Source of the DNA: a virus
Reading direction: 5' to 3' (one strand)
IMG/VR virus record: IMGVR_UViG_3300042890_002891
Location: 62,001-126,000 of that record
DNA: 64,000 nt
Shown here: one piece after another, positions 1 to 64,000 of the stretch
How the letters are laid out: each line of letters begins with the position of its first letter
Position numbering within the stretch: position 1 is the stretch's first letter
Made by a program: the position numbers and the translations under genes
Notes under the pieces: generated by a model
Databases searched by the model: none
What the model was told of the DNA's origin: nothing
What the model saw: only the letters and a program-made list of their open reading frames with translations

Positions 1-210
1 AATTTCCACGCAAGCTGAAACCATTTCAAGTGGACTCCAGTGAGCATGCTTAACCAGGTATCGGATGAGTTTTTCTGATGTGTCAGTGTTGAGCTGATTG
101 GCAGGATTGGACACACGGGCGCAATACGCAATGAGTTCTTGTGCATTGTCGATTCCTGACTCTGCAAACTCCTTCGTGGGCTGACTGTAGCTGAGTAGTC
201 GAACATTCAT
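1..210 (-). CDS. thyX: Flavin-dependent thymidylate synthase ThyX, N-terminal part
   Basis: The first 70 residues of a protein whose remainder lies outside the window. The stretch CARVSNPANQ followed by an LIRYL..H.HWSPLEM pattern is the recognisable N-terminal region of ThyX, which makes dTMP from dUMP using FAD, NADPH and methylene-tetrahydrofolate. The flavin-binding RHR signature would lie downstream and cannot be seen. The ATG at 208-210 overlaps the stop of the next gene upstream (ATGA), so the two are co-transcribed. ThyX is common in large T4-like phages as part of nucleotide supply. Confidence 0.88.
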   Translation of the reverse strand, partial: MNVRLLSYSQPTKEFAESGIDNAQELIAYCARVSNPANQLNTDTSEKLIRYLVKHAHWSPLEMVSACVEI

Positions 211-509
211 AGACTTTTTAATAATTTATCCGTGGCTGGTTGAACAATATTGGCAACAGCATTTACATCAACCACAAAGTCAATGGTACGCACAGTGTCG
301 CCAAGCGAGTTGAGATTGCGGTTAAGCAGTTCTTCAATTTCATCGTTGTCAAGCCCGTCCCGTCTTAGTCTAGCTAGATTGATGGTCTTCTGACGATTGC
401 CATCTATGCGAACGATCATTTTATTGATGCATTCTAACGGAACTTCGGTCTTTTCTACTTCTGAAATTATATGATCCCACTTGGACAGGAATTCTTCACT
501 CAGCGGCAT
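207..509 (-). CDS. Conserved small phage protein, function unknown
   Basis: 100 residues, mixed charged and helical, with an internal RRDGLDNDEIEELLNR segment that looks like a short helical-turn module. It has no signal peptide or membrane segment. It starts inside the end of the upstream gene (14-nt overlap) and ends in an ATGA overlap with thyX, so it sits in a compact operon. Proteins of this size and style occur in T4-like phages, but I know no function and assign none. Confidence 0.7.
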   Translation of the reverse strand: MPLSEEFLSKWDHIISEVEKTEVPLECINKMIVRIDGNRQKTINLARLRRDGLDNDEIEELLNRNLNSLGDTVRTIDFVVDVNAVANIVQPATDKLLKSL

Positions 510-1236
510 GGGCAGCGACTTTGGCTTTGGCAGGTCGGCCCTTTTTCACTGCTGGCTTCTCAGCTTCCATCACTGGCATGGGTGCCATCTTGGGCAAGTC
601 CATCATTCGTACACCAGGAAACATTTTTTCTGCTTCCTTCTTCATTCTGGCTGCTTCGTTGATCATGCCAGTTGCTTCGTTGTGCATGCGCACCGCCTGG
701 GTAAGCATGTCAGCAGCAATGGATTTATCATCTAACGCACCGTCGACTGGGGCAGCAGAATAACCAGTGGTTGGTTTATTTTGTTGTGCCTTGTAGGCAG
801 CTTCTGCTTGACGCTTGACTTTGGGATCTACCAATCCTGCATTGTTGTCCAGGTCAGCCATCTTCTTGATTGCATCAGATCCCAGTTTCATTTCGTTCAG
901 GATCTTGTTGAGTTCGCTCAGTCGAACATTTGCATTGGGACTGGGTGTTACCAAAACATGTTCAGTATTCACACGCTTCATCAATCTTTCAGCATGCAGA
1001 GCCTGTAGCATGTTGCGACCATCCGGGAACAGATTGCGATTCAGTGCATCTGCCAATTCTTCGGCTGCTTGTCCGACAGGACTTTCCAGTACCTTCATCA
1101 GGGGATCATGAATGTGCATGGGCAGGAGGTCAGGATAGATAACCAAGCACATGTGCTCGTCGCCGGGGATCTGTCTAAAGACTACTGCAATCTTGCGATC
1201 GCTGTGTTTACCAATGTGTTTTAAAAATCTTGCCAT
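496..1236 (-). CDS. Conserved phage protein with AT-hook-like C-terminal tail, function unknown
   Basis: 246 residues from the ATG at 1234-1236, chosen because AAGGAGAA sits just upstream; the longer open frame has no such site. The N-terminal part (MARFLKHIGKH...) is rich in basic and hydrophobic residues. A helical middle is followed by a long charged helix (about 170-215) and an Ala/Lys/Pro tail with KKGRPAKAK near residue 235. The GRP core flanked by lysines resembles an AT-hook, so minor-groove DNA binding is possible (inference). It follows the 69-residue gene by one base. Confidence 0.75.
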   Translation of the reverse strand: MARFLKHIGKHSDRKIAVVFRQIPGDEHMCLVIYPDLLPMHIHDPLMKVLESPVGQAAEELADALNRNLFPDGRNMLQALHAERLMKRVNTEHVLVTPSPNANVRLSELNKILNEMKLGSDAIKKMADLDNNAGLVDPKVKRQAEAAYKAQQNKPTTGYSAAPVDGALDDKSIAADMLTQAVRMHNEATGMINEAARMKKEAEKMFPGVRMMDLPKMAPMPVMEAEKPAVKKGRPAKAKVAAHAAE

Positions 1237-1237
1237 G

Positions 1238-1447
1238 TTATTCTCCTTGGGGTTGTGTTTCAACTGGTGCCTGTGCTTCTTGAGCCTGGGCAATAGCGGT
1301 GGTGACAAATTGATCTAGCTTTTCATACAAGATTCCAATTTCTCGGGCTTCGCTGGCACCAAAGGCACCGCGTTTGAATGCAGCATCGATCACATTACGG
1401 CATGCCGCAATATCGTTGATTGTGAGTTGAAGTGTAGTGTCATCCAT
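1238..1447 (-). CDS. Small conserved phage protein, function unknown
   Basis: 69 residues, all helical in character (MDDTTLQLTINDIAACRNVI...), with a Gln/Ala-rich C-terminus. It is the first gene after the terminator at 1464-1499. Six bases upstream of its ATG lies TGTAAATA, a one-mismatch version of the late octamer, so it is probably the first gene of a late or middle unit running towards thyX. No domain recognised. Confidence 0.65.
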   Translation of the reverse strand: MDDTTLQLTINDIAACRNVIDAAFKRGAFGASEAREIGILYEKLDQFVTTAIAQAQEAQAPVETQPQGE

Positions 1448-1452
1448 GTAGA

Positions 1453-1460
1453 TATTTACA
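1453..1460 (-). promoter_or_regulatory. Late-promoter-like octamer TGTAAATA
   Basis: On the minus strand TGTAAATA stands 5 nt before the ATG at 1447. It differs from the T4 late consensus TATAAATA at one position and shares spacing and flank (ATCTnCATG) with the clearer copy at 8399-8406. Confidence 0.4.
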
Positions 1461-1463
1461 ATA

Positions 1464-1499
1464 GAAAATCCCCAGACATAAATTTATCTGGGGATTTCG
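1464..1499 (-). terminator. Rho-independent terminator after the VWA gene
   Basis: An 11-bp perfect stem (AAATCCCCAGA / TCTGGGGATTT, arms 1466-1476 and 1487-1497) with a 10-nt loop, followed on the minus strand by a short T-rich run. It lies 18 nt beyond the stop codon at 1517. Confidence 0.75.
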
Positions 1500-1516
1500 G
1501 TAAAACTGATTTCAGT

Positions 1517-2791
1517 TTATTTTTCGTCGTAGTAGGCAAATTGTCCCCAGGGTGGCACAATTGTTGTGGTACCATGCAGGATAAACACTGTATCGGTGTA
1601 GTTTTCATCACCCCATGAACCAAACGGATAGCCGTCTGTGAACATGACCAGCCGCTTGGGCTCAATCTCATGTTCCTTCAGGTAGTTGTACACACAATCA
1701 AAGTCTGTGCCGCCACCACCCTTGACCTCGTAGTCGCAGATGTCATCCAGGTTGTCACTGTCATACTGCACAGGATTGTAGGCCTCAGTATCAAAAGTCA
1801 CCACATGAATACGGTATGCCGGGAACGATTCCATGATGCCTTGAATCTCACTTAGAAAGTCCTTCAGCATCTTTTCGCTGATACTGCCTGAAGCGTCCAG
1901 AGCCACAGCAATATCAATCATGGGATCCAGTTTCATGCCGGGCATGACTGCATCCATGTGCCAACCTTTGCGGCTGGCTCGCATCCAGGTAAAGTCACTC
2001 TTGATAGTGCTCTCCAACTGCATACGCAACAGTTCACGCCAGTCCATCTTGGGCTCTGTGAGATCCTGGATCAGTCGCTTGACGCCTGCGGGCAAGTTGC
2101 CTGCTCCATCCACTGTGGCAGCCGCCGCCAGCATGGCTTCCTTGATCTCGTCCTTGATGGCCTGACGTTCTTCAGCAGTGAGTTTGGGACGACCCTTGCC
2201 TTTGCCTTCGTCATCACCGTCCCCATCACCCTCACTGTCGCCTTCACCATCCAGGTGCTCGTCAATCATTTGATCCAGCAATTTGCCAATATCAATCTTG
2301 TCTGCTTTTTCGTACAGTTTGTCGTAGACTTCTTCTGAGCTCAAGCCATCATACTTGGGATCATGCAAACAAGGCACTGACGTGATCTTTTCACCTACCT
2401 TGTGCTTGATCAAGTCTGCGTTTACACAATAGTCATTGGCAATGTTCCACAACTGTGGATCTCTGTCACCACGCCGTCCAAAGTGATCATACACACAATG
2501 CAGGACCTCATGTCCAAACAAGAATTCAATTTCTCTAGGACGCAACATCTTGATGAAGCGGCTATTGTAATAAAAGTGACGTCCGTCTGTGGCAGCAGTT
2601 GGGCACCATTCATCAGCATTGACTAACTTCAATCTAGTGGCCAAGTTACCAAAGAATGAAGCCTTGAGCAACAAGCCCACACGGGCTGTGATCAAGAGTT
2701 CACGTACTTCTCGGTCCACCCTGGGCTCAGTAGGCCCAATCAAATTAGCGAACTTTTTCTTGTCTTCTTTAGTGGCTGTGGTAGATGTCAT
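1517..2791 (-). CDS. VWA-like protein with HExxH metallopeptidase-type domain (DUF2201 type)
   Basis: 424 residues from the ATG at 2789-2791, which has AAAGGA 6 nt upstream; the 18 extra N-terminal codons of the open frame read through the promoter and were dropped. Near residue 94 is GHEVLH (HExxH zinc motif). A long acidic, low-complexity linker follows (Asp/Glu/Gly-rich, about 195-215). The C-terminal half carries a VWA-like fold with DASGS as MIDAS. This architecture matches the putative metallopeptidase/VWA family usually paired with a MoxR AAA+ ATPase. Such an ATPase lies two operons upstream (3844-4929). The target in phage infection is unknown; chaperone-like remodelling or proteolysis of a host complex is inference. 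Confidence 0.82.
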   Translation of the reverse strand: MTSTTATKEDKKKFANLIGPTEPRVDREVRELLITARVGLLLKASFFGNLATRLKLVNADEWCPTAATDGRHFYYNSRFIKMLRPREIEFLFGHEVLHCVYDHFGRRGDRDPQLWNIANDYCVNADLIKHKVGEKITSVPCLHDPKYDGLSSEEVYDKLYEKADKIDIGKLLDQMIDEHLDGEGDSEGDGDGDDEGKGKGRPKLTAEERQAIKDEIKEAMLAAAATVDGAGNLPAGVKRLIQDLTEPKMDWRELLRMQLESTIKSDFTWMRASRKGWHMDAVMPGMKLDPMIDIAVALDASGSISEKMLKDFLSEIQGIMESFPAYRIHVVTFDTEAYNPVQYDSDNLDDICDYEVKGGGGTDFDCVYNYLKEHEIEPKRLVMFTDGYPFGSWGDENYTDTVFILHGTTTIVPPWGQFAYYDEK

Positions 2792-2816
2792 GTGTGTCCT
2801 TTGCTGCTTATGTGTA

Positions 2817-2845
2817 ATTATAACACAAGAGTGATTAATAGTCAA
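2817..2845 (-). promoter_or_regulatory. Sigma70-type early promoter
   Basis: TTGACT, 17-nt spacer, TATAAT, reading into the VWA gene at 2791. It overlaps the end of the upstream gene. Confidence 0.85.
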
Positions 2846-3075
2846 GCCCGCAGTTCAGCGGCACGTTCGCAGGCATGGTTCAACTCAGTCTGTGCATCGC
2901 ACATCTCATTCCATGCTGCGTGGTCATTATGGTCGCCGCCCCAATTCTTAGGATTGTCTGGGTGGTTGTCTAAATCACTTGCAAACTGGTTGTAAACATT
3001 GCTTTGGTTTGCTTGGTGATATGCAACCAGTTTCTCGGCGTATTGCAGTGCAAGTTCTTGAACAGTGTAAGTCAT
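2842..3075 (-). CDS. Small hypothetical protein
   Basis: 77 residues from the ATG at 3073-3075, preceded by AAGGAG. Rich in Asn, His, Asp and Ala with a mostly helical pattern (MTYTVQELALQYAEKLVAYH...), and no cysteine pairs suggesting a zinc site. It has its own early promoter (3107-3135) and ends inside the promoter of the VWA gene. Function not recognised. Confidence 0.65.
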   Translation of the reverse strand: MTYTVQELALQYAEKLVAYHQANQSNVYNQFASDLDNHPDNPKNWGGDHNDHAAWNEMCDAQTELNHACERAAELRA

Positions 3076-3106
3076 TTCCGGGCTCCTTGTTGCTGTGTAT
3101 GTGTGT

Positions 3107-3135
3107 ATTATAGCACAAGAACGAATAATGGTCAA
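3107..3135 (-). promoter_or_regulatory. Sigma70-type early promoter
   Basis: TTGACC-N17-TATAAT, followed by the ACACACATACACAGCAACAA leader seen in many promoters of this window. Confidence 0.88.
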
Positions 3136-3140
3136 ATCGG

Positions 3141-3464
3141 TTAAAACAGCCCGGGATCCTGACCTTTGCGGTTTAGATACTTGAGCTGGAACCAAGAGTG
3201 CGCTGCTTCTGTAAAAAAATCCAGGTGCACCTGCGGACTATAGTGATGCCGCGTTTCTTCGTTGACGTTGCCGTTGACCAGAACAGTCTGCACATAAGGT
3301 TCCAGTCCCTGATGGTCTCGAGAACTAAAGCCCAGCTCGCGCCGCATTATGTGCCGCATGCGAATTGTGTTGCCATAGGTCTGAGTCAACAGATCTAGAA
3401 TCTCCATCCAGTCCGCAGGATCATGGAATACCACAAGATTCTTTTTTACAGTTACCCGACCCAC
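3141..3464 (-). CDS. Hypothetical protein
   Basis: 107 residues, basic, with many His, Arg and aromatic residues (MGRVTVKKNLVVFHD...). It begins in the final base of the upstream gene (shared base 3464), so it is translationally coupled to it. No domain recognised. Confidence 0.6.
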   Translation of the reverse strand: MGRVTVKKNLVVFHDPADWMEILDLLTQTYGNTIRMRHIMRRELGFSSRDHQGLEPYVQTVLVNGNVNEETRHHYSPQVHLDFFTEAAHSWFQLKYLNRKGQDPGLF

Positions 3465-3802
3465 TACTCAGTTCCTGAATGTGCCAGTTGAAAAAATGTC
3501 AGTTCTTTTTCGCTGGCAAGATAGATACGATAGTCTTTGTATGCAACTGAATATGCCCAGTACTGGTTCATGTCTTCTACTTGAACTGTAACGTCTGGGC
3601 GAACAGATCCCAACCACTTGATCGCGGACTGAATTTCCACGTCCTGGCTCCAGCCGTAGGTGCGATTCATCCAACGTCTAGCACGATCAAAGTCCAGCAC
3701 GCCGGTGCCATTGCCCCGTGTATTCTTGCTAAACTCCAACATGTAGTCAAAGACACCAGAATGACTGTATCGACGATCTAATCGGGTTACTAGATATTTC
3801 AT
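3464..3802 (-). CDS. Hypothetical protein
   Basis: 112 residues, rich in Tyr, Trp and Arg, with an alpha/beta pattern. Its start codon is only 6 nt below the terminator at 3808-3838 and no promoter is visible in between. It may therefore be expressed by read-through from the MoxR unit. Function not recognised. Confidence 0.6.
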   Translation of the reverse strand: MKYLVTRLDRRYSHSGVFDYMLEFSKNTRGNGTGVLDFDRARRWMNRTYGWSQDVEIQSAIKWLGSVRPDVTVQVEDMNQYWAYSVAYKDYRIYLASEKELTFFQLAHSGTE

Positions 3803-3807
3803 AGTTA

Positions 3808-3838
3808 TAAAAAAAGGGCTGCGATTAAACAGCCCTTT
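3808..3838 (-). terminator. Strong rho-independent terminator after the MoxR-type ATPase
   Basis: Stem AAAGGGCTG / CAGCCCTTT (arms 3813-3821 and 3830-3838) with an 8-nt loop, followed on the minus strand by seven T. It lies 6 nt beyond the ATPase stop codon. Confidence 0.92.
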
Positions 3839-3843
3839 CTAAT

Positions 3844-4929
3844 TTAGGCACTTGCCTGCAAAATGTATTTGCCGTACTTGGCGTGGAAGGCGTCAAAGTT
3901 CTTGAGCTTGGTAGGCAGGAACGGCAAGTCGTATGTGGTCAACGCAATACGAGCACCCATCACAGTCAACTCAGTCTCAAAGTTCTTCATCATATAGCCC
4001 AGAAAGTTGTCTGCCATGCTGTGGAACTGTGCGTCTGCTGGCTTGAGCTCAACATGGGCCTTGAGCTCATAGCACATGGAGATTACTAAACTGTACATGG
4101 CACTGACTTCTTTCACGTTCAAGTCTGTGACCTTGCCACTCAAGATGTCTGCAGGGTTGGGCATGCGTCCAGATACCTTGCGGTGTGCCATGAACTTCAC
4201 AGCAAGTCCTTCACCCACAGTACCTGCAATCAGGTTGGTAAGTGTGTCATCGTCTGTGGCACCTTGGTCCAGTAACTGGCTCACAAAGCTCCATGAACGT
4301 GGAGTAGCAAACGCACGTGAACTGGACTTGGCATCAAAGTCATACAGGTCCTGCTTGGCAAAGCTCAAGTAACCAACCACTTCGGGATGGATCTTGTTCT
4401 CCACAGCCCAGGTCTGCCAACTAGCAAAGTCCACCTTCATCTCCTGATGAATAAAGCGGTTTGCCAGCGGTGTGGGCATGCGATATGTGACGCCTTTGTC
4501 GCTTTCACGATTGCCTGCGGCCACCATCACAACATTGTCCGGCAAACGATACTTGCCAATGCGTCGATTCAGAATCAACTGATATGCTGCACTCTGCACG
4601 GACGGAGCAGCCGAGTTCAACTCATCTAAAAACAGCACCACAATAGGGTATGCTGCTGACATTTCTTCATCGGGCAATTCAATAGGAGGTGCCCAGTCCA
4701 TCTTGCCAATGTCCTTGTTGTAGAAAGGAATACCACGAATGTCGGTGGGTTCCATCTGTCCCAGGCGCAGGTCAATCATGAGTCCGCCGAGATCACTTGT
4801 GATGCCTTCTACCAGCTCACTTTTGCCAATGCCCGGAGGACCCCACAAGAATAAGGGACGTTTGACTTCAAATGCCTTGAGCAGGCTTTTACGAGCCTGG
4901 ATGGCTGTGACTGTGCGTGAATCTGACAT
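3844..4929 (-). CDS. MoxR-type AAA+ ATPase
   Basis: 361 residues. Walker A is GPPGIGKSE (residues 30-38), Walker B is VVLFLDELNS at about 95-105, and a sensor-type AAGNRESDKG follows. Order and spacing are those of MoxR-family AAA+ ATPases, which form hexameric remodelling rings. The usual partner is a VWA/metal-binding protein, and one is encoded nearby at 1517-2791, so the two probably work together (known family behaviour, inferred here). Expression starts at the promoter 4960-4988 and ends at a strong terminator. Confidence 0.88.
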   Translation of the reverse strand: MSDSRTVTAIQARKSLLKAFEVKRPLFLWGPPGIGKSELVEGITSDLGGLMIDLRLGQMEPTDIRGIPFYNKDIGKMDWAPPIELPDEEMSAAYPIVVLFLDELNSAAPSVQSAAYQLILNRRIGKYRLPDNVVMVAAGNRESDKGVTYRMPTPLANRFIHQEMKVDFASWQTWAVENKIHPEVVGYLSFAKQDLYDFDAKSSSRAFATPRSWSFVSQLLDQGATDDDTLTNLIAGTVGEGLAVKFMAHRKVSGRMPNPADILSGKVTDLNVKEVSAMYSLVISMCYELKAHVELKPADAQFHSMADNFLGYMMKNFETELTVMGARIALTTYDLPFLPTKLKNFDAFHAKYGKYILQASA

Positions 4930-4959
4930 GGAGTGGGTCCTTCTAGTTACTAAGTTTAT

Positions 4960-4988
4960 ATTATAACACTAACACGATTAAAGGTCAA
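4960..4988 (-). promoter_or_regulatory. Sigma70-type early promoter of the MoxR-type ATPase
   Basis: TTGACC-N17-TATAAT, with -10 at 4960-4965, 31 nt before the ATPase ATG. Confidence 0.88.
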
Positions 4989-5145
4989 CTGTGGCCGGCT
5001 CAAGCAGTTCACGAAGTTCATGCATGTGAATGCTGTCGTAGACCAAGTTGACAGGAACATCTAGCAAGGCACTGATTGAGGCCGGAGTCTCATCTTGTGC
5101 CAGTAAATCCTGGATCTCAATATCAAGTTCTTTAAATTGTCCCAT
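4978..5145 (-). CDS. Small acidic hypothetical protein
   Basis: 55 residues from the ATG at 5143-5145, which overlaps the upstream stop codon (TAATG). The sequence (IQDLLAQDETPASISALLDVP.. pattern) suggests a small helix-turn-helix or helical bundle, and is strongly acidic. Its 3' end overlaps the -35 of the MoxR promoter. Function unknown. Confidence 0.6.
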   Translation of the reverse strand: MGQFKELDIEIQDLLAQDETPASISALLDVPVNLVYDSIHMHELRELLEPATVDL

Positions 5146-5594
5146 TATGCTACTTCCTTTTGAGTTGTCAATGCTTCTGTCAATGCTGTCAATGTCCGGC
5201 TCAGCGGGTGTGTGTTTTCGTATGTGGTGCCACAGTACCACATACCGTCCCGCATGATGTAGTAATACTCAGCAGCACAGTCATCGCACTGTTCCAGGAA
5301 CTGTTCAAAGGTCAATGCTACTCGGAACTCTGTGTTCTTTTCACCGCGATCGCGTCCGTAAAATACAGTGATGTCTCCAGCAGGAGCGTCAAACGAATGT
5401 TCAACATCTGGTGGAATTTCAATATTCTTGCACAACACACTCATATCGCCCAGTGCTACCAAATAGTTGGCCTTGGCACTGTCATAATGTGCTTGCAAGA
5501 CAGCACCCGTGTGTTCCACGCTGCCATTCCAGTGGCAATAAACGCTTTTGACTTTGTTGCCATGCATGACGCCAATTCTGCTTCGTGTACCCAT
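5145..5594 (-). CDS. Conserved phage protein, function unknown
   Basis: 149 residues from MGTRSRIGVMHGNKVKSVYC; a longer open frame exists, but only this ATG falls at the right distance from the promoter at 5626-5654. The protein has a recognisable phage-conserved style: an N-terminal beta-rich half (CHWNGSVEHTG), a YGRDRGEKNTEFRVA segment and a Tyr/Trp-rich end (EYYYIMRDGMWYCGTTY). I know similar proteins from other phages but no function. It overlaps the next gene by TAATG. Confidence 0.75.
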   Translation of the reverse strand: MGTRSRIGVMHGNKVKSVYCHWNGSVEHTGAVLQAHYDSAKANYLVALGDMSVLCKNIEIPPDVEHSFDAPAGDITVFYGRDRGEKNTEFRVALTFEQFLEQCDDCAAEYYYIMRDGMWYCGTTYENTHPLSRTLTALTEALTTQKEVA

Positions 5595-5625
5595 TTTTGA
5601 CTCCGGTTTGTTGCTGTATGTGTGT

Positions 5626-5654
5626 ATTATAGCATTTCGGTGAATATTAGTCAA
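5626..5654 (-). promoter_or_regulatory. Sigma70-type early promoter
   Basis: TTGACT-N17-TATAAT with the conserved ACACACATACAGCAACAA leader. Confidence 0.88.
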
Positions 5655-5658
5655 CCAA

Positions 5659-5952
5659 TTAGTCTTTGGGTGAAAGATATTCAAACAGGATCCACTTGGC
5701 ACGATTCAGCAGTTGGCGCTGATCTTCCTGAAGATTGGCCAAGGTGTCTGAGTCATAAGGACCATGTGCCATCATCTCTTGGCAATCGCTCAACATGCTG
5801 GCCACAACCATTGCAGGGCCAGTGAACCGGAATGTGATGCTGGACTCTACACTTTCTCGAAGTTCAGCTTCGGTGCAACCGTACATGGCACGTTCACGTT
5901 CAAGTTTGATATTTTTGCCAACTGCGGCGCGGATTTCTGGTGCTGCTGTCAT
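5659..5952 (-). CDS. Hypothetical helical protein
   Basis: 97 residues with helical heptad-like spacing (EIRAAVGKNIKLERERAMYG...) and no membrane segment. It is a single-gene unit with its own early promoter (5979-6007) and an AAGGAG-like site before the ATG at 5950-5952. Function not recognised. Confidence 0.65.
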   Translation of the reverse strand: MTAAPEIRAAVGKNIKLERERAMYGCTEAELRESVESSITFRFTGPAMVVASMLSDCQEMMAHGPYDSDTLANLQEDQRQLLNRAKWILFEYLSPKD

Positions 5953-5978
5953 CTACTACTCCTTGTTGCTATGTGTGT

Positions 5979-6007
5979 ATTATAGCATTTCGAGTAATAA
6001 TGGTCAA
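5979..6007 (-). promoter_or_regulatory. Sigma70-type early promoter
   Basis: TTGACC-N17-TATAAT; the spacer ATTATTACTCGAAATGC is almost the same as in the other early promoters. Confidence 0.9.
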
Positions 6008-6012
6008 CCGTT

Positions 6013-6216
6013 TTATTTCTTTTTGGCAGTGGCTTCTTCTTCGGGGGTCATGAAGCGCGGTGGGTACGGATGATCCAGGAACTTGAAAAATCTCACTGGT
6101 TTCCAGTAGGTGTGCAAGAGATAGTTGATCACCACAACACCTGCGGTGATAACCACAAACCCCAGCATTATCAAAATGCTGCCTGTGAAAAAGAATGCGG
6201 CTTGATCTAGATTCAT
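6013..6216 (-). CDS. Small single-span membrane protein
   Basis: 67 residues. A hydrophobic stretch (about residues 7-30, FFFTGSILIMLGFVVITAGV) forms one transmembrane helix, followed by a basic tail with Tyr, Pro and Lys. The ATG lies one base below the stop codon of the 57-residue gene upstream, so the two are coupled. Early expression and size suggest an inner-membrane modifier of the host, but no function is known. Confidence 0.7.
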   Translation of the reverse strand: MNLDQAAFFFTGSILIMLGFVVITAGVVVINYLLHTYWKPVRFFKFLDHPYPPRFMTPEEEATAKKK

Positions 6217-6217
6217 G

Positions 6218-6391
6218 TTAGTAGATTTCTTTTACTAGAGTGAATTCTTCAGTGGGCCATAGTGCTTTGAATTCATCTGTTTTGACATAGTCGTTGTAGG
6301 ACTTGGCATCAAAGAACACTTTGTGGAATGCTGTTTTAAGAGTACCTTTTGGGTTTATTGTTAAGTAAACCGATTTTGCTTTGCCTGCCAT
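6218..6391 (-). CDS. Small hypothetical protein
   Basis: 57 residues (MAGKAKSVYLTINPKGTLKT...), basic then acidic, with aromatic residues along the chain. Coding is supported by the promoter at 6417-6445, a GGAGCACGAA-type site upstream of the ATG and tight coupling to the membrane-protein gene downstream. Function unknown. Confidence 0.65.
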   Translation of the reverse strand: MAGKAKSVYLTINPKGTLKTAFHKVFFDAKSYNDYVKTDEFKALWPTEEFTLVKEIY

Positions 6392-6416
6392 TTCGTGCTC
6401 CTGGTGTTAAGTATTG

Positions 6417-6445
6417 ATTATAACACTAGAAGGAATACAAGTCAA
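6417..6445 (-). promoter_or_regulatory. Sigma70-type early promoter
   Basis: TTGACT-N17-TATAAT upstream of the 57-residue gene. Confidence 0.85.
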
Positions 6446-6458
6446 TGGCATGTGGCAA

Positions 6459-8393
6459 TCAACGATCTAAGCCGGCAGCAGCTAACTTTTTTATTCTGGT
6501 GTTTATGGCCGCAAGTCTTTGCTGCATTTCTGGCGGCAGCTTGGCTGCATCTTCAGGAGTCTTGAGATATTTTTCAAGTACCGCAGCATGTTGTCCTAGT
6601 TCTGCTTTTTCCTGGTCTGTCAGATAGTTGCCGGCATCGTTGGTTGCTGCTGGACCAATTTGGCCAAATTGGCCAAGAGAATTTGCATTACGTGCCAACT
6701 GAGTCATAGTGCTGATCAACTCTGTTGTCATGTCGTACAATTGATATGTACCGTAGAGTGCTGTACCACCCAGTCCTAATTTTGCTGCGGTCCAGGCTTT
6801 TTTGCCAAACGTGCCAGCAGTGGTTGCAGCGGTGGTTGCAGCGGCTGTTCCTGCCTTTGCCATAGCAGGTGCTGCTTTGGCTGCTATAGACTTTCCATAT
6901 TTGTAGGCTAGTGCTGCCGCCGCAGCAGTACCAAGAATCTCATTGATCATGTCACGGCGCACAGCCATTTGTTCTGACTCGGACAGCAGGTACATGTTTT
7001 TGAATACATAACTGCGCAGTTCATGTTCTGTCATGACGTCAACATTGTTGGCCAACTCAACGTCTTCAAATTTATATTTGGTCAGAATTTTTTCAATGCC
7101 ATCCACACTCTTGACCAGGTCATCTGGTGCTGCCACTGGTGTTGCAGATTGCCCACCATCAGCAGGAGTATCAGCCACAATCACTGTGGCCGCTGCTTTG
7201 ATCACACGTTCTAGTCTAGTTCGGATCTCAGGAGTTATGGCCGCAGCAACAGCAGGATCCTTGCTCAGGTCTTGAATAGCCTTGAGATTTTGATCCAGCA
7301 CAGCAGCATCTTCGGGAGAGATATTTATTTTTGGATCGTTGACAGCATCTTTGGCCAGGTTCACTGCATTTATTCCCAGACTTGCGGCCCATCCCCAACC
7401 AGGTATAAGACTCGCCAGTCCTGCTGCACCAGCAATACCGGCTCCAGCATAGTCACCTTTCTGGTAGCGGTCATATGCATCTTGCGCACTTAGCACAGCA
7501 CCAACACCAGGCAGTGCCCGACCTACTGCGCCTTTGAGTAGACCTTTGCCAGCAATCTTTCCTGCTGCCTGCGTATTTGGCATTGCCTGAGCCGGAGCAG
7601 TCGCAGCAGTGCTGGCTGTTTGTGCTGCCCTTTGCGCCTGATATGCCTGAGCTTCTCTGCTGCCACCCGGTCTAGACACATAAGGATTGGCCGGTGCCGA
7701 AGGTGCAGGAGGTACATAACCGCCTTTTTGTATTTTTGATTGTGCAAAGCCCGGAGTCGCAGCAGATGTTGTAGGATCCGCAGGTATTGTGCGTTGGATA
7801 GCATCCTGATACGATCGACGTTGTTGAGCGGTTGGAACAGCTTCCATCAAGTTGCGCCAGGTTGCCATTTGATCGGGCATGGCAGCTGATCGACTTTCAG
7901 ACATCTTGACCTTGTACTTGGTCAGAATTTGTTCAATGGTATCAAGTGCTGTGGTCAATTGAGATATAGTGGCCTGGCCAGCAGGAGTAGATGTCTCTGT
8001 GCCCAGCACATCCGAATATTTGGCTGCAATTATTGGATTTTTTGCAGCGGCAGCACGAGTAAGTGGTCCCAGAGCGCCGTCGATACCATCACGACCTGCA
8101 CCAGTGGCACCAAGAGGTGCACCAGCGGCCTTGAGCTCTTGCTGTAGTTGTTTTATTCTGGCTATACCACCACCGCTACCACCTGGTTCAGCAGCAAAAG
8201 CATGCTTTAGGCCGGTGTGCTGGGCTCGAGGAGTTCCGCATTTGACACAGCGATTTTCCTGAGCCGAAGCCGCTGCTATGGCCTGATCATTGGTGAATGT
8301 GCCCAGGCTGGGCAAGGCCACATTGGTGTTGGGCGGCACTGGATCTGCCTCGTTCAGGAGGTCAAGATATCTGCGAAAATTGTGTGTGCTCAT
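6459..8393 (-). CDS. Probable virion-associated protein with peptidoglycan-binding-like repeat
   Basis: 644 residues from the ATG at 8391-8393, 5 nt after a GATAAATA late octamer. The N-terminus (MSTHNFRRYLDLLNEADP) has the style of phage structural proteins. Around 45-60 are CVKCG and nearby His residues. Around 80-115, IKQLQQELKAAGAPLG... then DGIDGALGPLTRAA matches the peptidoglycan-binding repeat (LQ..L...DG..G..T..A). Two related segments contain IEQILTKYK and IEKILTKYK. Long Ala/Gly-rich hydrophobic segments (about 280-350 and 490-560) resemble membrane-active or ejected proteins. Late promoter plus wall-binding repeat suggest a role in DNA entry or the tail/baseplate (inference). Confidence 0.72.
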   Translation of the reverse strand: MSTHNFRRYLDLLNEADPVPPNTNVALPSLGTFTNDQAIAAASAQENRCVKCGTPRAQHTGLKHAFAAEPGGSGGGIARIKQLQQELKAAGAPLGATGAGRDGIDGALGPLTRAAAAKNPIIAAKYSDVLGTETSTPAGQATISQLTTALDTIEQILTKYKVKMSESRSAAMPDQMATWRNLMEAVPTAQQRRSYQDAIQRTIPADPTTSAATPGFAQSKIQKGGYVPPAPSAPANPYVSRPGGSREAQAYQAQRAAQTASTAATAPAQAMPNTQAAGKIAGKGLLKGAVGRALPGVGAVLSAQDAYDRYQKGDYAGAGIAGAAGLASLIPGWGWAASLGINAVNLAKDAVNDPKINISPEDAAVLDQNLKAIQDLSKDPAVAAAITPEIRTRLERVIKAAATVIVADTPADGGQSATPVAAPDDLVKSVDGIEKILTKYKFEDVELANNVDVMTEHELRSYVFKNMYLLSESEQMAVRRDMINEILGTAAAAALAYKYGKSIAAKAAPAMAKAGTAAATTAATTAGTFGKKAWTAAKLGLGGTALYGTYQLYDMTTELISTMTQLARNANSLGQFGQIGPAATNDAGNYLTDQEKAELGQHAAVLEKYLKTPEDAAKLPPEMQQRLAAINTRIKKLAAAGLDR

Positions 8394-8398
8394 GAAGA

Positions 8399-8406
8399 TA
8401 TTTATC
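8399..8406 (-). promoter_or_regulatory. T4-type late promoter octamer GATAAATA
   Basis: GATAAATA on the minus strand, ending 5 nt before the ATG of the 644-residue gene, so the transcript would be nearly leaderless. Confidence 0.65.
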
Positions 8407-8432
8407 TTCTTTTGACAGCACACACAGAGAGA

Positions 8433-8666
8433 TCAATACTTGCGATGGTGGCTTTTGCTCACAATATCCTGTGGTTTGTACAGCCAGCTACGATCCACAA
8501 AACCCTGTTCAATTTCACGCAGGGCAGTGACCACATGACTGCTTACCTTGGTAACTCGGGGCATGTCGCCGCGGCTGAGTTCTCTAGCACGCCGTGCAGC
8601 TACCAGGATCATTTCGTATCTGTTGCCAATTGCAGCCACAGCCACATCACTTGTAATTCTTGCCAT
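8433..8666 (-). CDS. rpoZ: RNA polymerase omega subunit homolog (RpoZ)
   Basis: 77 residues. MARITSDVAVAAIGNRYEM followed by ILVAARRAREL and later TALREIEQG reproduce the conserved blocks of bacterial omega: N-terminal MARIT..., the IGNR(F/Y) turn, LVAARRAR and ALREIE. Omega is normally 70-110 residues, so this is nearly full length with a shortened, basic tail. Omega binds beta' and helps assembly and promoter choice. A phage copy could replace host omega or bias transcription (inference). It has an AAGGAC site and its own early-type promoter at 8716-8744, and follows the rubredoxin terminator. Confidence 0.85.
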   Translation of the reverse strand: MARITSDVAVAAIGNRYEMILVAARRARELSRGDMPRVTKVSSHVVTALREIEQGFVDRSWLYKPQDIVSKSHHRKY

Positions 8667-8715
8667 TTTGTAGTCCTTGAGTTTGAGTTAAACAACTGTT
8701 GCGTGTTGTGCTAGC

Positions 8716-8744
8716 AGTATAACAGATTGCTGTCACAAAGTCAA
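8716..8744 (-). promoter_or_regulatory. Sigma70-type promoter of rpoZ
   Basis: TTGACT-N17-TATACT. The -35 directly abuts the T-run of the upstream terminator at 8744-8768. Confidence 0.78.
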
Positions 8745-8768
8745 CAAAAAGCCCACCGAAGTGGGCTG
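8744..8768 (-). terminator. Rho-independent terminator after rubredoxin
   Basis: Perfect stem AGCCCAC / GTGGGCT closed by a TTCG loop (8750-8767), followed by five T on the minus strand. It is identical in its stem-loop to the terminator at 9457-9480. Confidence 0.93.
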
Positions 8769-8775
8769 ATTTGAA

Positions 8776-8904
8776 TTACATTTCTACATAATCTTCTTTG
8801 AAGCCACCGCATTCAGGGCAGGGAAAATCCTCTGGTAAATCATCCCAGACTCCTTCAAGTTCTTGATCATGCACATGACCGCAAATAACGCACACATGAT
8901 CCAT
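8776..8904 (-). CDS. Rubredoxin-like protein
   Basis: 42 residues. CVICGH near the start and CPECGG near the end form the two CxxC pairs of an iron-binding rubredoxin, with the expected DDLPEDFPCPECG spacing and a conserved Trp. It is shorter than typical rubredoxin (about 52-54) but has all four cysteines. The start overlaps the rubrerythrin stop (TAATG), so the two are made together. Rubredoxin would pass electrons to the diiron site of rubrerythrin (family knowledge). Confidence 0.88.
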   Translation of the reverse strand: MDHVCVICGHVHDQELEGVWDDLPEDFPCPECGGFKEDYVEM

Positions 8905-9353
8905 TATAGTGTCTCCAGAACTTGAGTATATGCTGCCGCATGACGCTGTTCAACTTTGGCCAGGGCAGTGAAACGCCGTTGAGCCTGGGCTAGAACTGCG
9001 GCAAATTCTTCAGCATGTTGTTTTGATTCTGCTGTTTGATCTGCGGCTTCTGTGGCAGCAGCGGTGTTGCCTTCTGCAATGGCTTCTGCTTGCATTGTGG
9101 GGTACATTGTGGTGAACTCATGAGTCTCTCCTGCAATGGCCATTTCTAGACACTGCTTGACATCTGGTTTACCAACCAGCAATTCTAAATGACCCCAGGC
9201 GTGCAGCAGTTCTTGATCTGCTGTGTGTTCAAAGTGCAGTGCAACATCTTCGTGGCCTTGTGCTCGGGCCATCTTGGCAAAGTAGCGATACTTGACATGA
9301 GCCTGTGACTCACCAGCAAATGCTGCCTCCAAGTTTTTGATTGTGATCGACAT
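8904..9353 (-). CDS. Rubrerythrin-like diiron peroxidase
   Basis: 149 residues of ferritin-like fold. AAFAGESQAH (Glu15), QELLHAWGHLELL (ExxH), GETHEFTTMYP and KVEQRHAAAY supply the ligand-rich helices of rubrerythrin, which reduces hydrogen peroxide. The usual C-terminal rubredoxin domain is absent and is encoded as a separate gene directly downstream. Promoter at 9377-9405, terminator at 8744-8768: a self-contained two-gene unit. In infection it may limit oxidative damage (inference). Confidence 0.9.
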   Translation of the reverse strand: MSITIKNLEAAFAGESQAHVKYRYFAKMARAQGHEDVALHFEHTADQELLHAWGHLELLVGKPDVKQCLEMAIAGETHEFTTMYPTMQAEAIAEGNTAAATEAADQTAESKQHAEEFAAVLAQAQRRFTALAKVEQRHAAAYTQVLETL

Positions 9354-9376
9354 AGATACCTTTCTGTTAAAATACT

Positions 9377-9405
9377 ATTGTACAACTATTTACTATAGGA
9401 GTCAA
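9377..9405 (-). promoter_or_regulatory. Sigma70-type promoter of the rubrerythrin unit
   Basis: TTGACT-N17-TACAAT, 24 nt before the rubrerythrin ATG. Confidence 0.78.
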
Positions 9406-9456
9406 CTATAAAATGATATTTTTCAATTGTAAATTCCTATTACATCAATAGGTCAA

Positions 9457-9480
9457 GAAAAAGCCCACCGAAGTGGGCTG
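9457..9480 (-). terminator. Rho-independent terminator after the tmRNA
   Basis: Stem-loop AGCCCAC-TTCG-GTGGGCT (9462-9479), then five T on the minus strand. A second copy of the terminator at 8744-8768. Confidence 0.93.
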
Positions 9481-9802
9481 ATTGCTATTTTTGATTACAA
9501 GGTATAACTACCTCGTTTGGCGTCAAGCGTTAGCTGCTACCAAATATTGTGAGTCATTTGCATTTCTCTTTTTTGTGTCTACGGCCGAGCTTCCCCAACC
9601 CTAACGGCTTCTACATTGCCGGACTGTCCATTTCTGTACTCTTAACCCTGTCGAAACTATGCAGGCCCATTATAAAGAATACTACTGAATTGTGTTGGAT
9701 GTTGCCATCCGCAAAAACCTGTGCAATATTCTTTATGGTGGACCTGGGGGGATTCGCACCCCCGTCCAGAATCCTTTTCTGTCTACTTCATACAGTCTTA
9801 AC
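9481..9802 (-). ncRNA. ssrA: Circularly permuted two-piece tmRNA
   Basis: Transcribed in the order acceptor piece, intervening segment, coding piece. The acceptor piece ends in a GC-rich T-arm (GGGGGTGCGAATCCCCC) and CAGGTCC-A-CCA, with the CCA end at 9736. The coding piece starts at 9668 with GGGCCTG, which pairs over 7 bp with CAGGTCC, then continues with the tmRNA-like TAGTTTCGACAGGG. The resume codon GCA at 9559-9561 opens a tag reading frame, ANDSQYLVAANA, ending in TGA at 9523-9525. The 67-nt intervening segment (9669-9735) folds back through AAAGAATA/TATTCTTT. Permuted tmRNAs are known in alphaproteobacteria, cyanobacteria and some betaproteobacteria. tmRNA rescues stalled ribosomes and tags the nascent chain for proteolysis. 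The exact 5' end of the acceptor piece is uncertain. Confidence 0.9.
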
Positions 9803-9808
9803 TGTTAT

Positions 9809-10693
9809 TTATTTTAATGAGTTAACTGAGTCTTCCCAGTCTTGATTGAATGTTGACATTTTTGTATCCCACTCAAACTTCATTCCACTACCTTCCCAAA
9901 TTTTAGCAGTGTTTGAATTGGGATTCTGATGTACAGCCTTCATAGCAGCCTGAATCTTGTTGCGTTGTGCATCAGTTGCGTTCTTCAAGATAAAAAGCAC
10001 ATAGTAGCCGACCTTGAGATTTTTGTTGGCAAGATCTTTTGCAGCCAATGGAATCAAGGCATCAGCTGACGATGGGCTCATACGATACATGCATGTGCCG
10101 TTGCCTGACTGTGCAAATTTTCTTGCCAGCTTGCTTTCAATGATACCGTAGTCAACTTCACCGTTTAGCAAAGCAGTGATAGTGCTTGGACTGCCAGCAG
10201 CAAAATGCACAGGTTTGTGAGTGGTCTTGAATGACGCATTGATTCCGTTGTTGATGCTATTGACCATCACACTAGCAGGAATGGCATGTCCAATCCTGTA
10301 CGATGATCCAGCTGTGACCATACGGGCAGCATTCATTTCTGGTTTGGCTGAACAGATATAGTAAGAGTCATAGTGTACACGAATCAATTCTTTTTCGGTA
10401 AATGTCATTATATTGCAAGAGCCTTGTTTGCGGATACCGGCGTCTATGTCGCCTGCCCAGGGAAATAGCACAGGCATATTTTTATCTATTTTGTCAATAA
10501 CAGCCGTTGCCAGGCACCCAGATCCTGGGTTGATGTAGTCAATTTTGAATTGGTTCTGCAGATCCTGGGTCAATGCACTGGTCTCCAGATAGAACCCACC
10601 TGTTTTTGAGCCAGTGTTCACAATGGTGATGTCCTGTGCCGCAGCAGCCAAGGTCATGGTTGCAAACGCAACCAACGCTAGTAATTTCTTCAT
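9809..10693 (-). CDS. tctC: TctC-like periplasmic substrate-binding protein
   Basis: 294 residues with a clear Sec signal peptide (MKKLLALVAFATMTLAAAAQ). The mature part resembles the tripartite tricarboxylate transporter receptor family: ITIVNTGSKTGGFY near the start, then a ligand-binding alpha/beta body. The receptor would deliver tricarboxylates or similar carboxylates to the TctA permease encoded just upstream in the same unit. The small TctB subunit is not visible. The protein has four or more cysteines, unusual for the family. A phage-encoded receptor suggests manipulation of host carbon uptake (inference). Confidence 0.8.
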   Translation of the reverse strand: MKKLLALVAFATMTLAAAAQDITIVNTGSKTGGFYLETSALTQDLQNQFKIDYINPGSGCLATAVIDKIDKNMPVLFPWAGDIDAGIRKQGSCNIMTFTEKELIRVHYDSYYICSAKPEMNAARMVTAGSSYRIGHAIPASVMVNSINNGINASFKTTHKPVHFAAGSPSTITALLNGEVDYGIIESKLARKFAQSGNGTCMYRMSPSSADALIPLAAKDLANKNLKVGYYVLFILKNATDAQRNKIQAAMKAVHQNPNSNTAKIWEGSGMKFEWDTKMSTFNQDWEDSVNSLK

Positions 10694-10708
10694 TTTTTTT
10701 CAGTCCTT

Positions 10709-11989
10709 TTAAAAATACAATGAATGGAGTCTAAGTCCATAATCCAACAACTTGTCACCGATAAAGTATCCAAATATCAGTCCAGTTGTGTCTCTAAGTC
10801 GTAGTGCCCATCCGAGTATGAGCAGACACACCATGCATTGTAACACAAATACCATGTTGTAGTCAAGCCAGGCCTGATACAATATTGCCAAAACCAAGAT
10901 GGCCAAAATGCCTGCACGCAACAGTTTCAAATTGGTTCTTAGTATGGTGAGTACCTGTGTGACCAAGGGCCAGGCCATGATCAAACCAATTGCTGCCACA
11001 GTCATCTGCAGCAGTGCAGTTGCGCCAAAAATTATCGACGCTGATGCAATTGATGCTGTGAATCCTTTCAACTCCATCAGCGACAACGCTATGGCTTCGC
11101 TGGGCACCAGAGGTAGCCCAAATATTATCAAGGGTATCAGCTGCGACACCGCTCCTGCATTGTTTGCTGTTTCTGCAGATATGATTCTTTCTCTAGGATC
11201 TGTGGTGGTTCTACAGGTTATGTTATAGCTCAGCATTGAACTAAAAATCATTGCCAGGCCAGGCATGAGTCCACCCACAAAACCCACGGCACTGTATTGC
11301 GTGATGCGCAGATAATTCAATCTGGGCCACTTGACTGATGTTGGTATGTGGTTCACCGTCACAGCAGAATTAGACAGTCGATACAGCTGAGGAAATGTAA
11401 ACAAACACAGCAGCACAATGTCCCAGGGAACTCCTGCTGTGAGTGAGCTATTTCCAAAGGTAAGAATACCTGTCTCTAGATTAGAGTTATACCCAACCAG
11501 GCCCAACAAGATTCCTGACAGGCATAGCCCAATACTGGTTTTCAAATCGTCACTAGAATATTTTATTACACCTATCAAGGCAAACACAAACAACATTGAT
11601 ATCAGTTCAGTACGCAAGAAGTAACTCATTGCTGACAAGTGTGCTGCAAGAATCCAACATGCTGTTATAGATAAGATTGCTGCCACAAAACTACCGACCG
11701 CGGCAGCAGCAATTGTGTCTCCGTACTGCGATGCTGGCAGTCTTGGTAGCTCTGCTACTGTGGGTATGCCACTGGGTTCTCCTGCAATCCCTGTGTACAT
11801 GGTGGTAACACTACCGGTGAATTGACTAATTTGAGTTAGTGCAGCATAGAACAAAAATATATCTACAGGCGCCCAGGTTATTAAAAACGGAGCAGATATT
11901 ATCATGGCTATCAAGATGCCCATGCCAGGTAAAATTCCAATGGCCATACCCAGCAATGATCCAGCCAGGATGGCCAGCAGATGTTCCAT
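10709..11989 (-). CDS. tctA: TctA-like tricarboxylate transporter permease
   Basis: 426 residues, strongly hydrophobic, about 10-12 transmembrane helices. GMAIGILPGMGI near residue 15 is the TctA signature region, and SAETANNAGAVSQLIPL with IFGLPLVPSEA around 275-300 matches the second conserved half. Length is shorter than typical TctA (about 500). Its start overlaps the stop of the PP-loop gene at 11989, and TctC follows after 15 nt. It probably acts in the host inner membrane with TctC. Confidence 0.85.
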   Translation of the reverse strand: MEHLLAILAGSLLGMAIGILPGMGILIAMIISAPFLITWAPVDIFLFYAALTQISQFTGSVTTMYTGIAGEPSGIPTVAELPRLPASQYGDTIAAAAVGSFVAAILSITACWILAAHLSAMSYFLRTELISMLFVFALIGVIKYSSDDLKTSIGLCLSGILLGLVGYNSNLETGILTFGNSSLTAGVPWDIVLLCLFTFPQLYRLSNSAVTVNHIPTSVKWPRLNYLRITQYSAVGFVGGLMPGLAMIFSSMLSYNITCRTTTDPRERIISAETANNAGAVSQLIPLIIFGLPLVPSEAIALSLMELKGFTASIASASIIFGATALLQMTVAAIGLIMAWPLVTQVLTILRTNLKLLRAGILAILVLAILYQAWLDYNMVFVLQCMVCLLILGWALRLRDTTGLIFGYFIGDKLLDYGLRLHSLYF

Positions 11990-13221
11990 CAGAATCCCAC
12001 CTGGTCTGACGAATATGTCTTGCCGTCTGTTAATGAATAAAACTTTGACATTAATCCTTTTGTGCCAGCGGCTGTCACAGGGTTTCCGTAACGGTCGGTG
12101 TTCCAGATATTTTTATACTTGTCACTGTGCATAACTTCCTGAATCGCAAGAAATTTTTTGTACCAACGTTTGCCTTCGTCAGTCCCAATAACATTGTTAT
12201 AAAACATATTGCTATTGTAGCCTGATATTTTTTTGTCTTCCCATAATTTAGCTGAATAGTCAACGTCAGTAAAAAATCGTTTTATTTGAGTTATATGGTG
12301 TGTTGGCACTCGACCCAATGCACGATTATACTCTATTCCCAGCGTGGAATAAAATCTATTAACAACTGTATCAGTTGATTGTTTAGCGGTGTGATAGTGT
12401 TTGAGAGCATATGCTGTTTTTAACAATAAGGACGGTATATTTCTACTAACAAAAAAATCCTCGTACCGATCAGAGATTGATGGCAACCATTCTGAACTGT
12501 CAACACTGAAAGTATACCAGTTGTTGTTTTTTTTAAACAATCTAGCTTTGGTGCCACCAAATAAATCACACCAATCATTGTGGTCGGTAGTTTTTACAGC
12601 ATTGTGCCATGCCCAACTGGTGTCCATCCAAAATATACCGTGACTTCCATCCAGCCCAATGGGTATATCTGTATCATCGGCAATTGAAAACCAGTCATCG
12701 GCATCCTTGACTGTGGCCTGTGACATGGTAATTTTTGTTTTGAGTAGTCTGTGAGCTATGGTTTTTAAATAAGGAATAGTAGCAATTGCTATCTCTCGAT
12801 TGGTGGTGTTTACGGCTGTGTTGGCATCTTTGTCTAGTTTAACATCAACCACAATTTCGTCTAGATGTATATTGTTGTCAACAAAACTGACCAAGGCTGT
12901 GTGGCTGTCAGCGCCGCCGCTGTAAAATAATCTAATATAGGAATAGGTGTCACGAAGCTCTTGAGCTCGTTGACGGCATAGCTCAGCCAGAGTCTCAACA
13001 GGCTCAACTGATGGATTTAGTCTGGCAAAGGCATCTTCGTACCAGTGAAAATGTGCCGTTGCATGTGGCAACGTATCGCGGTACAACACCGCATCAATTT
13101 TGTAATCAAACCGAGTCTCGGTATTGGTTTCATAGTTTTTTACAGTCCAATACATTGCCCTGTCTTGATAATGACTATTCTGAATAGATAGCAATTGTTT
13201 GGTTGAAAAATTGAATGCCAT
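11989..13221 (-). CDS. PP-loop (asparagine-synthase/ATP-pyrophosphatase-like) enzyme
   Basis: 410 residues. FYSGGADSHTAL at about 99-110 is the PP-loop (SGGxDS) of N-type ATP pyrophosphatases, which adenylate a substrate before amidation or thiolation. No N-terminal glutaminase cysteine is seen, and the C-terminal cysteine cluster of QueC is absent, so it is neither a full asparagine synthase nor a normal QueC. It heads the transcription unit with tctA and tctC. A -10 like TATAAT lies 7 nt before the ATG, but the -35 match is poor. Substrate unknown. Confidence 0.75.
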   Translation of the reverse strand: MAFNFSTKQLLSIQNSHYQDRAMYWTVKNYETNTETRFDYKIDAVLYRDTLPHATAHFHWYEDAFARLNPSVEPVETLAELCRQRAQELRDTYSYIRLFYSGGADSHTALVSFVDNNIHLDEIVVDVKLDKDANTAVNTTNREIAIATIPYLKTIAHRLLKTKITMSQATVKDADDWFSIADDTDIPIGLDGSHGIFWMDTSWAWHNAVKTTDHNDWCDLFGGTKARLFKKNNNWYTFSVDSSEWLPSISDRYEDFFVSRNIPSLLLKTAYALKHYHTAKQSTDTVVNRFYSTLGIEYNRALGRVPTHHITQIKRFFTDVDYSAKLWEDKKISGYNSNMFYNNVIGTDEGKRWYKKFLAIQEVMHSDKYKNIWNTDRYGNPVTAAGTKGLMSKFYSLTDGKTYSSDQVGF

Positions 13222-13278
13222 GCATTAATTATACACTATGTTATGCTGATCAACTATTATTACGAACAAGTTCATAAT

Positions 13279-13352
13279 TGGTGCTCTCAACAAGGATCGA
13301 ACTTGTGTCTATACATTACCAATGTATTGTACTACCACTGTACTATGGGAGC
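13279..13352 (-). tRNA. tRNA-Thr(GGU)
   Basis: Acceptor GCTCCCA..GAGAGC, anticodon loop TTGGTAA in the stem ATACA/TGTAT, T-loop TTCGATC, encoded CCA. Confidence 0.9.
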
Positions 13353-13583
13353 GTGGATTTCACGATAACAGGCCAGTGCAAGGTGTCTTGCCTGTGCCAG
13401 TCTATCAAGCACATACTTGGTCAATTCCGGATCATCTCGACGACAACACGGACCACTGCGCCGTTCATCACAATTGGATTGTCTCCAATCATAACTGGTG
13501 GGAAAGAGTGGTTCCGATTCGGCGGGTTCAGAACGTTTCGGTTGTTTGGAATCTGTACAGTCTGATTGATTATTGTGTTGCAT
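13332..13583 (-). CDS. Possible small protein overlapping tRNA-Thr (doubtful)
   Basis: 83-residue open frame (MQHNNQSDCTDSKQPKRSE..) that ends inside the tRNA-Thr gene. The C-terminal half (ELTKYVLDRLAQARHLALAC) looks protein-like, but there is no ribosome-binding site and no clear promoter. The alternative is a gene-free spacer between two tRNAs. Confidence 0.25.
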   Translation of the reverse strand: MQHNNQSDCTDSKQPKRSEPAESEPLFPTSYDWRQSNCDERRSGPCCRRDDPELTKYVLDRLAQARHLALACYREIHAPIVQW

Positions 13584-13711
13584 ACATATACAACGCAGTA
13601 ACCTGTTGTTGAGTTGACACAGATTGGCAAACCTGCTAGAAGAACCCGACCGTAACACACAAGTATCTCGGAGTGACCATGTGCCAGAGGATCGGGCCGT
13701 GTTTCATTATC

Positions 13712-13785
13712 TGGAGCGGGTGAAGAGAATCGAACTCTCGTCGTAACGTTGGCAACGTTCTGCTCTACCATTGAGCTACACCCGC
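13712..13785 (-). tRNA. tRNA-Gly(GCC)
   Basis: Acceptor GCGGGTG/CACCCGC, anticodon GCC in a GCCAACG-type loop closed by AACGT/ACGTT, T-loop TTCGATT, CCA encoded. Confidence 0.92.
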
Positions 13786-13794
13786 TTATAAAAA

Positions 13795-14190
13795 TTAATT
13801 GTTGTCTGCTTGGCTGGCACAGTTTGGGCACAGCAGTTGCAAGTTGTTTGCGGCATTGTTGTTGATGTTGCCATCTAGATGTTGCAGTACAAATTGCAAG
13901 GGTCGACCCAGATAGCTGTCAATGTTGCAGCATTCACAACGTTGTGGTCGAATCACCGCTGAATCAGCAAGACGTTGTTTGCGTTGTTCTACCACATCAC
14001 TAGCCTTGACAGCAACAGGCACAGATTCAATGGCCTTTGCCAACTGTTGCAGTTTGAATGGCGTCAGACTCTTGCGAGTAGCATCATCTGCTTGACATTT
14101 TATACTGCAAAAGCCCGGCGTAGATCGTTCCTGTGTCCAGGAATATCGATCTCTGCAATGTTCGCAATAATAAGTTTGATACACAGTCAT
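13795..14190 (-). CDS. HNH-type endonuclease
   Basis: 131 residues. Two CxxC pairs bracket the fold: CEHC near the N-terminus with CSIKC, and CECC then CPNC near the C-terminus. LQHLDGNINNNAANNLQLLC is the HNH core (His followed by the N..N..NL..LC pattern). Such proteins act as homing or packaging-related nucleases. Its ATG follows a GATAAATA octamer by 5 nt, so late expression is likely. It is flanked by tRNA-Gly and a DUF458-like gene. Confidence 0.82.
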   Translation of the reverse strand: MTVYQTYYCEHCRDRYSWTQERSTPGFCSIKCQADDATRKSLTPFKLQQLAKAIESVPVAVKASDVVEQRKQRLADSAVIRPQRCECCNIDSYLGRPLQFVLQHLDGNINNNAANNLQLLCPNCASQADNN

Positions 14191-14194
14191 CCAG

Positions 14195-14202
14195 TATTTA
14201 TC
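14195..14202 (-). promoter_or_regulatory. T4-type late promoter octamer GATAAATA
   Basis: Four nucleotides separate the octamer from the ATG of the HNH gene. Confidence 0.62.
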
Positions 14203-14218
14203 GCAAACATCACAGGCG

Positions 14219-14689
14219 TCAAGCTACCTTGAGGCTACGGAATCGATCAGCAGCATAACTGGCAGCAAAGGCTTCGGGCTTGACAAAAGGAATCACATTG
14301 CATGTGCCCTTAATATAGCCCACGGCCTGACTGATAACACAGCTGGAACCGTGCATTTCGTTGGGGTTGATGTCAAGGTGTACTTCAACATCACGTCCAT
14401 CTAGTACTTCAGCCAGTTGGAGATACAGTTCAGAAACCTTGTAGACTTCGGTCATGAGTCGCATGGCAGGTTTGCCGGGCTTGCTGTCATAGTCACGCTC
14501 ACGCTGTACTTCACCAAACAACTTGCAGCCATTGTTGCCGTTAATATGCACCACAATAGCCAACACATAGTCAGCATGCCATGCACCGTTGATTTTCACA
14601 CGTTCACTGTCACAGCCCAGGTAAATTTTTGTTTCTGGTGTCTGTGTTCGAATAAACGCTGCCACCTGGGCAAAATCGATTTTTCTCAT
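14219..14689 (-). CDS. DUF458 (YkuK-like, RNase H-like fold) protein
   Basis: 156 residues from the ATG at 14687-14689, since the longer frame runs through tRNA-Leu. KIYLGCDSERV near the N-terminus and LDINPNEMHGSSCV with SYAADR near the C-terminus are hallmarks of the DUF458 family, which adopts an RNase H-like fold with acidic residues (here CDSE and HLDINP). A ribonuclease or RNA-processing role next to tRNA genes is plausible, but the biochemical function of the family is not established. Confidence 0.82.
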   Translation of the reverse strand: MRKIDFAQVAAFIRTQTPETKIYLGCDSERVKINGAWHADYVLAIVVHINGNNGCKLFGEVQRERDYDSKPGKPAMRLMTEVYKVSELYLQLAEVLDGRDVEVHLDINPNEMHGSSCVISQAVGYIKGTCNVIPFVKPEAFAASYAADRFRSLKVA

Positions 14690-14703
14690 TTGTTTCTTTC
14701 TTT

Positions 14704-14782
14704 TGGTACCCCGCCTCGGAGTCGAACCGAGAGAACTCTTCCTTTTGAGAGAAGCGACTTTGCCAGATTTGTCCAGCGGGGC
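14704..14782 (-). tRNA. tRNA-Leu(CAA) with short variable region
   Basis: Acceptor GCCCCGC/GCGGGGT, anticodon loop CTCAAAA in the stem CTTCT/GGAAG, T-arm CTCGG-TTCGACT-CCGAG, CCA encoded. The variable region is only about 6 nt, unlike the long arm normal for leucine tRNAs. Confidence 0.78.
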
Positions 14783-14783
14783 T

Positions 14784-15332
14784 TTAGTAGTTATATCGCT
14801 GACCAAATCCTACTGGATCAGCTTCATGTGCTTGAACAGCTTGAGTTATGGCTCGTACCACAAACTCATTGAACGAGATATCCAGTTCATGTGCGGCCTT
14901 CATGTATGTTAACAGTTCTTCATCTGTGAAGTCCACCGGCACTTGCACACGAGTATCATACTCTTGACCGGCCACAATGGCCTGAAACTTTTGAACAAAG
15001 TCATCGTCTGTCTCAAGATCAACATAGTTGACATCATCCCAGGCTTCATTCATGTTAACACCGCGATTCTTTGCTTCCTTGTCATGCTTTTTCACATAGT
15101 CAGGATGCATCATTCTGTAGGCACGATCGTTTGTGTAGTCGCATACTTCCACACAATAGACCTTTTGGCTCCGGGTGCTGAACACAATATTGGCACTCCA
15201 GCCACCTGTGCCATGAACGCCATTCCAGGAGCTCAACTGATAGCTGTTGGATCCAAAGCACTGCCAGCCATATGTGTCGCCTTCGGTGATCCGGTAATCC
15301 ACCAGTTCCATAAATTCTTTCATACTCAACAT
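14784..15332 (-). CDS. Conserved phage protein, function unknown
   Basis: 182 residues from the ATG at 15330-15332, which has CAGGAGTATAAC upstream. The N-terminal two thirds are beta-rich with many Trp, Tyr and Gly (WQCFGSNSYQLSSWNGVHGTG). The C-terminal part is a helical tail (EELLTYMKAAHELDISFNEF) that resembles a ribbon-helix-helix-type segment. It is transcribed after the two genes upstream and ends 2 nt before tRNA-Leu. Function not recognised. Confidence 0.7.
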   Translation of the reverse strand: MLSMKEFMELVDYRITEGDTYGWQCFGSNSYQLSSWNGVHGTGGWSANIVFSTRSQKVYCVEVCDYTNDRAYRMMHPDYVKKHDKEAKNRGVNMNEAWDDVNYVDLETDDDFVQKFQAIVAGQEYDTRVQVPVDFTDEELLTYMKAAHELDISFNEFVVRAITQAVQAHEADPVGFGQRYNY

Positions 15333-15333
15333 G

Positions 15334-15750
15334 TTATACTCCTGATTGTTTGCGTGATTCACGCAGGTTGTGATGTGTGTCGCACAAGGTCTTGAGCCAG
15401 CCACCATGGCGCAGTACGCCCTGTGAGCCACACTCTTCGCAGGCATGGCTTGCCCAGGCTGCTGCCATGGTCACCATACCGCTGATCTCATTGTCGCCGC
15501 CATCATAGTAGAAACGCAGTCCGCCAAATTTTTCTTTGATCTGTGCCACTGTCACTTGGGGCACCACTGGTGACTGCCGGTTCTGCCAGTCAATATGATG
15601 TTGGATACTGGCGCACAGGCTGGCAATAATGGGCCACCATCCAGCAGCACATTCAATGCCACCGTATTGGCCCGCAAACATTTTGGGGTAAGTGGTTTCA
15701 AGATGCTTGACGAAAGCATCGTATTCTTGAAATTCCGGGTCCTGATCCAT
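15334..15750 (-). CDS. Conserved phage protein with CxxC zinc-ribbon-like end
   Basis: 138 residues from the ATG at 15748-15750, chosen for the AAAGGA site 7 nt upstream; the open frame extends another 26 codons to 15828 without such a site. The middle contains the memorable VKEKFGGLRFYYDGGD-type segment (here IKEKFGGLRFYYDGGD), and the C-terminus has CEECGS and a later CDTHH, likely one zinc site. I know this family as a recurrent phage hypothetical; its role is unknown. Confidence 0.75.
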   Translation of the reverse strand: MDQDPEFQEYDAFVKHLETTYPKMFAGQYGGIECAAGWWPIIASLCASIQHHIDWQNRQSPVVPQVTVAQIKEKFGGLRFYYDGGDNEISGMVTMAAAWASHACEECGSQGVLRHGGWLKTLCDTHHNLRESRKQSGV

Positions 15751-15824
15751 GAGTGATTCCTTTGTTGTGATAGAGATTGCGGCCTGATCAAGAGCACTGA
15801 TCATGGCAGGATTGTTCCATTCCA

Positions 15825-16049
15825 TCATCGTCGTGTGGCGCCAATTCTGCTGGCCTTGTTCCAGTCGTATGCAACGCCATCGGGGCACACTCCATCTTGA
15901 ACACTATCCACACCAAATATGCCACACGCTTCAAAGTCCGGACCCCGAATGGTCACAAACATGCCAACAATTCGAGCAAAGCTGATTGCTTCGCTCAATG
16001 TAGGACATGAGTTGAGTGGTAGTCCTGATTTGCTGATTACTTTGTACAT
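15825..16049 (-). CDS. Small hypothetical protein, possibly from a leaderless mRNA
   Basis: 74 residues (MYKVISKSGLPLNSCPTLSE...), alpha/beta in pattern. The ATG lies only 6 nt after the TATAAT of the promoter at 16056-16084, so the transcript would begin at or near the start codon. Function not recognised. Confidence 0.6.
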   Translation of the reverse strand: MYKVISKSGLPLNSCPTLSEAISFARIVGMFVTIRGPDFEACGIFGVDSVQDGVCPDGVAYDWNKASRIGATRR

Positions 16050-16055
16050 GATTTC

Positions 16056-16084
16056 ATTATACAGTATTTGTGACTTGTTGTCAA
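16056..16084 (-). promoter_or_regulatory. Consensus sigma70 promoter
   Basis: TTGACA-N17-TATAAT, a perfect match to the sigma70 consensus, 6 nt from the start codon at 16049. Confidence 0.85.
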
Positions 16085-16090
16085 ATGATT

Positions 16091-16175
16091 TGGTGCCCCA
16101 GGTCGGACTCGAACCGACACGCCACAAGGACATGAGTTTCTAAGACTCACACGGCTACCATTACGTCACCGGGGC
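16091..16175 (-). tRNA. tRNA-Leu(UAG)
   Basis: Acceptor GCCCCGG/CTGGGGC, loop CTTAGAA closed by TGAGT/ACTCA, long variable arm of about 13 nt as expected for leucine, CCA encoded. Confidence 0.92.
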
Positions 16176-16181
16176 ATTATT

Positions 16182-16257
16182 TGGTGCAACCTGTAGGAAT
16201 CGAACCTACTTCAATGCCTCTTCAGGGCACCGCTATAACCATATCAGCTAAAGTTGC
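16182..16257 (-). tRNA. tRNA-Phe(GAA)
   Basis: Acceptor GCAACTT/AGGTTGC, anticodon loop CTGAAGA, T-loop TTCGATT, CCA encoded. Confidence 0.9.
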
Positions 16258-16264
16258 ATGTTGT

Positions 16265-16355
16265 TGGCGGAAGGCTAGAGAGTTGAACTCTAAAGGCGCT
16301 ATTAACGCTCGGCTGTTTTCAAGACAGATCCCATCGCCAATTGGGTTGGCCTTCC
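16265..16355 (-). tRNA. tRNA-Ser(UGA)
   Basis: Acceptor GGAAGGC/GCCTTCC, loop CTTGAAA, long variable arm, discriminator G and encoded CCA, all normal for serine. Confidence 0.92.
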
Positions 16356-16361
16356 GTTGAG

Positions 16362-16439
16362 TGGAGCACAGGGTGAGATTTGAACTCACGATTTTTCAGA
16401 TTTGCAATCTGGTGCGTTGGACCGCTCCGCCACCTGTGC
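16362..16439 (-). tRNA. tRNA-Cys(GCA)
   Basis: Acceptor GCACAGG/CCTGTGC, loop TTGCAAA, T-loop TTCAAAT, encoded CCA. Confidence 0.88.
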
Positions 16440-16446
16440 TTGATGT

Positions 16447-16520
16447 TGGTCTCTCGAGAGTGAATCGAACACTCGTCATATGGTCCCAAACCATAAATTC
16501 TACCATTAAACTACCGAGAG
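16447..16520 (-). tRNA. tRNA-Pro(UGG)
   Basis: Loop TTTGGGA closed by TATGG/CCATA; acceptor CTCTCGG with CGAGAG and discriminator A; CCA encoded. Confidence 0.9.
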
Positions 16521-16524
16521 AATC

Positions 16525-16598
16525 TGGTACCTCGTGACAGAATCGAACTGCCGTCTGCGCCGTGTAAAAGCGCGGCCCTACCATTAGACGAACGAGGC
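16525..16598 (-). tRNA. tRNA-Val(UAC)
   Basis: Loop TTTACAC closed by GCGCT/GGCGC; acceptor GCCTCGT/ACGAGGT; CCA encoded. Confidence 0.88.
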
Positions 16599-16625
16599 AT
16601 AAATTAGTCGCACACAACTTGTCCT

Positions 16626-16631
16626 ATTATA
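16626..16631 (-). promoter_or_regulatory. Possible -10 element for the 16.1-16.6 kb tRNA cluster
   Basis: TATAAT 28 nt upstream of tRNA-Val. The -35 region at 16649-16654 is a poor match, so this is tentative. Confidence 0.4.
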
Positions 16632-16734
16632 CTCCGTGTGCTATGGAGAGTTTGGCTGCGAGTGTTAGTCGCTTAAATACTTGATGTACACATATGACAA
16701 CATTACCACAACTGGACTGCATATCCACTTGAGC

Positions 16735-16848
16735 ATGAGCAAGCACGATACCTGTTATATTTTTGTCAATGATATTTTTAGTAACCGATTGACTCTGCGT
16801 TTCTTCAACAACACAGAATCGGCACTGGAGTTTATCCGCAGCTTTTGA
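16735..16848 (+). CDS. Small plus-strand ORF with its own terminator
   Basis: 37 residues (MSKHDTCYIFVNDIFSNRLT.. then FFNNTESALEFIRSF), plausible amino-acid composition for a small alpha/beta peptide. Its stop codon lies inside the loop of a plus-strand terminator (16834-16868), which supports a real transcript in this direction. No clear promoter or ribosome-binding site is visible. Function unknown. Confidence 0.45.
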   Translation: MSKHDTCYIFVNDIFSNRLTLRFFNNTESALEFIRSF

Positions 16849-16868
16849 TCAACTGCGGATATTTTTGG
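16834..16868 (+). terminator. Rho-independent terminator, plus strand
   Basis: Stem ATCCGCAG / CTGCGGAT (16834-16841 and 16853-16860) followed by ATTTTTGG. The T-run is on the plus strand only. Confidence 0.8.
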
Positions 16869-16876
16869 ATGGGATG

Positions 16877-17143
16877 TTACGCAGGATCAGAGATTGCTAT
16901 ACTAACAATATCTAGTCCGTATGTGTTTGCAAATGTGCCAACATAGGCCACGTCTTCCTCGGCTGCTGCTTGGTCCAACCAATCTCTGATCACAGTGTGA
17001 TCAGAGATTATACCTGCAACATCCGTTGTTAGTCCAGCTAGAAATTTTGTTTGAAGATAAGCTAGACGTATTTCTCGAGCAGCTAAATAGCTTTCATCCA
17101 ACGGGGAATTGGTCCCCCACACAATTGTAACATTTTTTGTCAT
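16877..17143 (-). CDS. Hypothetical protein
   Basis: 88 residues from an ATG with AAGGAAAATTT upstream. Alpha/beta pattern (MTKNVTIVWGTNSPLDESYL...), acidic, no cysteines. It is the last gene of the unit that begins with the sulfotransferase-like gene at 19363. Function not recognised. Confidence 0.65.
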   Translation of the reverse strand: MTKNVTIVWGTNSPLDESYLAAREIRLAYLQTKFLAGLTTDVAGIISDHTVIRDWLDQAAAEEDVAYVGTFANTYGLDIVSIAISDPA

Positions 17144-17189
17144 AAATTTTCCTTTATAGGATGAACACCAGGATCATCTTTGCTAATAT

Positions 17190-18026
17190 TTAGCAAATAT
17201 TATTTTTTATATACTGCGAATACAGTAAATCAGCAAAGTAAACATTCCAGTCATGTCCAAAATGCAACCGGTCTCGGGCTCTAGAAAATCCAAATTCGTG
17301 TCCCAACGAGTTTGACAAATTGTCAGATCTGCGAGGATCAAAATCTCGTTCGTAAGTGTAAACGTCAAAAGAATCTAGATCTTCGTCCTTGCACAATGTA
17401 ATTTCTTGTAGCGGTATTTTTCTATTTTTGCAAATTTCTTGCAGCATGGCACGATTCTTGTCAAATTGATATTTTATATAGCTATTGTCATTGAATATAT
17501 CAGCTGCCTTTTCCAGGCGCTCAATGATGTTAGCATAACCGTCGTGATTTCCTAGTATTATTTTGTACGGCAAGAATCGACGTCTAACAGAAATTTCTCT
17601 GGACGAAAACGCTGGCCACTGAACAAACACTGCCCGTGGTTGCAACACATCAATGGTTTTGGCAATTGCTCGTACCACATAATCGCTGCTGGCAGCAGCA
17701 AGACCTAAATTATACAACTTGGTATCAGGAAACTTTGTTCTCAATATGCCAGGCCAGGTGTGTTCAACTGGACACCCAAGGCCAATGGTGCAACTGTCAC
17801 CAATTGTTATTATAGAATCTCGGCCATCATCAACAAATTCATCAGATCTAAATCCGTGTGTGTTCCACTGGTATGTGATATCAGTGTCTGAGTAGATACT
17901 GTCAGGATTAACTCCCGGCGCATCTCTGCGATACCAGTAACTGGTTTCAGTGTGATCGGGCCCACCAGGAACATTTACAACACTAAAAATTCCTTTGTCC
18001 CAGTTGTTGAAATTGGAAGTCAGCAT
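17190..18026 (-). CDS. SGNH/GDSL-type hydrolase
   Basis: 278 residues. IITIGDSCTIGLG is the GDS block I with nucleophile Ser, NLGLAAASSDYVVR fits the Gly/Asn block region, and DRLHFGHDWN near the C-terminus gives the D..H of block V. SGNH enzymes are esterases or acyl transferases on sugars, lipids or cell-wall polymers. It overlaps the oxygenase-like gene upstream by 7 nt. With the neighbouring sulfotransferase and oxygenase genes it may modify a surface polymer or small molecule (inference). Confidence 0.78.
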   Translation of the reverse strand: MLTSNFNNWDKGIFSVVNVPGGPDHTETSYWYRRDAPGVNPDSIYSDTDITYQWNTHGFRSDEFVDDGRDSIITIGDSCTIGLGCPVEHTWPGILRTKFPDTKLYNLGLAAASSDYVVRAIAKTIDVLQPRAVFVQWPAFSSREISVRRRFLPYKIILGNHDGYANIIERLEKAADIFNDNSYIKYQFDKNRAMLQEICKNRKIPLQEITLCKDEDLDSFDVYTYERDFDPRRSDNLSNSLGHEFGFSRARDRLHFGHDWNVYFADLLYSQYIKNNIC

Positions 18027-18685
18027 AGACTATCCAGATCCAGTTTGCGTCTAAGTCTGATACTGAGAGTGGTTCTTGGCAAGCTACCTAGATTAATTGC
18101 ACGGTGCGGAATAGTTACATTTAAATATATCGGTTGAGTCAAGCTGGCGCGAGCAACTTCAACGGCCGAAGATTCGTCATATGTTGACCAATTCATTACA
18201 ATTTTTTTCATTAACTCTGCAGGTGAATCAAAAAATTCTGGTGATGCAGGTGCGCTACCTAATTTTGTTGCTGCGTACCAAGCAGTATAAGAGTTATCAA
18301 AATTCAACAAAGGCAAATTGATAGCCTCACCTGTTAAATCCAACGGAAAGGCATCCCCAACGTCGGAGTCTATGTGTATGGGCATGCTTTCTATGTGGGC
18401 TCCGTTGCTGGCAATAACAATCCAGGAAATTAAATAAATGTCACGAGGTGTTATTTCTTTGCTGTCCAGCCAATCTGCAAATACAGGACATGCATTTTTA
18501 AGATTTCTGATATCGCGTAAAAATCGGTGATCAACTATTTCATTGTTGTTAATCAACCCAGTTGAAGTAGTGTCTGTATCATACATTGACACATACAACG
18601 GACAAGTGGCTCGGAGATAAGTGTCAATCTCAGCAGACATCTGTGGCAGGTTTGGAGCAGCAAGTGTTTTGTAATAAGGTAGCAT
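18020..18685 (-). CDS. Putative non-haem iron, 2-oxoglutarate-type oxygenase
   Basis: 221 residues. PIHIDSD supplies an HxD motif, followed by a beta-rich core with LNLPLLNFDNSYTAWY-like spacing (here INLPLLNFDNSYTAWY), then IPHRAINLG with the distal His and PRTTLSIR with a candidate 2-oxoglutarate-binding Arg. This order (HxD...H...R) is that of the double-stranded beta-helix oxygenases. Substrate unknown. Part of the same operon as the SGNH and sulfotransferase genes. Confidence 0.68.
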   Translation of the reverse strand: MLPYYKTLAAPNLPQMSAEIDTYLRATCPLYVSMYDTDTTSTGLINNNEIVDHRFLRDIRNLKNACPVFADWLDSKEITPRDIYLISWIVIASNGAHIESMPIHIDSDVGDAFPLDLTGEAINLPLLNFDNSYTAWYAATKLGSAPASPEFFDSPAELMKKIVMNWSTYDESSAVEVARASLTQPIYLNVTIPHRAINLGSLPRTTLSIRLRRKLDLDSLC

Positions 18686-18691
18686 AGTAGA

Positions 18692-19363
18692 TTAAATCAA
18701 GTTAATGGCCAACATGTATTCATGTATCTGATTCCAATTCTCAATTGTGACATCAGTTGTGTTTTGTTTCTGAGCTGGAGGATTACTGCTGACCAGTTTG
18801 TTTTCCAACATTAGATCTTCATAGTACGCTGTTTGAATTTTGTGTTTTAGTTTGTTTTTGTTTGATTCAACATTTGGATCAATCACTCGATTGTAGAGAT
18901 TAACAACCATGTCCATGTCAACAGTTACAGAAGATGCAGTTATGGGTATCATCCAGGCATTCAGAGTGTATGCAATGGCCAATGATTTGAATGCTTTTAA
19001 TTTGTCTCGACGTTCCAGAAACACAACTGTGGCATTTTGTGCGTTGACCCAGTCAACTATGTCTGGTCTGTTCAGATAGAATGAATGAATTTTTACTGAT
19101 TTTGGCTTGCTGACTTTGGATAACCCAACTATTCTGTCAGACATCATGGCAACAAATTCAGATTCAGAATACTGCGTAGGTTCCGGATCTTGATCAAAGG
19201 TAACATCGTTGCCGTGAAAATCAACTGTAACAAACTTGCTGAACGGTTCTGAACAATTCACATGAGGCAAACAACTTTGTAGCCATGTGCTGCCTGATCT
19301 AGGATGCGAAATAATTATCACGTCTTGATCGGGATTTATGTCTAATAGATCAGAATTTGCCAT
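18692..19363 (-). CDS. Sulfotransferase-like protein
   Basis: 223 residues. IIISHPRSGSTWLQSC near residue 15 is the PAPS 5'-phosphosulfate loop of sulfotransferases, and VFLERRDKLKAFKSLAIAY at about 115-135 fits the 3'-phosphate-binding region. Such enzymes move sulfate from PAPS to sugars or small molecules. It is the first gene of the 19.4-16.9 kb unit. Acceptor unknown. Confidence 0.82.
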   Translation of the reverse strand: MANSDLLDINPDQDVIIISHPRSGSTWLQSCLPHVNCSEPFSKFVTVDFHGNDVTFDQDPEPTQYSESEFVAMMSDRIVGLSKVSKPKSVKIHSFYLNRPDIVDWVNAQNATVVFLERRDKLKAFKSLAIAYTLNAWMIPITASSVTVDMDMVVNLYNRVIDPNVESNKNKLKHKIQTAYYEDLMLENKLVSSNPPAQKQNTTDVTIENWNQIHEYMLAINLI

Positions 19364-19424
19364 GTTAAAAATTGCACTCTTTAATATAACCTATTTAGCC
19401 TGGCATACAAGCAATCTGAATAAT

Positions 19425-19498
19425 TGGTAGCCTGTCCGGGTAACGATCCTGGGTCGCTCGATTATCAGTCGAGTGCTCTGCCATTGAGCTAACGGGCT
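19425..19498 (-). tRNA. tRNA-Ile(GAU)
   Basis: Loop CTGATAA closed by CTCGA/TCGAG; acceptor AGCCCGT/ACAGGCT with one mismatch; CCA encoded. The T-loop ATCGTTA and its stem are atypical, so the gene may be under weak constraint. Confidence 0.78.
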
Positions 19499-19508
19499 AT
19501 TCTAAAAC

Positions 19509-19582
19509 TGGTACGGGTGGAAGGAATCGAACCTTCACTAACAGAGTCAAAGTCTGTTGTGCTACCACTACACAACACCCGA
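19509..19582 (-). tRNA. tRNA-Gln(UUG)
   Basis: Loop CTTTGAC closed by ACAGA/TCTGT; T-arm GAAGG-TTCGATT-CCTTC; weak first acceptor pair, as is common in glutamine tRNAs; CCA encoded. Confidence 0.87.
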
Positions 19583-19590
19583 ATAAAACT

Positions 19591-19665
19591 TGGTGGTTGT
19601 GGTTGGTATCGATCCAACCTCCTCGCCTTATGAGGGCGGTACGCATCCATCTACGTCACACAACC
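19591..19665 (-). tRNA. tRNA with CAU anticodon (Met, or Ile2)
   Basis: Acceptor GGTTGTG/CACAACC fully paired; loop CTCATAA; CCA encoded. A paired 1:72 argues against an initiator. Whether C34 becomes lysidine (Ile2) cannot be seen. Confidence 0.85.
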
Positions 19666-19670
19666 AAATT

Positions 19671-19746
19671 TGGGGTATCCTACCGGTATCGATCCGGTAC
19701 TACCGCTTTCACAGAGCAGGGTGCAGGCCACTACACTAAGGATACC
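19671..19746 (-). tRNA. tRNA-His(GUG)
   Basis: Acceptor GGTATCC/GGATACC with C73; loop CTGTGAA; CCA encoded. The extra G-1 is not encoded (T at that position). Confidence 0.87.
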
Positions 19747-19751
19747 ATATA

Positions 19752-19863
19752 GGTGCTCTCTGTGGCGCTTGAATCCACGGTAGCCCTGCTCTTCCTGGCA
19801 CTTGTTCACACGCCGCGGGCTAGTGAAGTTCAGTGTTGTTCCAGTGTAGCTACTACAGAAAGC
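19752..19863 (-). ncRNA. tRNA-like RNA with aberrant core (112 nt)
   Basis: GCTTTCT at the 5' end pairs with AGAGAGC near the 3' end (7 bp with one G-U), followed by ACC. A near-normal T-arm (GTGGA-TTCAAGC-GCCAC) precedes it. The 70 nt in between do not form a normal anticodon arm. They make a long hairpin (ACTTCAC...GTGAACAAGT) instead. Identity unknown. Confidence 0.5.
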
Positions 19864-19874
19864 ATTTATATAAT

Positions 19875-19951
19875 ACCATAGAAAAACACACTTGGCTCCC
19901 CTTGGTTGTTTGTATCTGTCAATTCAGATTGAAAGTGCGTTTATCTATGGT
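19875..19951. repeat. Inverted-repeat element of the GAAACACA family (copy 1)
   Basis: Arms ACCATAGAAAAACACA (19875-19890) and TGCGTTTATCTATGGT (19936-19951) form a stem of about 14-16 bp around a 45-nt loop. The right arm overlaps the CCA end of tRNA-Lys(UUU). Four other copies lie at 26.1-27.1 kb. Confidence 0.72.
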
Positions 19952-20023
19952 AGGACCACTCGGACTCGAACCGAGGATTTACAGGTTAAAAGCCTGATGT
20001 TATAACCGCTTAACTATGATCCC
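19948..20023 (-). tRNA. tRNA-Lys(UUU)
   Basis: Loop CTTTTAA closed by CAGG/CCTG; T-arm CTCGG-TTCGAGT-CCGAG; acceptor GGGATCA/TGGTCCT; CCA encoded. Confidence 0.9.
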
Positions 20024-20026
20024 ATG

Positions 20027-20100
20027 TGGTCCCTCCACCGAGATTTGAACTCGGACGTCACGGATTAAGAGTCCGGCATGCTGCCTTAACATCTTGAAGG
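20027..20100 (-). tRNA. tRNA-Lys(CUU)
   Basis: Loop CTCTTAA closed by CCGGA/TCCGT; T-loop TTCAAAT; acceptor CCTTCAA/TGGAGGG with one mismatch; CCA encoded. Confidence 0.87.
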
Positions 20101-20455
20101 GTTGGTATGTAAAATTGTCTTTCACGTGCCAACCCGGACCTACACAGGATCTGGAGTTGACACTATAGTTTAGGAGATTTTCGTTTCATATAGTTCTTTC
20201 TTTGGTGTGACTGTTGTTATTTTCTGCGTGTGAATTTGCGCAGAAATTTTAAAAAATAATATTTCAACCCGCGTAGTGGGGCCAACTCAAATGCGAATTG
20301 TCCCGGCAGCTCACGCGGGACACTGCGTAGGCTCGATCAATGACTTCTTTGCTGCTTATGCTGCACTTCAGTTGTTTAATAACACTCTGCGACAGAGTTT
20401 AGCCGGATTACATCAAATATTCTTGTAACCTATCAGCTGCTCAGGATCATTTTAA
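20101..20455. other. Gene-free stretch with hairpins
   Basis: I see no coding frame worth reporting. It holds a hairpin TTTCTGCG/CGCAGAAA followed by TTTT on the plus strand (about 20219-20250), and a larger fold with CCCGCGT/ACGCGGG arms (about 20268-20315) next to GCGTAGGCTC, a word also found in the structured elements at 25.2 kb. Confidence 0.5.
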
Positions 20456-21940
20456 TTACCTAAATGTTGGCAAATACTTCTCATCCGTAACTAGTTCAAG
20501 TAATCTTCTTTTGTATTCTGATAGAAACTTATGGGGAGGAGTAGGTTCTTTTTCATAAAAGAGACTACCTGTGTTACTTTGCAGATCATTATATTTTTCA
20601 ATGAGTCGTTGAGCTTGGAAAAAATTCATTTGGTCATTTTCCCATATTACAAAATTATGATGTGGTGCGTTGGGCATTTCGCGGTATCCAAATTTTGCAT
20701 AATCTTTGGTGATACTGCTTTCAAATACTGCGCCGTTTGCTTTTTTACCAATTATTAATGGTCTAAAGGCGAACGAGTCTAATTTTATTTCACGTGTACT
20801 CAACGCCTTCAGAGTGCGCTCAGCTGATTTAATTGTTTCGTAAGGAGTTCCAATTATAAAACTGCCATGCAGATTCATGTCATGGTATGTTTCTTTAATG
20901 GTTGATATCATTGCAATTTGTTTTTCTCTATTATAGCCTTTACCAACAGCTTGTCCACTTTTTCTATCCAACGTTTCTATACCAAAAAACATTGATCTTA
21001 CTCCAATATCGTATAACATATGAATAGTTTCGGGATGAGTGCAAATCAAATCTAATCTTGCATAACACCAGAACTCAGGTTTAAATGGCAACGATACTAT
21101 CATGTCTCTTAACTGCACAAGTTTTTCAACTGAATCGTTGAAAGTGTCATCTACTATCATGTAAATACAAATTCCATGATTGTTATAATTATGCAATAGT
21201 TCTTGTTTCAGTGTGGCAGCATCTTTAATAAAATCTAGTTTGGTCTTACCGTTCATAGGGTACGAACAAAATGCACAGCTGAATATGCATCCTCTGCCAA
21301 TTTCGATAGGTAATCTGGTATGATTCACAACGTCTTCAGCACACCATGTCATGGTATCCTTTGAAAATTCGTATCCTTCTGCAAGCACATTGTTGATGAT
21401 AATCTTGTTGTTGTTGATATTTTTATAGCTATTTTTTAATACAACACCGTGTTTTATGTGATCAACCAAATTTACTATGTTTGCTTCAGCGTATCCCAGC
21501 ACCAGGAAATCAGCATACTTGCATCGTAATTCTGGTCGTACTATCGTACCTCCTGCGACAATTTTTATTGCAGCATTCAACTTGTTGATGTGTGCAAACA
21601 CTTGATCATCAAAATCTGCTCCTTGCGGAAATAAATTAAAATTTTGTCCATGAATATTAGAATTAGATCCAGCCGTCGGCCCAGTTGCAACACTTGTAAT
21701 CAAATCATAGAATGTGGTGCTAAACCCTATCATGCATGTGTCTGACCCTACGGCACGATTTAATAATGTATAAATTTCATCAATAGTAAACTCGGACACA
21801 TGATTCACTACTAAACAAGAATACCCACTGGCACGCAGAGTATTTGCTAACTTGTATGCGCCAATAGCAGGAATAAATACTGAGTCATTAGGATTTCTGC
21901 GAACTATATCAGTAAAAAGAATAACATTAAAATTTGGCAT
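20456..21940 (-). CDS. B12-binding-type radical SAM enzyme
   Basis: 494 residues. The N-terminal ~190 residues resemble a cobalamin-binding Rossmann-like domain (IGAYKLANTLRASGY, later AGGTIVRPELRCKYADFLVLGYAE). The radical SAM cysteines are in GRGCIFSCAFCSYP (CxxxCxxC) near 215. FFGIETLDRKSG and GSFIIGTPYET fit the TIM-barrel core. Such proteins carry out methylations or rearrangements on unreactive carbons. The gene has TATAAATA 57 nt upstream and an AAAGGAAC site, so it is probably late. Substrate unknown. Confidence 0.85.
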   Translation of the reverse strand: MPNFNVILFTDIVRRNPNDSVFIPAIGAYKLANTLRASGYSCLVVNHVSEFTIDEIYTLLNRAVGSDTCMIGFSTTFYDLITSVATGPTAGSNSNIHGQNFNLFPQGADFDDQVFAHINKLNAAIKIVAGGTIVRPELRCKYADFLVLGYAEANIVNLVDHIKHGVVLKNSYKNINNNKIIINNVLAEGYEFSKDTMTWCAEDVVNHTRLPIEIGRGCIFSCAFCSYPMNGKTKLDFIKDAATLKQELLHNYNNHGICIYMIVDDTFNDSVEKLVQLRDMIVSLPFKPEFWCYARLDLICTHPETIHMLYDIGVRSMFFGIETLDRKSGQAVGKGYNREKQIAMISTIKETYHDMNLHGSFIIGTPYETIKSAERTLKALSTREIKLDSFAFRPLIIGKKANGAVFESSITKDYAKFGYREMPNAPHHNFVIWENDQMNFFQAQRLIEKYNDLQSNTGSLFYEKEPTPPHKFLSEYKRRLLELVTDEKYLPTFR

Positions 21941-21996
21941 AATTGATCAATGCTGTATCAGGTGACAGCATAATTTTCATAATTGTTCCTTTAAAC

Positions 21997-22004
21997 TATT
22001 TATA
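21997..22004 (-). promoter_or_regulatory. T4-type late promoter TATAAATA
   Basis: Exact match to the T4 late consensus, 57 nt upstream of the radical SAM gene and just inside the tRNA-Thr spacer. Confidence 0.72.
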
Positions 22005-22007
22005 TAG

Positions 22008-22081
22008 TGGTGCCCCACGACAGAATCGAACTGCCATCACAGGATTACAAAACCAGTGTACTGCCATTGTACTAGTAGGGC
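22008..22081 (-). tRNA. tRNA-Thr(UGU)
   Basis: Acceptor GCCCTAC/GTGGGGC; loop TTTGTAA; the anticodon stem carries two U-U mismatches; T-loop TTCGATT; CCA encoded. Confidence 0.8.
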
Positions 22082-22136
22082 GAAAAAGAACAGTTCAGGG
22101 ACCTAACTTCTTAAGATGAAGAGTATGAACTATATT

Positions 22137-22215
22137 TGGCTCCGCATCTGGGGTTCGAACCCAGCTAATCATTGATTAACAGTCAAGTCCGTGCACCTAG
22201 CTCGGATTCTGCGGA
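22137..22215 (-). tRNA. tRNA-Asn(GUU)
   Basis: Loop CTGTTAA closed by TTGA/TCAA; T-arm CTGGG-TTCGAAC-CCCAG; acceptor TCCGCAG/ATGCGGA; G73, CCA encoded. Confidence 0.9.
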
Positions 22216-22224
22216 ATAAATTGT

Positions 22225-22314
22225 TGGCGGAACGAAAGAGACTCGAACTCTTAAAGCGGCTTTCACCACTCGACGGATTAGCAATCCGCTCCAATACCAT
22301 TATGGGACCGTTCC
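22225..22314 (-). tRNA. tRNA-Ser(GCU)
   Basis: Acceptor GGAACGG, loop TTGCTAA closed by CGGA/TCCG, long variable arm, G73 and CCA. Confidence 0.92.
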
Positions 22315-22430
22315 AGGAAAATACTTAGCAGCATTGTGCTCTGCTAGAAAAATTTAACGTGGAGCCTTTCACTTGCCACGATTGGTACATCAAAGTACTT
22401 GAAGGTTACACCCAACCTCTAAGAGTGACT
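22315..22430 (-). ncRNA. Structured spacer RNA of unknown function
   Basis: 116 nt between tRNA-Ser and tRNA-Tyr with three hairpins: TAGCAG...CTGCTA, CGTGG...CCACG and an AAGTACTTTGATGTACC fold. No open reading frame. Confidence 0.4.
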
Positions 22431-22519
22431 TGGTGGAAGTGGTAGGATTCGAACCTACAACGTTTCTTATGTGGCGGATTTACAGTCCGTTGCCTTCAAC
22501 CAATTCGGCACACACTTCC
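22431..22519 (-). tRNA. tRNA-Tyr(GUA)
   Basis: Loop CTGTAAA closed by CGGA/TCCG; long variable arm; T-arm GTAGG-TTCGAAT-CCTAC; CCA encoded. Confidence 0.93.
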
Positions 22520-22525
22520 TAATAA

Positions 22526-22600
22526 TGGTGGAGGATAGGAGAATCGAACTCCTGACTGAAGCTTGCAAAGCTACTGCGTTCCCAATTACGCCAATCCCCC
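22526..22600 (-). tRNA. tRNA-Ala(UGC)
   Basis: Loop TTTGCAA closed by TAGC/GCTT-type stem; acceptor GGGGGAT/ATCCTCC; T-loop TTCGATT; CCA encoded. Confidence 0.88.
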
Positions 22601-22607
22601 GTTATCT

Positions 22608-22684
22608 TGGTCGGTCCTGACGGATTTGAACCGCCAACTTCTAGTTTCGAAGACTAGCACTCTATCCAGTTGAGTTAAGGACCG
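22608..22684 (-). tRNA. tRNA-Arg(UCG)
   Basis: Loop CTTCGAA closed by CTAGT/ACTAG; acceptor CGGTCCT/AGGACCG; CCA encoded. Confidence 0.93.
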
Positions 22685-22689
22685 ATATC

Positions 22690-22764
22690 TGGCGTACCCC
22701 CAAGGACTCGAACCCTGACTTAACGGTGTTGGAGACCGTTGTGCTGCCATTACACTAGAGATAC
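22690..22764 (-). tRNA. tRNA-Trp(CCA)
   Basis: Loop CTCCAAC closed by ACGGT/ACCGT; T-arm CAGGG-TTCGAGT-CCTTG; CCA encoded. Confidence 0.92.
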
Positions 22765-22773
22765 AAAATTTCT

Positions 22774-22879
22774 ACACACTGTCTGCGGCATCACAGCCCT
22801 GATCAGCTCAATGTGTGTATCGAAGCACTCTTCATGGATGGACCCACGTGTCTCCCGACGGATAGAGAGTGCTTCGATA
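22774..22879. ncRNA. Strong hairpin region with competing folds
   Basis: A perfect 14-bp stem, TATCGAAGCACTCT (22818-22831) with its complement (22866-22879), encloses 34 nt. Just before it CTACACACTG...CAATGTGTGTA (22774-22820) forms another stem with the ACACAC core of the GAAACACA repeat family. CTCTATCC near 22910 can compete for CGGATAGAGAG at 22859-22869. Confidence 0.5.
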
Positions 22880-22990
22880 CGCTGTAATTTTTCATCTCAC
22901 AAAAGAGACTCTATCCTACAGGCCGCCCATTTGCCCATGTTTTGAGTGCGGGTCAGGATCTCGTTTCCTATACACACTATCTAACGCTGA

Positions 22991-23026
22991 AAAGAAAAAA
23001 CCCTGGAGTTTTTAGTTCCAGGGTCT
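22991..23026 (-). terminator. Rho-independent terminator
   Basis: Stem ACCCTGGA/TCCAGGGT (23000-23007 and 23017-23024), then six T on the minus strand. It ends the unit holding the 42-codon ORF. Confidence 0.88.
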
Positions 23027-23051
23027 TTTGAATTTGCGGATGTTAACTTAG

Positions 23052-23180
23052 TTACTCATCACACCTCTCAAGAGATCCCGGAACGCCTGGAATACTATTC
23101 ATGCGACCATACGCATGTGACCAGGCGGATACCTGGGTAAACATGGGTTTCGTCAACAGTGAACAGAGAGTTGTTTTCAT
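23052..23180 (-). CDS. Small ORF with dedicated promoter and terminator
   Basis: 42 residues (MKTTLCSLLTKPMFTQVSAW.. ending SLERCDE), AGGA six bases before the ATG. The unit has a TTGACA/TATAAT promoter (23191-23219), a TATAAATA octamer further up (23245-23252), and a terminator 26 nt after the stop. The alternative is a structured small RNA with a chance frame. Function unknown. Confidence 0.45.
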   Translation of the reverse strand: MKTTLCSLLTKPMFTQVSAWSHAYGRMNSIPGVPGSLERCDE

Positions 23181-23190
23181 CTTAAATCCT

Positions 23191-23219
23191 ATTATACTTT
23201 ATTTATCATTTGATGTCAA
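23191..23219 (-). promoter_or_regulatory. Consensus sigma70 promoter
   Basis: TTGACA-N17-TATAAT, reading into the 42-codon ORF. Confidence 0.85.
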
Positions 23220-23244
23220 CCACCAAAGATAACTTCGTGTGAAG

Positions 23245-23252
23245 TATTTATA
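23245..23252 (-). promoter_or_regulatory. TATAAATA within a palindrome
   Basis: The late octamer lies in GTGAAGTATTTATACTTCAC, a 20-bp near-perfect palindrome just past tRNA-fMet; it could also act as a processing hairpin. Confidence 0.45.
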
Positions 23253-23266
23253 CTTCACGGCCAAAA

Positions 23267-23340
23267 TGGTTGCGGGTGACAGATTTGAACTGCCGATGCT
23301 CCTGGCTTATGAGACCGGAGTGGTGACCACCCTACCCGCT
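23267..23340 (-). tRNA. Initiator-like tRNA-Met(CAU)
   Basis: Loop CTCATAA. Position 1 (A) and 72 (A) do not pair, while 2-7 pair with 66-71 (GCGGGT/ACCCGC), the hallmark of bacterial initiator tRNA. The GGG/CCC anticodon-stem signature is not present. T-arm GGCAG-TTCAAAT-CTGTC; CCA encoded. Confidence 0.78.
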
Positions 23341-23362
23341 AAATTATTTATCCTATGCGTGT

Positions 23363-23391
23363 ATTATACAACACATTTGATTTGTTGTCAA
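23363..23391 (-). promoter_or_regulatory. Consensus sigma70 promoter of initiator-like tRNA
   Basis: TTGACA-N17-TATAAT, 23 nt upstream of the tRNA. Confidence 0.85.
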
Positions 23392-23606
23392 CCAGGTTTG
23401 GATAAGCTGATCATGTGACTGCCATACGTTTAAAAGTGTTGCCACCTTCCTGAGCATGAGTTGACTGTGACTATCAGTCTCGTACCTTTAAACGTCAGAG
23501 GTTCAGGATTTAATCGTTGTCCCTGGCAGTTGGGCCCATCGTCAATGAGTTTTTCCGCCACATGATCTGCTTAAACTGTAATTATCTGTTTGCTGTAGTG
23601 CAACCA
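23392..23606. other. Divergent spacer with long-range inverted repeat
   Basis: Between the minus-strand tRNA promoter and the plus-strand hydroxylase genes. ACGTTTAAAAG (about 23428) and CTTTAAACGT (about 23489) are inverted repeats around about 55 nt. No coding frame is convincing. Confidence 0.4.
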
Positions 23607-23614
23607 TATAAATA
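23607..23614 (+). promoter_or_regulatory. T4-type late promoter TATAAATA, plus strand
   Basis: Exact late consensus 19 nt before the ATG at 23634, with GGAG at 23624-23627 as ribosome-binding site. Confidence 0.78.
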
Positions 23615-23633
23615 ATTCACAACGGAGTCATAC

Positions 23634-24341
23634 ATGGAATACAAAACAATTTATCGTGGCAAAGAACTTCCTTTTGCGGATTATTTTGAAAGCAAAAAAG
23701 CCGGTCTGGTAGCAGAATTTCTAGCACAGTATCCTGACTTCTCTAGCACAGAAGTGCTGAACAATTCAGAGATCATGCAAAACAAGATCACTGCCAAAAT
23801 TTCTACCACCCAGGGCAGAGGCACTGCTTGGAAATTGCTACAGGTCAAAGGCAACTACTACGGTGAGCCTCCTTACTATGGTTCACAACCCTTTGAAGAA
23901 TCAAAGTCGAAATTTCCAACCATGATAAGCATCATTGATTATTTTGGATTTGATAATCTTGGCAGCGTGACCTATTCTGTACTGGAAGCCAACGGCATCA
24001 TTGCCAGACACACAGGACCTGAAAATCGTGCAGGTAAATTTATTCGTTGCCACATACCTTTGATTGTACCCGAAGGTGATCTGGGTATGGAGATCAACGG
24101 AGAAGTAGTTGACTGGAGTGAATCCTTTGGATTCAACAATCAAATCATACACAGTGTCTGGAACAACACTGATTATCGTAGACTGGTATTGATGATTGAT
24201 ATAAAACGCTCGTACATTGGGTTGCCTGATGCGCCTCCGTGGACAGAAGAAACAAATGCTGATGCAGTTCCTTTTGAAAAGACTCACAACAAAGTGACAT
24301 ATGGCCCTCAAGAGATTATACCAGCAGTGAACTTGAGATAA
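23634..24341 (+). CDS. Aspartyl/asparaginyl beta-hydroxylase-like protein, copy 1
   Basis: 235 residues. The AspH-type jelly-roll core is recognisable: SYSVLEANG leading to RHTGPENRAG (His126), FIRCHIPL, a WSESFGFNN segment, HSVWNNTDYRR (His173, then Arg182/183) and VLMIDI. These give the two iron-binding His residues and the 2-oxoglutarate-type Arg of the family, whose members hydroxylate Asp/Asn in proteins. One of few plus-strand genes, expressed from a late promoter. A second, diverged copy follows after 9 nt. Target unknown. Confidence 0.85.
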   Translation: MEYKTIYRGKELPFADYFESKKAGLVAEFLAQYPDFSSTEVLNNSEIMQNKITAKISTTQGRGTAWKLLQVKGNYYGEPPYYGSQPFEESKSKFPTMISIIDYFGFDNLGSVTYSVLEANGIIARHTGPENRAGKFIRCHIPLIVPEGDLGMEINGEVVDWSESFGFNNQIIHSVWNNTDYRRLVLMIDIKRSYIGLPDAPPWTEETNADAVPFEKTHNKVTYGPQEIIPAVNLR

Positions 24342-24350
24342 CTCTGTAGT

Positions 24351-25028
24351 ATGAAACTCCAAACAATTTATCGTGGCAAAGAACTTCCTTTCGTGGATTT
24401 TTTTGAAAGCAAAAAAGAAGATCTCATAAAAGAATTTCTAGTACAATATCCTGAATTCCACAGTATCGAGCCGTTGCATAATTTAGACCTCTTGCAAAAC
24501 AAGATCACAGGGGCATTGGGCAATAGAACCCACCCTGGATCTCCTTGGGAAATATTGCAAATCAAAGGTACTTATTTTGGCGAACCTCCATATTATGGCT
24601 CACAACCCTTTGAAGAATCAAAGGCAAAATTTCCAACAGCAACAAGTATTATTGATTATTTTGGATTTAGTGTCGTTCGGTCAATTTCGTATTCGGTTCT
24701 GGAACCGCACAGTACCATAGCCAGACACTGGGACCATGAAAATCATGAAGGCAAATTCATACGTGTTCATGTACCCTTGATTGTGCCCCATGGTGATCTG
24801 GGCTTAGAGGTCAATGGGGAAGTGGTTGATTGGAGTGAATCCTTTGGCTTCAACAACCTAAGATTACACAGCGCCTGGAACTTCACGGACCATCGTAGAC
24901 TGATATTATTACTTGATCTAGAACGCTTGCATCTGGGGTTGCCTGATGAGCCATCCTGGTCCGAAACAACCAATGCTGATACCGTACCCTTTCCCAAGAC
25001 ACCTGTTTTTTTATCAAAGCGCAATTGA
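24351..25028 (+). CDS. Aspartyl/asparaginyl beta-hydroxylase-like protein, copy 2
   Basis: 225 residues, clearly a tandem duplicate of copy 1: the first 20 residues and the GEPPYYGSQPFEESK segment are almost the same. The first iron region reads RHWDHENHEG instead of RHTGPENRAG, giving a His126-x-Asp128 pattern typical of other 2-oxoglutarate oxygenases, and the second His (His173, HSAWNFTDHRR) is kept. Divergence around the metal site suggests a different substrate or tuned chemistry (inference). Shares the late transcript of copy 1. Confidence 0.85.
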   Translation: MKLQTIYRGKELPFVDFFESKKEDLIKEFLVQYPEFHSIEPLHNLDLLQNKITGALGNRTHPGSPWEILQIKGTYFGEPPYYGSQPFEESKAKFPTATSIIDYFGFSVVRSISYSVLEPHSTIARHWDHENHEGKFIRVHVPLIVPHGDLGLEVNGEVVDWSESFGFNNLRLHSAWNFTDHRRLILLLDLERLHLGLPDEPSWSETTNADTVPFPKTPVFLSKRN

Positions 25029-25035
25029 TCTAAAC

Positions 25036-25127
25036 TGGTACCAGCGGAGAGGATCGAACTCTCTCAAGAACGCTAATCTGGCGCTAAAAGGTGTATAAGA
25101 CCTCTCTGACTACCAAGTCTCGCTGGC
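25036..25127 (-). tRNA. tRNA with UAU anticodon (Ile) on a long-variable-arm body
   Basis: Acceptor GCCAGCG/CGCTGGT; D-arm GAC-TTGGTA-GTC; loop CTTATAC closed by AGGT/ACCT; T-arm GAGAG-TTCGATC-CTCTC; CCA encoded. The variable region is about 22 nt, as in Leu/Ser/Tyr tRNAs, which is odd for isoleucine. Confidence 0.78.
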
Positions 25128-25132
25128 ATGCA

Positions 25133-25206
25133 TGGAGCGGGATAAGAGAATCGAACTCTTGACTGGAGATTGGAAATCTCTAATTTTGCCATTAAACTAA
25201 TCCCGC
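25133..25206 (-). tRNA. tRNA-Gly(UCC)
   Basis: Acceptor GCGGGAT/ATCCCGC; loop TTTCCAA closed by GAGA/TCTC; T-loop TTCGATT; CCA encoded. Confidence 0.9.
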
Positions 25207-25216
25207 ATGAATTGAA

Positions 25217-25438
25217 TTTGAGAGCCTACGCCGCGTTTATCGTAGATTTATTCAGGACTTACCGGCCGCCTAGCCTGACCTCGAGCACGATGGATATCAC
25301 TTGGGCTCCGTCCAGTACAGTCCCCATTACGGACCTCCGCAGTTGCCCGCGGGTGGGAGTTGAACCCATTAACCTTTTACTGCTTTGGTCCTTCGAAGAA
25401 ACCTAGACAGCGTGACTTCACTTGCTGACACTCTCAAA
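25217..25438 (-). ncRNA. Large structured RNA of unknown family (222 nt)
   Basis: Closed by an 8-bp end-to-end stem TTTGAGAG/CTCTCAAA. Inside are a tRNA-like arm with loop CTTCGAA (stem GGTTT/GGACC), a T-arm-like ATGGG-TTCAACT-CCCAC, and hairpins TCCGT/ACGGA, TCAGG/CCTGA and CTACG/CGTAG. Words GTCAGCAAGTGAA and TAGGCTCTC recur in the elements at 26003-26128 and 26846-27084. No coding frame. Confidence 0.5.
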
Positions 25439-25449
25439 ACTAAAAATGT

Positions 25450-25547
25450 AGTAGGCTGAGACATAACTCAATTGGTTTGCGCTTCGATGTTTAACGCCAT
25501 TAAAGGATCCGCAACGCCATTTACTCCGGCACCAGGCCGGAACTACA
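25450..25547 (-). ncRNA. Structured spacer RNA
   Basis: Hairpins TCCGGC-CTGGT-GCCGGA and CTGAG-ACATAA-CTCA; AACGCCATT occurs twice, 19 nt apart. Function unknown. Confidence 0.35.
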
Positions 25548-25552
25548 AAAAA

Positions 25553-25631
25553 GGTTGAGCAGCAGAGGACTTGCACCTCACAGTAACTAGTATAGGAGAC
25601 TTCCGTCTCTACTGCATCTATGCTCTACTCA
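25553..25631 (-). ncRNA. tRNA-like RNA lacking a normal anticodon arm
   Basis: Acceptor TGAGTAG/CTGCTCA (7 bp, one G-U) with A73 and CC; T-arm GAGG-TGCAAGT-CCTC. In place of the anticodon arm stands GAGAC-GGAA-GTCTC, a stem with a tetraloop. Not readable as a decoding tRNA. Confidence 0.5.
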
Positions 25632-25637
25632 TAAAAT

Positions 25638-25718
25638 TGGTGGACCCCGTCGGTACTTCGCCGCACTCCTAGTTCAGTAACGTTACTTCTGAACCAACGC
25701 ATCTCACGTTGAGAGCCC
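25638..25718 (-). ncRNA. tRNA-like RNA with extended central helix
   Basis: GGGCTCT and GGGGTCC can pair as an acceptor through several G-U pairs, followed by A-CCA. AACG/CGTT makes a D-arm-like stem. The centre is the near-palindromic GTTCAG...CTGAAC helix with no 7-nt anticodon loop. Confidence 0.4.
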
Positions 25719-25783
25719 ATAAACTAATCAAGGGCTTGTAGACCAAACTACAATTTACCGGTTTCTAGACGAACCCCTAAACT

Positions 25784-25859
25784 TGGTGGGCTATCGAGGA
25801 CTCAAACCTCGCAACATCTCTATGTCAAAGAGACAGGATTTCCAATCACTCTAAAGCCT
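25784..25859 (-). tRNA. tRNA-Val(GAC)
   Basis: Loop TTGACAT closed by TCTCT/AGAGA; T-arm CGAGG-TTTGAGT-CCTCG; acceptor AGGCTTT/ATAGCCC with two mismatches; CCA encoded. Confidence 0.75.
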
Positions 25860-25865
25860 ATTATT

Positions 25866-25979
25866 TGGTGGAGACAGCCTACACACATGCACTACACACC
25901 TGTGCCGTCCACTTTATCCGCTGGTCTCAGCAGTCGCGCCGTTCTAGCAGCGCCTTGCACAAGATCAGTTTCAGTCTCC
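25866..25979 (-). ncRNA. tRNA-end-bearing RNA (114 nt), unknown
   Basis: GGAGAC at the 5' end pairs with GTCTCC, which is followed by ACCA, but no T-arm precedes it. Inside are GCTG-AGAC-CAGC and a GCGC-rich hairpin. Not a recognisable tRNA. Confidence 0.4.
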
Positions 25980-26002
25980 GAAAATTGGTGATTAGTGCTG
26001 CT

Positions 26003-26128
26003 GCGACACAGCGACATCCCCGGAGCGAGAGCGTAGGAACTGAATCTACGGGTTTAGCACCTCCGGGGTCGAACAGTCAGGACAACTACTGGTACCGTAC
26101 TTGCTGACACTTGTTCAAGGTGTGTCGC
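26003..26128 (-). ncRNA. Structured RNA related to the 25.2-kb element
   Basis: Outer stem GCGACACA/TGTGTCGC; inner perfect CCCCGGAG/CTCCGGGG around a CGTAG/CTACG hairpin. Contains AGTGTCAGCAAGT, shared with 25217-25438. Confidence 0.45.
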
Positions 26129-26154
26129 GTTTTTGTACTTTCATTTCCAACTAA

Positions 26155-26231
26155 CCATATAGAAACACACTCAAAACTGCTGTTAAACCCTTGCAGGGGC
26201 ATGCCTAGTTAAAAAATGTGTTCTTATATGG
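26155..26231. repeat. Inverted-repeat element of the GAAACACA family (copy 2)
   Basis: Arms CCATATAGAAACACA (26155-26169) and TGTGTTCTTATATGG (26217-26231), 13-15 bp stem, 47-nt loop, total length 77 like copy 1. Confidence 0.75.
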
Positions 26232-26358
26232 CTGGCAATGTTATGAGGGCTCTTACCCCATCGTTGTTTGTATAGGCTGCGCGACCTATACATCCCGGAC
26301 ACACTCCCTGACCCGGCAATGCTTACTTTGTGGCTCTTGCTTTCCACTTGATTCTGAT

Positions 26359-26456
26359 CATATAGAAACACACTAGAGTTTTACGATAAACTACGCTCCT
26401 GAGTTTCTGCTCAGGACCCCATAGGTCTGCCTATGTTTCTAATGTGTTTTTATATA
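26359..26456. repeat. Inverted-repeat element of the GAAACACA family (copy 3)
   Basis: Arms TATAGAAACACA (26361-26372) and TGTGTTTTTATA (26443-26454). The loop holds two perfect hairpins, CATAGG-CAGA-CCTATG and CCTGAG-CAGAAA-CTCAGG. The right arm abuts the tRNA-like gene at 26458. Confidence 0.75.
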
Positions 26457-26457
26457 A

Positions 26458-26534
26458 CAAAATAGTGAACAGGATTTGCACCTGTGCCCACAGCCTGTTG
26501 ACAAGACTGCACTCTCCTACTAATCTACCACCAT
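26458..26534 (-). tRNA. Non-canonical tRNA-like gene
   Basis: Acceptor ATGGTGG/TCACTAT pairs over 7 bp with two G-U; T-arm ACAGG-TGCAAAT-CCTGT. The anticodon arm is best drawn as AGTCT-TGTCAAC-AGGCT, giving TCA with G instead of U33, or TTGTCAA giving GTC with a poor stem. CCA is not encoded. Decoding identity uncertain; may be a degenerate tRNA. Confidence 0.5.
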
Positions 26535-26629
26535 ATAGGAACACACTGGCACTCAATTGTCAATTGCAGAGCATAATAATTCTACGCCCTATGAGTTACG
26601 CATACTCTTCCAATGTGTTTTTATATGGT
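26530..26629. repeat. Inverted-repeat element of the GAAACACA family (copy 4)
   Basis: Arms ACCATATAGGAACACA (26530-26545) and TGTGTTTTTATATGGT (26614-26629), the longest of the set. The left arm overlaps the 5' end of the tRNA-like gene by 5 nt. Confidence 0.76.
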
Positions 26630-26688
26630 ATAGTAAAAACGTAATGGTTACGATTCCATTGCTACTTGATCATGTAGCCGATTTTGTT

Positions 26689-26763
26689 TGGCGCCACGGA
26701 CGGGAATCGAACCCGTCTTGGTCGGATAGACAATCCGTTGCCCTCCCAGAGAGCTACCGTGGC
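26689..26763 (-). tRNA. tRNA-Asp(GUC)
   Basis: Acceptor GCCACGG/CCGTGGC; loop TTGTCTA closed by CGGA/TCCG; G73; CCA encoded. Confidence 0.93.
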
Positions 26764-26769
26764 AAAACT

Positions 26770-26844
26770 TGGTAGAGCATAGCGGAGTCGAACCGCTCTT
26801 AGTGGACTGAAAACCCACTGTCCTAACCGATAGACGAATGCTCC
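26770..26844 (-). tRNA. tRNA-Glu(UUC)
   Basis: Acceptor GGAGCAT/ATGCTCT; loop TTTTCAG closed by GTGG/CCAC; T-arm AGCGG-TTCGACT-CCGCT; CCA encoded. Confidence 0.92.
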
Positions 26845-26845
26845 A

Positions 26846-27084
26846 CTATATGAAAACACACTTATTCAGGAACGTGCTGATCAAACACAAGAGAGCTACT
26901 CTTGTGCCCATCCGCTGTCATTACTGTCCACATGTTCCGCCGCTTGTCCAGATCAACTGATTTCTCAGTGAGAGCCTATTTCATGCCAGCGAGGGAGTAG
27001 CCTGCTAAGGCGGGGTTCAAACCCATAATCCTGATTCACTTGCCTAACGGTGTGGATAACCTGTATAACTGTGCTTACATATAG
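26846..27084. repeat. Inverted-repeat element of the GAAACACA family (copy 5) enclosing a long structured RNA
   Basis: Arms CTATATGAAAACACA (26846-26860) and TGTGCTTACATATAG (27070-27084). The 209-nt interior has the perfect hairpin CACAAGAG-TAGC-TCTCTTGTG and the words GGCAAGTGAA, TATGGGTTTGAACCCC and TAGGCTCTCA, which recall the element at 25217-25438. It starts 2 nt beyond tRNA-Glu. Confidence 0.62.
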
Positions 27085-27086
27085 TG

Positions 27087-27122
27087 CCCAGAACCAAATC
27101 TGGGTACACTATACAAAATCAA
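27087..27122. ncRNA. Strong hairpin between promoter and tRNA-like region
   Basis: Two stacked stems, TATAGTG/CACTATA outside and CCCAGA/TCTGGG inside, make a compact hairpin near the 5' end of the transcript from 27182-27210. Confidence 0.5.
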
Positions 27123-27181
27123 ATTTTTAACGAACTCTTCACACTGTGTCAATGCACTGTGCTGCTTTCTAACTAGTCTCT

Positions 27182-27210
27182 AGTATAACATGTTATGCAA
27201 TACTGGTCAA
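27182..27210 (-). promoter_or_regulatory. Sigma70-type promoter of the 25-27 kb tRNA/RNA array
   Basis: TTGACC-N17-TATACT, reading into the tRNA and structured-RNA array. Confidence 0.8.
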
Positions 27211-27215
27211 CCTGT

Positions 27216-27275
27216 TTTGCAAATGCCCCGCTGTAGTGTAGGGTCTTTGCAAAATCTGCTGTTCTCCTGTCTCTT
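27216..27275 (-). ncRNA. Candidate small RNA (about 60 nt)
   Basis: Starts just after the promoter at 27282-27310 and ends at the hairpin TTTTGCAAA-GACCC...GGGG-C-ATTTGCAAAA, immediately before the next promoter. It has room only for a very short peptide, so a small RNA or attenuator is likely. Confidence 0.45.
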
Positions 27276-27281
27276 GTGTGT

Positions 27282-27310
27282 ATTATAGCACTAGACTGAA
27301 TAAGAGTCAA
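27282..27310 (-). promoter_or_regulatory. Sigma70-type early promoter
   Basis: TTGACT-N17-TATAAT with the usual ACACACA leader. Confidence 0.85.
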
Positions 27311-27316
27311 CCGCCA

Positions 27317-27341
27317 TAAAAAAACCCGCTTGCTGCGGGTC
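27317..27341 (-). terminator. Rho-independent terminator
   Basis: ACCCGC/GCGGGT stem with a 5-nt loop and seven T on the minus strand; ends the short unit started at 27463-27491. Confidence 0.9.
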
Positions 27342-27366
27342 TTTGAAGGATGCGTTTTTGATCACA

Positions 27367-27456
27367 TCAACAAAGACCCAGGCTCCCGTCACGCTCATAG
27401 GCCATCCCCGAATCAATTGTCGGTATGACTGCTGAGAGGATAGTGAGCCGGTTCAT
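27367..27456 (-). CDS. Possible 29-residue peptide or small RNA
   Basis: MNRLTILSAVIPTIDSGMAY.. in a unit with its own promoter and terminator (27491 to 27317, about 140 nt). The ATG is only 6 nt from the -10, so translation would be leaderless. A non-coding RNA is an equal alternative. Confidence 0.3.
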   Translation of the reverse strand: MNRLTILSAVIPTIDSGMAYERDGSLGLC

Positions 27457-27462
27457 AAGTGT

Positions 27463-27491
27463 AGTATATATGCCTTTGCGACAAAAGTCTA
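27463..27491 (-). promoter_or_regulatory. Probable sigma70-type promoter
   Basis: TAGACT-N17-TATACT, a weaker match than the others. Confidence 0.5.
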
Positions 27492-27516
27492 TTATTTTGG
27501 CAAAATTTGTGGTGGT

Positions 27517-28080
27517 TTAGTCTGAGACCACTGACCATCCTAGACGAGCAAGGTCTTCACGTATCTCATCAGTGACCATGCCCTCGCCCACATGTGCTTG
27601 GCTTTCCCGGTGGAACGTCTGCTGCTCTTGTGTGAGCATGTTCCATTCAGCCTGTTCTAGTGTGGCAGTATCCCTGATGCCTGAACAGTACCAGTCAATG
27701 TAGTCACCTTCGCCCCGCATGTTGGCCACAATGCCACCAGCCGATCGCCATGTACAGGCCCAGGTTTGATCTTTCAGTATGGTCCACACATCTTGTTTCT
27801 GGAACGTGTTGTTGCACAGGGCAGCATAGAGATTTTGAGCATACACTCTGCTTTCGCAAACCTTGGCCACCATCCAGTCGGTGGTACGCATGTCAAATTC
27901 CATGTTGTTCTTTTGCCATTCAGCATTGACTAGATTTTCTTCATCTCGAAGTGCCCAGCTTTCGTACATTTCAAGCATGGCCTGCACCTCAGGATCGTCG
28001 AGACTCTGGCCCGCTTCTAAACAACCTTCAATGTACTTTTGCTTTTGAAAAGTGTGACGATCAGGACTGGCGGAAATCAT
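27517..28080 (-). CDS. Conserved phage protein, function unknown
   Basis: 187 residues, rich in Trp, Glu and Asp. The C-terminal half (WRSAGGIVANMRGEGDYIDW, later VTDEIREDLARLGWS) is a pattern I recall from other T4-like phage genomes without function. No membrane or metal motif. It overlaps the upstream gene by ATGA. Confidence 0.72.
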   Translation of the reverse strand: MISASPDRHTFQKQKYIEGCLEAGQSLDDPEVQAMLEMYESWALRDEENLVNAEWQKNNMEFDMRTTDWMVAKVCESRVYAQNLYAALCNNTFQKQDVWTILKDQTWACTWRSAGGIVANMRGEGDYIDWYCSGIRDTATLEQAEWNMLTQEQQTFHRESQAHVGEGMVTDEIREDLARLGWSVVSD

Positions 28081-28331
28081 TGCAGGATTCTTGTGTGGGA
28101 ACCAGATTCAATACTGTCTAGGGATTCTGCCAGTCGTTGTGCCAGTTCGGGATCAGATTCAGTCAGCTGTTCAAAATCTACTGCATGACTCGTGGCCGCA
28201 AGGTCTTCGGCTGTCATGTTCTCAAACATGCTGTGAATTTCAGCCATCAAGAGATCCAGTTCCTCTTGAGTTCCTTCAAAATCGTCAAAGCAGCCTGGGG
28301 CAAATTGCACTTTTAGTGGTTGATCAGTCAT
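28077..28331 (-). CDS. Small acidic conserved phage protein
   Basis: 84 residues from the ATG at 28329-28331; an in-frame ATG four codons earlier would lie in the CCA end of tRNA-Leu. VQFAPGCFDDFEGTQEELD is a recognisable phage-conserved block, followed by an acidic helical region. Function unknown. Transcribed with tRNA-Leu/Arg/Met upstream. Confidence 0.72.
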   Translation of the reverse strand: MTDQPLKVQFAPGCFDDFEGTQEELDLLMAEIHSMFENMTAEDLAATSHAVDFEQLTESDPELAQRLAESLDSIESGSHTRILQ

Positions 28332-28342
28332 ATGTTCTTTCA

Positions 28343-28420
28343 TGGTGCGGTGGGCGGGATTCGAACCCGCACTGTACAGATTTTAAGTCTGTTGTCTCCT
28401 ACCTATTGCACTACCACCGC
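28343..28420 (-). tRNA. tRNA-Leu(UAA) with short variable region
   Basis: Acceptor GCGGTGG/CCACCGC; loop CTTAAAA closed by ACAGA/TCTGT; variable region only ACAGT; T-arm GCGGG-TTCGAAT-CCCGC; CCA encoded. Confidence 0.82.
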
Positions 28421-28427
28421 ATTGCTC

Positions 28428-28502
28428 TGGTCCGGCGTGACGGAATCGAACCGCCATGTACAGGGTAGAAACCTGCTATATTATCCATTATATGAACGCC
28501 AG
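28428..28502 (-). tRNA. tRNA-Arg(UCU)
   Basis: Acceptor CTGGCGT/ACGCCGG; loop TTTCTAC closed by CAGG/CCTG; T-loop TTCGATT; CCA encoded. Confidence 0.88.
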
Positions 28503-28507
28503 ATACT

Positions 28508-28582
28508 TGGTGCGACTCCTTGGTTTCGATCCAAGTACCAAGACCTTATGAGGGTCCTGCTCTCCCATTGAGCTAGAGTCGC
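28508..28582 (-). tRNA. tRNA with CAU anticodon (Met, or Ile2)
   Basis: Acceptor GCGACTC/GAGTCGC fully paired; loop CTCATAA closed by GACC/GGTC; T-arm CTTGG-ATCGAAA-CCAAG; CCA encoded. Confidence 0.87.
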
Positions 28583-28591
28583 TATTTTTAC

Positions 28592-28620
28592 ATTGTAACA
28601 GGAAAGTTATTTAGTGTCAA
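28592..28620 (-). promoter_or_regulatory. Sigma70-type promoter of tRNA-Met/Arg/Leu
   Basis: TTGACA-N17-TACAAT, 10 nt upstream of tRNA-Met. Confidence 0.78.
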
Positions 28621-28624
28621 CAGA

Positions 28625-28819
28625 TTATTTCACAGACAGCAACGCCTGTAGATCCTGAATTTGTTTTTGCAAACGCTCAATTTCTGCGGCTGCTTCATCC
28701 AAGAGATCAGCAATACGGTCAGTCTCACCTTGTTCCACACTTCTGCGTCCAGGAATCTGTCTGCGTATCTCGGCTCGCTTGCGTAATCGGTACACCAGAC
28801 CTTGTTCTTGCAAGGTCAT
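28625..28819 (-). CDS. Small coiled-coil protein
   Basis: 64 residues. From about residue 28 onwards the chain is a heptad-patterned helix (ADLLDEAAAEIERLQKQIQD), the front part is very basic. Last gene of the long early operon that starts at 33624; its ATG overlaps the previous stop. Function unknown. Confidence 0.68.
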   Translation of the reverse strand: MTLQEQGLVYRLRKRAEIRRQIPGRRSVEQGETDRIADLLDEAAAEIERLQKQIQDLQALLSVK

Positions 28820-29025
28820 GATTCGACTCCAAAATGTTTTTTAATTCTTTGTCCAGTTGTTTGTGTGACATATCCACACCCAGCCGAAGTATTTCTTTCA
28901 ATATCTGCAACTTGGGCACATTCCTGAATCAGTAGTTCAGCAAACTTTTCTAGTGTTCGACCGCCCACGTCAGGATAGTGGCTACCGCCAGCCGCCAGGG
29001 CCAGTTGTTTAATTTGTTCGTTCAT
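28816..29025 (-). CDS. MNERI-family small protein (copy 1)
   Basis: 69 residues. It carries the family landmarks: MNEQIKQLALAAG at the start, LEKFAELLIQECAQVA in the middle and IKKHFGVES at the end. Ten such paralogs lie in this window (28.8-35.4 kb). The ends are conserved and the part between the start and the KFAELI block varies. The frame was cut to the ATG at 29023-29025, which overlaps the upstream stop. Function unknown; probably a small helical protein. Confidence 0.72.
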   Translation of the reverse strand: MNEQIKQLALAAGGSHYPDVGGRTLEKFAELLIQECAQVADIERNTSAGCGYVTQTTGQRIKKHFGVES

Positions 29026-29240
29026 GATTCGACTCCAAAATGTTCCAACACAATTTTTCTTGCCCGTGGATGACCATCTATATCTTCGGCAAGTTGGGCA
29101 CATTCCCGAACAATTGACTCTGCAAACTTTGCCAATTCATCTGCCCAACATTCAGCAAACGCTCTCACAGGAGTTTCTGTTGGGTCGTAGGTAAATTCTA
29201 TTCCAGCCTGTTCGGCAAGTAGTCGAATTCGTTCGTTCAT
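29022..29240 (-). CDS. MNERI-family small protein (copy 2)
   Basis: 72 residues with MNERIRLLAEQAG, LAKFAESIVRECAQLAED and VLEHFGVES. It overlaps its neighbours by ATGA on both sides. See copy 1 for the family. Confidence 0.75.
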   Translation of the reverse strand: MNERIRLLAEQAGIEFTYDPTETPVRAFAECWADELAKFAESIVRECAQLAEDIDGHPRARKIVLEHFGVES

Positions 29241-29473
29241 GATTTCTCCAGAGTCCGTAATAGCGTTTTTTCCCGAAATGTGGCCAGGCGTTGGTCAAGT
29301 TCGGCCCTGACATCCCAGTGTTGTTTGCTGAGTCTTAAAACCCAGGCACTCAACAGGCCCAGCTGATATGCAATTTCATCTGCGTCCGTGTATTGGCCGC
29401 CACTGCTGACTGCGTTTAGCACATCAGTTATTTCTTTGTGATTTTTTACGTGAACTTTTAGGTTGCTATACAT
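29237..29473 (-). CDS. Small hypothetical protein
   Basis: 78 residues, helical with a basic start (MYSNLKVHVKNHKEITDVLN...) and a Leu/Arg-rich end. Placed between the polynucleotide kinase and MNERI copies in the same operon. Function not recognised. Confidence 0.65.
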   Translation of the reverse strand: MYSNLKVHVKNHKEITDVLNAVSSGGQYTDADEIAYQLGLLSAWVLRLSKQHWDVRAELDQRLATFREKTLLRTLEKS

Positions 29474-29927
29474 GCCATATCTCCTGGAACCCCTCTTCCA
29501 GTGTGGGTTCTTTCAAATTTTGTAACATACTTAGCATCACATGATCCGGAATGCTTTTGCCTGGACGGCCAGCCAGTCTACGAGCAAGTTCCACAGGTTC
29601 GGGTGTGCCAAACACCACAGCAATATGTTCATAGTCGGGCAGCATGTGAAACTTCTTTCGTCGGCTGGCCACAGTGGTTGAGGTTTGATCCCAGATCACA
29701 CTGTGACCATGTTCCCGTGCAAACACCACCTGTTGAGCCATTAGATCCACTGCTCGAGGCATGTAGTCTCGAAACACTTGATTGTAGGTTTGGCCTTGTG
29801 CTCTAGCATAGTCTTCCACAAACGTGTCTGTACTAACCACAGTCAAGCCCAGGGCCCATATTTGGTTCCGGATCCAGGTGCTTTTACCCGAACCTGGCAC
29901 TCCAATCATTTGATAACATTTTGGCAT
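29466..29927 (-). CDS. Polynucleotide kinase-like P-loop protein
   Basis: 153 residues. GVPGSGKST (residues 9-16) is the Walker A loop; VVSTDTFVEDYA and WDQTSTTVASRRKK follow the order seen in the kinase domain of T4 PseT. The 3'-phosphatase domain of PseT is absent. It would phosphorylate 5'-OH ends of RNA or DNA. The RNA ligase gene lies directly upstream and overlaps it, so the pair probably repairs cleaved tRNA (known for T4; inferred here). Confidence 0.82.
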   Translation of the reverse strand: MPKCYQMIGVPGSGKSTWIRNQIWALGLTVVSTDTFVEDYARAQGQTYNQVFRDYMPRAVDLMAQQVVFAREHGHSVIWDQTSTTVASRRKKFHMLPDYEHIAVVFGTPEPVELARRLAGRPGKSIPDHVMLSMLQNLKEPTLEEGFQEIWHV

Positions 29928-30814
29928 CCTGCCTCCAGATAGTTTCTAACCCAGGCCAAGCGAGCCTGTTCGTCCATCACAGTATAAGTGTCGATGTTGT
30001 TGCGTATGTGATCCAACAGCGGGTAGTATTCCTCGTCAATCTGTTCTCGAAACTGTTGAGTCAACAACTTGTCAGTTCTTGGGTTACGTGCCACCCACTT
30101 GGCAGTCAGGTAGTAGGGTGACTTCAACTTGGAACTCACATTACCTTCATCGGTATAGAAAACAAAACCTTCGTGCTTGACAGTCTTGACTTCTTGCAAT
30201 AGTTGACCCATTGAAGTGTAAAACGACTGCACAATGCGTGTGCGAAACGCATTTTGCAACAGCATCATGATTGCAGCATTGGCCTCAATTGGACTGCACC
30301 ATTCGTTCTTGCGCATGCCCAACAAGTACATGCCTGGCTGCTCAGGAACAATGTGTGGATCACTTTCATGAACACATTCAAACATAAATGTGTGGCCTTC
30401 ATACTGCTTGCAAGTGGCACGATAACGATCTATGTTGTCACCAATCATTTCACGTGCCATGTCAACATAAGGACTGTCAGTGCTACCAGTTGTGCTGATC
30501 AGTACATCATCCCGATACCATGTGCAAGCCACCATGAAACCGTTGACCTTGCGATAAGCAGTCACATGAACATTGTCAGCCAGCACAGGTGCAGACTTTT
30601 CAATGCCGTAGTTGTAGATCTTGGTGAATGGATAAGCAACCAAGTTGAAGTCACGATCCACAATGCTTCCACGACATTCGGCAATGTATTCGTCCCAGAG
30701 GCTGTCGTAGAACACTTTCTTCTTGTACTTGAGCACGTAGATACCATCGCCACATTCTCGGCGGTTCACCAGATTGGATGATTCCACATACTGTTTTAGT
30801 TTTTCTCTAAACAT
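29906..30814 (-). CDS. RNA ligase
   Basis: 302 residues. The nucleotidyl-transferase motifs are present in order: AYRKVNGFMVA with Lys89 as the adenylated lysine (KxxG), CRGSIVD upstream, FMFECVHESD (motif IIIa-like), HEGFVFYTDEG (motif IV) and SSKLKSPYYL (motif V). This fits the T4 RNA ligase 1-type group. With the neighbouring kinase it would reseal tRNAs cut by host anticodon nucleases. Confidence 0.85.
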   Translation of the reverse strand: MFREKLKQYVESSNLVNRRECGDGIYVLKYKKKVFYDSLWDEYIAECRGSIVDRDFNLVAYPFTKIYNYGIEKSAPVLADNVHVTAYRKVNGFMVACTWYRDDVLISTTGSTDSPYVDMAREMIGDNIDRYRATCKQYEGHTFMFECVHESDPHIVPEQPGMYLLGMRKNEWCSPIEANAAIMMLLQNAFRTRIVQSFYTSMGQLLQEVKTVKHEGFVFYTDEGNVSSKLKSPYYLTAKWVARNPRTDKLLTQQFREQIDEEYYPLLDHIRNNIDTYTVMDEQARLAWVRNYLEAGCQNVIK

Positions 30815-31355
30815 GATGACCCTTGATCTTGCCTTTTAGGGCTTGTGCAATAGCACGTTCCATGGTGATAGCAATTGCGCCAGTGGCATCCATGCCCACG
30901 TCCAACGCACGATAATTTTCCAGGCTGCTGGTGCCACCGTGCAAGTGTCCGTGAAAATGAACAGCACCGCGATGCATCTGATCCCACTCTGCTATGGGAT
31001 AATGAAACATCACTACCTTGGTTTCGTTGAACTGTGCATCCAGGTACTTGTGTATCTGTGCAAAGCAGTCACGGAAATCCTGATCTTGCAACAGCTTGCG
31101 GTCGTGGTTGCCTTCAACCAGAATCTTGACTCCATTCAGTCGACGCACAGTTGCCACGGCTTTTTCCGCAGGCAAGAATGCCACGTCACCCAGAATGTAC
31201 ACAGTGTCGTCTGCGCCAATCAAGTCGTTCCATTCTCGAATCATGGCCTCGTTCATGTAGGCCACATCGTTACGAAACCGTGCCCGTGACTCAGGGCAAA
31301 ATTTCATTATGTTCTTGTGTCCCCAGTGGAGATCACTTGTGATCCAGGTTGTCAT
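30807..31355 (-). CDS. Metallophosphoesterase
   Basis: 182 residues. SDLHWGHKN (Asp8, His10), LGDVAF, EGNHDRK, FHYPIAEW and HFHGHLHGG are the five calcineurin-like metal-binding motifs in order. It hydrolyses phosphoesters of nucleotides or nucleic-acid ends; the substrate is not visible. Overlaps the RNA ligase start by 8 nt, so an RNA-end processing role (for example removal of cyclic phosphate) is an attractive inference. Confidence 0.87.
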   Translation of the reverse strand: MTTWITSDLHWGHKNIMKFCPESRARFRNDVAYMNEAMIREWNDLIGADDTVYILGDVAFLPAEKAVATVRRLNGVKILVEGNHDRKLLQDQDFRDCFAQIHKYLDAQFNETKVVMFHYPIAEWDQMHRGAVHFHGHLHGGTSSLENYRALDVGMDATGAIAITMERAIAQALKGKIKGHHV

Positions 31356-31367
31356 TCTTGTAGTCTC

Positions 31368-31592
31368 TTAATGTTTAGGTTGTTCTTTTTTTGCAGGTTT
31401 CTTTTCTCGTCGGGCTTTTTCTTCTTCAACTGCTTTTTTCTGTGCCTCTGTCATGACCAATACTGTTTTGCATGTTTTTTTGGCAGGTGCTTTTGAAGAA
31501 GCCTCGCTGGTTTCACACACCCGTTGAGTTTTGTAAGCCGGGCTGGGCGAAACCGCAATCAGTATCAATATACAACAGATGTATTTCTTCAC
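31368..31592 (-). CDS. Small exported or membrane-anchored Lys-rich protein
   Basis: 74 residues. An N-terminal hydrophobic segment (MKKYICCILILIAVSPSPAY) looks like a signal peptide, with CC that could also mark lipidation, though no clean lipobox is seen. The rest is a highly charged Lys/Glu/Pro tail. Unknown function; envelope-directed by appearance. Confidence 0.65.
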   Translation of the reverse strand: MKKYICCILILIAVSPSPAYKTQRVCETSEASSKAPAKKTCKTVLVMTEAQKKAVEEEKARREKKPAKKEQPKH

Positions 31593-31617
31593 TTGTCAAC
31601 TTCTCAAATTTGTTCGT

Positions 31618-31923
31618 TCATTGTTCAACTCCGAATACTTGATTAATCCATTGTCTTGCTGTAATGTTTTGATATTTAACATCACTACCGTGCTTGCCGC
31701 CAGGATACACAACAAATACTTCGTTCATTACATCATCAATAATCAACTCGGCAAACTTTTTCAGTAAATCGCCTTCTAGCAATTTTACAGCGACTTCATA
31801 GTTGTTCGAAACAAAGTCGTTATCGCTTTCTAAATAGCCATCAGGCTCCTCGTCAATATACGGTCTCCGAGGAATGACATTGATACCAGCCTCTACAGCA
31901 AGTTGAGTAATTCTTTCATTCAT
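31618..31923 (-). CDS. MNERI-family small protein (copy 3)
   Basis: 101 residues, the longest copy. MNERITQLAVEAG, then an acidic insertion, LKKFAELIIDDVMNEV and an end of QWINQVFGVEQ. The ATG overlaps the stop of the 39-residue ORF upstream. Confidence 0.72.
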   Translation of the reverse strand: MNERITQLAVEAGINVIPRRPYIDEEPDGYLESDNDFVSNNYEVAVKLLEGDLLKKFAELIIDDVMNEVFVVYPGGKHGSDVKYQNITARQWINQVFGVEQ

Positions 31924-32039
31924 TCTTCATTTGCCTTAATAAGAGCCATTAGAAATTTCAATTCCGATAATTGCACTGGAATCTCTGATTCTATTTCCAT
32001 CCCTGTAATAAGAGATTGTAGATATTCAATTGGGGTCAT
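31920..32039 (-). CDS. Small ORF (39 residues) between MNERI copies
   Basis: MTPIEYLQSLITGMEIESEI.. continues to an acidic end. ATGA overlaps with the copies on both sides support translation. Function unknown. Confidence 0.55.
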   Translation of the reverse strand: MTPIEYLQSLITGMEIESEIPVQLSELKFLMALIKANEE

Positions 32040-32263
32040 TCTCCAACTCCGAAATGTTTTAAAATATCAGATTCATACCATTCACCATGATAATCACCGC
32101 ATCGACCTCTTGACTGTATATGGATTTGTTCCAAACATTCCTGCACAATCAACTCAGCGAACTTTTTTGTAAAGTTGTTGAATTCTTCCGCTGTAAATGG
32201 TCCATTAGGATCGACAGTGCCGTCAGCAGCCTGAAGTTCAAGTTCTCTAATTCGTTCGTTCAT
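32036..32263 (-). CDS. MNERI-family small protein (copy 4)
   Basis: 75 residues from the ATG at 32261-32263. MNERIRELELQAADG, TKKFAELIVQECLEQI and ILKHFGVGE. Confidence 0.75.
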   Translation of the reverse strand: MNERIRELELQAADGTVDPNGPFTAEEFNNFTKKFAELIVQECLEQIHIQSRGRCGDYHGEWYESDILKHFGVGE

Positions 32264-32493
32264 CCTTCGACTCCAAAATGTTTTGCAATTGCATAGCCGA
32301 CCCAAGATATACCTAGTTTTTCTGCATCATCCTCGCACACTTCATCTACTTTATCAACCTGTGCTAGACATTCTTGCACAATCAACTTGGCGAACTTTTC
32401 TTTATCAAACACTTCAAAGGTAAGTGGATTGTAAGGAGTGGGGCCTTGAATAGATGTAGCCTGTTCAGCAAGTTTTTGAATTCGTTCGTTCAT
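32260..32493 (-). CDS. MNERI-family small protein (copy 5)
   Basis: 77 residues from the ATG at 32491-32493. MNERIQKLAEQATS, KEKFAKLIVQECLAQV and AIAKHFGVEG. Confidence 0.75.
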   Translation of the reverse strand: MNERIQKLAEQATSIQGPTPYNPLTFEVFDKEKFAKLIVQECLAQVDKVDEVCEDDAEKLGISWVGYAIAKHFGVEG

Positions 32494-32609
32494 AGAATCT
32501 CCCAAGTGATAGCAGTTGAATTTGTTGCCTTGCGTGCCTTCCAGTAAGGCAGTGCCCATGTCACATTCGATTCAACCACAATAAGTCGTTTGTTAAAATA
32601 TACTTTCAT
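32490..32609 (-). CDS. Small ORF (39 residues) between MNERI copies
   Basis: MKVYFNKRLIVVESNVTWAL.. basic and Trp-rich. Start and stop overlap the neighbouring frames by ATGA, which supports coding. Function unknown. Confidence 0.55.
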   Translation of the reverse strand: MKVYFNKRLIVVESNVTWALPYWKARKATNSTAITWEIL

Positions 32610-32812
32610 TCTTCAACTCCGAAATGTTCATACAAATCTTGAGGGGTAGCATGACCTGAACGGGAATAAACAACTTCAGCACATTCCCGCACAATCATGT
32701 CAGCGAACACCTGTTTGATTTTGAGCACCTGGCTGTGACTCAGCCGGGTGTATGTTTCAGGCACTGCTGCATCCAGGGCCTGTGCCCACAGTTGATCAAT
32801 TCGTTGGTTTAT
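32606..32812 (-). CDS. MNERI-family copy 6 with ATA in place of the start codon
   Basis: 68 residues if counted from the ATA at 32810-32812 that replaces ATG: (I)NQRIDQLWAQAL, IKQVFADMIVRECAEVV and LYEHFGVEE. All other copies begin ATGAACGAAC or similar; here it reads ATAAACCAAC, with no in-frame ATG, GTG or TTG nearby upstream. Either ATA works as a rare start by coupling to the upstream gene, or this copy is silenced. Confidence 0.55.
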   Translation of the reverse strand: MNQRIDQLWAQALDAAVPETYTRLSHSQVLKIKQVFADMIVRECAEVVYSRSGHATPQDLYEHFGVEE

Positions 32813-32815
32813 ACA

Positions 32816-33001
32816 TCAACTCCGAAATGTTTGCTTGACCAGTTGGCCAGTTTTTCGATCCACTGACTCAACCACAATCCCTTGCTTCAACATGTTCTCG
32901 TTCTGTGTGCCTGTTGTTTCACATTGCCGACAGAGTTTGAACACGCCCAGCAACATGATGAAATGTCCGTTGTGGGGTTTACCACAGTTAATACAGTTCA
33001 T
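32816..33001 (-). CDS. Small zinc-ribbon-like protein
   Basis: 61 residues. CINCGK near the N-terminus and CRQCET about 20 residues later form two CxxC pairs, a probable single zinc site. Basic tail. May bind nucleic acid (inference). Confidence 0.68.
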   Translation of the reverse strand: MNCINCGKPHNGHFIMLLGVFKLCRQCETTGTQNENMLKQGIVVESVDRKTGQLVKQTFRS

Positions 33002-33228
33002 CGTTCAACTCCGAAATGTTTCAACAAATCTGTAATAGCAAATTCACAACCCATCTTTTCACTATCAGTATCACAATTAGTTTCAATTGTTTTCTCAATG
33101 GATCGAGCACATTCTCTCACAATCAACTCGGCGAACTTTTCAGTAAACTCTTTAGGCAAATCAAAGTCTACATGGTCGGGAATTGCCTTAATAGCCTCAG
33201 AGATAAGTTTTCCAATTTGTTCGTTCAT
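32998..33228 (-). CDS. MNERI-family small protein (copy 7)
   Basis: 76 residues. MNEQIGKLISEAIK, TEKFAELIVRECARSIE and LLKHFGVER; ATGA overlaps both sides. Confidence 0.75.
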   Translation of the reverse strand: MNEQIGKLISEAIKAIPDHVDFDLPKEFTEKFAELIVRECARSIEKTIETNCDTDSEKMGCEFAITDLLKHFGVER

Positions 33229-33431
33229 TCTGCTTCTCCTACAAATTCACGTACCCATTCAAATCTGGTGCTGGCAGGCACCCATCTGAACTGGCTCTTT
33301 CTGCGTTCAGATTGTTGCCAGTCCATGCATATCATCACCCAGTCGGGCTCAGTACTGAAGGCCACAGTTTCAGCAACCCGCACGACTTCTACAAATCGTC
33401 CGTCTGTTGTTTTTGCTACCATAACCATCAT
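33225..33431 (-). CDS. Small hypothetical protein
   Basis: 68 residues from the ATG at 33429-33431, chosen because AAGGAG lies 5 nt upstream; the open frame extends 9 codons further. Beta-rich (MMVMVAKTTDGRFVEVVRVA...). Function unknown. Confidence 0.65.
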   Translation of the reverse strand: MMVMVAKTTDGRFVEVVRVAETVAFSTEPDWVMICMDWQQSERRKSQFRWVPASTRFEWVREFVGEAE

Positions 33432-33441
33432 GTAGTGCTCC

Positions 33442-33624
33442 TTACTCTTTCTTGCCAATACGCTCGGCCAGTTTCATTTTAACAATGTGCAGTTCGTTGA
33501 TGGCAGTGTTGCTGCCATGTTTGGCAATAGACTCTTCCCAGAACTTAATCAACTGCTCCAGTTCTTTTGTTGACTTGGAAGCATAGTGTGCGTCTTTGTC
33601 AAATTTGGGTGAATTGTACGCCAT
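33442..33624 (-). CDS. Small helical protein, first gene of the long early operon
   Basis: 60 residues with an AAGGAG site and the promoter at 33651-33679. Charged helices (LEQLIKFWEESIAKHG, LHIVKMKLAERIGKKE). It heads the 33.6-28.6 kb run of overlapping genes. Function unknown. Confidence 0.68.
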   Translation of the reverse strand: MAYNSPKFDKDAHYASKSTKELEQLIKFWEESIAKHGSNTAINELHIVKMKLAERIGKKE

Positions 33625-33650
33625 GTTGTGCTCCTTGCTGCTATGTATGT

Positions 33651-33679
33651 ATTATAGCATTTCGGGCAATAAAGGTCAA
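33651..33679 (-). promoter_or_regulatory. Early promoter of the 33.6-28.6 kb operon
   Basis: TTGACC-N17-TATAAT with spacer TTTATTGCCCGAAATGC, almost the same as the copies at 34.8 and 35.2 kb. Confidence 0.92.
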
Positions 33680-33680
33680 C

Positions 33681-33848
33681 CTAGGATTTTCTCGTGGCTT
33701 CAAACGAGCAATAGCCCACAGTAGCTGGTCGCCGCTGGGCCTGGATTTTGGCCCGTTCACAAGCGGCCTGACCAGCGTAGATGGCACTGCTAAATTGGGC
33801 AGGCTGTTCCCCTTGTGCCATGATGGTTATGACCAACAGCACCCACAT
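33681..33848 (-). CDS. Small exported or membrane protein
   Basis: 55 residues from the ATG at 33846-33848 (an upstream TTG in frame would overlap the previous gene by 25 nt). The start MWVLLVITIMAQGEQ is a short signal or anchor; two cysteines (CERAKI, GYCSF) may form a disulfide outside the cytoplasm. It directly follows the secreted HExxH protein, so the two may act together. Confidence 0.58.
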   Translation of the reverse strand: MWVLLVITIMAQGEQPAQFSSAIYAGQAACERAKIQAQRRPATVGYCSFEATRKS

Positions 33849-33853
33849 GATTA

Positions 33854-34189
33854 TCAATGCCACTGGCCTTGTAGGCAATGCAAGAACTCATGGCCCACTG
33901 TTCGCATGTCTACTTTTTCCGGCAGGATTATGTAGCAGCGATCGGGCCAGTTCCAGGAGCAGGCCAGGGCACCACCCGGAAAACCGTTGAACCCAAACTC
34001 ACGACTTTGTGCATTGCATGCCTCCAGTAGTTTGGCTGCAGGAACGTATCGCACAGTGACCACGGTCTTTTCTGTTTGATTCTTGCTCATGTCAAATATT
34101 CTGCTGCCGGAATTGTTAAAATCCCAGGTCTGGGCCGGTACACCCACACACAGTAAACCACACATCAATAACGCAAGGGCTTTTTTCAT
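33854..34189 (-). CDS. Small exported HExxH protein (putative zinc metallopeptidase)
   Basis: 111 residues. Signal peptide MKKALALLMCGLLCVGVPAQ, a short beta-rich body with CNAQS, CSWNWPDRCY cysteines, then MRTVGHEFLHCLQGQWH at the very C-terminus with an HEFLH zinc motif. Very short for a peptidase, and the third metal ligand is not obvious. It could act in the periplasm or be an inhibitor-like relic. Confidence 0.68.
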   Translation of the reverse strand: MKKALALLMCGLLCVGVPAQTWDFNNSGSRIFDMSKNQTEKTVVTVRYVPAAKLLEACNAQSREFGFNGFPGGALACSWNWPDRCYIILPEKVDMRTVGHEFLHCLQGQWH

Positions 34190-34404
34190 TGTTCAACTCC
34201 AAAATGTTCTAGAATACGATCCATGTCATCATTGTGATTGCATTGCAACGCACATTCCCGCACAATCAGTTCGGCAAACTTTTCCAAACCAATCAAGGGG
34301 TCAACCATCATGCCAGTTTCTTTGTCCAACACACATAACCATTTTTGGTTTTCGATACGGGCAATACCAGCATCCAGTCTGAGTTCATTTAATTTGTTTT
34401 TCAT
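34186..34404 (-). CDS. MNERI-family small protein (copy 8)
   Basis: 72 residues with a diverged start (MKNKLNELRLDAG) but the typical LEKFAELIVRECALQ and ILEHFGVEQ. Confidence 0.74.
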   Translation of the reverse strand: MKNKLNELRLDAGIARIENQKWLCVLDKETGMMVDPLIGLEKFAELIVRECALQCNHNDDMDRILEHFGVEQ

Positions 34405-34619
34405 TCTTCGGGCTCCTGCATACCAAAGTATTCCACAATGCTGTTATAAACTTCATAATTGCCGTCAGCCTTGAGCGCACCTATGTCAGCACATTTCTGC
34501 ACAATCAGTTCGGCGAACTTTTCTTGAACAATCTCAGCGTAATCTGAGCCGTCATAATCAAACACTTCATCGGCTAATTCACGAGCCTGGTCCAATAGTT
34601 TCATAAATTGTTCGTTCAT
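34401..34619 (-). CDS. MNERI-family small protein (copy 9)
   Basis: 72 residues from the ATG at 34617-34619. MNEQFMKLLDQARE, QEKFAELIVQKCADIG and IVEYFGMQEPEE. Confidence 0.74.
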   Translation of the reverse strand: MNEQFMKLLDQARELADEVFDYDGSDYAEIVQEKFAELIVQKCADIGALKADGNYEVYNSIVEYFGMQEPEE

Positions 34620-34801
34620 AGTGATTTCCAATACATTCCCCAAGAAGAATACCCAGGAGGCAAAGGACCATATTCCTCGTTACGCATCTGTTCACGGGCT
34701 TGATAAAAACTTTCGTTGTTTGTTTCTTTCATACGTTTTTTAACCTTTTTAATTGAAGGTTCTTTGCCCTGCTTTTTAAGTTCTTTAATTCGTTCGTTCA
34801 T
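34616..34801 (-). CDS. Small protein sharing only the MNERI start
   Basis: 61 residues. It opens with MNERIKELKKQGKEP but lacks the KFAELI and HFGVE blocks; the rest is Lys-rich then SFYQAREQMRNEEYGPLPPG. Looks like a chimera of the family start with another small gene. AAGGAGCC precedes the ATG. Confidence 0.66.
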   Translation of the reverse strand: MNERIKELKKQGKEPSIKKVKKRMKETNNESFYQAREQMRNEEYGPLPPGYSSWGMYWKSL

Positions 34802-34831
34802 TCATGGCTCCTTGTTGCTGTGTATGTGTGT

Positions 34832-34860
34832 ATTATAGCATTTCGGGCAATAATGGTCAA
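34832..34860 (-). promoter_or_regulatory. Sigma70-type early promoter
   Basis: TTGACC-N17-TATAAT, spacer ATTATTGCCCGAAATGC. Confidence 0.92.
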
Positions 34861-34865
34861 CCCGA

Positions 34866-35201
34866 TCAGCACCCACGAACATCGCTGTTCAAGTTGGGTC
34901 GATGCTCACGTATGAGTTCGCGCTCTAGAGCGTGAGCAGCACTCTTGCCGCGCACCACGTCCACAATCACCACTGTGAAACTGTCTGCACCGCGCTCGCG
35001 CATGCACTCATACAGTGCCCAACTCTTGTCTTCAGTTCTGCTGCGATAAACGTGCTTGTTGAAACGAGTCTGCACACTTCGGTTCACTGTGCTGGCAGTC
35101 TTGGCAGTGACGCCAATGTAGAAATCAGCACCAGATTGCAGCATGTATATTGCATGCATACGATCTGTTCGCTTTTTACGGGTGATGTTTTTTGCTTCCA
35201 T
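34866..35201 (-). CDS. GIY-YIG nuclease-domain protein
   Basis: 111 residues. [20 protein letters not shown] supplies the IY..YIG core, [10 protein letters not shown] the basic region with Arg, and later [11 protein letters not shown] the Glu/Asn typical of the fold. The domain cleaves DNA. It has its own early promoter and no extra DNA-binding domain, so it may target host DNA rather than act as a homing enzyme (inference). Confidence 0.8.
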
Positions 35202-35207
35202 GCGTGT

Positions 35208-35236
35208 ATTATAGCATTTCGGGCAATAATGGTCAA
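35208..35236 (-). promoter_or_regulatory. Sigma70-type early promoter of the GIY-YIG gene
   Basis: TTGACC-N17-TATAAT, spacer ATTATTGCCCGAAATGC, identical to the copy at 34832. Confidence 0.92.
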
Positions 35237-35241
35237 CCGAA

Positions 35242-35442
35242 TTATTTCACCCCAAAATGCCTTGAAATCTTGTTGAAAAGCTCAAAGTTGCCAGTGGCTT
35301 GTCCATCAACTAGTGCAATTTCGGCACATTCAGCCACAATCAGGTTAGCGAACTTTTCTGGATCCAATTCACCACACACATAATCTCCACCATTTTCAAT
35401 TATGATAGCCTGGTCGTAAAGTTCTGCGATTCGTTCGTTCAT
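35242..35442 (-). CDS. MNERI-family small protein (copy 10)
   Basis: 66 residues from the ATG at 35440-35442 with AAGGAGCCGGAG upstream. [29 protein letters not shown] and KISRHFGVK. Alone behind its own promoter. Confidence 0.75.
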
Positions 35443-35469
35443 CTCCGGCTCCTTTTTGCGTATGCCCAT

Positions 35470-35498
35470 ATTATAGCATTTTGGGCAATAAAGGTCAA
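35470..35498 (-). promoter_or_regulatory. Sigma70-type early promoter
   Basis: TTGACC-N17-TATAAT, spacer TTTATTGCCCAAAATGC. Confidence 0.9.
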
Positions 35499-35501
35499 CC
35501 G

Positions 35502-35867
35502 CTAGGTGCGTTCCAGATACCGCATGAATCTGTTCAAATCCCCATACATGGTCAGCATTAACGCCTGCTCGCTGCCAAACAAGGTGATCTGCGGTTTCTT
35601 TCCTGTCCTGAGATAATAAGGGCAATCTAGCTTTCGATCCATCAGCAGCAGATGTCGTGGCAGCAGAGCCATGCTCACTGGAATATCAAACACATACGCC
35701 GCAATATCAATTGTGGCAATGGCCTGATAACCTGCTGTGGTTAATCGCATACCGCCCCTGTCGCGAGAATCCATCCACCAGGCGGCAAATGCTTCGTCAA
35801 ACGCAGGGCAATCGTCTGTCGGCAAGCCTTGTAAGATTTGTTGGGTGAGTTGGGATTTATCGAGCAT
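35502..35867 (-). CDS. Hypothetical protein
   Basis: 121 residues, acidic, with hydrophobic helices and two Trp pairs (FAAWWMDSRDRGGMRLTTAG). No metal or membrane motif is clear. It overlaps the upstream gene by 11 nt. Function not recognised. Confidence 0.62.
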   Translation of the reverse strand: MLDKSQLTQQILQGLPTDDCPAFDEAFAAWWMDSRDRGGMRLTTAGYQAIATIDIAAYVFDIPVSMALLPRHLLLMDRKLDCPYYLRTGKKPQITLFGSEQALMLTMYGDLNRFMRYLERT

Positions 35868-36153
35868 CGGGGTATATCTTGTCCCCTTGCTTGAGTAGCA
35901 CTACTGAAAACTTGTCAGTGCGAAATTGCACATTCAATTTTCGTGCAAGATTGATTGCGTGTCCCGGGTTCGAAAACGAGACCTTTTTGTACTTGGGTCC
36001 AGGATACTGAGTCAGCAGATTAGAAGTCTTTAGGTTGATGGGCAAGTTGTCAAAAAACACCGCCCAGATACCTTCGCTGGCCAACACTTGCTCAGATTTG
36101 TAAGTTTGTTTGTTGGTGTTTTCTATCAACACCTTTGGCTTTGGGCGACTCAT
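35857..36153 (-). CDS. Hypothetical basic protein, late
   Basis: 98 residues, strongly basic (MSRPKPKVLIENTNKQTYKS...), alpha/beta. Upstream are AGGAG and, 20 nt from the start, the GATAAATA octamer at 36173-36180, so late expression is likely. Function unknown. Confidence 0.65.
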   Translation of the reverse strand: MSRPKPKVLIENTNKQTYKSEQVLASEGIWAVFFDNLPINLKTSNLLTQYPGPKYKKVSFSNPGHAINLARKLNVQFRTDKFSVVLLKQGDKIYPDAR

Positions 36154-36172
36154 GCAGTAATACTCCTACATT

Positions 36173-36180
36173 TATTTATC
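36173..36180 (-). promoter_or_regulatory. T4-type late promoter octamer GATAAATA
   Basis: 20 nt before the ATG at 36153, with AGGAG between. Confidence 0.6.
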
Positions 36181-36195
36181 AGAAATGTATGTAGT

Positions 36196-36405
36196 TTAAA
36201 AGTCTTTGCCCGAGAGTTCCACGTTGACGATCTGTGAATTGTTTGTGTCCAGCAGTCGGCGTTGCAGTTCAGTGACTGCCAACAACATTTTGGTTATGTC
36301 ACTGTGCAGATCCTTGGCATCTCGCAGGCTCATGACAAAGTCCTTTTGCCCGCGAGATTCGTGTGCTTTTACTGAATCAACAAATCGATTTATATGTATG
36401 CTCAT
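36196..36405 (-). CDS. Small helical hypothetical protein
   Basis: 69 residues (MSIHINRFVDSVKAHESRGQ...), mostly helical, last gene of the large operon from 40-47 kb. It shares base 36405 with the MazG-like gene. Function unknown. Confidence 0.65.
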   Translation of the reverse strand: MSIHINRFVDSVKAHESRGQKDFVMSLRDAKDLHSDITKMLLAVTELQRRLLDTNNSQIVNVELSGKDF

Positions 36406-36794
36406 TAAGAGAACTTGTTGAATGCGCCTTTTCGCTCTAGGAATGATTTCAAGTTAGGTGCGACCCAGCCCACTGGCTTCAACACCTTGCCATCTTCACG
36501 CTTGCGCACCTTGCCATCTTCACCAATCTTGGCAAAGTTTGTGGCCATGACTTCTTTCCAGGCACCTTCACCGTCTGCACCCATGGAGTGAATGGCACCA
36601 ATGGTCACAACCAAGATATCAATCAAGGCGTCCAGTGTTTCCACTGCATCATCTGTGTCGCATGCCTGCGCTAGTTCCTTGCATTCTTCTTCGATCAAAT
36701 TTCTATACAACATGAACTGTGCCATGTTGTGTTGTGCGACCGTTTGGTCGCAGGCCTTCATGAATTTTTCCTGATCACGGAAGAGGTTTGACAT
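36405..36794 (-). CDS. MazG-like nucleotide pyrophosphohydrolase
   Basis: 129 residues from the ATG at 36792-36794. IEEECKELAQAC and ETLDALIDILVVTIG give the ExxE...ExxD metal-binding pattern of all-alpha NTP pyrophosphatases. KVRKREDGKVLKPVGWVAPN is a tail common in phage members. It would hydrolyse (d)NTPs or alarmone-like nucleotides. Confidence 0.82.
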   Translation of the reverse strand: MSNLFRDQEKFMKACDQTVAQHNMAQFMLYRNLIEEECKELAQACDTDDAVETLDALIDILVVTIGAIHSMGADGEGAWKEVMATNFAKIGEDGKVRKREDGKVLKPVGWVAPNLKSFLERKGAFNKFS

Positions 36795-37233
36795 TGGCTT
36801 CTTCTTTGGTGTAAAATGGACCTTGGTATTGATAACGCTGCAAGGTAATAAGTTTGGGACTCTGCTCAATAGTCCATGTTCTGCGTTGTTTGACCTGATA
36901 CCAGCCAGCAGCATACCAGGATCTGGATTTTTTATTCTTGGTGTACAGGGGCAACTTGTGCTGCACATCCCAGATGGGATTGTACACTCGTGAACCGGAT
37001 GGATAACCCTGCACCTGATAACTGGCAGGTTCCTTTGACGGTCGATTTCCTACCGCAGCAAATTCAATATCGCCTTGTTTACGGATCATGGCCATGGTCT
37101 TGAATGGCGTAATCTTGTTGTTGATCTTGACTGCAAAGCCATCATCAGTGGCTTCAATGTTGCCGACCTTGCGATCGTCCTGTTTCAAAATCCAGAACTG
37201 ATCTTTGACTATGGGTTTAGCTACTATGTTCAT
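36775..37233 (-). CDS. Conserved T4-like phage protein, function unknown
   Basis: 152 residues, basic and aromatic with a beta-rich N-terminal half (FWILKQDDRKVGNIEATDDG). AAGGAG precedes the ATG. The style is that of conserved T4-like phage hypothetical proteins next to replication genes. It overlaps the exonuclease gene by 17 nt. Confidence 0.7.
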   Translation of the reverse strand: MNIVAKPIVKDQFWILKQDDRKVGNIEATDDGFAVKINNKITPFKTMAMIRKQGDIEFAAVGNRPSKEPASYQVQGYPSGSRVYNPIWDVQHKLPLYTKNKKSRSWYAAGWYQVKQRRTWTIEQSPKLITLQRYQYQGPFYTKEEANVKPLP

Positions 37234-38227
37234 TCAATACTCCTTTGTAGGTTTCATTCAACCAGCGTCCAAAGCTGTCTGCTGAGTCGCTGCACTTGAC
37301 CAATTCATACTTGCCACAGAATCTCAAAAAGTGACTGCCCACTTGTCCCACATCCTTGTGACTCACTTGAGCACGTATGGCAGCATCCACCAGATCCTTG
37401 ATCTCTTGTGGCTGTGCTGTGAGATCAATTAGGGCACGGTTGCGTTCATAATCATCCAAGACTCTGTGTTCCTCACCATTGTGGTCAATCCAACGTTGCA
37501 ACATGAGATTGTTCCAGGCATAGCCTTTTTTGCCCATGTCGCCAAATGCTTCTTCCAGTCCAACCTTGTTCTTGGTGCCCTTGGTCCGCACACCAGGATA
37601 TGCTGAGAACACATTGTCACTGGTATCGCCACGCATGCACTTTTCAAACAACAACCAGGCAGGATCAGGCACAGTCTTGGGCAGCTTGGTCTTTTTGTCC
37701 TTGATCAGTTGACCCTTGACATCAAAGATTCCATCTAGTGTGATCAGCTCATCAGTGATACCGTTATACTGTTTGACATTGGGTGCGATCAGCTGCACAA
37801 AATCTGTGTCTGAGCTGACAACTATGTGTTCGTCTTGGGGGTGTAGGGCTATCCATCGTGCAATGATGTCATCCGCTTCGGCCTGGGGCTCACGAATCAC
37901 ACTGCAATTGGTCTTGTTGCTGAGATATTTAGTCAGCTCATCATAGGTTTCCCAGAACAGCTTGTCTTCTTCGGCCTGTTCATCATTCATGGCCGCACGA
38001 GCCACAGCACGATTGGCCTTGTAGGGCTTGTAGTGATCTTTGCGCCAGCTGCGACCTTCGAGACAGAAAATCACATGATCTGCTTGGAATCGCCGCACAA
38101 CCTTGTTGGCACTCATCAAGGTTAGATATAGTGCAAAGCCTAGTTTGGTCCAGGAGTCCGCAGCACGGTGTGCCTGATGCCGTGCTCGAAAGAACATGTT
38201 GCTTGTGTCAATAAGAAGGTATTTCAT
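37217..38227 (-). CDS. 5'-3' exonuclease / T4 RNase H-like nuclease
   Basis: 336 residues. MKYLLIDTSNMFFRARH, then HVIFCLEGRSWRKDHYKPYKANR, AEADDIIARW and SSDTDFVQL are the acidic and arginine motifs of FEN-type nucleases in order, followed by MRGDTSDNVFSAYPGV, the helix-hairpin entry. T4 Rnh removes RNA primers and adjacent DNA on the lagging strand, and this is the likely role. Confidence 0.87.
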   Translation of the reverse strand: MKYLLIDTSNMFFRARHQAHRAADSWTKLGFALYLTLMSANKVVRRFQADHVIFCLEGRSWRKDHYKPYKANRAVARAAMNDEQAEEDKLFWETYDELTKYLSNKTNCSVIREPQAEADDIIARWIALHPQDEHIVVSSDTDFVQLIAPNVKQYNGITDELITLDGIFDVKGQLIKDKKTKLPKTVPDPAWLLFEKCMRGDTSDNVFSAYPGVRTKGTKNKVGLEEAFGDMGKKGYAWNNLMLQRWIDHNGEEHRVLDDYERNRALIDLTAQPQEIKDLVDAAIRAQVSHKDVGQVGSHFLRFCGKYELVKCSDSADSFGRWLNETYKGVLNEHSS

Positions 38228-38936
38228 TAGGACTCAGTAGTTGGTTATCTTTAATGTATTGTAACACATGTTCCGCCCAAAAGCAATGGGCATCTTGCCC
38301 AAAATGCCAACTATCTGCACTTACTGTGCAAAATCCTCGACGTCTGAGTACCGAGTCATAGGTTTGATCAGCACTGTACGGACTCATGTAAGTGGCTTTC
38401 CAGTCCTGTTGCTGTGTGATATTGCCAAAATGACTGTTACCGTTGAACATCAAATGCCGTACACCTTGCTGTTCAAGTTCACAATGAAATTGCCAAATGT
38501 CTTCGTGTGCCTGTTTACTGCACTTGGCCCAGTCTATGTCAGTCACAAATTGTCGATATTGATCTTGTAATTGTTCAGGCACTTGATCTATACCGCTGGC
38601 GTTGACCTGCCACCAGGTGTGGTCATGCCACCATTCTTCGCGTTCCCAGGTGCTCCATTGAATCAGCACAAACAGGTCTGATACGTCTTGTTTGTTTTGT
38701 TTGATCCAGTCTCGGGTGGTTCGCATGATGCGTGAGTTGGATCCACCTGCTTGTGCATCAAGATACAGTATTGCCCGTAACCAATTGGCCAATTCGCAGC
38801 CAAAGCTCGCACGTTCGTTGTCAGGATGCGGCTGTTGCCCTAGACCCCAGTACATGCTGTCATCCTGTGCCCAGGCATGTGGGACTGCTGCTTCAGCGGC
38901 AGCAGCATGGCTGTCACCGTTGACGTAGAGAATCAT
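38208..38936 (-). CDS. SGNH-like protein, phage type
   Basis: 242 residues. YVNGDSHAAAAEAA at the start gives a GDS(H) block like SGNH hydrolases; many Trp residues (EREEWWHDHTWWQV) and His follow. The C-terminal DAHCFWAEHVLQYI region could supply the catalytic His. Substrate unknown. Paralogous in style to the gene upstream, with a 23-nt overlap. Confidence 0.65.
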   Translation of the reverse strand: MILYVNGDSHAAAAEAAVPHAWAQDDSMYWGLGQQPHPDNERASFGCELANWLRAILYLDAQAGGSNSRIMRTTRDWIKQNKQDVSDLFVLIQWSTWEREEWWHDHTWWQVNASGIDQVPEQLQDQYRQFVTDIDWAKCSKQAHEDIWQFHCELEQQGVRHLMFNGNSHFGNITQQQDWKATYMSPYSADQTYDSVLRRRGFCTVSADSWHFGQDAHCFWAEHVLQYIKDNQLLSPNEIPSY

Positions 38937-39603
38937 TGATTACATTTTTTAATAGATAATCAGCAAACATTTTATGACCATCTTCATAGAGATGATATGT
39001 TGGTGTAGTGTTGAGATGGTTGTCCTTTGCCCATTTACCTATGTTAAATTCGTGTAGATTTACAATGTTTGAATCTTGACTAAGTCTTTGAAACATCTGC
39101 AAATTTTTTAAACTATTCCAATTTAAATTTCTATAATCTGTATTGTTGGCTGCTGAAAAAATATAGTATGGAAGATCCATAGACTTCAAAGTCTGAACAA
39201 ACATAAACAACTTGGTATAAAAATGTGTTACCTGTTTGTTGATATTCTGATCAATAATTGCATGCATAGTCGATTCATCAACCTTATCCATCCAGTTTGA
39301 TGTAATCAATTGAGATCCAGGATAATCTTTTATTCTGACTGAATACTTTGCTATGTCCTCAACCCAAATTTCTTCTCTAGTTATAAAACTAAATCCAATA
39401 ATTATCAACGGGCGTTGATTTTGTTTTAAATTTGCACAGTATTCAAGGGCTGTTCGAAATATGCGATCGTTGCAAGATCCTGCCACTGCGTGATTTATTA
39501 CAGGAATATCTATTATGTTAGCAATAAAACTGCTGTACGAAATTTGTCCTATAGGTTCTGCAGAATAACTATCACCATTGATATAGACTTCTGTGATCAT
39601 CAC
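38914..39603 (-). CDS. SGNH-like protein, phage type
   Basis: 229 residues. VYINGDSYSAEPIG (GDS block), INHAVAGSCNDRIFR (the G..N block) and YHLYEDGHKMFADYLL (D..H block) match SGNH hydrolases. Its base composition is more AT-rich than its neighbours, which hints at separate acquisition (inference). Confidence 0.72.
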   Translation of the reverse strand: MMITEVYINGDSYSAEPIGQISYSSFIANIIDIPVINHAVAGSCNDRIFRTALEYCANLKQNQRPLIIIGFSFITREEIWVEDIAKYSVRIKDYPGSQLITSNWMDKVDESTMHAIIDQNINKQVTHFYTKLFMFVQTLKSMDLPYYIFSAANNTDYRNLNWNSLKNLQMFQRLSQDSNIVNLHEFNIGKWAKDNHLNTTPTYHLYEDGHKMFADYLLKNVINDSLRQR

Positions 39604-40002
39604 TCAACTCACTTCTGAGCGACCGTCACCAATACTGGTACTGCGTACCCACACGCCTGATTTGTTTATGGCTTCTTCCTGTTCCCAGGTTTCCATCACA
39701 ACATGTCTACACACATTCTGGAACCAACGATCCACAATCTCAGCGTCGGTATCGTCCTTCTTGATCATGTAGCCGGCTTTGACCAGTCGTGCCACAAAGA
39801 TTTCATTCCAGTCCAGTTCAAACGCACCCTGATGCAGATTGTCAAGATCCACGTCTAGACTCAAGATGTTCACATATGGCTCATTGCTTTCGGTTGCCAG
39901 TTGTTTAGCACTCTTGACCGGTGCCTTGGGTTTGGGTGGAGCGGGTGCCACCGGTGCCTCAGCTGCCTTTTTTGGCTTGAAAAATTTATCAAACAGTCCC
40001 AT
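39604..40002 (-). CDS. Conserved T4-like phage protein
   Basis: 132 residues. A lysine/proline/alanine-rich N-terminal segment (residues 7-35) precedes a folded part with NILSLDVDLDN, FELDWNEIFVARL and WFQNVCRHVVMETWEQ. The last blocks are familiar from T4-like cyanophage-type genomes, function unknown. Confidence 0.75.
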   Translation of the reverse strand: MGLFDKFFKPKKAAEAPVAPAPPKPKAPVKSAKQLATESNEPYVNILSLDVDLDNLHQGAFELDWNEIFVARLVKAGYMIKKDDTDAEIVDRWFQNVCRHVVMETWEQEEAINKSGVWVRSTSIGDGRSEVS

Positions 40003-40003
40003 A

Positions 40004-40477
40004 TCAATCCTCTTTTATTTCCATCCAAGTATGATCGCCCATGTATTTTACCTGTGCCACATACTCGTAATCTTCCGGAGCACCACTGCTCCAATTTGTT
40101 GGACCATTGGGTACCAACAACATTTTCTCTAATCTCTTTTCCCACACCAACCAGTAACTCTTACCCATGACCAATTTGAACTGAAACTCTGCGCCATGCA
40201 CTGCATCTGTTATTTCCAGTCTGCGTTTGATCTGCTGTGCCTGTTCTTCCAGCACACGAACCAGGGTCATTATACGATCATATTCTTGCTGGGCATACAT
40301 CCTGGCATGATTGATCATTAGATCTTTTTGTTCAGTAACTGGAACAAGATCAAATTTAGGACCTCCAGCTTCGGTAGCATAAGGAGTAACATTCCTGTTA
40401 AGGAATGGAATGATTGCTCCTGTACTAGTACTATCGTAGCTTTCGCGTCCTTTTAGTATATTTGGTTTGTCAGTCAC
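40004..40477 (-). CDS. DUF2452-like protein
   Basis: 157 residues. TPYATEAGGPKFDLVPVTEQKD and the helical AQQEYDRIMTLVRVLEEQA followed by YWLVWEKRLEKML correspond to the DUF2452 family, which is of unknown function and found in phages and bacteria. Confidence 0.75.
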   Translation of the reverse strand: MTDKPNILKGRESYDSTSTGAIIPFLNRNVTPYATEAGGPKFDLVPVTEQKDLMINHARMYAQQEYDRIMTLVRVLEEQAQQIKRRLEITDAVHGAEFQFKLVMGKSYWLVWEKRLEKMLLVPNGPTNWSSGAPEDYEYVAQVKYMGDHTWMEIKED

Positions 40478-40481
40478 TCTC

Positions 40482-40679
40482 TCAAGTGCCCCACTTTATT
40501 TTTAACCAAATTCTTTCGTGTATGTAATAATCAACACTTAACAGAATATGTAATACTGTAGCAAATCCGGTAGCACTACCAAGGTCTCCAGTAAACAAGT
40601 ATGTCCATAAGATAGTGAATATCCAGGCTGTCAGCCGATAGGTAATCATCCTAACCACTGTTCGTTTTTTAGTTTCCAA
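40482..40679 (-). CDS. DUF2061-like small membrane protein
   Basis: 65 residues with a TTG start directly after the QueE stop codon. ETKKRTVVRMITYRLTAW is the DUF2061 start; two hydrophobic segments (about 12-30 and 35-52) suggest two membrane helices. Function of the family is unknown. Confidence 0.78.
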   Translation of the reverse strand: METKKRTVVRMITYRLTAWIFTILWTYLFTGDLGSATGFATVLHILLSVDYYIHERIWLKIKWGT

Positions 40680-41537
40680 TCAAGTGCCCCATTCGTTCTT
40701 GAACAAAGGTACCTGCAGCCGATCACTATAACGCAAACCATTCTTCATGGCAAAGTTTGCCACAGCACGGTTGTTCAAAGCATACACACTTTCTACACCA
40801 CCAATGGGCATTAGATAAACATGTCCGGTAAATCCGGCTGCACGATAGATGTCAACGGTTTCCAGGGCTTCTTCAGCATCTTGCTCTGTGGCAATTACCA
40901 GTTTGAGATATGTGTTGCCAACGTCTTGGTACTCGCACACAATCTCTGGCTGAATAGCTTCATGTCTTGATTCACCAGAGCAACTGAGTTTGGCACTGAC
41001 ACTAAATGTAATTTCTCTACAAAAATCTTTATCATGATGATGTGCCCAAGTATGTAGATACGCAGCAAATTCTGGAGTTAGCTTTTGAGTGCCATTGGTC
41101 TCAAATGTGATCTCTTTGAGTTTATTCATGCTAGCATGTGACAGCAAGTCAGGATAAGCACGTTGCCACCCCAACAAGGGCTCACCGCCTGTGATAACCA
41201 GATGCTCATCTTCCCAACGCTTTTGCGGAAGTATTTCCATAATGCGATTTACAATAGCATTGCTTTCAAGCATTGGACTTAGATCTTTGAATCGCGGATC
41301 CCAGCTGGCGTAGCTGTCACAGCCTGTGCTGACAAGTGGAAGCTCAGTGTAATCTTTGAATTCTGTGATACGTGCAGCAATTGCTTCAACCTCTTGACTT
41401 GCTTTGCCTGTCGGCATTCCAAAGCCGGAACACTTAAAGTTGCATCCAAATGTTCTCAAGAACACACTGGGCACCCCCATGTAGCGTCCTTCACCTTGTA
41501 TGCTGTAAAACAGCTCTGCTATTTTTAATTTGCTCAT
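40680..41537 (-). CDS. queE: 7-carboxy-7-deazaguanine synthase QueE (with inserted cluster loop)
   Basis: 285 residues. FYSIQGEGRYMGVPSVFLRTFGC-type start, LVITGGEPLLGWQ and ITFETNGTQ are QueE landmarks. The radical SAM iron-sulfur cysteines appear as Cys32, Cys36 and, after an insertion, Cys73 in TGCDSYASW, so the usual CX3CX2C has become CX3CX36C. QueE converts carboxy-tetrahydropterin to 7-carboxy-7-deazaguanine. The gene lies upstream of DUF2061 and downstream of a methyltransferase in one operon with QueD and YhhQ. Confidence 0.87.
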   Translation of the reverse strand: MSKLKIAELFYSIQGEGRYMGVPSVFLRTFGCNFKCSGFGMPTGKASQEVEAIAARITEFKDYTELPLVSTGCDSYASWDPRFKDLSPMLESNAIVNRIMEILPQKRWEDEHLVITGGEPLLGWQRAYPDLLSHASMNKLKEITFETNGTQKLTPEFAAYLHTWAHHHDKDFCREITFSVSAKLSCSGESRHEAIQPEIVCEYQDVGNTYLKLVIATEQDAEEALETVDIYRAAGFTGHVYLMPIGGVESVYALNNRAVANFAMKNGLRYSDRLQVPLFKNEWGT

Positions 41538-42313
41538 ATTTTCCGTGCTTTAATCAACAAATGCCATCCCAGGTATTCTTTGACTGCTGCTCGCATGTCT
41601 TCGGGCATGGCAGCAAACCAGGGTTCTAGTTCGTACTCGCCTTGGCGGTAATTGGGTACATTATACATGAAACAATGATCTTGTCTAATCCTTAGGACCT
41701 CAAATTGTCCTTGTAGTAGATCGTAAATTTCTTCTCGGCTGTAGGCCTTGGCATACGGACAATCGGATTGTGCTTCAAATTGGTCCAGACCCTTCTGGAT
41801 CATGGCATACTTCCAGGAATTCTTTGCATACACCAGCATACGGAATTCACCCATGGGCCTCAATGCATTATGAATGTTGTCTAGACACGCAGTCATGTCT
41901 GGATAGTGATGCAATACACCACATGAGTACACCAGATCAAACTGTCCTAGACTGGACACTGCTGCACCATCGGCAGCATCCATCACATGGAACTCTCCAG
42001 CTAGCCCGAACAGGTCGAATCGTTGGCGGCTCATGGCCACAGATTCTGCAGAAAGATCAATGCCCACATAGTCAGCACCGTGCCGTGCAAATTCCACAGC
42101 GTCAGATCCAATACCAGATCCTATTTCCAACACACGTTTGCCACGCCATGAGTGAAAACCCGCAAAGTCACGCAGATGTGGTTCTACAAAAAATCTACGC
42201 TCAGTAACTTCATTCCAGTACTGTTCTGTGCCAGGCACACCCAAACTGTGCTTGATGTTGCAGGGCTGTGCATTCCAGTACTGTTTGATTTTGTCTATTA
42301 GTTCAGTGGTCAA
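41534..42313 (-). CDS. SAM-dependent methyltransferase
   Basis: 259 residues with a TTG start. RGKRVLEIGSGIGSDAVEFA (motif I), GADYVGIDLSAESV (motif II), FDLVYSCGVLHHYPDM (motif IV) and a post-motif region define a class I methyltransferase. Its place between QueE and glycosyltransferase genes suggests it modifies the same product (inference). Overlaps queE by ATGA. Confidence 0.82.
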   Translation of the reverse strand: MTTELIDKIKQYWNAQPCNIKHSLGVPGTEQYWNEVTERRFFVEPHLRDFAGFHSWRGKRVLEIGSGIGSDAVEFARHGADYVGIDLSAESVAMSRQRFDLFGLAGEFHVMDAADGAAVSSLGQFDLVYSCGVLHHYPDMTACLDNIHNALRPMGEFRMLVYAKNSWKYAMIQKGLDQFEAQSDCPYAKAYSREEIYDLLQGQFEVLRIRQDHCFMYNVPNYRQGEYELEPWFAAMPEDMRAAVKEYLGWHLLIKARKI

Positions 42314-43145
42314 GTTCGTGTATCTTCCATTGTTTCATTAGGCCTTTTTTGTCCAGGGCTGCCATTTTTTCCCAGATATCTATTTTGTTCTCTAGGCCTA
42401 ACTTAAAGTGGGTTAGATCGTAGCCGAGTGGTGCTAGATAGTTGCCAATCATCATGGCTTCTTGCATACGACGTTTACGCCAGGTAACATGATTGAAGTC
42501 TCTGGGGTTGTTGGGATTGCCCTCCAGCATGGGACGATTCTTAAAAACGTCATCACCATTCTTGCCAGTTAGATCATAGCGTTGATGCTCAATCATTACA
42601 GGTATAGTGACCACAATATCCAACATCCATCCAATCTGACTGGTCCATGCATCATTGATTTGATGCGGAGAAAGGTGTCCAGTAATTTCTACCCACTTGC
42701 GCGGCAGGATGGGAAATATAGCATATGGATGCTCATGATTGGTTTCTGCTCTGAGCAATGCAAACTGATCATTGTGAGAGCGTATGACGTCATCCCAACC
42801 AGTTGTGGTCATTACAGCATCATCGTTCCAGAAGAACATCCAGGCACCTTGACTATTTTCAGCCAGCTTGTTGAGATATTCGTTGAGTCTGATATAGCCC
42901 AGGCGTTTGAATTGCATGGCAGTATATGTGACTTTTTTGCTGTCCAGATACGGAGCAATCACATCAACAAAATATTCAATGGTGTCTGTGTCGTCATTGT
43001 CAAACGCAATCAATACTTCAATTCGTTCTGGTGCCGATGCTGTGTCAATTAGAGTGCGTAGACAATCCTCCATGGGGCCCGGCCGTTCGCGGACCGGCAA
43101 CAGTACACTGATATCTATGTTGGGGTTTTGTTCAAGTAAACTCAT
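42303..43145 (-). CDS. Glycosyltransferase-2-like protein (copy 1)
   Basis: 280 residues. ISVLLPVRERPGPMEDCLRT, EVLIAFDNDDTDT (DxD-like) and WMFFWNDDAVMTTTGWD follow the GT2 nucleotide-sugar fold. A paralog with the same layout lies at 45064-45921 with the radical SAM gene between. Donor and acceptor unknown. Confidence 0.78.
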   Translation of the reverse strand: MSLLEQNPNIDISVLLPVRERPGPMEDCLRTLIDTASAPERIEVLIAFDNDDTDTIEYFVDVIAPYLDSKKVTYTAMQFKRLGYIRLNEYLNKLAENSQGAWMFFWNDDAVMTTTGWDDVIRSHNDQFALLRAETNHEHPYAIFPILPRKWVEITGHLSPHQINDAWTSQIGWMLDIVVTIPVMIEHQRYDLTGKNGDDVFKNRPMLEGNPNNPRDFNHVTWRKRRMQEAMMIGNYLAPLGYDLTHFKLGLENKIDIWEKMAALDKKGLMKQWKIHELDH

Positions 43146-45067
43146 GTTGTTACATATGTGATAGTGGTTTTTCCAAAGTTGCGTTTTCGACCAAAGTACA
43201 TGTTCTCTAAAAATCGATCCTCGCTCATGGCAGGTGATTCTGTGGTGGCAAATTGATAAACAGTGGCATTTGTTAGTTCGGTATTGTCCAAAATATATCC
43301 CAGGAAGTCATAGTCAAATGCCTGTGTGATTGGCAGAGATTTTAGATCTCTGTAGTCAATCACATAGTTTCTTTGAAACTGCAACAGTTGACGTTTCACT
43401 TGTGAGTCTATATTATAGTGGTTGTCCAGGAATTTGTCAAGCGATTCAAACACATAGTTGATCATTTTGTCTTTGACCATGTACAAGGTAGTGCGGTGCA
43501 TGAGGTTCCAGCCAAACACTTCGATGTTGCCAATTCTGGGATGATCAATACGACCCTTGGTCATCCAGTTCTCAAAGTAACTGCGTGTCTCAATAAATTG
43601 CAACTGGAACCAAGGATCTTTTTGTACCCATGCATACAGGTCTTCGTAGAATTTACTGTAATCAATATTTTGATGCTTGGCCAGATATCTAGCAATGTAG
43701 GTCGAAAGTCCATTGATGTGAAAAGTTTGTATAAAACTTGACCATACTAGAGTATCCAACATGGTTTCTCGCGGTATGGTCTTGGTGCTTACTACCACAT
43801 CAATGCTTTCATTAAGATCAACATCACCGTAGCTGCCACTCATGTAATCATACACCGGCACCGATTCCAACTTGTATAATTTCTTCTGCAACAGGTTCAT
43901 CTCAGCATTTTCCAACAGCTGACATTGCAGGATGTTGATACCACCGTGATTGCCTGCTCGGAAGATCTTCCAGAAAGCTTCTTTCCAGGATTCCACAGTC
44001 TCGCCAGGCAAGCCCAGAATCAGTTCTGTGTACACAGGAATATTGTTTTTGTCACACAAGGCAAAGATCTCGTCAATCTTGTGTTGATCAAGATTTCTAC
44101 GTTTGATATTCTCTAGTACGTCATTGTCCATGCTCTGTACACTGACTGTGAGACCTTGGCCGAAGTTAGGCGATTCATCAATTAGTTTTTTCACAATGTC
44201 CACAACTTCGTTCTTTTGATTCTTGGCCCAGGTCATGGAGAAACTTTCCAGTTTGCCCCAACGCTTCTGAACTTCAATCAGTTTGTCCACAATCATGTTG
44301 TCACGTTCTACAAACATGCCAAAGTTGGCATCAGTGATTGTGACAAATCCGCAGTGTTCGCCAATCCAGTCCAGTTCGTCATACACACGTTCGAGTTCAA
44401 ACTTCTTGACCTTGTTGTAGGTAAGACTGCCCCAGTCGCAGAATGTGCATTGATACGGGCAGCCGCGATTTGTTTCCAGAGTGGCATTCCAGATAACATC
44501 AGGATTGTCGGCCATCATGCGATCAAATATGCCGGTTAGATATGGACTAGGAACTTCGTCTAGATCGTTGATACGTTTTGGATCTCCAGTGTCGACCAAG
44601 CCAGCAGGAGAGTTGATCAAGAGCCCAGGAATATGTGTGTAATCAGAGCCGTGATCTTCTAGAATGTGACGAAAGGTCATCTCGCCTTCCATCTTGATCA
44701 CCAGATCCATGAACGGCTCTTTTGCAAACAAGTCAGGATCTTCAATAGCAGGCTCGGGTCCGCCGAACACAATCAAACACGTGGGATTAAGGGCTTTGAC
44801 TCTTTGTGCCAACCGATAGTTGTATCTGTGATTCCATACATAGGTTGAAAAAGCAACCACATCACTGGTGCTGAGTTTTGCTGCCAGAGCCTCAATTGGC
44901 TCTCTGCGCCATACCAAGTGATCTAACTCCCAGGCTGCACTGACTTTTTCGCTGCCCAGTGCATAACTCAGGATTACACCAGCTGAATAAGGCAAGTAGT
45001 AGGCATTGAACTCCTTGGGGCCTTGCTGGAAGTTGGGTTGAACAAAGCTGATTTTCTTTTTTGTCAT
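43142..45067 (-). CDS. B12-binding radical SAM enzyme
   Basis: 641 residues. N-terminal cobalamin-binding-like domain (ISFVQPNFQQGPKEFNAYYL..., VVAFSTYVWNHRYN, IVFGGPEPAIED). RGCPYQCTFCDWG near 205 is the CxxxCxxC cluster site. TELILGLPGETVESW and VSVQSMDNDVLENIKR match the core barrel. Such enzymes methylate or rearrange carbon skeletons. Sandwiched between two GT2 paralogs and coupled to both by ATGA overlaps, it likely shares their substrate. Confidence 0.86.
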   Translation of the reverse strand: MTKKKISFVQPNFQQGPKEFNAYYLPYSAGVILSYALGSEKVSAAWELDHLVWRREPIEALAAKLSTSDVVAFSTYVWNHRYNYRLAQRVKALNPTCLIVFGGPEPAIEDPDLFAKEPFMDLVIKMEGEMTFRHILEDHGSDYTHIPGLLINSPAGLVDTGDPKRINDLDEVPSPYLTGIFDRMMADNPDVIWNATLETNRGCPYQCTFCDWGSLTYNKVKKFELERVYDELDWIGEHCGFVTITDANFGMFVERDNMIVDKLIEVQKRWGKLESFSMTWAKNQKNEVVDIVKKLIDESPNFGQGLTVSVQSMDNDVLENIKRRNLDQHKIDEIFALCDKNNIPVYTELILGLPGETVESWKEAFWKIFRAGNHGGINILQCQLLENAEMNLLQKKLYKLESVPVYDYMSGSYGDVDLNESIDVVVSTKTIPRETMLDTLVWSSFIQTFHINGLSTYIARYLAKHQNIDYSKFYEDLYAWVQKDPWFQLQFIETRSYFENWMTKGRIDHPRIGNIEVFGWNLMHRTTLYMVKDKMINYVFESLDKFLDNHYNIDSQVKRQLLQFQRNYVIDYRDLKSLPITQAFDYDFLGYILDNTELTNATVYQFATTESPAMSEDRFLENMYFGRKRNFGKTTITYVTT

Positions 45068-45921
45068 GTGGTATTTACTCTTCGTGCTGTGGCATCAACT
45101 TGATTGTTGATGTCGTTGGCTCGCATTTTGACCCAGGGATCCTGCCGGCCTTCCCAGGCATCAACAAAAAATGTCAGGTCCAGACCGTGATCTTGCATCC
45201 AGGTGGCCAGAGCAGCAGTGTCATGCCCACGCAATTTGATCATGTCAGGATGATTTAGATCCCCAGCCTGGCCAGGATCACCTTCCATCACACGACGTTG
45301 TTGATAGGTTGCATCATTGTTGATTCCAGTTATATCGTAACGATTGTGATCACAATACACTTCAATGCGTTCAAATATGTCTAGATAATAAGCAATCTGA
45401 CTCACATACGCATCATTGCTGCTGTGTTGACTGATGTGTCCTAGAATTTCAAACCACTTTCTTGGCAGGATAGGAAAAATGCTGTAAGGATGTTCATTGT
45501 GAGTGTGTACACTCAACAGTCGAAACTCACCAGTACGCTCGCGTATGCGTGAGTCCCATCCAGTGGAGATCATTACAGCATCGTCGTTCCAGAAAAACAA
45601 CCAGGCACCTTGACTATTTTCCGCCAGGCCATTTACATATCGATGTAGATTGTTGTAGCCGTAGGGTTCAAAAACAACTATCTTGTGATTGATTTTGTGA
45701 GCTTCAATCCAGGGAAGTACATTGTGCAGCATGTTCTCCATGCCCACGACATCGTCGTTGTCAACACCAAACAAGATTTCGATAGTGTCAAAATCTTCCG
45801 CAAGACTGCGTAGGCTTTCAATGCTGCTCATGAGAGCATCCGACCGCCCTCTAGTGGGCAGCAGGATACTGATATCAACTGGTTGAGTCAATGCAATCTC
45901 AGTTGCCGGAGTTTGCAGCAT
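45064..45921 (-). CDS. Glycosyltransferase-2-like protein (copy 2)
   Basis: 285 residues, paralog of 42303-43145: DISILLPTRGRSDALMSSIE, EILFGVDNDDVVG, AWLFFWNDDAVMISTGWD and ILPRKWFEILGHISQH align with it. Starts inside the end of the YhhQ-type gene. Confidence 0.78.
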   Translation of the reverse strand: MLQTPATEIALTQPVDISILLPTRGRSDALMSSIESLRSLAEDFDTIEILFGVDNDDVVGMENMLHNVLPWIEAHKINHKIVVFEPYGYNNLHRYVNGLAENSQGAWLFFWNDDAVMISTGWDSRIRERTGEFRLLSVHTHNEHPYSIFPILPRKWFEILGHISQHSSNDAYVSQIAYYLDIFERIEVYCDHNRYDITGINNDATYQQRRVMEGDPGQAGDLNHPDMIKLRGHDTAALATWMQDHGLDLTFFVDAWEGRQDPWVKMRANDINNQVDATARRVNTT

Positions 45922-46531
45922 CCAAGTGCAGTACTCGTTTTTGCAAGAAACTCAACAACACGCCGTATGCTGGCAAGATAACTGCAAGACTCACTGCGAT
46001 CTTGGTAATAATATGATTGGTAGCAACAATGTGCCAGTTAGCAGCCATGAACTCATTGGCACCACCAGCAAACGCCACACCAAAGAATGTGTAAGTATCA
46101 ATGATGGTTGACACAATCGAACTCAACAACGGAGCAATGTACCACTGGGTATAGCGTTCACGAAAATACTGAAACACATACACATCCAACATTGTGGCAA
46201 TAAAGTATGCACAACCTGATCCCAGACCAATACGGACTGCAACTGAATCAGGTGCGCCTCCTAGAGATACCACAGCCATGCTAACCAGGATAGCAGGAAT
46301 AAATGCCAGGGCAATTACTGCTCGACCCATCTCTTTGCCCAGCATGCGAACAGTCAAATCCGTTGCCACTACCACTAAGGGGAATGTAAACGCTGCCCAG
46401 GCCAGAGGATGACCAAAAACGTTGAATGTGAACTGAACGATATAATTGCTAAAAGCAATAATAAAAATATGGAAGGCCATAATTTTATACGCCAGCTTGC
46501 GATCTAAATTTCCAAATAATTTGTCTAACAT
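45899..46531 (-). CDS. yhhQ: YhhQ-type queuosine-precursor transporter
   Basis: 210 residues from the ATG at 46529-46531 (AAAGGAA upstream). Six or so hydrophobic helices; VVVATDLTVRMLGKEMGR and YIAPLLSSIVSTIIDTYTFF are typical of the YhhQ/DUF165 family, which imports 7-cyano- or 7-aminomethyl-7-deazaguanine. It lies between QueD and the GT2/radical SAM genes. It would let the phage use scavenged precursor if the host lacks the full pathway. Confidence 0.87.
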   Translation of the reverse strand: MLDKLFGNLDRKLAYKIMAFHIFIIAFSNYIVQFTFNVFGHPLAWAAFTFPLVVVATDLTVRMLGKEMGRAVIALAFIPAILVSMAVVSLGGAPDSVAVRIGLGSGCAYFIATMLDVYVFQYFRERYTQWYIAPLLSSIVSTIIDTYTFFGVAFAGGANEFMAANWHIVATNHIITKIAVSLAVILPAYGVLLSFLQKRVLHLDAANSGN

Positions 46532-46541
46532 AGTGTTTCCT

Positions 46542-47024
46542 TTAAAATAAGTCTTCATTGTCTTCACGACGGCCTTGACGCCCCGCCATGTTTGAATCGG
46601 TTTCACGTACCTCTACTTTGGTACACCAAACACGAGCCGCCTCTTCAGTGCCACAGTTGGGCAAGAAAATACCATTTACATACTTGTACAAAAAGTCAGC
46701 AATGCCTTCGCAGCCAGTGCGTTCAACTTCAGTAATCTTGGCCAATTTGAGTCTGCCCAGTTCCAACAAGTGTTCACGCATGGGATCATCTTGTGCCACC
46801 AGCAAGGTGTGGTCAAACCATTCTTCGAGACTGGCCTTGAGAGGCTTTAGACCGCCAAAGTCTGTGACCCAATTACGGGCATCTAATGTGTCTGCTTCGA
46901 ATTCAAAGTGAAAGCTCATGGCATAACCATGAATCAAATTGCAGTGGCTATCTGCACGCCACTGACGATAAGCAACAGGTCCAATTTGCTTGTATGTTTT
47001 TGTACTAAAGAATTTTTGTGCCAT
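46542..47024 (-). CDS. queD: QueD / 6-carboxy-tetrahydropterin synthase-like
   Basis: 160 residues. RADSHCNLIHGYAMSFHFEFEAD is the PTPS/QueD zinc and active-site block with Cys28 and His27, His32; the canonical HGH reads HGY here, as in several QueD-like proteins. WVTDFGGLKPLKASLEEWFDHTLL and VEVRETDSNMA follow the family order. It makes carboxy-tetrahydropterin from dihydroneopterin triphosphate, the FolE product. A GGAGAAATC site precedes the ATG. Confidence 0.85.
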   Translation of the reverse strand: MAQKFFSTKTYKQIGPVAYRQWRADSHCNLIHGYAMSFHFEFEADTLDARNWVTDFGGLKPLKASLEEWFDHTLLVAQDDPMREHLLELGRLKLAKITEVERTGCEGIADFLYKYVNGIFLPNCGTEEAARVWCTKVEVRETDSNMAGRQGRREDNEDLF

Positions 47025-47040
47025 GATTTCTCCTATGTGT

Positions 47041-47046
47041 ATTATA
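47041..47046 (-). promoter_or_regulatory. Extended -10 promoter upstream of queD
   Basis: TATAAT preceded by TGC (TGCTATAAT) 17 nt before the queD ATG. The -35 position is a poor match. Confidence 0.5.
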
Positions 47047-47108
47047 GCATAGGCAGCAGAGTTTGTATAGCGGGAATGATGCCAGAAAGGCCGCTGTTAG
47101 ATCAGTAC

Positions 47109-47513
47109 TTATGCTGGCAATTGATAGCCGCCAGAATGATAGTTGGCTTGGCCATGGATCACTGCCCGCACTCCGCCCACAGGATCAGCACAGTCGCCGG
47201 TGCGTCTAGGAATCAAATGCACATGTGGATACATTACTGTTTGTCCAGCAGCAGCACCAGAGTTCATGCCCACGTTGAATGCATCGCATTCTCCGGCTGC
47301 AACCATTCGGTTGCCTTCGGCCAGTGCAGATTCAAAACAGTCTCGGATCACTGCTGGTGTATTGATTCTAGGCACAAACAACAAGTGACCGTGGGTGACT
47401 GGAAAGAGATCACGAAACACCGCCACGCGAACGCTACTCAGTTCCGCTGCCACTTGACTCCAGGGTGCAGAACCCATTCGGGCAGCATGCCCTAGTGTGT
47501 CATACTGAGTCAT
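47109..47513 (-). CDS. HIT-family hydrolase
   Basis: 134 residues from the ATG at 47511-47513, with GGAGGTGG upstream. VAVFRDLFPVTHGHLLFVPR and FNVGMNSGAAAGQTV lead to YPHVHLIPRRTGD, the HxHxH-type histidine triad (here HVHLIPR). HIT proteins cleave nucleotide phosphoanhydrides such as Ap4A or nucleoside phosphoramidates. Last gene of the folE unit. Confidence 0.84.
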   Translation of the reverse strand: MTQYDTLGHAARMGSAPWSQVAAELSSVRVAVFRDLFPVTHGHLLFVPRINTPAVIRDCFESALAEGNRMVAAGECDAFNVGMNSGAAAGQTVMYPHVHLIPRRTGDCADPVGGVRAVIHGQANYHSGGYQLPA

Positions 47514-47629
47514 GCCACCTCCACCACGTGATATCGACTGTAGGGATAGTTGGCCTGCAACCACTCAATCATGCCCGGTTCCCAGGGCAAAAACACAGTG
47601 CGAGCTTGGTTGGAAATGTACTGTTTCAT
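47510..47629 (-). CDS. Small ORF (39 residues) between folE and HIT gene
   Basis: MKQYISNQARTVFLPWEPGM.. The start overlaps the folE stop (ATGA) and the stop overlaps the HIT start. A plausible small protein by coupling alone; function unknown. Confidence 0.55.
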   Translation of the reverse strand: MKQYISNQARTVFLPWEPGMIEWLQANYPYSRYHVVEVA

Positions 47630-48324
47630 CGTGGTGCAAATTCCTGTTGCAGTTTGATGTTGTCAAAGAACTCTTTCTTGGTGCTTTGGTCAGTGTTGAA
47701 TGCACCTTTGAGTACTGTGGTCTGTGTAAGACTGCTATGTGCCATGATGCCGCGATTCTCACAGCAGCCATGAATGGCCTGTATGTACACAGCTACATCG
47801 TCGGTGTCAGTAGCCTTCATTATTTCTCTGGCGATGTCGTTGCAAAGTTCTTCCTGGAGAGTCCCGCGACGAGCACACCACTGAGCAATACGAGTGTACT
47901 TGCTAAGACCAATAAGTTTTTGTGCGGCGATGATGCCAATGTAAGCGACCCCACTAACGGGCTGATGATGATGACTGCACATAGAGCGCAACTCGCTACG
48001 TACCACCAACATACCTTCGTAACGGTCTGCTGAATCATTTGGAAATGCTGTTGCGTCGGGAGCTTGTTCATATCTTCCTGCCATAATTTCGTTGTAGTAC
48101 ATCTTGGCCAAGCGTCTTGCTGTGCCTTGGCTATTGGGATCGTTTTCTCGATCAATTAGTAGACTGTCTAGCACACCTTCGAATGCCACAGTGGCTTCGT
48201 TGACCAAGATTTCTTTGTCGTCTTCTTCAAGATAATCTGCAATATTATCGCCGGCCCAGAATCTTTTGCCGTCGTTGTTCATTCGATCGCGAATCACTTG
48301 CGATAAATTTTTACTTGTGTCCAT
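47626..48324 (-). CDS. folE: GTP cyclohydrolase I (FolE)
   Basis: 232 residues. ELRSMCSHHHQPVSG with Cys116 and His119, and later HGCCENRG with Cys187, are the zinc ligands of FolE; IGLSKYTRI and VAVYIQAIHGCC are core motifs. It converts GTP to dihydroneopterin triphosphate, the entry step to folate and to 7-deazaguanines. With QueD/QueE nearby, the deazaguanine route is the likely purpose. GGAGAATAAAAA lies upstream of the ATG, promoter at 48366-48394. Confidence 0.92.
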   Translation of the reverse strand: MDTSKNLSQVIRDRMNNDGKRFWAGDNIADYLEEDDKEILVNEATVAFEGVLDSLLIDRENDPNSQGTARRLAKMYYNEIMAGRYEQAPDATAFPNDSADRYEGMLVVRSELRSMCSHHHQPVSGVAYIGIIAAQKLIGLSKYTRIAQWCARRGTLQEELCNDIAREIMKATDTDDVAVYIQAIHGCCENRGIMAHSSLTQTTVLKGAFNTDQSTKKEFFDNIKLQQEFAPR

Positions 48325-48365
48325 TTTTTATTCTCCGATGATAGCGCAGTGGATTGCGTTTGTTA

Positions 48366-48394
48366 AGTATACACTATTTAGGTCGTAGTGTCAA
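48366..48394 (-). promoter_or_regulatory. Sigma70-type promoter of folE
   Basis: TTGACA-N17-TATACT; the -35 overlaps the stop of the aminotransferase-like gene. Confidence 0.8.
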
Positions 48395-48987
48395 GATGTA
48401 ATAGTAATTTCTCTGCAATCAGGATAAACTACCAGAGGCATGTTGGGTGGTGTCTGCTCAAATCCTTGTAGTACAGTCAGAGCCTGTACAGCTTCTTCTA
48501 TGGTGGGTTTATAGTGATAACCAACTCGAAATGTTCTTTGTGCAGGCCAGGGTGCGATAGAGAGATCGCGACCGTCGTAGCGTTGCTGAATCATGGTCTG
48601 ATATGCATCACGATCGTCCAACAAGATAGCGCCACCACGACCCACGCTCAAGGGCTTGCCGTGCCCAAAGCTCACACACTGCATCTGTCCTTTGCGATAC
48701 ATGTTGCGTTCCATGTGTCTAGCACTGTCCCAGATCCTGGTGTTGTGAAACTGATACTCAGTGGTCCAACGCTGCCATTCATGATCTAGGTAAGAGTATT
48801 CAATGCCCAGCTTGTGCATCAGCATGGGAATACTTAGATAGGTGTAGGGCGTGAACGTGACCGTCTTTGTTTGGTCATGCCTCAAGCAAAGCTCAATGGC
48901 ATGTGTGCAACAATCAGTCATGATCGCATAAGGAGCACCGGTGTATTCAGCCAGTGCAGTTTCAAACTCAAGTATCTTGCAGAACAT
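48391..48987 (-). CDS. DegT/DnrJ-type PLP aminotransferase, short form
   Basis: 198 residues from the ATG at 48985-48987; an in-frame ATG 9 codons earlier overlaps the epimerase. FETALAEYTGAPYAIMTDCC and SFGHGKPLSVGRGGAILL with the candidate PLP lysine are DegT signatures. Family members are about 370 residues, so this is roughly half: the dimer-swapped C-terminal domain is missing. It may work on the sugar made by the epimerase gene upstream. Confidence 0.75.
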   Translation of the reverse strand: MFCKILEFETALAEYTGAPYAIMTDCCTHAIELCLRHDQTKTVTFTPYTYLSIPMLMHKLGIEYSYLDHEWQRWTTEYQFHNTRIWDSARHMERNMYRKGQMQCVSFGHGKPLSVGRGGAILLDDRDAYQTMIQQRYDGRDLSIAPWPAQRTFRVGYHYKPTIEEAVQALTVLQGFEQTPPNMPLVVYPDCREITITS

Positions 48988-48988
48988 G

Positions 48989-49939
48989 TTATCGATTGTA
49001 CCATGCCCATGCATGCGATATCATGTCATGTAGATCATGCCGTCGCCATGCACCACCAGAGATCTCATCAATCTTGGCTGCACTAGCAGTCAGTACAGGA
49101 GGATCGCCTGGTCTAGCTGGACCAATGGTCATGACCACAGCATGTCCAGTGACTTGTTGTGCTTGTGTGATAATTTCTTGATTGCTAACACCTGTGCTGG
49201 TGCCTAGATTGTACACACCTGGTTCCAGTTGAGGGTCCAGAGCCAGTCTGTGCGCCCGTGCAATGTCTTCCACATGCACATAGTCCCGAACGCAGGTGCC
49301 ATCTGGTGTGGCATAGTCAATGCCATTGAGTGTGAACTCTTGCCCCTGCATGATACTTTCTAGCACTCGAGCAATGATGTGTGTGGCTCCGGGTTCTTGT
49401 CCGTGGCGACCTTGACTGTCTGCGCCGCAGGCATTGAAGTAACGAAATGCCACATAGTCCAGTCCATACGCACGATGATAACTCGCCAAGATCTGCTCTA
49501 CCATCAGCTTGCTTTCACCATAGGGACTGATGGGTTCTTTGGGATCAACTTCGTGACACGGAGTCATAACAGGTTCACCATACACTGCTGCACTTGAACT
49601 AAAGATAAATCTGGCTCGGGGTATAGCAGCCATAACAATGTTCAACAGATTAAGAGTCTTGACCACATTGTTGTGGTAGTATTCAGACGGGCGCAGAATA
49701 CTGGGACCAACCAAGCTGGTGCCTGCACAGTGTATGACGGCTGTGGGTTGTACAGAAATCAATTTACGATAAGATTCATCGCTGTCAAAGTCTGCTTGCA
49801 CAAAGTCCATGACATCTTGAAGATGATGCGGCAGAGGTCTGCGATCAATGCCAACCACTGTGTGTCCTGCGTCTTTCAACAGCAGTGCAATTTCGCCGCC
49901 AATGTAACCTGCGGCACCTGTAACTACAATGGTGCTCAT
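48989..49939 (-). CDS. galE: UDP-glucose 4-epimerase-like NAD-dependent sugar epimerase
   Basis: 316 residues. VTGAAGYIGGEIALLL is the GxxGxxG NAD site, FSSSAAVYGEP and SPYGESKLMVEQIL give the Ser/Tyr/Lys triad of extended short-chain dehydrogenases, and RYFNACGAD is typical of GalE. It would interconvert nucleotide sugars for the glycosyltransferases here. Confidence 0.88.
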   Translation of the reverse strand: MSTIVVTGAAGYIGGEIALLLKDAGHTVVGIDRRPLPHHLQDVMDFVQADFDSDESYRKLISVQPTAVIHCAGTSLVGPSILRPSEYYHNNVVKTLNLLNIVMAAIPRARFIFSSSAAVYGEPVMTPCHEVDPKEPISPYGESKLMVEQILASYHRAYGLDYVAFRYFNACGADSQGRHGQEPGATHIIARVLESIMQGQEFTLNGIDYATPDGTCVRDYVHVEDIARAHRLALDPQLEPGVYNLGTSTGVSNQEIITQAQQVTGHAVVMTIGPARPGDPPVLTASAAKIDEISGGAWRRHDLHDMISHAWAWYNR

Positions 49940-51141
49940 GATTGAGCCTGTTGTAGTCGATATTTGGCTGTGGCAGCATGATCGCGATATCGATTGCCAT
50001 CTCTGGCCCAGATGTCGCCTTTGCCTTCGATGATATCAATCACACGATCCACTGTGCCATCTGTCCAGTCACTGATCCGGCCCATGTTCTTGTGTGGCAC
50101 TAACAATAACTTTTCCAGTTTGTTTAGAGCATCTTCTATGCTCCAGGGCACATACAGTCTTTCGTGATCGTTGGCAAACGTTTCAGGAAAACTTCTATAC
50201 GCGGGATACAGCACATTGGCGCCTAGTGCGTCTGCTTCACTCACTGTGTTTGATACCCAGTCTTGCAGCGCACAGTTGAACACCACACGGCTGTCATTGA
50301 CAATGTTGTAGTATTCATTCTTGCCTAGATCTTGGTGAATAGTCAGTTTACCTGCTGCTTCTAGTTCATGGGTTCTGGCCATGTAGGAGTCATTGTTGGA
50401 CTTTAACACACCGCCTGAGCAGATGCAAAACTCCACAGCAGTCAAGGGATGACGGCGATGATATGCTTCAATTAGATCCATGTAGAAATCCGGTTGCTTC
50501 TCCTGATCCCATCTTGCAGAAAATACCACACGATGACGGCGTTGGGCAAACGGAAGAATACCGGCTGCTCCGCCCACACGTTCTTGTACTTCTTCTTTGC
50601 CAAACGCCAGACCTGAGATGTTGTAGATAGGAGCCGTCCAGCCTGCAACACGCATGTGGGCAACCATCTCTTCGTTGGTGGCAAGTACTCCGGTTACAAA
50701 CTCATTAACCATTTGCTCATAAAGTCCCATCCATTTAGCCATACCCCACACGTGAACAAAATCATCAGGGTCGATAGACTGAGCGAGACAACGCACGTAA
50801 ATGCGAGGCCGCAGCTCAGCAGGTACCTGGTCCAGTATGTACGGAAGTGATTCGATACCTGGCTGAAACATGTCTTCAAAATAGATAACGTCTTCATGTG
50901 TGACCTCACCATTCTTCATGAGTTGCACCAAGTTCATCATCTGGCTCATACCAAAGTAACTGCGCCCGTGTGCGTCCAGAACTTGGCCAACACTGATGGC
51001 TTGTGTGTTATCTATAGTTATGCCAGGCACATAAACAACATCTAGTCCACGACGATCAAACACACGCCGATTCCATTCTGTTAGTTGTAGAGTGTAACGG
51101 GCTTTGTAACTTTCAAGTCCCATGTAGTATAGTTTTCTCAT
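49936..51141 (-). CDS. GT-B-type glycosyltransferase
   Basis: 401 residues. The N-terminal half has a Rossmann-like pattern (YTLQLTEWNRRVFDRRGLDV), the C-terminal half VVFSARWDQEKQPDFYMDLI and FNCALQDWVSNTVSEADALG with the E-rich donor-binding helix of GT4-like enzymes. Overlaps the epimerase by ATGA, so it probably uses the same nucleotide sugar. Acceptor may be DNA bases or a surface glycan. Confidence 0.8.
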   Translation of the reverse strand: MRKLYYMGLESYKARYTLQLTEWNRRVFDRRGLDVVYVPGITIDNTQAISVGQVLDAHGRSYFGMSQMMNLVQLMKNGEVTHEDVIYFEDMFQPGIESLPYILDQVPAELRPRIYVRCLAQSIDPDDFVHVWGMAKWMGLYEQMVNEFVTGVLATNEEMVAHMRVAGWTAPIYNISGLAFGKEEVQERVGGAAGILPFAQRRHRVVFSARWDQEKQPDFYMDLIEAYHRRHPLTAVEFCICSGGVLKSNNDSYMARTHELEAAGKLTIHQDLGKNEYYNIVNDSRVVFNCALQDWVSNTVSEADALGANVLYPAYRSFPETFANDHERLYVPWSIEDALNKLEKLLLVPHKNMGRISDWTDGTVDRVIDIIEGKGDIWARDGNRYRDHAATAKYRLQQAQS

Positions 51142-51156
51142 AAAATATGCCTTTGT

Positions 51157-51741
51157 TTATTTAAAATTTGGACCGTTCACCCAACCTACCAAACTGTATC
51201 GTATGCCTTGAGTCACCGGAGTAACATCGTGAACCATCCAGGTTGGGAAGAAAATTATTTTTCCTCTAGTTCTTGGTGCAATCTCTGGTTGAGTTTTGAT
51301 GTAGTGGAATCTTAGATCCCCACCAGTGTACTCGTTGTCGTCTGATAATTGAATACTAAAACTCAACTTCCTGTTAGGAAACGGTCGTCCAAGATCCATG
51401 TGTTTTTGATAATTGCTGTTATTTTTTCCATCGTACACTGTGAATTGTAACGCAGTCAGGTGGGTCAAGTCAAATTGAAAATACTCGTTATTGACTTTTT
51501 TAATAGCATCGGTTAAAGTAGCGTACACCCAGTCAAAATCTGATTCTGTCTCGTCAGACTTTAACCATGCAATATCACAAACACGATAATCCGAAATTGA
51601 ACCGCTCACAGTACCGGATGTTTTTTTTACCCTGTTTCCTTGAATAACAATTTCATCCAGCTCTTGGTCAGTAAAAATATTTTCCAAAGCAACCCAACTG
51701 GTGTTATCCTTGGAAATACTAACCAATGGCCATTTGGTCAT
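51157..51741 (-). CDS. 2-oxoglutarate/Fe(II) oxygenase (prolyl 4-hydroxylase type)
   Basis: 194 residues. YQKHMDLGR (HxD), SFSIQLSDDNEYTGGDLRF, FFPTWMVHDVTPVTQG (distal His) and IRYSLVGWV (Arg) are the ordered P4Hc motifs. Such enzymes hydroxylate proteins, nucleobases or small molecules. Substrate unknown; lies between base-modification genes. Confidence 0.87.
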   Translation of the reverse strand: MTKWPLVSISKDNTSWVALENIFTDQELDEIVIQGNRVKKTSGTVSGSISDYRVCDIAWLKSDETESDFDWVYATLTDAIKKVNNEYFQFDLTHLTALQFTVYDGKNNSNYQKHMDLGRPFPNRKLSFSIQLSDDNEYTGGDLRFHYIKTQPEIAPRTRGKIIFFPTWMVHDVTPVTQGIRYSLVGWVNGPNFK

Positions 51742-52148
51742 TTGTTTACTAGTCCTTTTATATACTGATCTTTTATATACTGATCTCTCAAACTCTGTAC
51801 CTGTTGATCTTGTGCCCAGGTCTCGTTGGGATAAAGTCTACTTTCAACTTGCCCAAATGTTGTGCCGTTGTACTTGGCTGTTGCGATAGCTCGGTCTCTT
51901 TCGGCCAACACACGATTTTCAACAACACCTAGTCTTCTATTTAGGTTGGTGACATCATTCACTAATCTTCTCAGCGGACCACGCTCAACAGAAGTCTTGG
52001 CTTCAGGTCTTGTTAGTGCAACAATCATCAACAAGCCCCGCAAGGCGTCAATCACTCGCGGGTCTTGACTGGTCAGTGCTTCATCAAACATGTTGATAAA
52101 ACGATCTAGATCAAAGTCTGCAGAATCTTTTTCTCTTGATCCACTCAT
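51738..52148 (-). CDS. Conserved phage protein, function unknown
   Basis: 136 residues, acidic N-terminal half, helical, ending with an imperfect tandem duplication (RDQYIKDQYIKG) that comes from a 15-nt direct repeat at about 51751-51785. Function not recognised. Confidence 0.68.
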   Translation of the reverse strand: MSGSREKDSADFDLDRFINMFDEALTSQDPRVIDALRGLLMIVALTRPEAKTSVERGPLRRLVNDVTNLNRRLGVVENRVLAERDRAIATAKYNGTTFGQVESRLYPNETWAQDQQVQSLRDQYIKDQYIKGLVNK

Positions 52149-52372
52149 GCAGGACGAAATCCAGCCAGTCTACGAGCATCTTCCCACCACATGTTCTTGG
52201 CATTCTTGCCCTGGTGCCACTTGTTGAACTGCTGCCATGCATAGCTCTTGAAGTTGTAGAGATCGCTTTCATTGTAGCGATATCCGTATTCCTGACAAAA
52301 ATCCATATACGCTTCGAGGTCCTCGAAGATCTCAGTTACACGGGGATTGGATTTGAAAGACAATTTGGCCAT
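52145..52372 (-). CDS. Small conserved T4-like phage protein
   Basis: 75 residues, rich in Tyr, Phe, Trp and Asp/Glu (VTEIFEDLEAYMDFCQEYGYR), probably helical. Such a protein is common in T4-like phages, function unknown. ATGA overlap with the gene downstream. Confidence 0.72.
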   Translation of the reverse strand: MAKLSFKSNPRVTEIFEDLEAYMDFCQEYGYRYNESDLYNFKSYAWQQFNKWHQGKNAKNMWWEDARRLAGFRPA

Positions 52373-52383
52373 GATGGCTCCTT

Positions 52384-52836
52384 TTAGATATTGATAGATT
52401 GAACAGGGCGGTGAGTTTCATACTTGACCAGTGCGCCGTTTTCACCATCTTCGGACACTTCGATCCAGATTGCACGATCTGGATATCGGGAGGCAATCTG
52501 AGCATAAAGATCATCTGCCATCATTTCGCAACTTTTGTAATCTAGACTCAGAGTGGAATCACGATACAGATTCTCAAGCCACCGTTTGAACTGGATGAAC
52601 TCGATGTCCCGATCATTATGGAACACATCGACCCACACCCTGAAATGAAAGATGTGGCGGTGAGGACTAGCAAGAAACGATACATCATATTCATCTCCAG
52701 TGGCCAAGGCAGGATCTGTGGCAGCAGCTGGATATTTATGGATTCCTTCTTTTTGGAATGTGACCCAAATTTGTCGACGGGCATGCTGCATGATTCTGCT
52801 GCGGGTGTCTGCTAGTGATTGTTCTCGTTGATTCAT
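52384..52836 (-). CDS. Possible pterin-synthase-like (T-fold) protein
   Basis: 150 residues. HRHIFHFRVWVDVF, followed by FIQFKRWLENLY, then SCEMMADDLYAQIASRYPDR and IWIEVSEDGENGALVKY, parallel the order of PTPS/QueD blocks (H.H...V.V; D...LK; (T/S)CEN.A..L; V.V.E....GA.Y), but the zinc His triad is incomplete. It sits next to the DpdA-like gene. Homology to QueD is inference from motif order only. Confidence 0.5.
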   Translation of the reverse strand: MNQREQSLADTRSRIMQHARRQIWVTFQKEGIHKYPAAATDPALATGDEYDVSFLASPHRHIFHFRVWVDVFHNDRDIEFIQFKRWLENLYRDSTLSLDYKSCEMMADDLYAQIASRYPDRAIWIEVSEDGENGALVKYETHRPVQSINI

Positions 52837-53342
52837 AATGTTTTGTCCTTGGTATATTTAGACCAGTCAGTGAAGTGATCTCGATTTTGTAATTCATGCA
52901 CACTATGACACCATACTCCGGGATTGGTTGCGTCAAAGTCTCGGTCATCCAGTTTGAGTGTGGCATTGTAGCCCAGTTGCTGAATGTACGGCAACTTGAC
53001 CGATATCATGGGAATAAAGTTGTGGTGTTCGCACAATCCTGATTCCAGCAGGCCTTCTACACATCGAACATCTATGTCCAGGGTGCATAGATAGTCGCGA
53101 TCAAGAAAGCCTTGGATCATGTCTTCCCAAGGTTTCCACGCAGCAGCATCATTTATATCTGGATTGGGAAAACTTTGATTAGCACCAAAGTAGATATGAC
53201 GCCGTCCATTCAAGCGATACGCAATCCATTCCGCCTCTTGAATACCTACCACAAACAATGTGGGCATGCCATATGCTGGTGTGTGTTCTACTTCTGTTCC
53301 AGTAAAGAACTTTACTGATTCGTCGTGATCTGGTCTAATCAT
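52833..53342 (-). CDS. Conserved phage protein next to the DpdA-like gene, function unknown
   Basis: 169 residues. LFVVGIQEAEWIAYRLNGRR, HIYFGANQSFPNPDINDAAAW, YLCTLDIDVRCVEGLLESGL, HHNFIPMISVKLPYIQQLGY and DDRDFDATNPGVWCHSVHE make a well-ordered alpha/beta protein. Not recognised as any enzyme. Its coupling to DpdA on one side and the PTPS-like gene on the other suggests a role in base modification. Confidence 0.7.
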   Translation of the reverse strand: MIRPDHDESVKFFTGTEVEHTPAYGMPTLFVVGIQEAEWIAYRLNGRRHIYFGANQSFPNPDINDAAAWKPWEDMIQGFLDRDYLCTLDIDVRCVEGLLESGLCEHHNFIPMISVKLPYIQQLGYNATLKLDDRDFDATNPGVWCHSVHELQNRDHFTDWSKYTKDKTL

Positions 53343-54994
53343 GTTGCCTGCTCGTTTTCAAGTTGATCTAGTGCTGCTGTACTTAATTGTACTACATCAT
53401 CTGTGATCATGTCAACCTCTTCCACGTCAAAAAGAGCATTGAACTTTGTGTTAGCATTCACGGTCTTTTTGCCTTTGAAACCACGTGTGCCAATGATGTC
53501 CATCCAGTATTTGGAATAGTGTTCAATTATGGCTTCTGACTCGTCTCGATCAGTGGTAGCAAAAATTGCATCCACAATGTCTGCAAATCGTGCATGGTCA
53601 CCACTTTCATTCCACATCATGTATGGCCATTCGGCACCTGCGTCGAATGTTTGGTTTGCTCGTTGCACCGATTCTAAATGTGTCCACACATTGTGACCCA
53701 TGAGCAAGGCATAGCTAAAACTATCCCAACTGGTCTTGCCATTCTTACCAATTTTGTTTAGATCTGGTGGCACATGAAAGTGAGTCATGTTGTTGGGATC
53801 AAATATTTCACCATTCAATTCTGCATCAGTTTTGCGAACACCCGGTTTGTAAACACAAATATCCTTCATCTGCAACTGACTACTGATAGGGCTTTCGTCA
53901 AAGTGGTCCACAAATTTTTCTGCTACCACAGTTGGTCCATATGGGCGTGTGTCTGTGGAATATTTTTTGTCATCCACAATGGGGCTCATTCGATAGCTCC
54001 ATTTTTCATTGTGTGTTAGATCAATTTCGTGATACACTTGACCGTTTGCAGTGGCCAGGAACGGACTGGCACAATCAAAGCTGATGGTAAAGGTTGGATT
54101 CACATATTTCCGTATGGCCCGTTGAATCACAGTGAGCAACACTGCCCACTCCAGTTTGCTTGTGCCCAAAAAGTGCATCCAATCGTGAGTGCCTGATTGC
54201 AACAAGTTATCATGCCGTAGTGCTACCAGTCTGCGAAGTATCAGGTGGACGTCACACATGTTCTGCCCGCCCATGGCCCAGCCATCAAAGTGTGTGTCCG
54301 GGTATTTCACAGGGTCACAATAGTCCTTCATTTCCTGATACCAAGATTCTGCACTGGTGTGATTGTCGCCTTGCAGCACATTTAAAATCTTTGTTCCGCC
54401 GTCGTTCTTTCCTCGACGATTCTTCATAAAGTACTCGTTGTTGTACTTGGTTGCTGCCACAGCTTCAGGCAAGGTCTTGATGCCACATGCGTCGCTGGCT
54501 TTCTTGTCATGGATAACCCAGGTGGGAATATCCAGGGTCATTGCATAGTCACTGATACCATCCAGCCATTTGAGAATAGCGTCACGCTTCTTTTGTGCTT
54601 TGGCACAACCTGAGTTGGCCTTCCAGTCACCTTCCCACAAGCCCTTGGCAATCTGGAATCCGCCTGAGTCACCCAGCATGAATGTGCCAGGCTCGCGATT
54701 GCGAACCATGTCCTCCGACCAGTCCTGCTTGGTCAAATCCAGATTGGCATGACCACCGGAATACAGGCTCCACTTGTAGGGAAACAAGGCTTTAGAACTG
54801 TTGAGCCAATTCATTTGTTCCATGTCTGGTATACCGCTGGGCATACGACTGGGAGCAACATAAGGACCGTTTACAGGATCACGCTGTTTACCTATGTATG
54901 TTGCATAGAATCCAGAGATAGCCGGAAGGAACACAGCATATTGACTTAGTCCATCAGGACCCAGTTGTTTTTCAGTAAAATTATCTTGAGTCAT
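53339..54994 (-). CDS. dpdA: DpdA-like DNA 7-deazaguanine transglycosylase (TGT paralog)
   Basis: 551 residues. MLGDSGGFQIAKG (Asp109) and ISFDCASPFLATANG (Asp307, the candidate nucleophile) match the two catalytic Asp blocks of tRNA-guanine transglycosylase; LNVLQGD and FDGWAMGGQNM fit its other core motifs. The CxCxxC zinc site of TGT is not seen. DpdA proteins exchange guanine in DNA for 7-deazaguanines in phages and some bacteria. With FolE/QueD/QueE/YhhQ in the same region, DNA modification is the best reading. Confidence 0.85.
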   Translation of the reverse strand: MTQDNFTEKQLGPDGLSQYAVFLPAISGFYATYIGKQRDPVNGPYVAPSRMPSGIPDMEQMNWLNSSKALFPYKWSLYSGGHANLDLTKQDWSEDMVRNREPGTFMLGDSGGFQIAKGLWEGDWKANSGCAKAQKKRDAILKWLDGISDYAMTLDIPTWVIHDKKASDACGIKTLPEAVAATKYNNEYFMKNRRGKNDGGTKILNVLQGDNHTSAESWYQEMKDYCDPVKYPDTHFDGWAMGGQNMCDVHLILRRLVALRHDNLLQSGTHDWMHFLGTSKLEWAVLLTVIQRAIRKYVNPTFTISFDCASPFLATANGQVYHEIDLTHNEKWSYRMSPIVDDKKYSTDTRPYGPTVVAEKFVDHFDESPISSQLQMKDICVYKPGVRKTDAELNGEIFDPNNMTHFHVPPDLNKIGKNGKTSWDSFSYALLMGHNVWTHLESVQRANQTFDAGAEWPYMMWNESGDHARFADIVDAIFATTDRDESEAIIEHYSKYWMDIIGTRGFKGKKTVNANTKFNALFDVEEVDMITDDVVQLSTAALDQLENEQAT

Positions 54995-55662
54995 TGTTTT
55001 GTTCTAGCTATTAATTCGTAATCTTTTGCATACGCCTTGATCACACGTTGCGCAAGATCGGGTCGTTGCTGTAGTCGATCAACAAAGAATTTTTGCAACA
55101 GTCGCATATTGGCATTGTTGCCAGCTGAGTTTGAGTCTAGATCCGAGTATGGAGCAAATCCAAGATAGTCTGCAATTGCTGCATCAAAGTTGCGATCCAA
55201 CAAGAAGTATTTTCTCTTGACTGCGGGCAACAGGTCCTCAACAAACTCATGCTGTGACCACACATGATCATCAAACCTATTGACAACATCAAATATCAAA
55301 CGCTCAGTGGTCTGATTGTATCCGTCTATCCATTGCACTGCATCCATGGGCCAGTTGTGCGGCGAATATGGTTCGTCAGGAAACACAGGACCATTGGGAC
55401 CTTGCGGCGAAAGTATATAGGTGTTTAGGTATTGCACTATTCCACTTACCCAGCGATCCAGTGGATCTCGCAGTATCACAATCATTTCTGTTATGGTGTC
55501 ACTGTGATCATCTGCCACTGCGGTCATCCACTGATGGCGTCTTGCCCAGTCCAACATGTAGCTACTGGCGTTCTTGGGAATGTTCACAATGAATTGTGAC
55601 AGATCCGGACTCAGTGTTCCGGAACCGTAACTAAACCCTCGATCAACCAGTTGTGGGATCAT
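54991..55662 (-). CDS. Sulfotransferase-like protein
   Basis: 223 residues. IVNIPKNASSYMLDWARR (5'-phosphosulfate loop) and MIVILRDPLDRWVSGIVQYL (3'-phosphate loop) match sulfotransferases. The substrate is unknown. ATGA coupling to DpdA downstream and the sliding clamp upstream. Confidence 0.82.
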   Translation of the reverse strand: MIPQLVDRGFSYGSGTLSPDLSQFIVNIPKNASSYMLDWARRHQWMTAVADDHSDTITEMIVILRDPLDRWVSGIVQYLNTYILSPQGPNGPVFPDEPYSPHNWPMDAVQWIDGYNQTTERLIFDVVNRFDDHVWSQHEFVEDLLPAVKRKYFLLDRNFDAAIADYLGFAPYSDLDSNSAGNNANMRLLQKFFVDRLQQRPDLAQRVIKAYAKDYELIARTKQ

Positions 55663-56381
55663 TTGGTCTGTGCAGGCAAAATGTAGTTGTACACGGCAAG
55701 ACCAGAATTCACTGTGATTTGCATGCAGCCATCATCAGATATCTGCATGGTTTTGTCTCCAGTCAGGCTCAGAATGCTCATGACCTGACTCACTGGCCAT
55801 GACCAGGCATGCTTTAATGCACCAGTAATGTCATGCTGGAACACAAAGTTACCACTGTGCGTGGAGTGATCACCAAAGAAGAATTTGAGATCCTTGCCAT
55901 CAGTCTTGACTTGAAAGTTGAGTTCTTCTGAATTGGCCTGTGCTTGCATTCGCAAACGTTGGATAGCAGCCACAGTGGGTTCAAAAGTAATATGCCAGTT
56001 TACACCTTTGAATTTCAGTGTCTTGAGTTTGTCATTCACAATATCACTTGCCATGAATCGATAGTTGTTTTTAAAGTCACCTACCTTGTTTTCAAAAGTA
56101 ATGCCGTCCAGTTCACCATTGGCTTTGCGTGTGACTGCCAGTTTGGCATCTTCTCTGTATTCTTGCAAATTCAACAGTGTCTTGAGTTTGCCAAGATTGG
56201 GCATGCCAAATGTTCCAACAAAGTCAGCCATTGGATTGGCAAACTGTGCATCGATAATAACTGATTTGTCTTCGGCTAGTCCACCAACTGTGGTAGCAGA
56301 ATCAGTGCCAGTAATTTTGATTAAATCAATACAACCCAGGTCAAATGTGTGTTGTACAATATCTAGTAAATAGTCTTTCAT
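55659..56381 (-). CDS. 45: Sliding clamp (T4 gp45-like)
   Basis: 240 residues. VGTFGMPNLGKLKTLLNLQEYRED, SDIVNDKLKTLKFKGVNW and QISDDGCMQITVNSGLAVYNY follow the pattern of T4-like phage gp45. The trimer encircles DNA, holds gp43 and, in T4, also activates late transcription, which fits the late octamers here. Confidence 0.87.
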   Translation of the reverse strand: MKDYLLDIVQHTFDLGCIDLIKITGTDSATTVGGLAEDKSVIIDAQFANPMADFVGTFGMPNLGKLKTLLNLQEYREDAKLAVTRKANGELDGITFENKVGDFKNNYRFMASDIVNDKLKTLKFKGVNWHITFEPTVAAIQRLRMQAQANSEELNFQVKTDGKDLKFFFGDHSTHSGNFVFQHDITGALKHAWSWPVSQVMSILSLTGDKTMQISDDGCMQITVNSGLAVYNYILPAQTK

Positions 56382-57589
56382 GTTTCGGTCCTTTTGTTAA
56401 AACGTATAATCAATCTTCGGAGTTTTTCATCCGACAATCCCATTGCTTCTATCTTGGCAGATATTGCTCTGCGGACTTTTTTAATGTTGAGTTGTCCCTT
56501 TGTGGTGGCATCCTTGAGATCCACCGGCAATATTGCAGCAATCTCAATCAGTGCCATTAGCTCTAGTTCATTATAGATATCTTTTGTTGATCTGTCAACT
56601 GATTCTGGTGGTGTGGCATCAATTATTATGGGCGGTGCAGCATCAATATCTTCTTTTCTAAAAATTCCTGCCAGGGCTTGTCCGCCTCTAATACTTGCCA
56701 GAACACCGGGTTTTTTTAGTTCTATCCAACTGGTGCTGCCGTTGTTGTTGTGCTCGTAGATGATCTCGTAGCCCAGTATCTGTGCATGCTCACGCACCAA
56801 TCTACCAGGAGTATAGCAACAAAAGTGATGTTCCACAAGACTTACTGCACCTTGCTGATCGCAGTTGTTGTAACTGAATACAAAACTTCCACCGGGTCTC
56901 AACAGTCCAAACACTTCGGTCATGTATTGCTTGACTATTTCCAAAGGCTTGAAGTTGAAGTAGTGAAATGAATACACAAATCCAAATTGTTGTTTTGGCA
57001 GGTTCCAAAATATCGGATCAGTGGTGTATTCCTTGACCACGTAATAGCGAAGTCTACGCTGATACTCTTCAGTAAACTGTGTTCGCATAGGCTCCAACAG
57101 TTCTGTGTCGGTGTCCACCAAGTACATGGGGTCAAGTGCTACCAGATCTTCTACACCGGGACTGTGTGCTGGCCTAATCACCATGCCTGGATAATGCCAA
57201 TCAGTATACAGTTGCAATCGGCTTTGCAAAAACACCCAGGTCAAGGGTTCTATAGACAGTTGTCTTGATAGAATATATTCTGGCGTGTCTTTTTTCATAC
57301 CAGTTTGATATAGGTCTGTGCTGTCAGCAAAATATGCAGGCTCTTGTTGCACAATTAAATCCTGTACACTATCCCTAAGTTGCTGTAGATTTTGATCAAA
57401 CTGTCCAAGAAATTTCTCAGCACGACTCTTTGATTCGTTCAAACTGTCCAGGGCATCGGGCACCTGCACTCGACTGTCTTCAACAATTTTCACAATCTTT
57501 TTCAGCTCTCCGATAGTTTCAGTTGCAGTTGCCTGCACACTCAAGGTGTCCAGAGTATTTAGATATCCAACAAGGTCACTTAATTTCAT
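56378..57589 (-). CDS. Methyltransferase-like protein with N-terminal coiled coil
   Basis: 403 residues. Residues 1-75 are a heptad-rich helix, the middle contains FGFVYSFHYFNF and MTEVFGLLRPGGSFVFSYNN, the motif IV/post-motif part of class I methyltransferases, and the C-terminal 80 residues form a helical domain. The SAM-binding motif I is not obvious, so activity is uncertain. Lies between gp43 and gp45. Confidence 0.68.
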   Translation of the reverse strand: MKLSDLVGYLNTLDTLSVQATATETIGELKKIVKIVEDSRVQVPDALDSLNESKSRAEKFLGQFDQNLQQLRDSVQDLIVQQEPAYFADSTDLYQTGMKKDTPEYILSRQLSIEPLTWVFLQSRLQLYTDWHYPGMVIRPAHSPGVEDLVALDPMYLVDTDTELLEPMRTQFTEEYQRRLRYYVVKEYTTDPIFWNLPKQQFGFVYSFHYFNFKPLEIVKQYMTEVFGLLRPGGSFVFSYNNCDQQGAVSLVEHHFCCYTPGRLVREHAQILGYEIIYEHNNNGSTSWIELKKPGVLASIRGGQALAGIFRKEDIDAAPPIIIDATPPESVDRSTKDIYNELELMALIEIAAILPVDLKDATTKGQLNIKKVRRAISAKIEAMGLSDEKLRRLIIRFNKRTET

Positions 57590-60249
57590 TCAAACGAAAA
57601 CAAACTTGTGAATGTATTTTCAGTATTGGTTGCAGATGCAAGATCCCACTCCAGTACTCCCAGCAAGTTGTCAATCTTTTGATCCACAACCGTGGCCTCC
57701 ATCAGCCCATCATCGAACGGCAGTTCTGTAAACCAGACAGGCAAGCGTTGTTCATCTGTGGGATATCCAATTGATGTCCAACCCAGCGCATTTGACTTGA
57801 GCTTGCACACAATGGTCTTCATGCCGTCTACAATCTGCATGCTGTAGTTGTCGCTGTTCATTCGTCGCAGGTTGTTCCAGTTCATGGCTGCTCTAACATG
57901 TCCTGGCATGTTGGCTCGACCCTGGGCAGCTTCTGCAGCACCATACTTGGTCAAGTTGTTCACACGCTTGGGCGAACCCTTCTCCCAGCCCGGCCGCTCC
58001 ATGAATTCATACTTGAACTTGCGAATATGTTCAATCACGTCGTCACGTTGCACACCACTCAGTATCTTGTTTAGAATTTCCAACAAGAACTCTTGAATAA
58101 CCTTGGGTGTGTCCGAACGTTTTAGATCCAGGCCAGTGGCCTTGGTCTTGCCAATCTTGCCGTTCACATCCAGTCGATTGCCTTCAAGGTCAATGATGTT
58201 CACAGCATAACGCTTCTTGGTAATAAACAGGCTGCGGTCTGCTACCATCTCACGACCACACTTGATCAGTTCGCCCATATCCCGCGGACAATGGAATGCC
58301 TGTTCCATGAAGCCTGGAAACGAATCATTCACTTGATCAGCAATCGAATCATACAGTTGAATACAAGTTTCTTTGCTCCACTCCATACGACCTTCTGCAA
58401 CTTCGTTTTTCAACACAGACCAAGCACTGAAATAACATGAATCTGTGTCACCATAGATAACTGCTGCACCCACATGATCATATTCACCAGTGATACATTC
58501 ATTGATGTATGCATCCATGTGTCTAGCAATAGCACGACCAGTCAGTGTGGTTGATTGTCCAATGCGCTTGTCAAAGAATCTGCAACCTGGATTCAAAATA
58601 GCACCATACAAACTGTTCAAGTTGATCTTCTTGACCAGTTGTCGCTTGTCCCAGAACGCAATGTCCTTGGGATCTGTTGCTGCTTTTTTCTTGGCCTGCA
58701 TGTCCTTGCGTTCTGAATACCAACGTTCCAGCAAGCCGGGAATGATACCTTTTTTCTCATAGGTAAGAATAGTGCCATTGGCAGTGAGTATCCAGGGCTG
58801 GTGGCTGTCAAAGATCAGTTTCCAGATCTCTGCTGCTGAGTGAGTGCTTTCAGAGCCGTCCTGCCAGTCAATGGTGATTTCAGTTCCTACCTCTGTGTTC
58901 ATCACAGCGGTATATTCAAGACTGCCAAACAGGTTCTCCCAGGCATCTGCAAACTTGCCTCCGTTCTTGGCCATCTTTTCTCGAATGTAATGATCAGTCA
59001 TGGTCTGCCGCAACTGCCCCACAATGGTTTCCGGACCCATGTTCTGTGCTCTAATGGCCGAAGGATACAGACTGTTGATGTCAACTGACCCTACCCATTC
59101 ATGCAGACCTTTTTTGGGATATGCAACATAAGCACCTGCTGCTTGATTGTCTTCCGTGTCGTTGCGTTGCTTGCGGTTGGGCACAACAAATCCACGTTCA
59201 TGTGCTTCCACAATGATGGCCTGTTCAGTCACTGCCACAGCACCCATTGTGGTCTGCAACAGCACAGTGTTGGCATGTGCCAGTTCATTGGCCAGTTCCA
59301 GAAAGCGCAGTTTCTTGTCCAGTTTGTCCAGCAGTGCAGTATCTTGACGATTGTATTCAATAAACTTCTTGAAGTGTTGATTATACAACTGATCCAGAGT
59401 GCCTTCGAACTGTGTCTTAGTCTCTCCCAGTTCGTATTCAGCAATGGCATCCAGACTGTAGCTGTGACGTTCTTCATAGGTGTACTTGCGATACAACTGC
59501 ATATAGTCCATGTGTACTCGGCCCACTAGGTCATAGGTTTCTTGTTCAGCACCAAAGCGTTCAAACATACGCTTCTTGGGATGTTGCCCCCAGAGACAGA
59601 ACTTGCGAGTGTCATCCTTGCTGAGAACTCGGATGGTTCTATTGATAGTGTAAGGAATATCGTAGCCCTCTGAGTTCCAACCACTCAGCACGTCTGCATC
59701 GTCAATCAAGTCCAGGAACATCTTGATCATGTCACGCTCGTCTTCAAACAAGAACGTGTTTTCAAAGTCAGCCACCAGTTCTTGTGCAGTAGCCATGCTC
59801 ATGTGCTTGGGTGGCACAGCCATGGTGACCATTTGATCCAGCCAGTTCAGGTAAACAGAAATAGCAGTGATGGGATTGAACGGATCATCCACAGGTGAGA
59901 ATCCACGATCCTTGTTGAAGTCTACCTCAATGTCAAAAAATGCTGTGTGCAGATCCGGAGCATCCTGCCCCTTGTAGTTGTCCTCTAAACAACGAAAGAT
60001 TGGATTGATGTCACTTTCATACAACTGCTTGCCTGAATGCATGCTGACTTCTTTGCGAAACTCTTTGTTGTTTCTTGTGCTGAACCTTGACACTGGTGTG
60101 TCATAGATGCTGCGATGTTTGCCTCTGGGGTCATCGTAGTAGAACACAAAGTTTGCGGGGTATTCTCTGTAGACTCGAGTGCCATTGCGGCGTTCCACCA
60201 CGTGAATGCGATCGTGGGCACGATCAAAAAGACTGTCAATATAACTCAT
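57586..60249 (-). CDS. 43: Family B DNA polymerase (T4 gp43-like)
   Basis: 887 residues from the ATG at 60247-60249 with GGAG upstream; the open frame extends 46 codons but into the DsbA region. HTAFFDIEVDFN (exo I), DVLSGWNSEGYDIPY (exo II), RQDTALLDKLD (exo III), VDINSLYPSAIRAQNM (motif A), KINLNSLYGAI (motif B) and VIYGDTDSCYFSA (motif C) are all present. A replicative polymerase with proofreading. Confidence 0.95.
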   Translation of the reverse strand: MSYIDSLFDRAHDRIHVVERRNGTRVYREYPANFVFYYDDPRGKHRSIYDTPVSRFSTRNNKEFRKEVSMHSGKQLYESDINPIFRCLEDNYKGQDAPDLHTAFFDIEVDFNKDRGFSPVDDPFNPITAISVYLNWLDQMVTMAVPPKHMSMATAQELVADFENTFLFEDERDMIKMFLDLIDDADVLSGWNSEGYDIPYTINRTIRVLSKDDTRKFCLWGQHPKKRMFERFGAEQETYDLVGRVHMDYMQLYRKYTYEERHSYSLDAIAEYELGETKTQFEGTLDQLYNQHFKKFIEYNRQDTALLDKLDKKLRFLELANELAHANTVLLQTTMGAVAVTEQAIIVEAHERGFVVPNRKQRNDTEDNQAAGAYVAYPKKGLHEWVGSVDINSLYPSAIRAQNMGPETIVGQLRQTMTDHYIREKMAKNGGKFADAWENLFGSLEYTAVMNTEVGTEITIDWQDGSESTHSAAEIWKLIFDSHQPWILTANGTILTYEKKGIIPGLLERWYSERKDMQAKKKAATDPKDIAFWDKRQLVKKINLNSLYGAILNPGCRFFDKRIGQSTTLTGRAIARHMDAYINECITGEYDHVGAAVIYGDTDSCYFSAWSVLKNEVAEGRMEWSKETCIQLYDSIADQVNDSFPGFMEQAFHCPRDMGELIKCGREMVADRSLFITKKRYAVNIIDLEGNRLDVNGKIGKTKATGLDLKRSDTPKVIQEFLLEILNKILSGVQRDDVIEHIRKFKYEFMERPGWEKGSPKRVNNLTKYGAAEAAQGRANMPGHVRAAMNWNNLRRMNSDNYSMQIVDGMKTIVCKLKSNALGWTSIGYPTDEQRLPVWFTELPFDDGLMEATVVDQKIDNLLGVLEWDLASATNTENTFTSLFSFE

Positions 60250-60316
60250 GTATCTCCGTTTATGGCCGGTAAGCCGTGTTGCTTGCCCGTAACGTGGGCG
60301 ACTCGTTGTAACGCAA

Positions 60317-60324
60317 TATTTATA
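60317..60324 (-). promoter_or_regulatory. TATAAATA late-type octamer within dsbA
   Basis: Exact late consensus at the 3' end of the DsbA-like gene, 68 nt upstream of gene 43. May give extra late expression of the polymerase. Confidence 0.5.
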
Positions 60325-60580
60325 ATGTCTTGCCCACTGTGGTGAGAATTGTTTCCAACAGTTCATGATCTTGTTGTTCTTGCCCAAAGCTGGCCTTGTG
60401 TGCCATGCGAATTGCTTTTTTCAGCACAGCTGGCTTGATTTCCAGTTCCTCTGCAATGGCCTTGACTGTGTCGGTGAGCCCGCCTTGCAAGGTATCAATC
60501 TCGTGCATGACCTGCATGCCTTCATTGATGATCTGGGTGAGTTTGATTTTTTGGTCGCCGTTGAATGTTTTGTTTTCCAT
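60320..60580 (-). CDS. dsbA: DsbA-like double-stranded DNA-binding protein
   Basis: 86 residues. GLTDTVKAIAEELEIKPAVLKKAIRMAH is the recognisable core of T4-like DsbA, a small dsDNA-binding protein that modulates late promoters. GGAGATTCTC lies upstream, promoter at 60605-60633. Confidence 0.83.
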   Translation of the reverse strand: MENKTFNGDQKIKLTQIINEGMQVMHEIDTLQGGLTDTVKAIAEELEIKPAVLKKAIRMAHKASFGQEQQDHELLETILTTVGKTL

Positions 60581-60604
60581 GAGAATCTCCTAAAGTAGTC
60601 AGCT

Positions 60605-60633
60605 AGTATAACTGATACAGTAGGAGATGTCAA
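60605..60633 (-). promoter_or_regulatory. Sigma70-type promoter of dsbA and the replication operon
   Basis: TTGACA-N17-TATACT, 25 nt before the dsbA ATG. Confidence 0.82.
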
Positions 60634-60669
60634 GATGTTGTTGCTCACTTTAGGATTCCCAGTAGACGC

Positions 60670-60677
60670 GATAAATA
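60670..60677 (+). promoter_or_regulatory. GATAAATA late-type octamer, plus strand
   Basis: Four nucleotides before the ATG of the plus-strand GIY-YIG gene, the same near-leaderless layout as at 8399 and 14195. Confidence 0.5.
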
Positions 60678-60681
60678 AAAT

Positions 60682-61263
60682 ATGACAGAATTTAAACCTA
60701 CCTTCCTATACGTTAAGCAACATAATGTCACCGGAATGAAATATTTTGGAAAAACTGTTGCCAATGACCCTATAAAATATAAAGGATCTGGGAAGCTCTG
60801 GCTGCGTCATATTAAGAAGCATGGGAATAATGTAACAACAATTTGGTATCAACTATTCACAGATAAGAAATCTATAGTAGAGTATGCTTTAAGTTTTTCT
60901 AAAGAACAACAAATAGTAGAATCTAAGGATTGGGCAAATCTAATGCCCGAAAATGGGTTGCTGGGCAGTGGCGTAAAGGGTATTAAGATAAATCGCACCC
61001 CGGAACATAATAAAAAAATAAGCGATGCAATGAGAAAGCGTAGTTTAGAAAAAAATGGATTTATAAAAAAAGATCAGCCTAAGGTTGAAAAAGGAAAATC
61101 TAAAGGTGGATGGAAATGGAAATCGGAAGTCAAGTTAAAACATTCCCAATTACAAGCAAGAATAGTTAAAAGAAGAATGTGCTGCATACATTGTCGAATC
61201 GAGAGCGGGATCGGTAACATAGATCAATGGCACGGTGATAAATGTAAAATGAAACCGGTTTAG
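60682..61263 (+). CDS. GIY-YIG-like homing endonuclease
   Basis: 193 residues. FLYVKQHNVTGMKYFGKTV is the degenerate GIY-YIG start (Y-V...KYFGKT) of phage Seg-type enzymes, followed by KYKGSGKLWLRHIKKHGN. RTPEHNKKISDAMRKRS is the NUMOD-like DNA-binding repeat, and the basic C-terminus has CIHCRIE..WHGDKC, a possible zinc knuckle. AT-rich and on the opposite strand to its neighbours: likely a mobile intruder. Confidence 0.85.
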   Translation: MTEFKPTFLYVKQHNVTGMKYFGKTVANDPIKYKGSGKLWLRHIKKHGNNVTTIWYQLFTDKKSIVEYALSFSKEQQIVESKDWANLMPENGLLGSGVKGIKINRTPEHNKKISDAMRKRSLEKNGFIKKDQPKVEKGKSKGGWKWKSEVKLKHSQLQARIVKRRMCCIHCRIESGIGNIDQWHGDKCKMKPV

Positions 61264-61320
61264 ATCATCTGAGTAGCGAATTCATTTGATCAAGGCCCGG
61301 CTTCCCGCCTGCCCTCGCAA

Positions 61321-62475
61321 CTAGTGCGGTCCTAAGGGTGTTCTCAAAGTCATTTGTTCAAGTACGCTGGTTAATTTTGTTCGTGTTCTGTTTTCATACC
61401 AACTGTATATATTCCTAATTGTATCAACATTGCTAATAAAGCGTGATCTGCACTGTTTCCATTGTGATTTGGCGTGTTCGGTATCAAGCAACAGTGTTCG
61501 ATTGAGTTCAATGGCTGCGACTATGCGGTCAAACGGGTTGGCAATAGTATCATAACTATGATCAACTACATCATCAAACATGTCAAACCCAAGTTCTCTA
61601 AGGTGAGATATGATACCACACCCACCGAGGATAATTGGAAAATTACAACCATAAAAACTATGTGCAGTTTTTTCAGTGATCATGAATGATGGCGCTGCAA
61701 ATACAGACTCACTCACTATTTCTACAAAACTGTCCTGATACATGGCTCGCAATCTGTTTTCAAAATTCCCAGCATTGTCAGTGGCACCTTGGCCATATTC
61801 CTGATAGATATTGTAGCTGTCCAGATTGATAGCATTGTTATTTTTTACATGATCAAATCCACGGAGTATAGATTCTCGTATGACATCATGTGTTGGTCCA
61901 AACTGCCAGCCCACTGTGTCTAAAAATGACTGCGGCATGCCATTGGGGTTGTTCAAATAGGTTATCACACCTGTGCGATTGTACTCCTGACCAAACAAAT
62001 AACTCAATGCAACCAATCTATGAGCACGTACATGTCTGTTTAGACTGATATAGGTGTTGTCACTGTCAAAGTTTTTGTCCAGCACCGGTTCTATCAAACT
62101 GTATTCAGCACGTTGATTTGTCCAGTCACCGCCCCAGGCAATGATATGCAGATTAGGCTCACTGAGTTCGTTCTCTAATTGTTCTACACTGGTAAACAAT
62201 ACTATTTGTGTGTCAGGATGACGACGAGCAAATCCTTCAATACTGATAACTCCTGATTGTTGACGATCCTGCCACCAGTTGAATTCACTCCATCCATGCA
62301 ACATATCCTTGATTCCCACAAACACCACTGGAGACTGGCATTGTGCGCTTTGCAAAAATCTATCCATGGCCAGTGTATCACAACTCCACAGATAGTAACT
62401 TTCATTGTTGCCCACTAGTTCTTGAAATAGTGGTAAACTACAATCATCATACACTGCTTGGCTTATTACATACAT
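61321..62475 (-). CDS. Glycosyltransferase-like phage protein
   Basis: 384 residues. The C-terminal part (FVEIVSESVFAAPSFMITEK, TAHSFYGCNFPIILGGCGI, LRELGFDMFDDVVDHSYD) resembles the donor-binding end of GT-B enzymes (ITEK...P.ILG.CG). The N-terminal half is not recognised. Possible structural-glycan or base-modifying role. Confidence 0.6.
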   Translation of the reverse strand: MYVISQAVYDDCSLPLFQELVGNNESYYLWSCDTLAMDRFLQSAQCQSPVVFVGIKDMLHGWSEFNWWQDRQQSGVISIEGFARRHPDTQIVLFTSVEQLENELSEPNLHIIAWGGDWTNQRAEYSLIEPVLDKNFDSDNTYISLNRHVRAHRLVALSYLFGQEYNRTGVITYLNNPNGMPQSFLDTVGWQFGPTHDVIRESILRGFDHVKNNNAINLDSYNIYQEYGQGATDNAGNFENRLRAMYQDSFVEIVSESVFAAPSFMITEKTAHSFYGCNFPIILGGCGIISHLRELGFDMFDDVVDHSYDTIANPFDRIVAAIELNRTLLLDTEHAKSQWKQCRSRFISNVDTIRNIYSWYENRTRTKLTSVLEQMTLRTPLGPH

Positions 62476-63113
62476 TAGATTTGTCCTGCCACACGAACTG
62501 AATACCAGTCTTGCCGTAGCTGCCGCGCCTGCTCCAACATTGGTTCAATATTCATTTGATTGCACACCAACATGTATTCTTCCACAAAGGCCTGTTCACT
62601 TGCCAACATCTTGGTTAAATTTATAGATTTCATATGGTATTGTTTTTTGTAGTTTTCAAACAGTTGATTTTCGTTGCCACGTGTATCAAATCCTAATTTT
62701 TCTTGTTGACCGGATACCCATGCTCCCCATTGGTCTAAATCAAGGTCTACATAATAAAATTCAGTTGGATCTATGTTCACAAAATAATTTTCAAATTCTC
62801 CCGGATGTACCGGCAACACTATTCTAGAATAGTGCAGCCCACAAAATACATTGAGCAGTCTATACTGTGCATTTTCTAAAAAATCAGCATGAGCTCTATG
62901 AAACTGTTGCCAACTGTCAAATTCTTGAGTTACTTGACCAAAGCGATAATTTTCCAATCTGTCAAAATTGTCAGGAACTGGCGTTCCTTGATCCAGGTGA
63001 TGATCCAGTTGGTCTTTTCGCAGCAGCGGCATGGTGTCTTCTCCTAGAGAAAACAATCTGGCTAGAAAGTTGCCTGCATGCCCGGGCAGATACAACAAGA
63101 TCACAGTCTTCAT
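62475..63113 (-). CDS. Hypothetical protein with P-loop-like start
   Basis: 212 residues. VILLYLPGHAGNFLARLFSLG near the N-terminus resembles the first loop of sulfotransferase-like proteins, but the second phosphate-binding motif is not clear. Shares base 62475 with the gene downstream. Function unknown. Confidence 0.6.
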   Translation of the reverse strand: MKTVILLYLPGHAGNFLARLFSLGEDTMPLLRKDQLDHHLDQGTPVPDNFDRLENYRFGQVTQEFDSWQQFHRAHADFLENAQYRLLNVFCGLHYSRIVLPVHPGEFENYFVNIDPTEFYYVDLDLDQWGAWVSGQQEKLGFDTRGNENQLFENYKKQYHMKSINLTKMLASEQAFVEEYMLVCNQMNIEPMLEQARQLRQDWYSVRVAGQI

Positions 63114-63120
63114 GCTCTAC

Positions 63121-63744
63121 TTATAGGTGCATGAGCCGCAGAGATTTTTTAGATTGTAGCCGAATCCAGTGATCCAGGAATTTGAGTTGATGTGTATTGG
63201 GAGGATCTATTATATTTTTTCCGTGGGCAAACTCTTTGAGGTTTATAATCTGGTCTGGAGAATACTCTTGAATTATTTTGGGCACCGCCGGATCAACTGG
63301 CTGTCCGTTGAATGTGTCTGCATCCTTGATAATTTGTCTTAGGTAGACTTGATTGTTATCCGGAGCATGGGTGCATCGTCTAGTCTCATCTGTAAACCAC
63401 CAGGCCTGTTTTTCCCAAGCCAGTCTCAGTTGCAGGTGCAGGTCGGCATATAGAAAAATCTTAAAGGTATCATTGGGTATTGACCGATTGTAATCACCCC
63501 AGAATGGATTGCACACCAGGAACAGCTTGCGGCCTGCTAGTTGTTTTAATTCATGATTGTTGGGCCAGATTTCTTGGGTTTTCCATTGGCTACGATCACG
63601 CATCAATTCTGGTGAGAACTGATGGTTGATCATTTCCCACGTTTCATCGATGCTGTGTTGAAAATTGCCGGACAACAATAGATAGTAATACAACGCAAAA
63701 CCGCCGGACCCACCTTGATAAAGGATGCAAACGTCTTGTGTCAA
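63121..63744 (-). CDS. Hypothetical protein with glycine-rich start
   Basis: 207 residues with a TTG start. VCILYQGGSGGFALYYYLLL near the N-terminus has the same kind of glycine-rich loop as the gene downstream, so the two may be distant relatives of sulfotransferases. Very rich in Trp, Asn and Gln. Function unknown. Confidence 0.6.
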   Translation of the reverse strand: MTQDVCILYQGGSGGFALYYYLLLSGNFQHSIDETWEMINHQFSPELMRDRSQWKTQEIWPNNHELKQLAGRKLFLVCNPFWGDYNRSIPNDTFKIFLYADLHLQLRLAWEKQAWWFTDETRRCTHAPDNNQVYLRQIIKDADTFNGQPVDPAVPKIIQEYSPDQIINLKEFAHGKNIIDPPNTHQLKFLDHWIRLQSKKSLRLMHL

Positions 63745-63747
63745 AGG

Positions 63748-64000
63748 TTACTGTGTTTTGATAATGCTGGCCATGAGTCTGAGTCTACTTTCGTGGACTG
63801 CTTGGGCTGACTGTTTGGCATCCTGATCAAACTGTTTCTTTGTGGCCTTGACAATTCCGCTGAAGCGACGATCACCAGTTTTGCGATCACCTGCGGAATC
63901 AGCAGCAGTGGCAGCAGCACCGGCTTTGGTTTTGTATCTGGCAAGAGTAGCAGGGCTGAGTTCGTCTAGTTGTTTATTATCGGTTGCTGCGTCTTGCTGA
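63748..64000 (-). CDS. C-terminal part of a phage protein, cut by the window edge
   Basis: The last 83 residues of a longer protein: LDELSPATLARYKTKA then Ala/Asp/Lys-rich segment with GDRRFSGIVKATKKQF. The LDELSP..L..Y..KA pattern ending in a GIVKAT tail recurs in T4-like phage structural-region proteins. A different frame at 63741-63944 has an ATG but is not coding-like. Confidence 0.72.
   Translation of the reverse strand, partial: QQDAATDNKQLDELSPATLARYKTKAGAAATAADSAGDRKTGDRRFSGIVKATKKQFDQDAKQSAQAVHESRLRLMASIIKTQ

Follow-up and report, generated by a model that had tools for sequence, protein, structure and literature searches.

The window, a 64,000-nt stretch of DNA (G000:62001-126000) within a 261,673-bp IMG/VR virus record, contains a complete, circularly permuted tmRNA (ssrA) gene on the minus strand, running from 9797 to 9456. 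This gene very probably encodes a functional phage-borne tmRNA from which host enzymes remove the spacer and which takes part, together with host SmpB, in ribosome rescue during infection. Two features go beyond known systems: an apparent exchange of elbow types, accompanied by exceptionless covariation at positions 18-55 and 54-58, and a class of tag peptides ending in AANA.

Identification and anatomy of the tmRNA gene

Rfam model RF04321 (tmRNA_permuted) aligned end to end with 9797-9523 at 93.9 bits (cmscan, E 6.8e-17; gathering cut-off 47), and ARAGORN concurred, calling a "tmRNA*" (permuted) with the tag ANDSQYLVAANA. The best clan match of the gene was the beta_tmRNA model RF01850, which gave a full-length alignment over 9852-9456 with a score of 77.9 bits, below its 84-bit cut-off. 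The Rfam scan found no match to the normal one-piece tmRNA (RF00023) anywhere in the window. A generic scan for the bare permuted arrangement had the tmRNA gene as its sole site in the window and returned nothing in 100 simulated first-order Markov windows, and a chance arrangement was rejected on this ground. The original prediction had placed an acceptor half before a coding half at 9481-9802; all of these elements are present, read on the minus strand, and the description as a circularly permuted tmRNA is backed by the covariance models as well as by covariation. Our analysis adds the strand and helix H2, which extends the acceptor piece to 9797. The features are as follows.

9811-9816, minus strand: putative -10-like hexamer TAAAAT, proposed from sequence; upstream of the conserved leader, weak, without a good -35, overlapping the end of the upstream gene
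9736-9797, minus strand: 3' (acceptor) piece, transcribed first (RF04321 alignment, ARAGORN, covariation)
9752-9758, minus strand: T-loop TGCGAAT (U54 G55 C56 G57 A58), an uncommon elbow, partnered by A18 G19 in the D-loop
9669-9735, minus strand: spacer, 67 nt, presumed excised
9523-9668, minus strand: 5' (coding) piece to the tag stop (RF04321, ARAGORN, beta model alignment)
9601-9631, minus strand: conserved PK1 block ATGGACAGTCCGGCAATGTAGAAGCCGTTAG, common to more than 100 viral contigs
9523-9561, minus strand: tag reading frame, GCA AAT GAC TCA CAA TAT TTG GTA GCA GCT AAC GCT TGA = ANDSQYLVAANA*
9457-9522, minus strand: 3' part of the coding piece and intrinsic terminator, with a conserved GCCAAACGAGGTAGTTATACCTTGT block and a stem at 9479-9462 followed by a T run

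The acceptor piece is comprised, in order, of the H2 strand GACTGT, H2 GATTCTG, the T-stem and T-loop GGGGG-TGCGAAT-CCCCC, the acceptor 3' strand CAGGTCC (9746-9740), A73, and an encoded CCA (9738-9736). The coding piece, which lies downstream, has the acceptor strand GGGCCTG (9668-9662), the stemless D-loop CATAGTTTCGA, H2 CAGGGTT, the PK1 block, and a short tag frame with a resume codon and a stop (GCA...TGA). The two acceptor strands had been predicted to pair over 7 bp and do so at 7 of 7 positions, G3.U70 included; the 67-nt spacer folds back through its inverted ends TAAAGAATA/TATTCTTTA, and the tag frame and terminator hairpin are present as described. Contact between the stemless D-loop and the T-loop is indicated by covariation at 18-55 and 54-58 and by an invariant 19-56 pair. 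Allowing up to 3 mismatches, 399 Pseudomonadota genomes yielded no copy of the PK1 block. The TAAAAT hexamer was not called by the consensus promoter scan, which found no clear tmRNA promoter; relatives L163, L180, and L126 have TATAAT at roughly the same place.

That the gene is phage-encoded, as had been claimed, is supported by the virus record and by the phage protein families in it, namely a phage-type family-B DNA polymerase, an RNA ligase/tail-fibre attachment catalyst, and an HNH endonuclease; an exonuclease is also encoded. The record is related to jumbo phages, the closest isolates for the polymerase being Phosso and Atu_ph07 (46-49%). Sixteen viral contigs that likewise carry permuted tmRNAs have polymerases 57-85% identical to it. 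Nucleotide comparison of the tmRNA and of 25 kb of the window with phage isolates gave no useful relatives.

Besides the tmRNA, ARAGORN listed 29 tRNA genes in the window (13279-28582, minus strand) covering all amino acids except Asn, and Rfam adds a tRNA at 26534-26461 (35 bits) missed by ARAGORN; the T-loop of this tRNA, TGCAAAT, likewise carries G55. Immediately upstream of the tmRNA gene, 9809-10693 (minus) encodes a secreted periplasmic-binding-like protein (weak Phosphonate-bd match, E 0.009), followed by a TctA-family tripartite tricarboxylate transporter permease at 10709-11989 (minus; Pfam E 4e-42); from sequence, this gene pair (9809-11989) resembles a solute-uptake cassette in a phage. 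Just downstream lies a rubrerythrin-family protein (8904-9353, minus; Pfam E 1e-14) with its own promoter-like site at 9433-9405. Radical SAM proteins are encoded at 20456-21940 and 43142-45067 (both minus), the latter with a B12-binding domain and glycosyltransferase-like neighbours around it at 42303-45921. An aspartyl/asparaginyl beta-hydroxylase (23634-24341; Pfam E 1e-19) inside the tRNA cluster is among the few plus-strand genes.

Predicted maturation and function

The precursor fold has a z-score of -5.1, and in the minimum-energy fold the acceptor stem runs on without a break into a long spacer hairpin. Once folded, with the two acceptor strands paired across the spacer hairpin, the precursor would be a target for host tRNA-processing enzymes, RNase P acting at GGGCCUG and 3' nucleases at CCA, which would excise the spacer and leave a two-piece tmRNA joined by the acceptor stem and H2. 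The two-piece form is probable because all studied permuted tmRNAs mature in this way. The continuity of spacer hairpin and acceptor stem would also suit an uncut precursor acting as one piece, the hairpin merely lengthening the stem, but such an RNA would be without a free CCA end for charging, and the permuted tmRNAs studied are cut in two (literature summarised in PMC9004378 and PMC3968760), making this reading extremely unlikely. The two-piece tmRNA, if expressed and processed as proposed, would be charged by alanyl-tRNA synthetase (G3.U70, A73) and bound at its elbow by host SmpB, and would rescue ribosomes stalled on broken mRNA during infection by adding (A)ANDSQYLVAANA. No SmpB was found in the 261-kb record or in 30 related records, so the function of the tmRNA would depend on the host, whose SmpB is presumed; a phage-encoded SmpB matched to the elbow type was rejected because none occurs in the 31 records.

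Since tmRNA genes are common attachment sites, and such an origin has been suggested for the gene of phage Melnitz (PMC9004378), the gene could be a passenger or relic, that is, a host tmRNA gained by imprecise excision or as an integration site and now non-functional. This is improbable: the gene is complete with its terminator, its pairings and tag are kept across relatives through compensatory and synonymous changes, and its body was not found in 399 Pseudomonadota genomes but occurs in many viral contigs. The tmRNA of phage DS6A, which has a tRNA-like domain only, is reported to inhibit tmRNA, perhaps through SmpB titration (PMC4131195; PMC11915505). A similar decoy, titrating SmpB or blocking host trans-translation instead of tagging, could do without a tag frame. 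The amino acid sequence of the tag is nonetheless conserved, and we regard this role as equally improbable.

As a permuted tmRNA of a phage the gene is not new in kind, because the OM43/Methylophilales phage Melnitz carries one, its authors counting 53 two-piece forms among 133 distinct phage tmRNAs (PMC9004378), the 2025 tmRNA database that introduced RF04321 holds 79 bacteriophage sequences (PMC11915505), and a simple permuted-junction pattern has many matches listed in IMG/VR. Melnitz ssrA is likewise a phage-encoded permuted tmRNA from a large aquatic phage, but it has been placed with the alphaproteobacterial ones, whereas our gene fits the beta model better and has a TGCGAAT elbow and an AANA tag; in contrast to Melnitz, no glutamine riboswitch was found by Rfam in the window. 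With RF01850 the gene shares, over the full-length alignment, the order of elements, the T-stem GGGGG/CCCCC, and H2 CAGGG/TTCTG, and it differs in the T-loop (TGCGAAT compared with UUCGAUU), in a D-loop that is one base shorter with AG in place of GG, in the 67-nt spacer, in the tag, and in scoring under the cut-off. The A18/G55 elbow is held in common with the alphaproteobacterial model RF01849, although the best clan match remains beta. The Sinorhizobium jumbo phage Phosso (PV764938.1; DNA polymerase 49%) has a permuted tmRNA scoring 113 bits, but with the T-loop GGCGGTA and a tag frame ending in VALAA, as in its alphaproteobacterial host group. The tmRNAs of mycobacteriophages (Bxz1 and others) and Bacillus phage G are, to our knowledge, not of the permuted kind. 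Carriage of a tmRNA as such is common to these phages and ours (PMC4131195).

The AANA tag class

The window tag ends in Asn-Ala rather than in the usual, though not strictly defining, Ala-Ala degron. With tags called by a heuristic, AA is the ending of each of the 48 distinct bacterial tags, and the 72 distinct phage tags include four ending in AANA and others ending in FAV, LAV, LMVA, or VLA. Searching for the AANA class retrieved 29 viral contigs; counting the window, this makes 30 loci, which encode 10 distinct peptides fitting AND-x-x-[FY]-L-[LVMI]-AANA. Each of the last four residues is encoded by more than one codon across these loci. The class spans elbow types and is absent from the 48 bacterial tags and from the 399 sampled Pseudomonadota genomes; L126 and L127 encode the same peptide as the window with synonymous differences. 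Because the class pattern itself requires AANA, unbiased support comes from the set of relatives sharing the PK1 block, where AANA occurs in four peptides with no near-miss endings. An origin by one-base stop-loss from ...AA* was rejected, as the class varies in codons and stops (GCT AAC GCT TGA, GCA AAC GCC TAA, and GCT AAT GCG TAA). In the degron recognised by E. coli ClpXP, the terminal Ala-Ala-COO- matters most, and KM rises when the penultimate alanine is changed (PMC7652416). The departure of AANA from the Ala-Ala end preferred by ClpXP suggests an altered fate of tagged proteins, and we predict that an E. coli-like ClpX, at least, would treat AANA differently; a resulting change in the proteolysis of tagged proteins is the least certain of our proposals. 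Separately, many phage permuted tmRNAs, including L091, L048, L156, and L230, encode very long tags of 23-29 residues, such as ANADTFDFSAMSFTGNSVTGAGKFALAA and AKASTGEVTVSGKNVKFSARTVKAESFAV, of which the second does not end in Ala-Ala.

Elbow types and host assignment

Scanning with the PK1 block of the window gathered relatives in more than 100 viral contigs, which have a common body and fall into a few elbow types.

Elbow A: canonical GG D-loop with UUCGA T-loop
Elbow B (the window): AG D-loop with UGCGA T-loop
Elbows C and D: AG with GGCAG; several match the alphaproteobacterial model RF01849
Elbows E and F: GG with UUCGA, but an H2 sequence of the C/D type

L158, L180, L128, and L129 exceed the RF01849 cut-off. 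The viral scans were pattern-based, one requiring the canonical GTTTCGAC, and many viral contigs are fragments, so that the frequencies of elbow types are not population frequencies. In a set of 135 distinct tRNA-like domains drawn from phages and bacteria, numbered like tRNA according to where each base sits in its loop, 18-55 is always either A-G (78) or G-U (56), one mis-parsed row aside, and 54-58 is always either G-G (68) or U-A (67); G19-C56 is invariant, and G3.U70 is present in 134. For the reverse-Hoogsteen contact 54-58, G-G would be a natural substitute for U-A. Compensatory changes in H2 are seen between relatives (CAG/CTG to TTG/CAA), with double changes of C-G to U-A and A-U to U-A between types A/B and C/D. 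On these sequence patterns, the elbow-type relatives appear to be real structured RNAs. SmpB sits on the elbow, and its binding requires the contact between D-loop and T-loop (reviewed in PMC3968760).

The T-loop GGCAG as a phage invention was rejected, GGC[AG]G with AG being found in 54 of the 58 distinct bacterial tRNA-like domains parsed, in a sample weighted toward high-scoring alphaproteobacteria. The type-C/D T-arm also occurs in one alphaproteobacterial MAG and two Gracilibacteria MAGs. The latter (L244 and L245) have a tmRNA-like acceptor/T-arm with a GGCAGTT T-loop and a terminator-like hairpin directly after it, are apparently not permuted, and by sequence would be an independent case of the G54/G58 elbow. 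A permuted phage tmRNA at L198 65-324 has an aberrant 8-nt T-loop, TAGCATAT, and the D-loop AAAAGAT, and still scores 67.6 bits to RF04321.

Compared with the spacer of L224, a relative with elbow C and the tag ANDEQFALAA, the window spacer shows 95.5% identity, and five more pairs with near-identical spacers (84-94%) differ in elbow type. L126 and L127 have the tag and 3' end of the window, but elbow C. In the polymerase tree, the six-phage clade holding the window record (support 97/99) includes types A, B, C, D, and E, the elbow labels need 8 changes over 19 rows, and phages whose DNA polymerase is 80-85% identical to that of the window carry at least five elbow types, some beta-like and some alphaproteobacterial-like. 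Elbows thus appear to have been exchanged among closely related phages. Each of 18 records searched has at most one over-cut-off tmRNA copy, so paralogy within one genome does not explain the elbow differences and was rejected. The two loop segments, which lie ~90 nt apart in the window gene and flank the variable spacer, change together, so that either recombination carries both or compatible partners are selected later. Possible causes of elbow movement are matching to host SmpB, nuclease escape, or neutral shuffling. For Phosso the host is known, and the alphaproteobacterial elbow of this phage suits that host; this agrees with SmpB matching but falls well short of proving it. We propose, tentatively and with more doubt than confidence, that in large aquatic phages the SmpB-binding elbow is an exchangeable cassette, its two distant loops swapped together, and the AANA tag phage-specific, the phage thereby tuning its host SmpB partner and diverting tagged proteins from ordinary ClpXP degradation.

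The view that a permuted tmRNA would be a strong host clue is not supported here: close phages carry differing elbows, the beta fit reaches only 77.9 against 84 bits, and elbow swapping among close relatives makes the tmRNA a poor guide to the host. Neighbouring genes were not decisive either, the TctA matches being below 31% identity and spanning alpha- and betaproteobacteria and a porin in L127 being weakly Burkholderiales-like. In such phages the type of tmRNA is no proxy for the type of host. This is relevant to a published proposal in which the alphaproteobacterial-type ssrA of an OM43 phage is taken as the trace of a host switch. Natural variants that match in body and spacer but differ in elbow offer ready material for probing which elbow features SmpB recognises, and tags ending in AANA offer a natural means of asking whether phages change the degradation signal that unfinished proteins receive.
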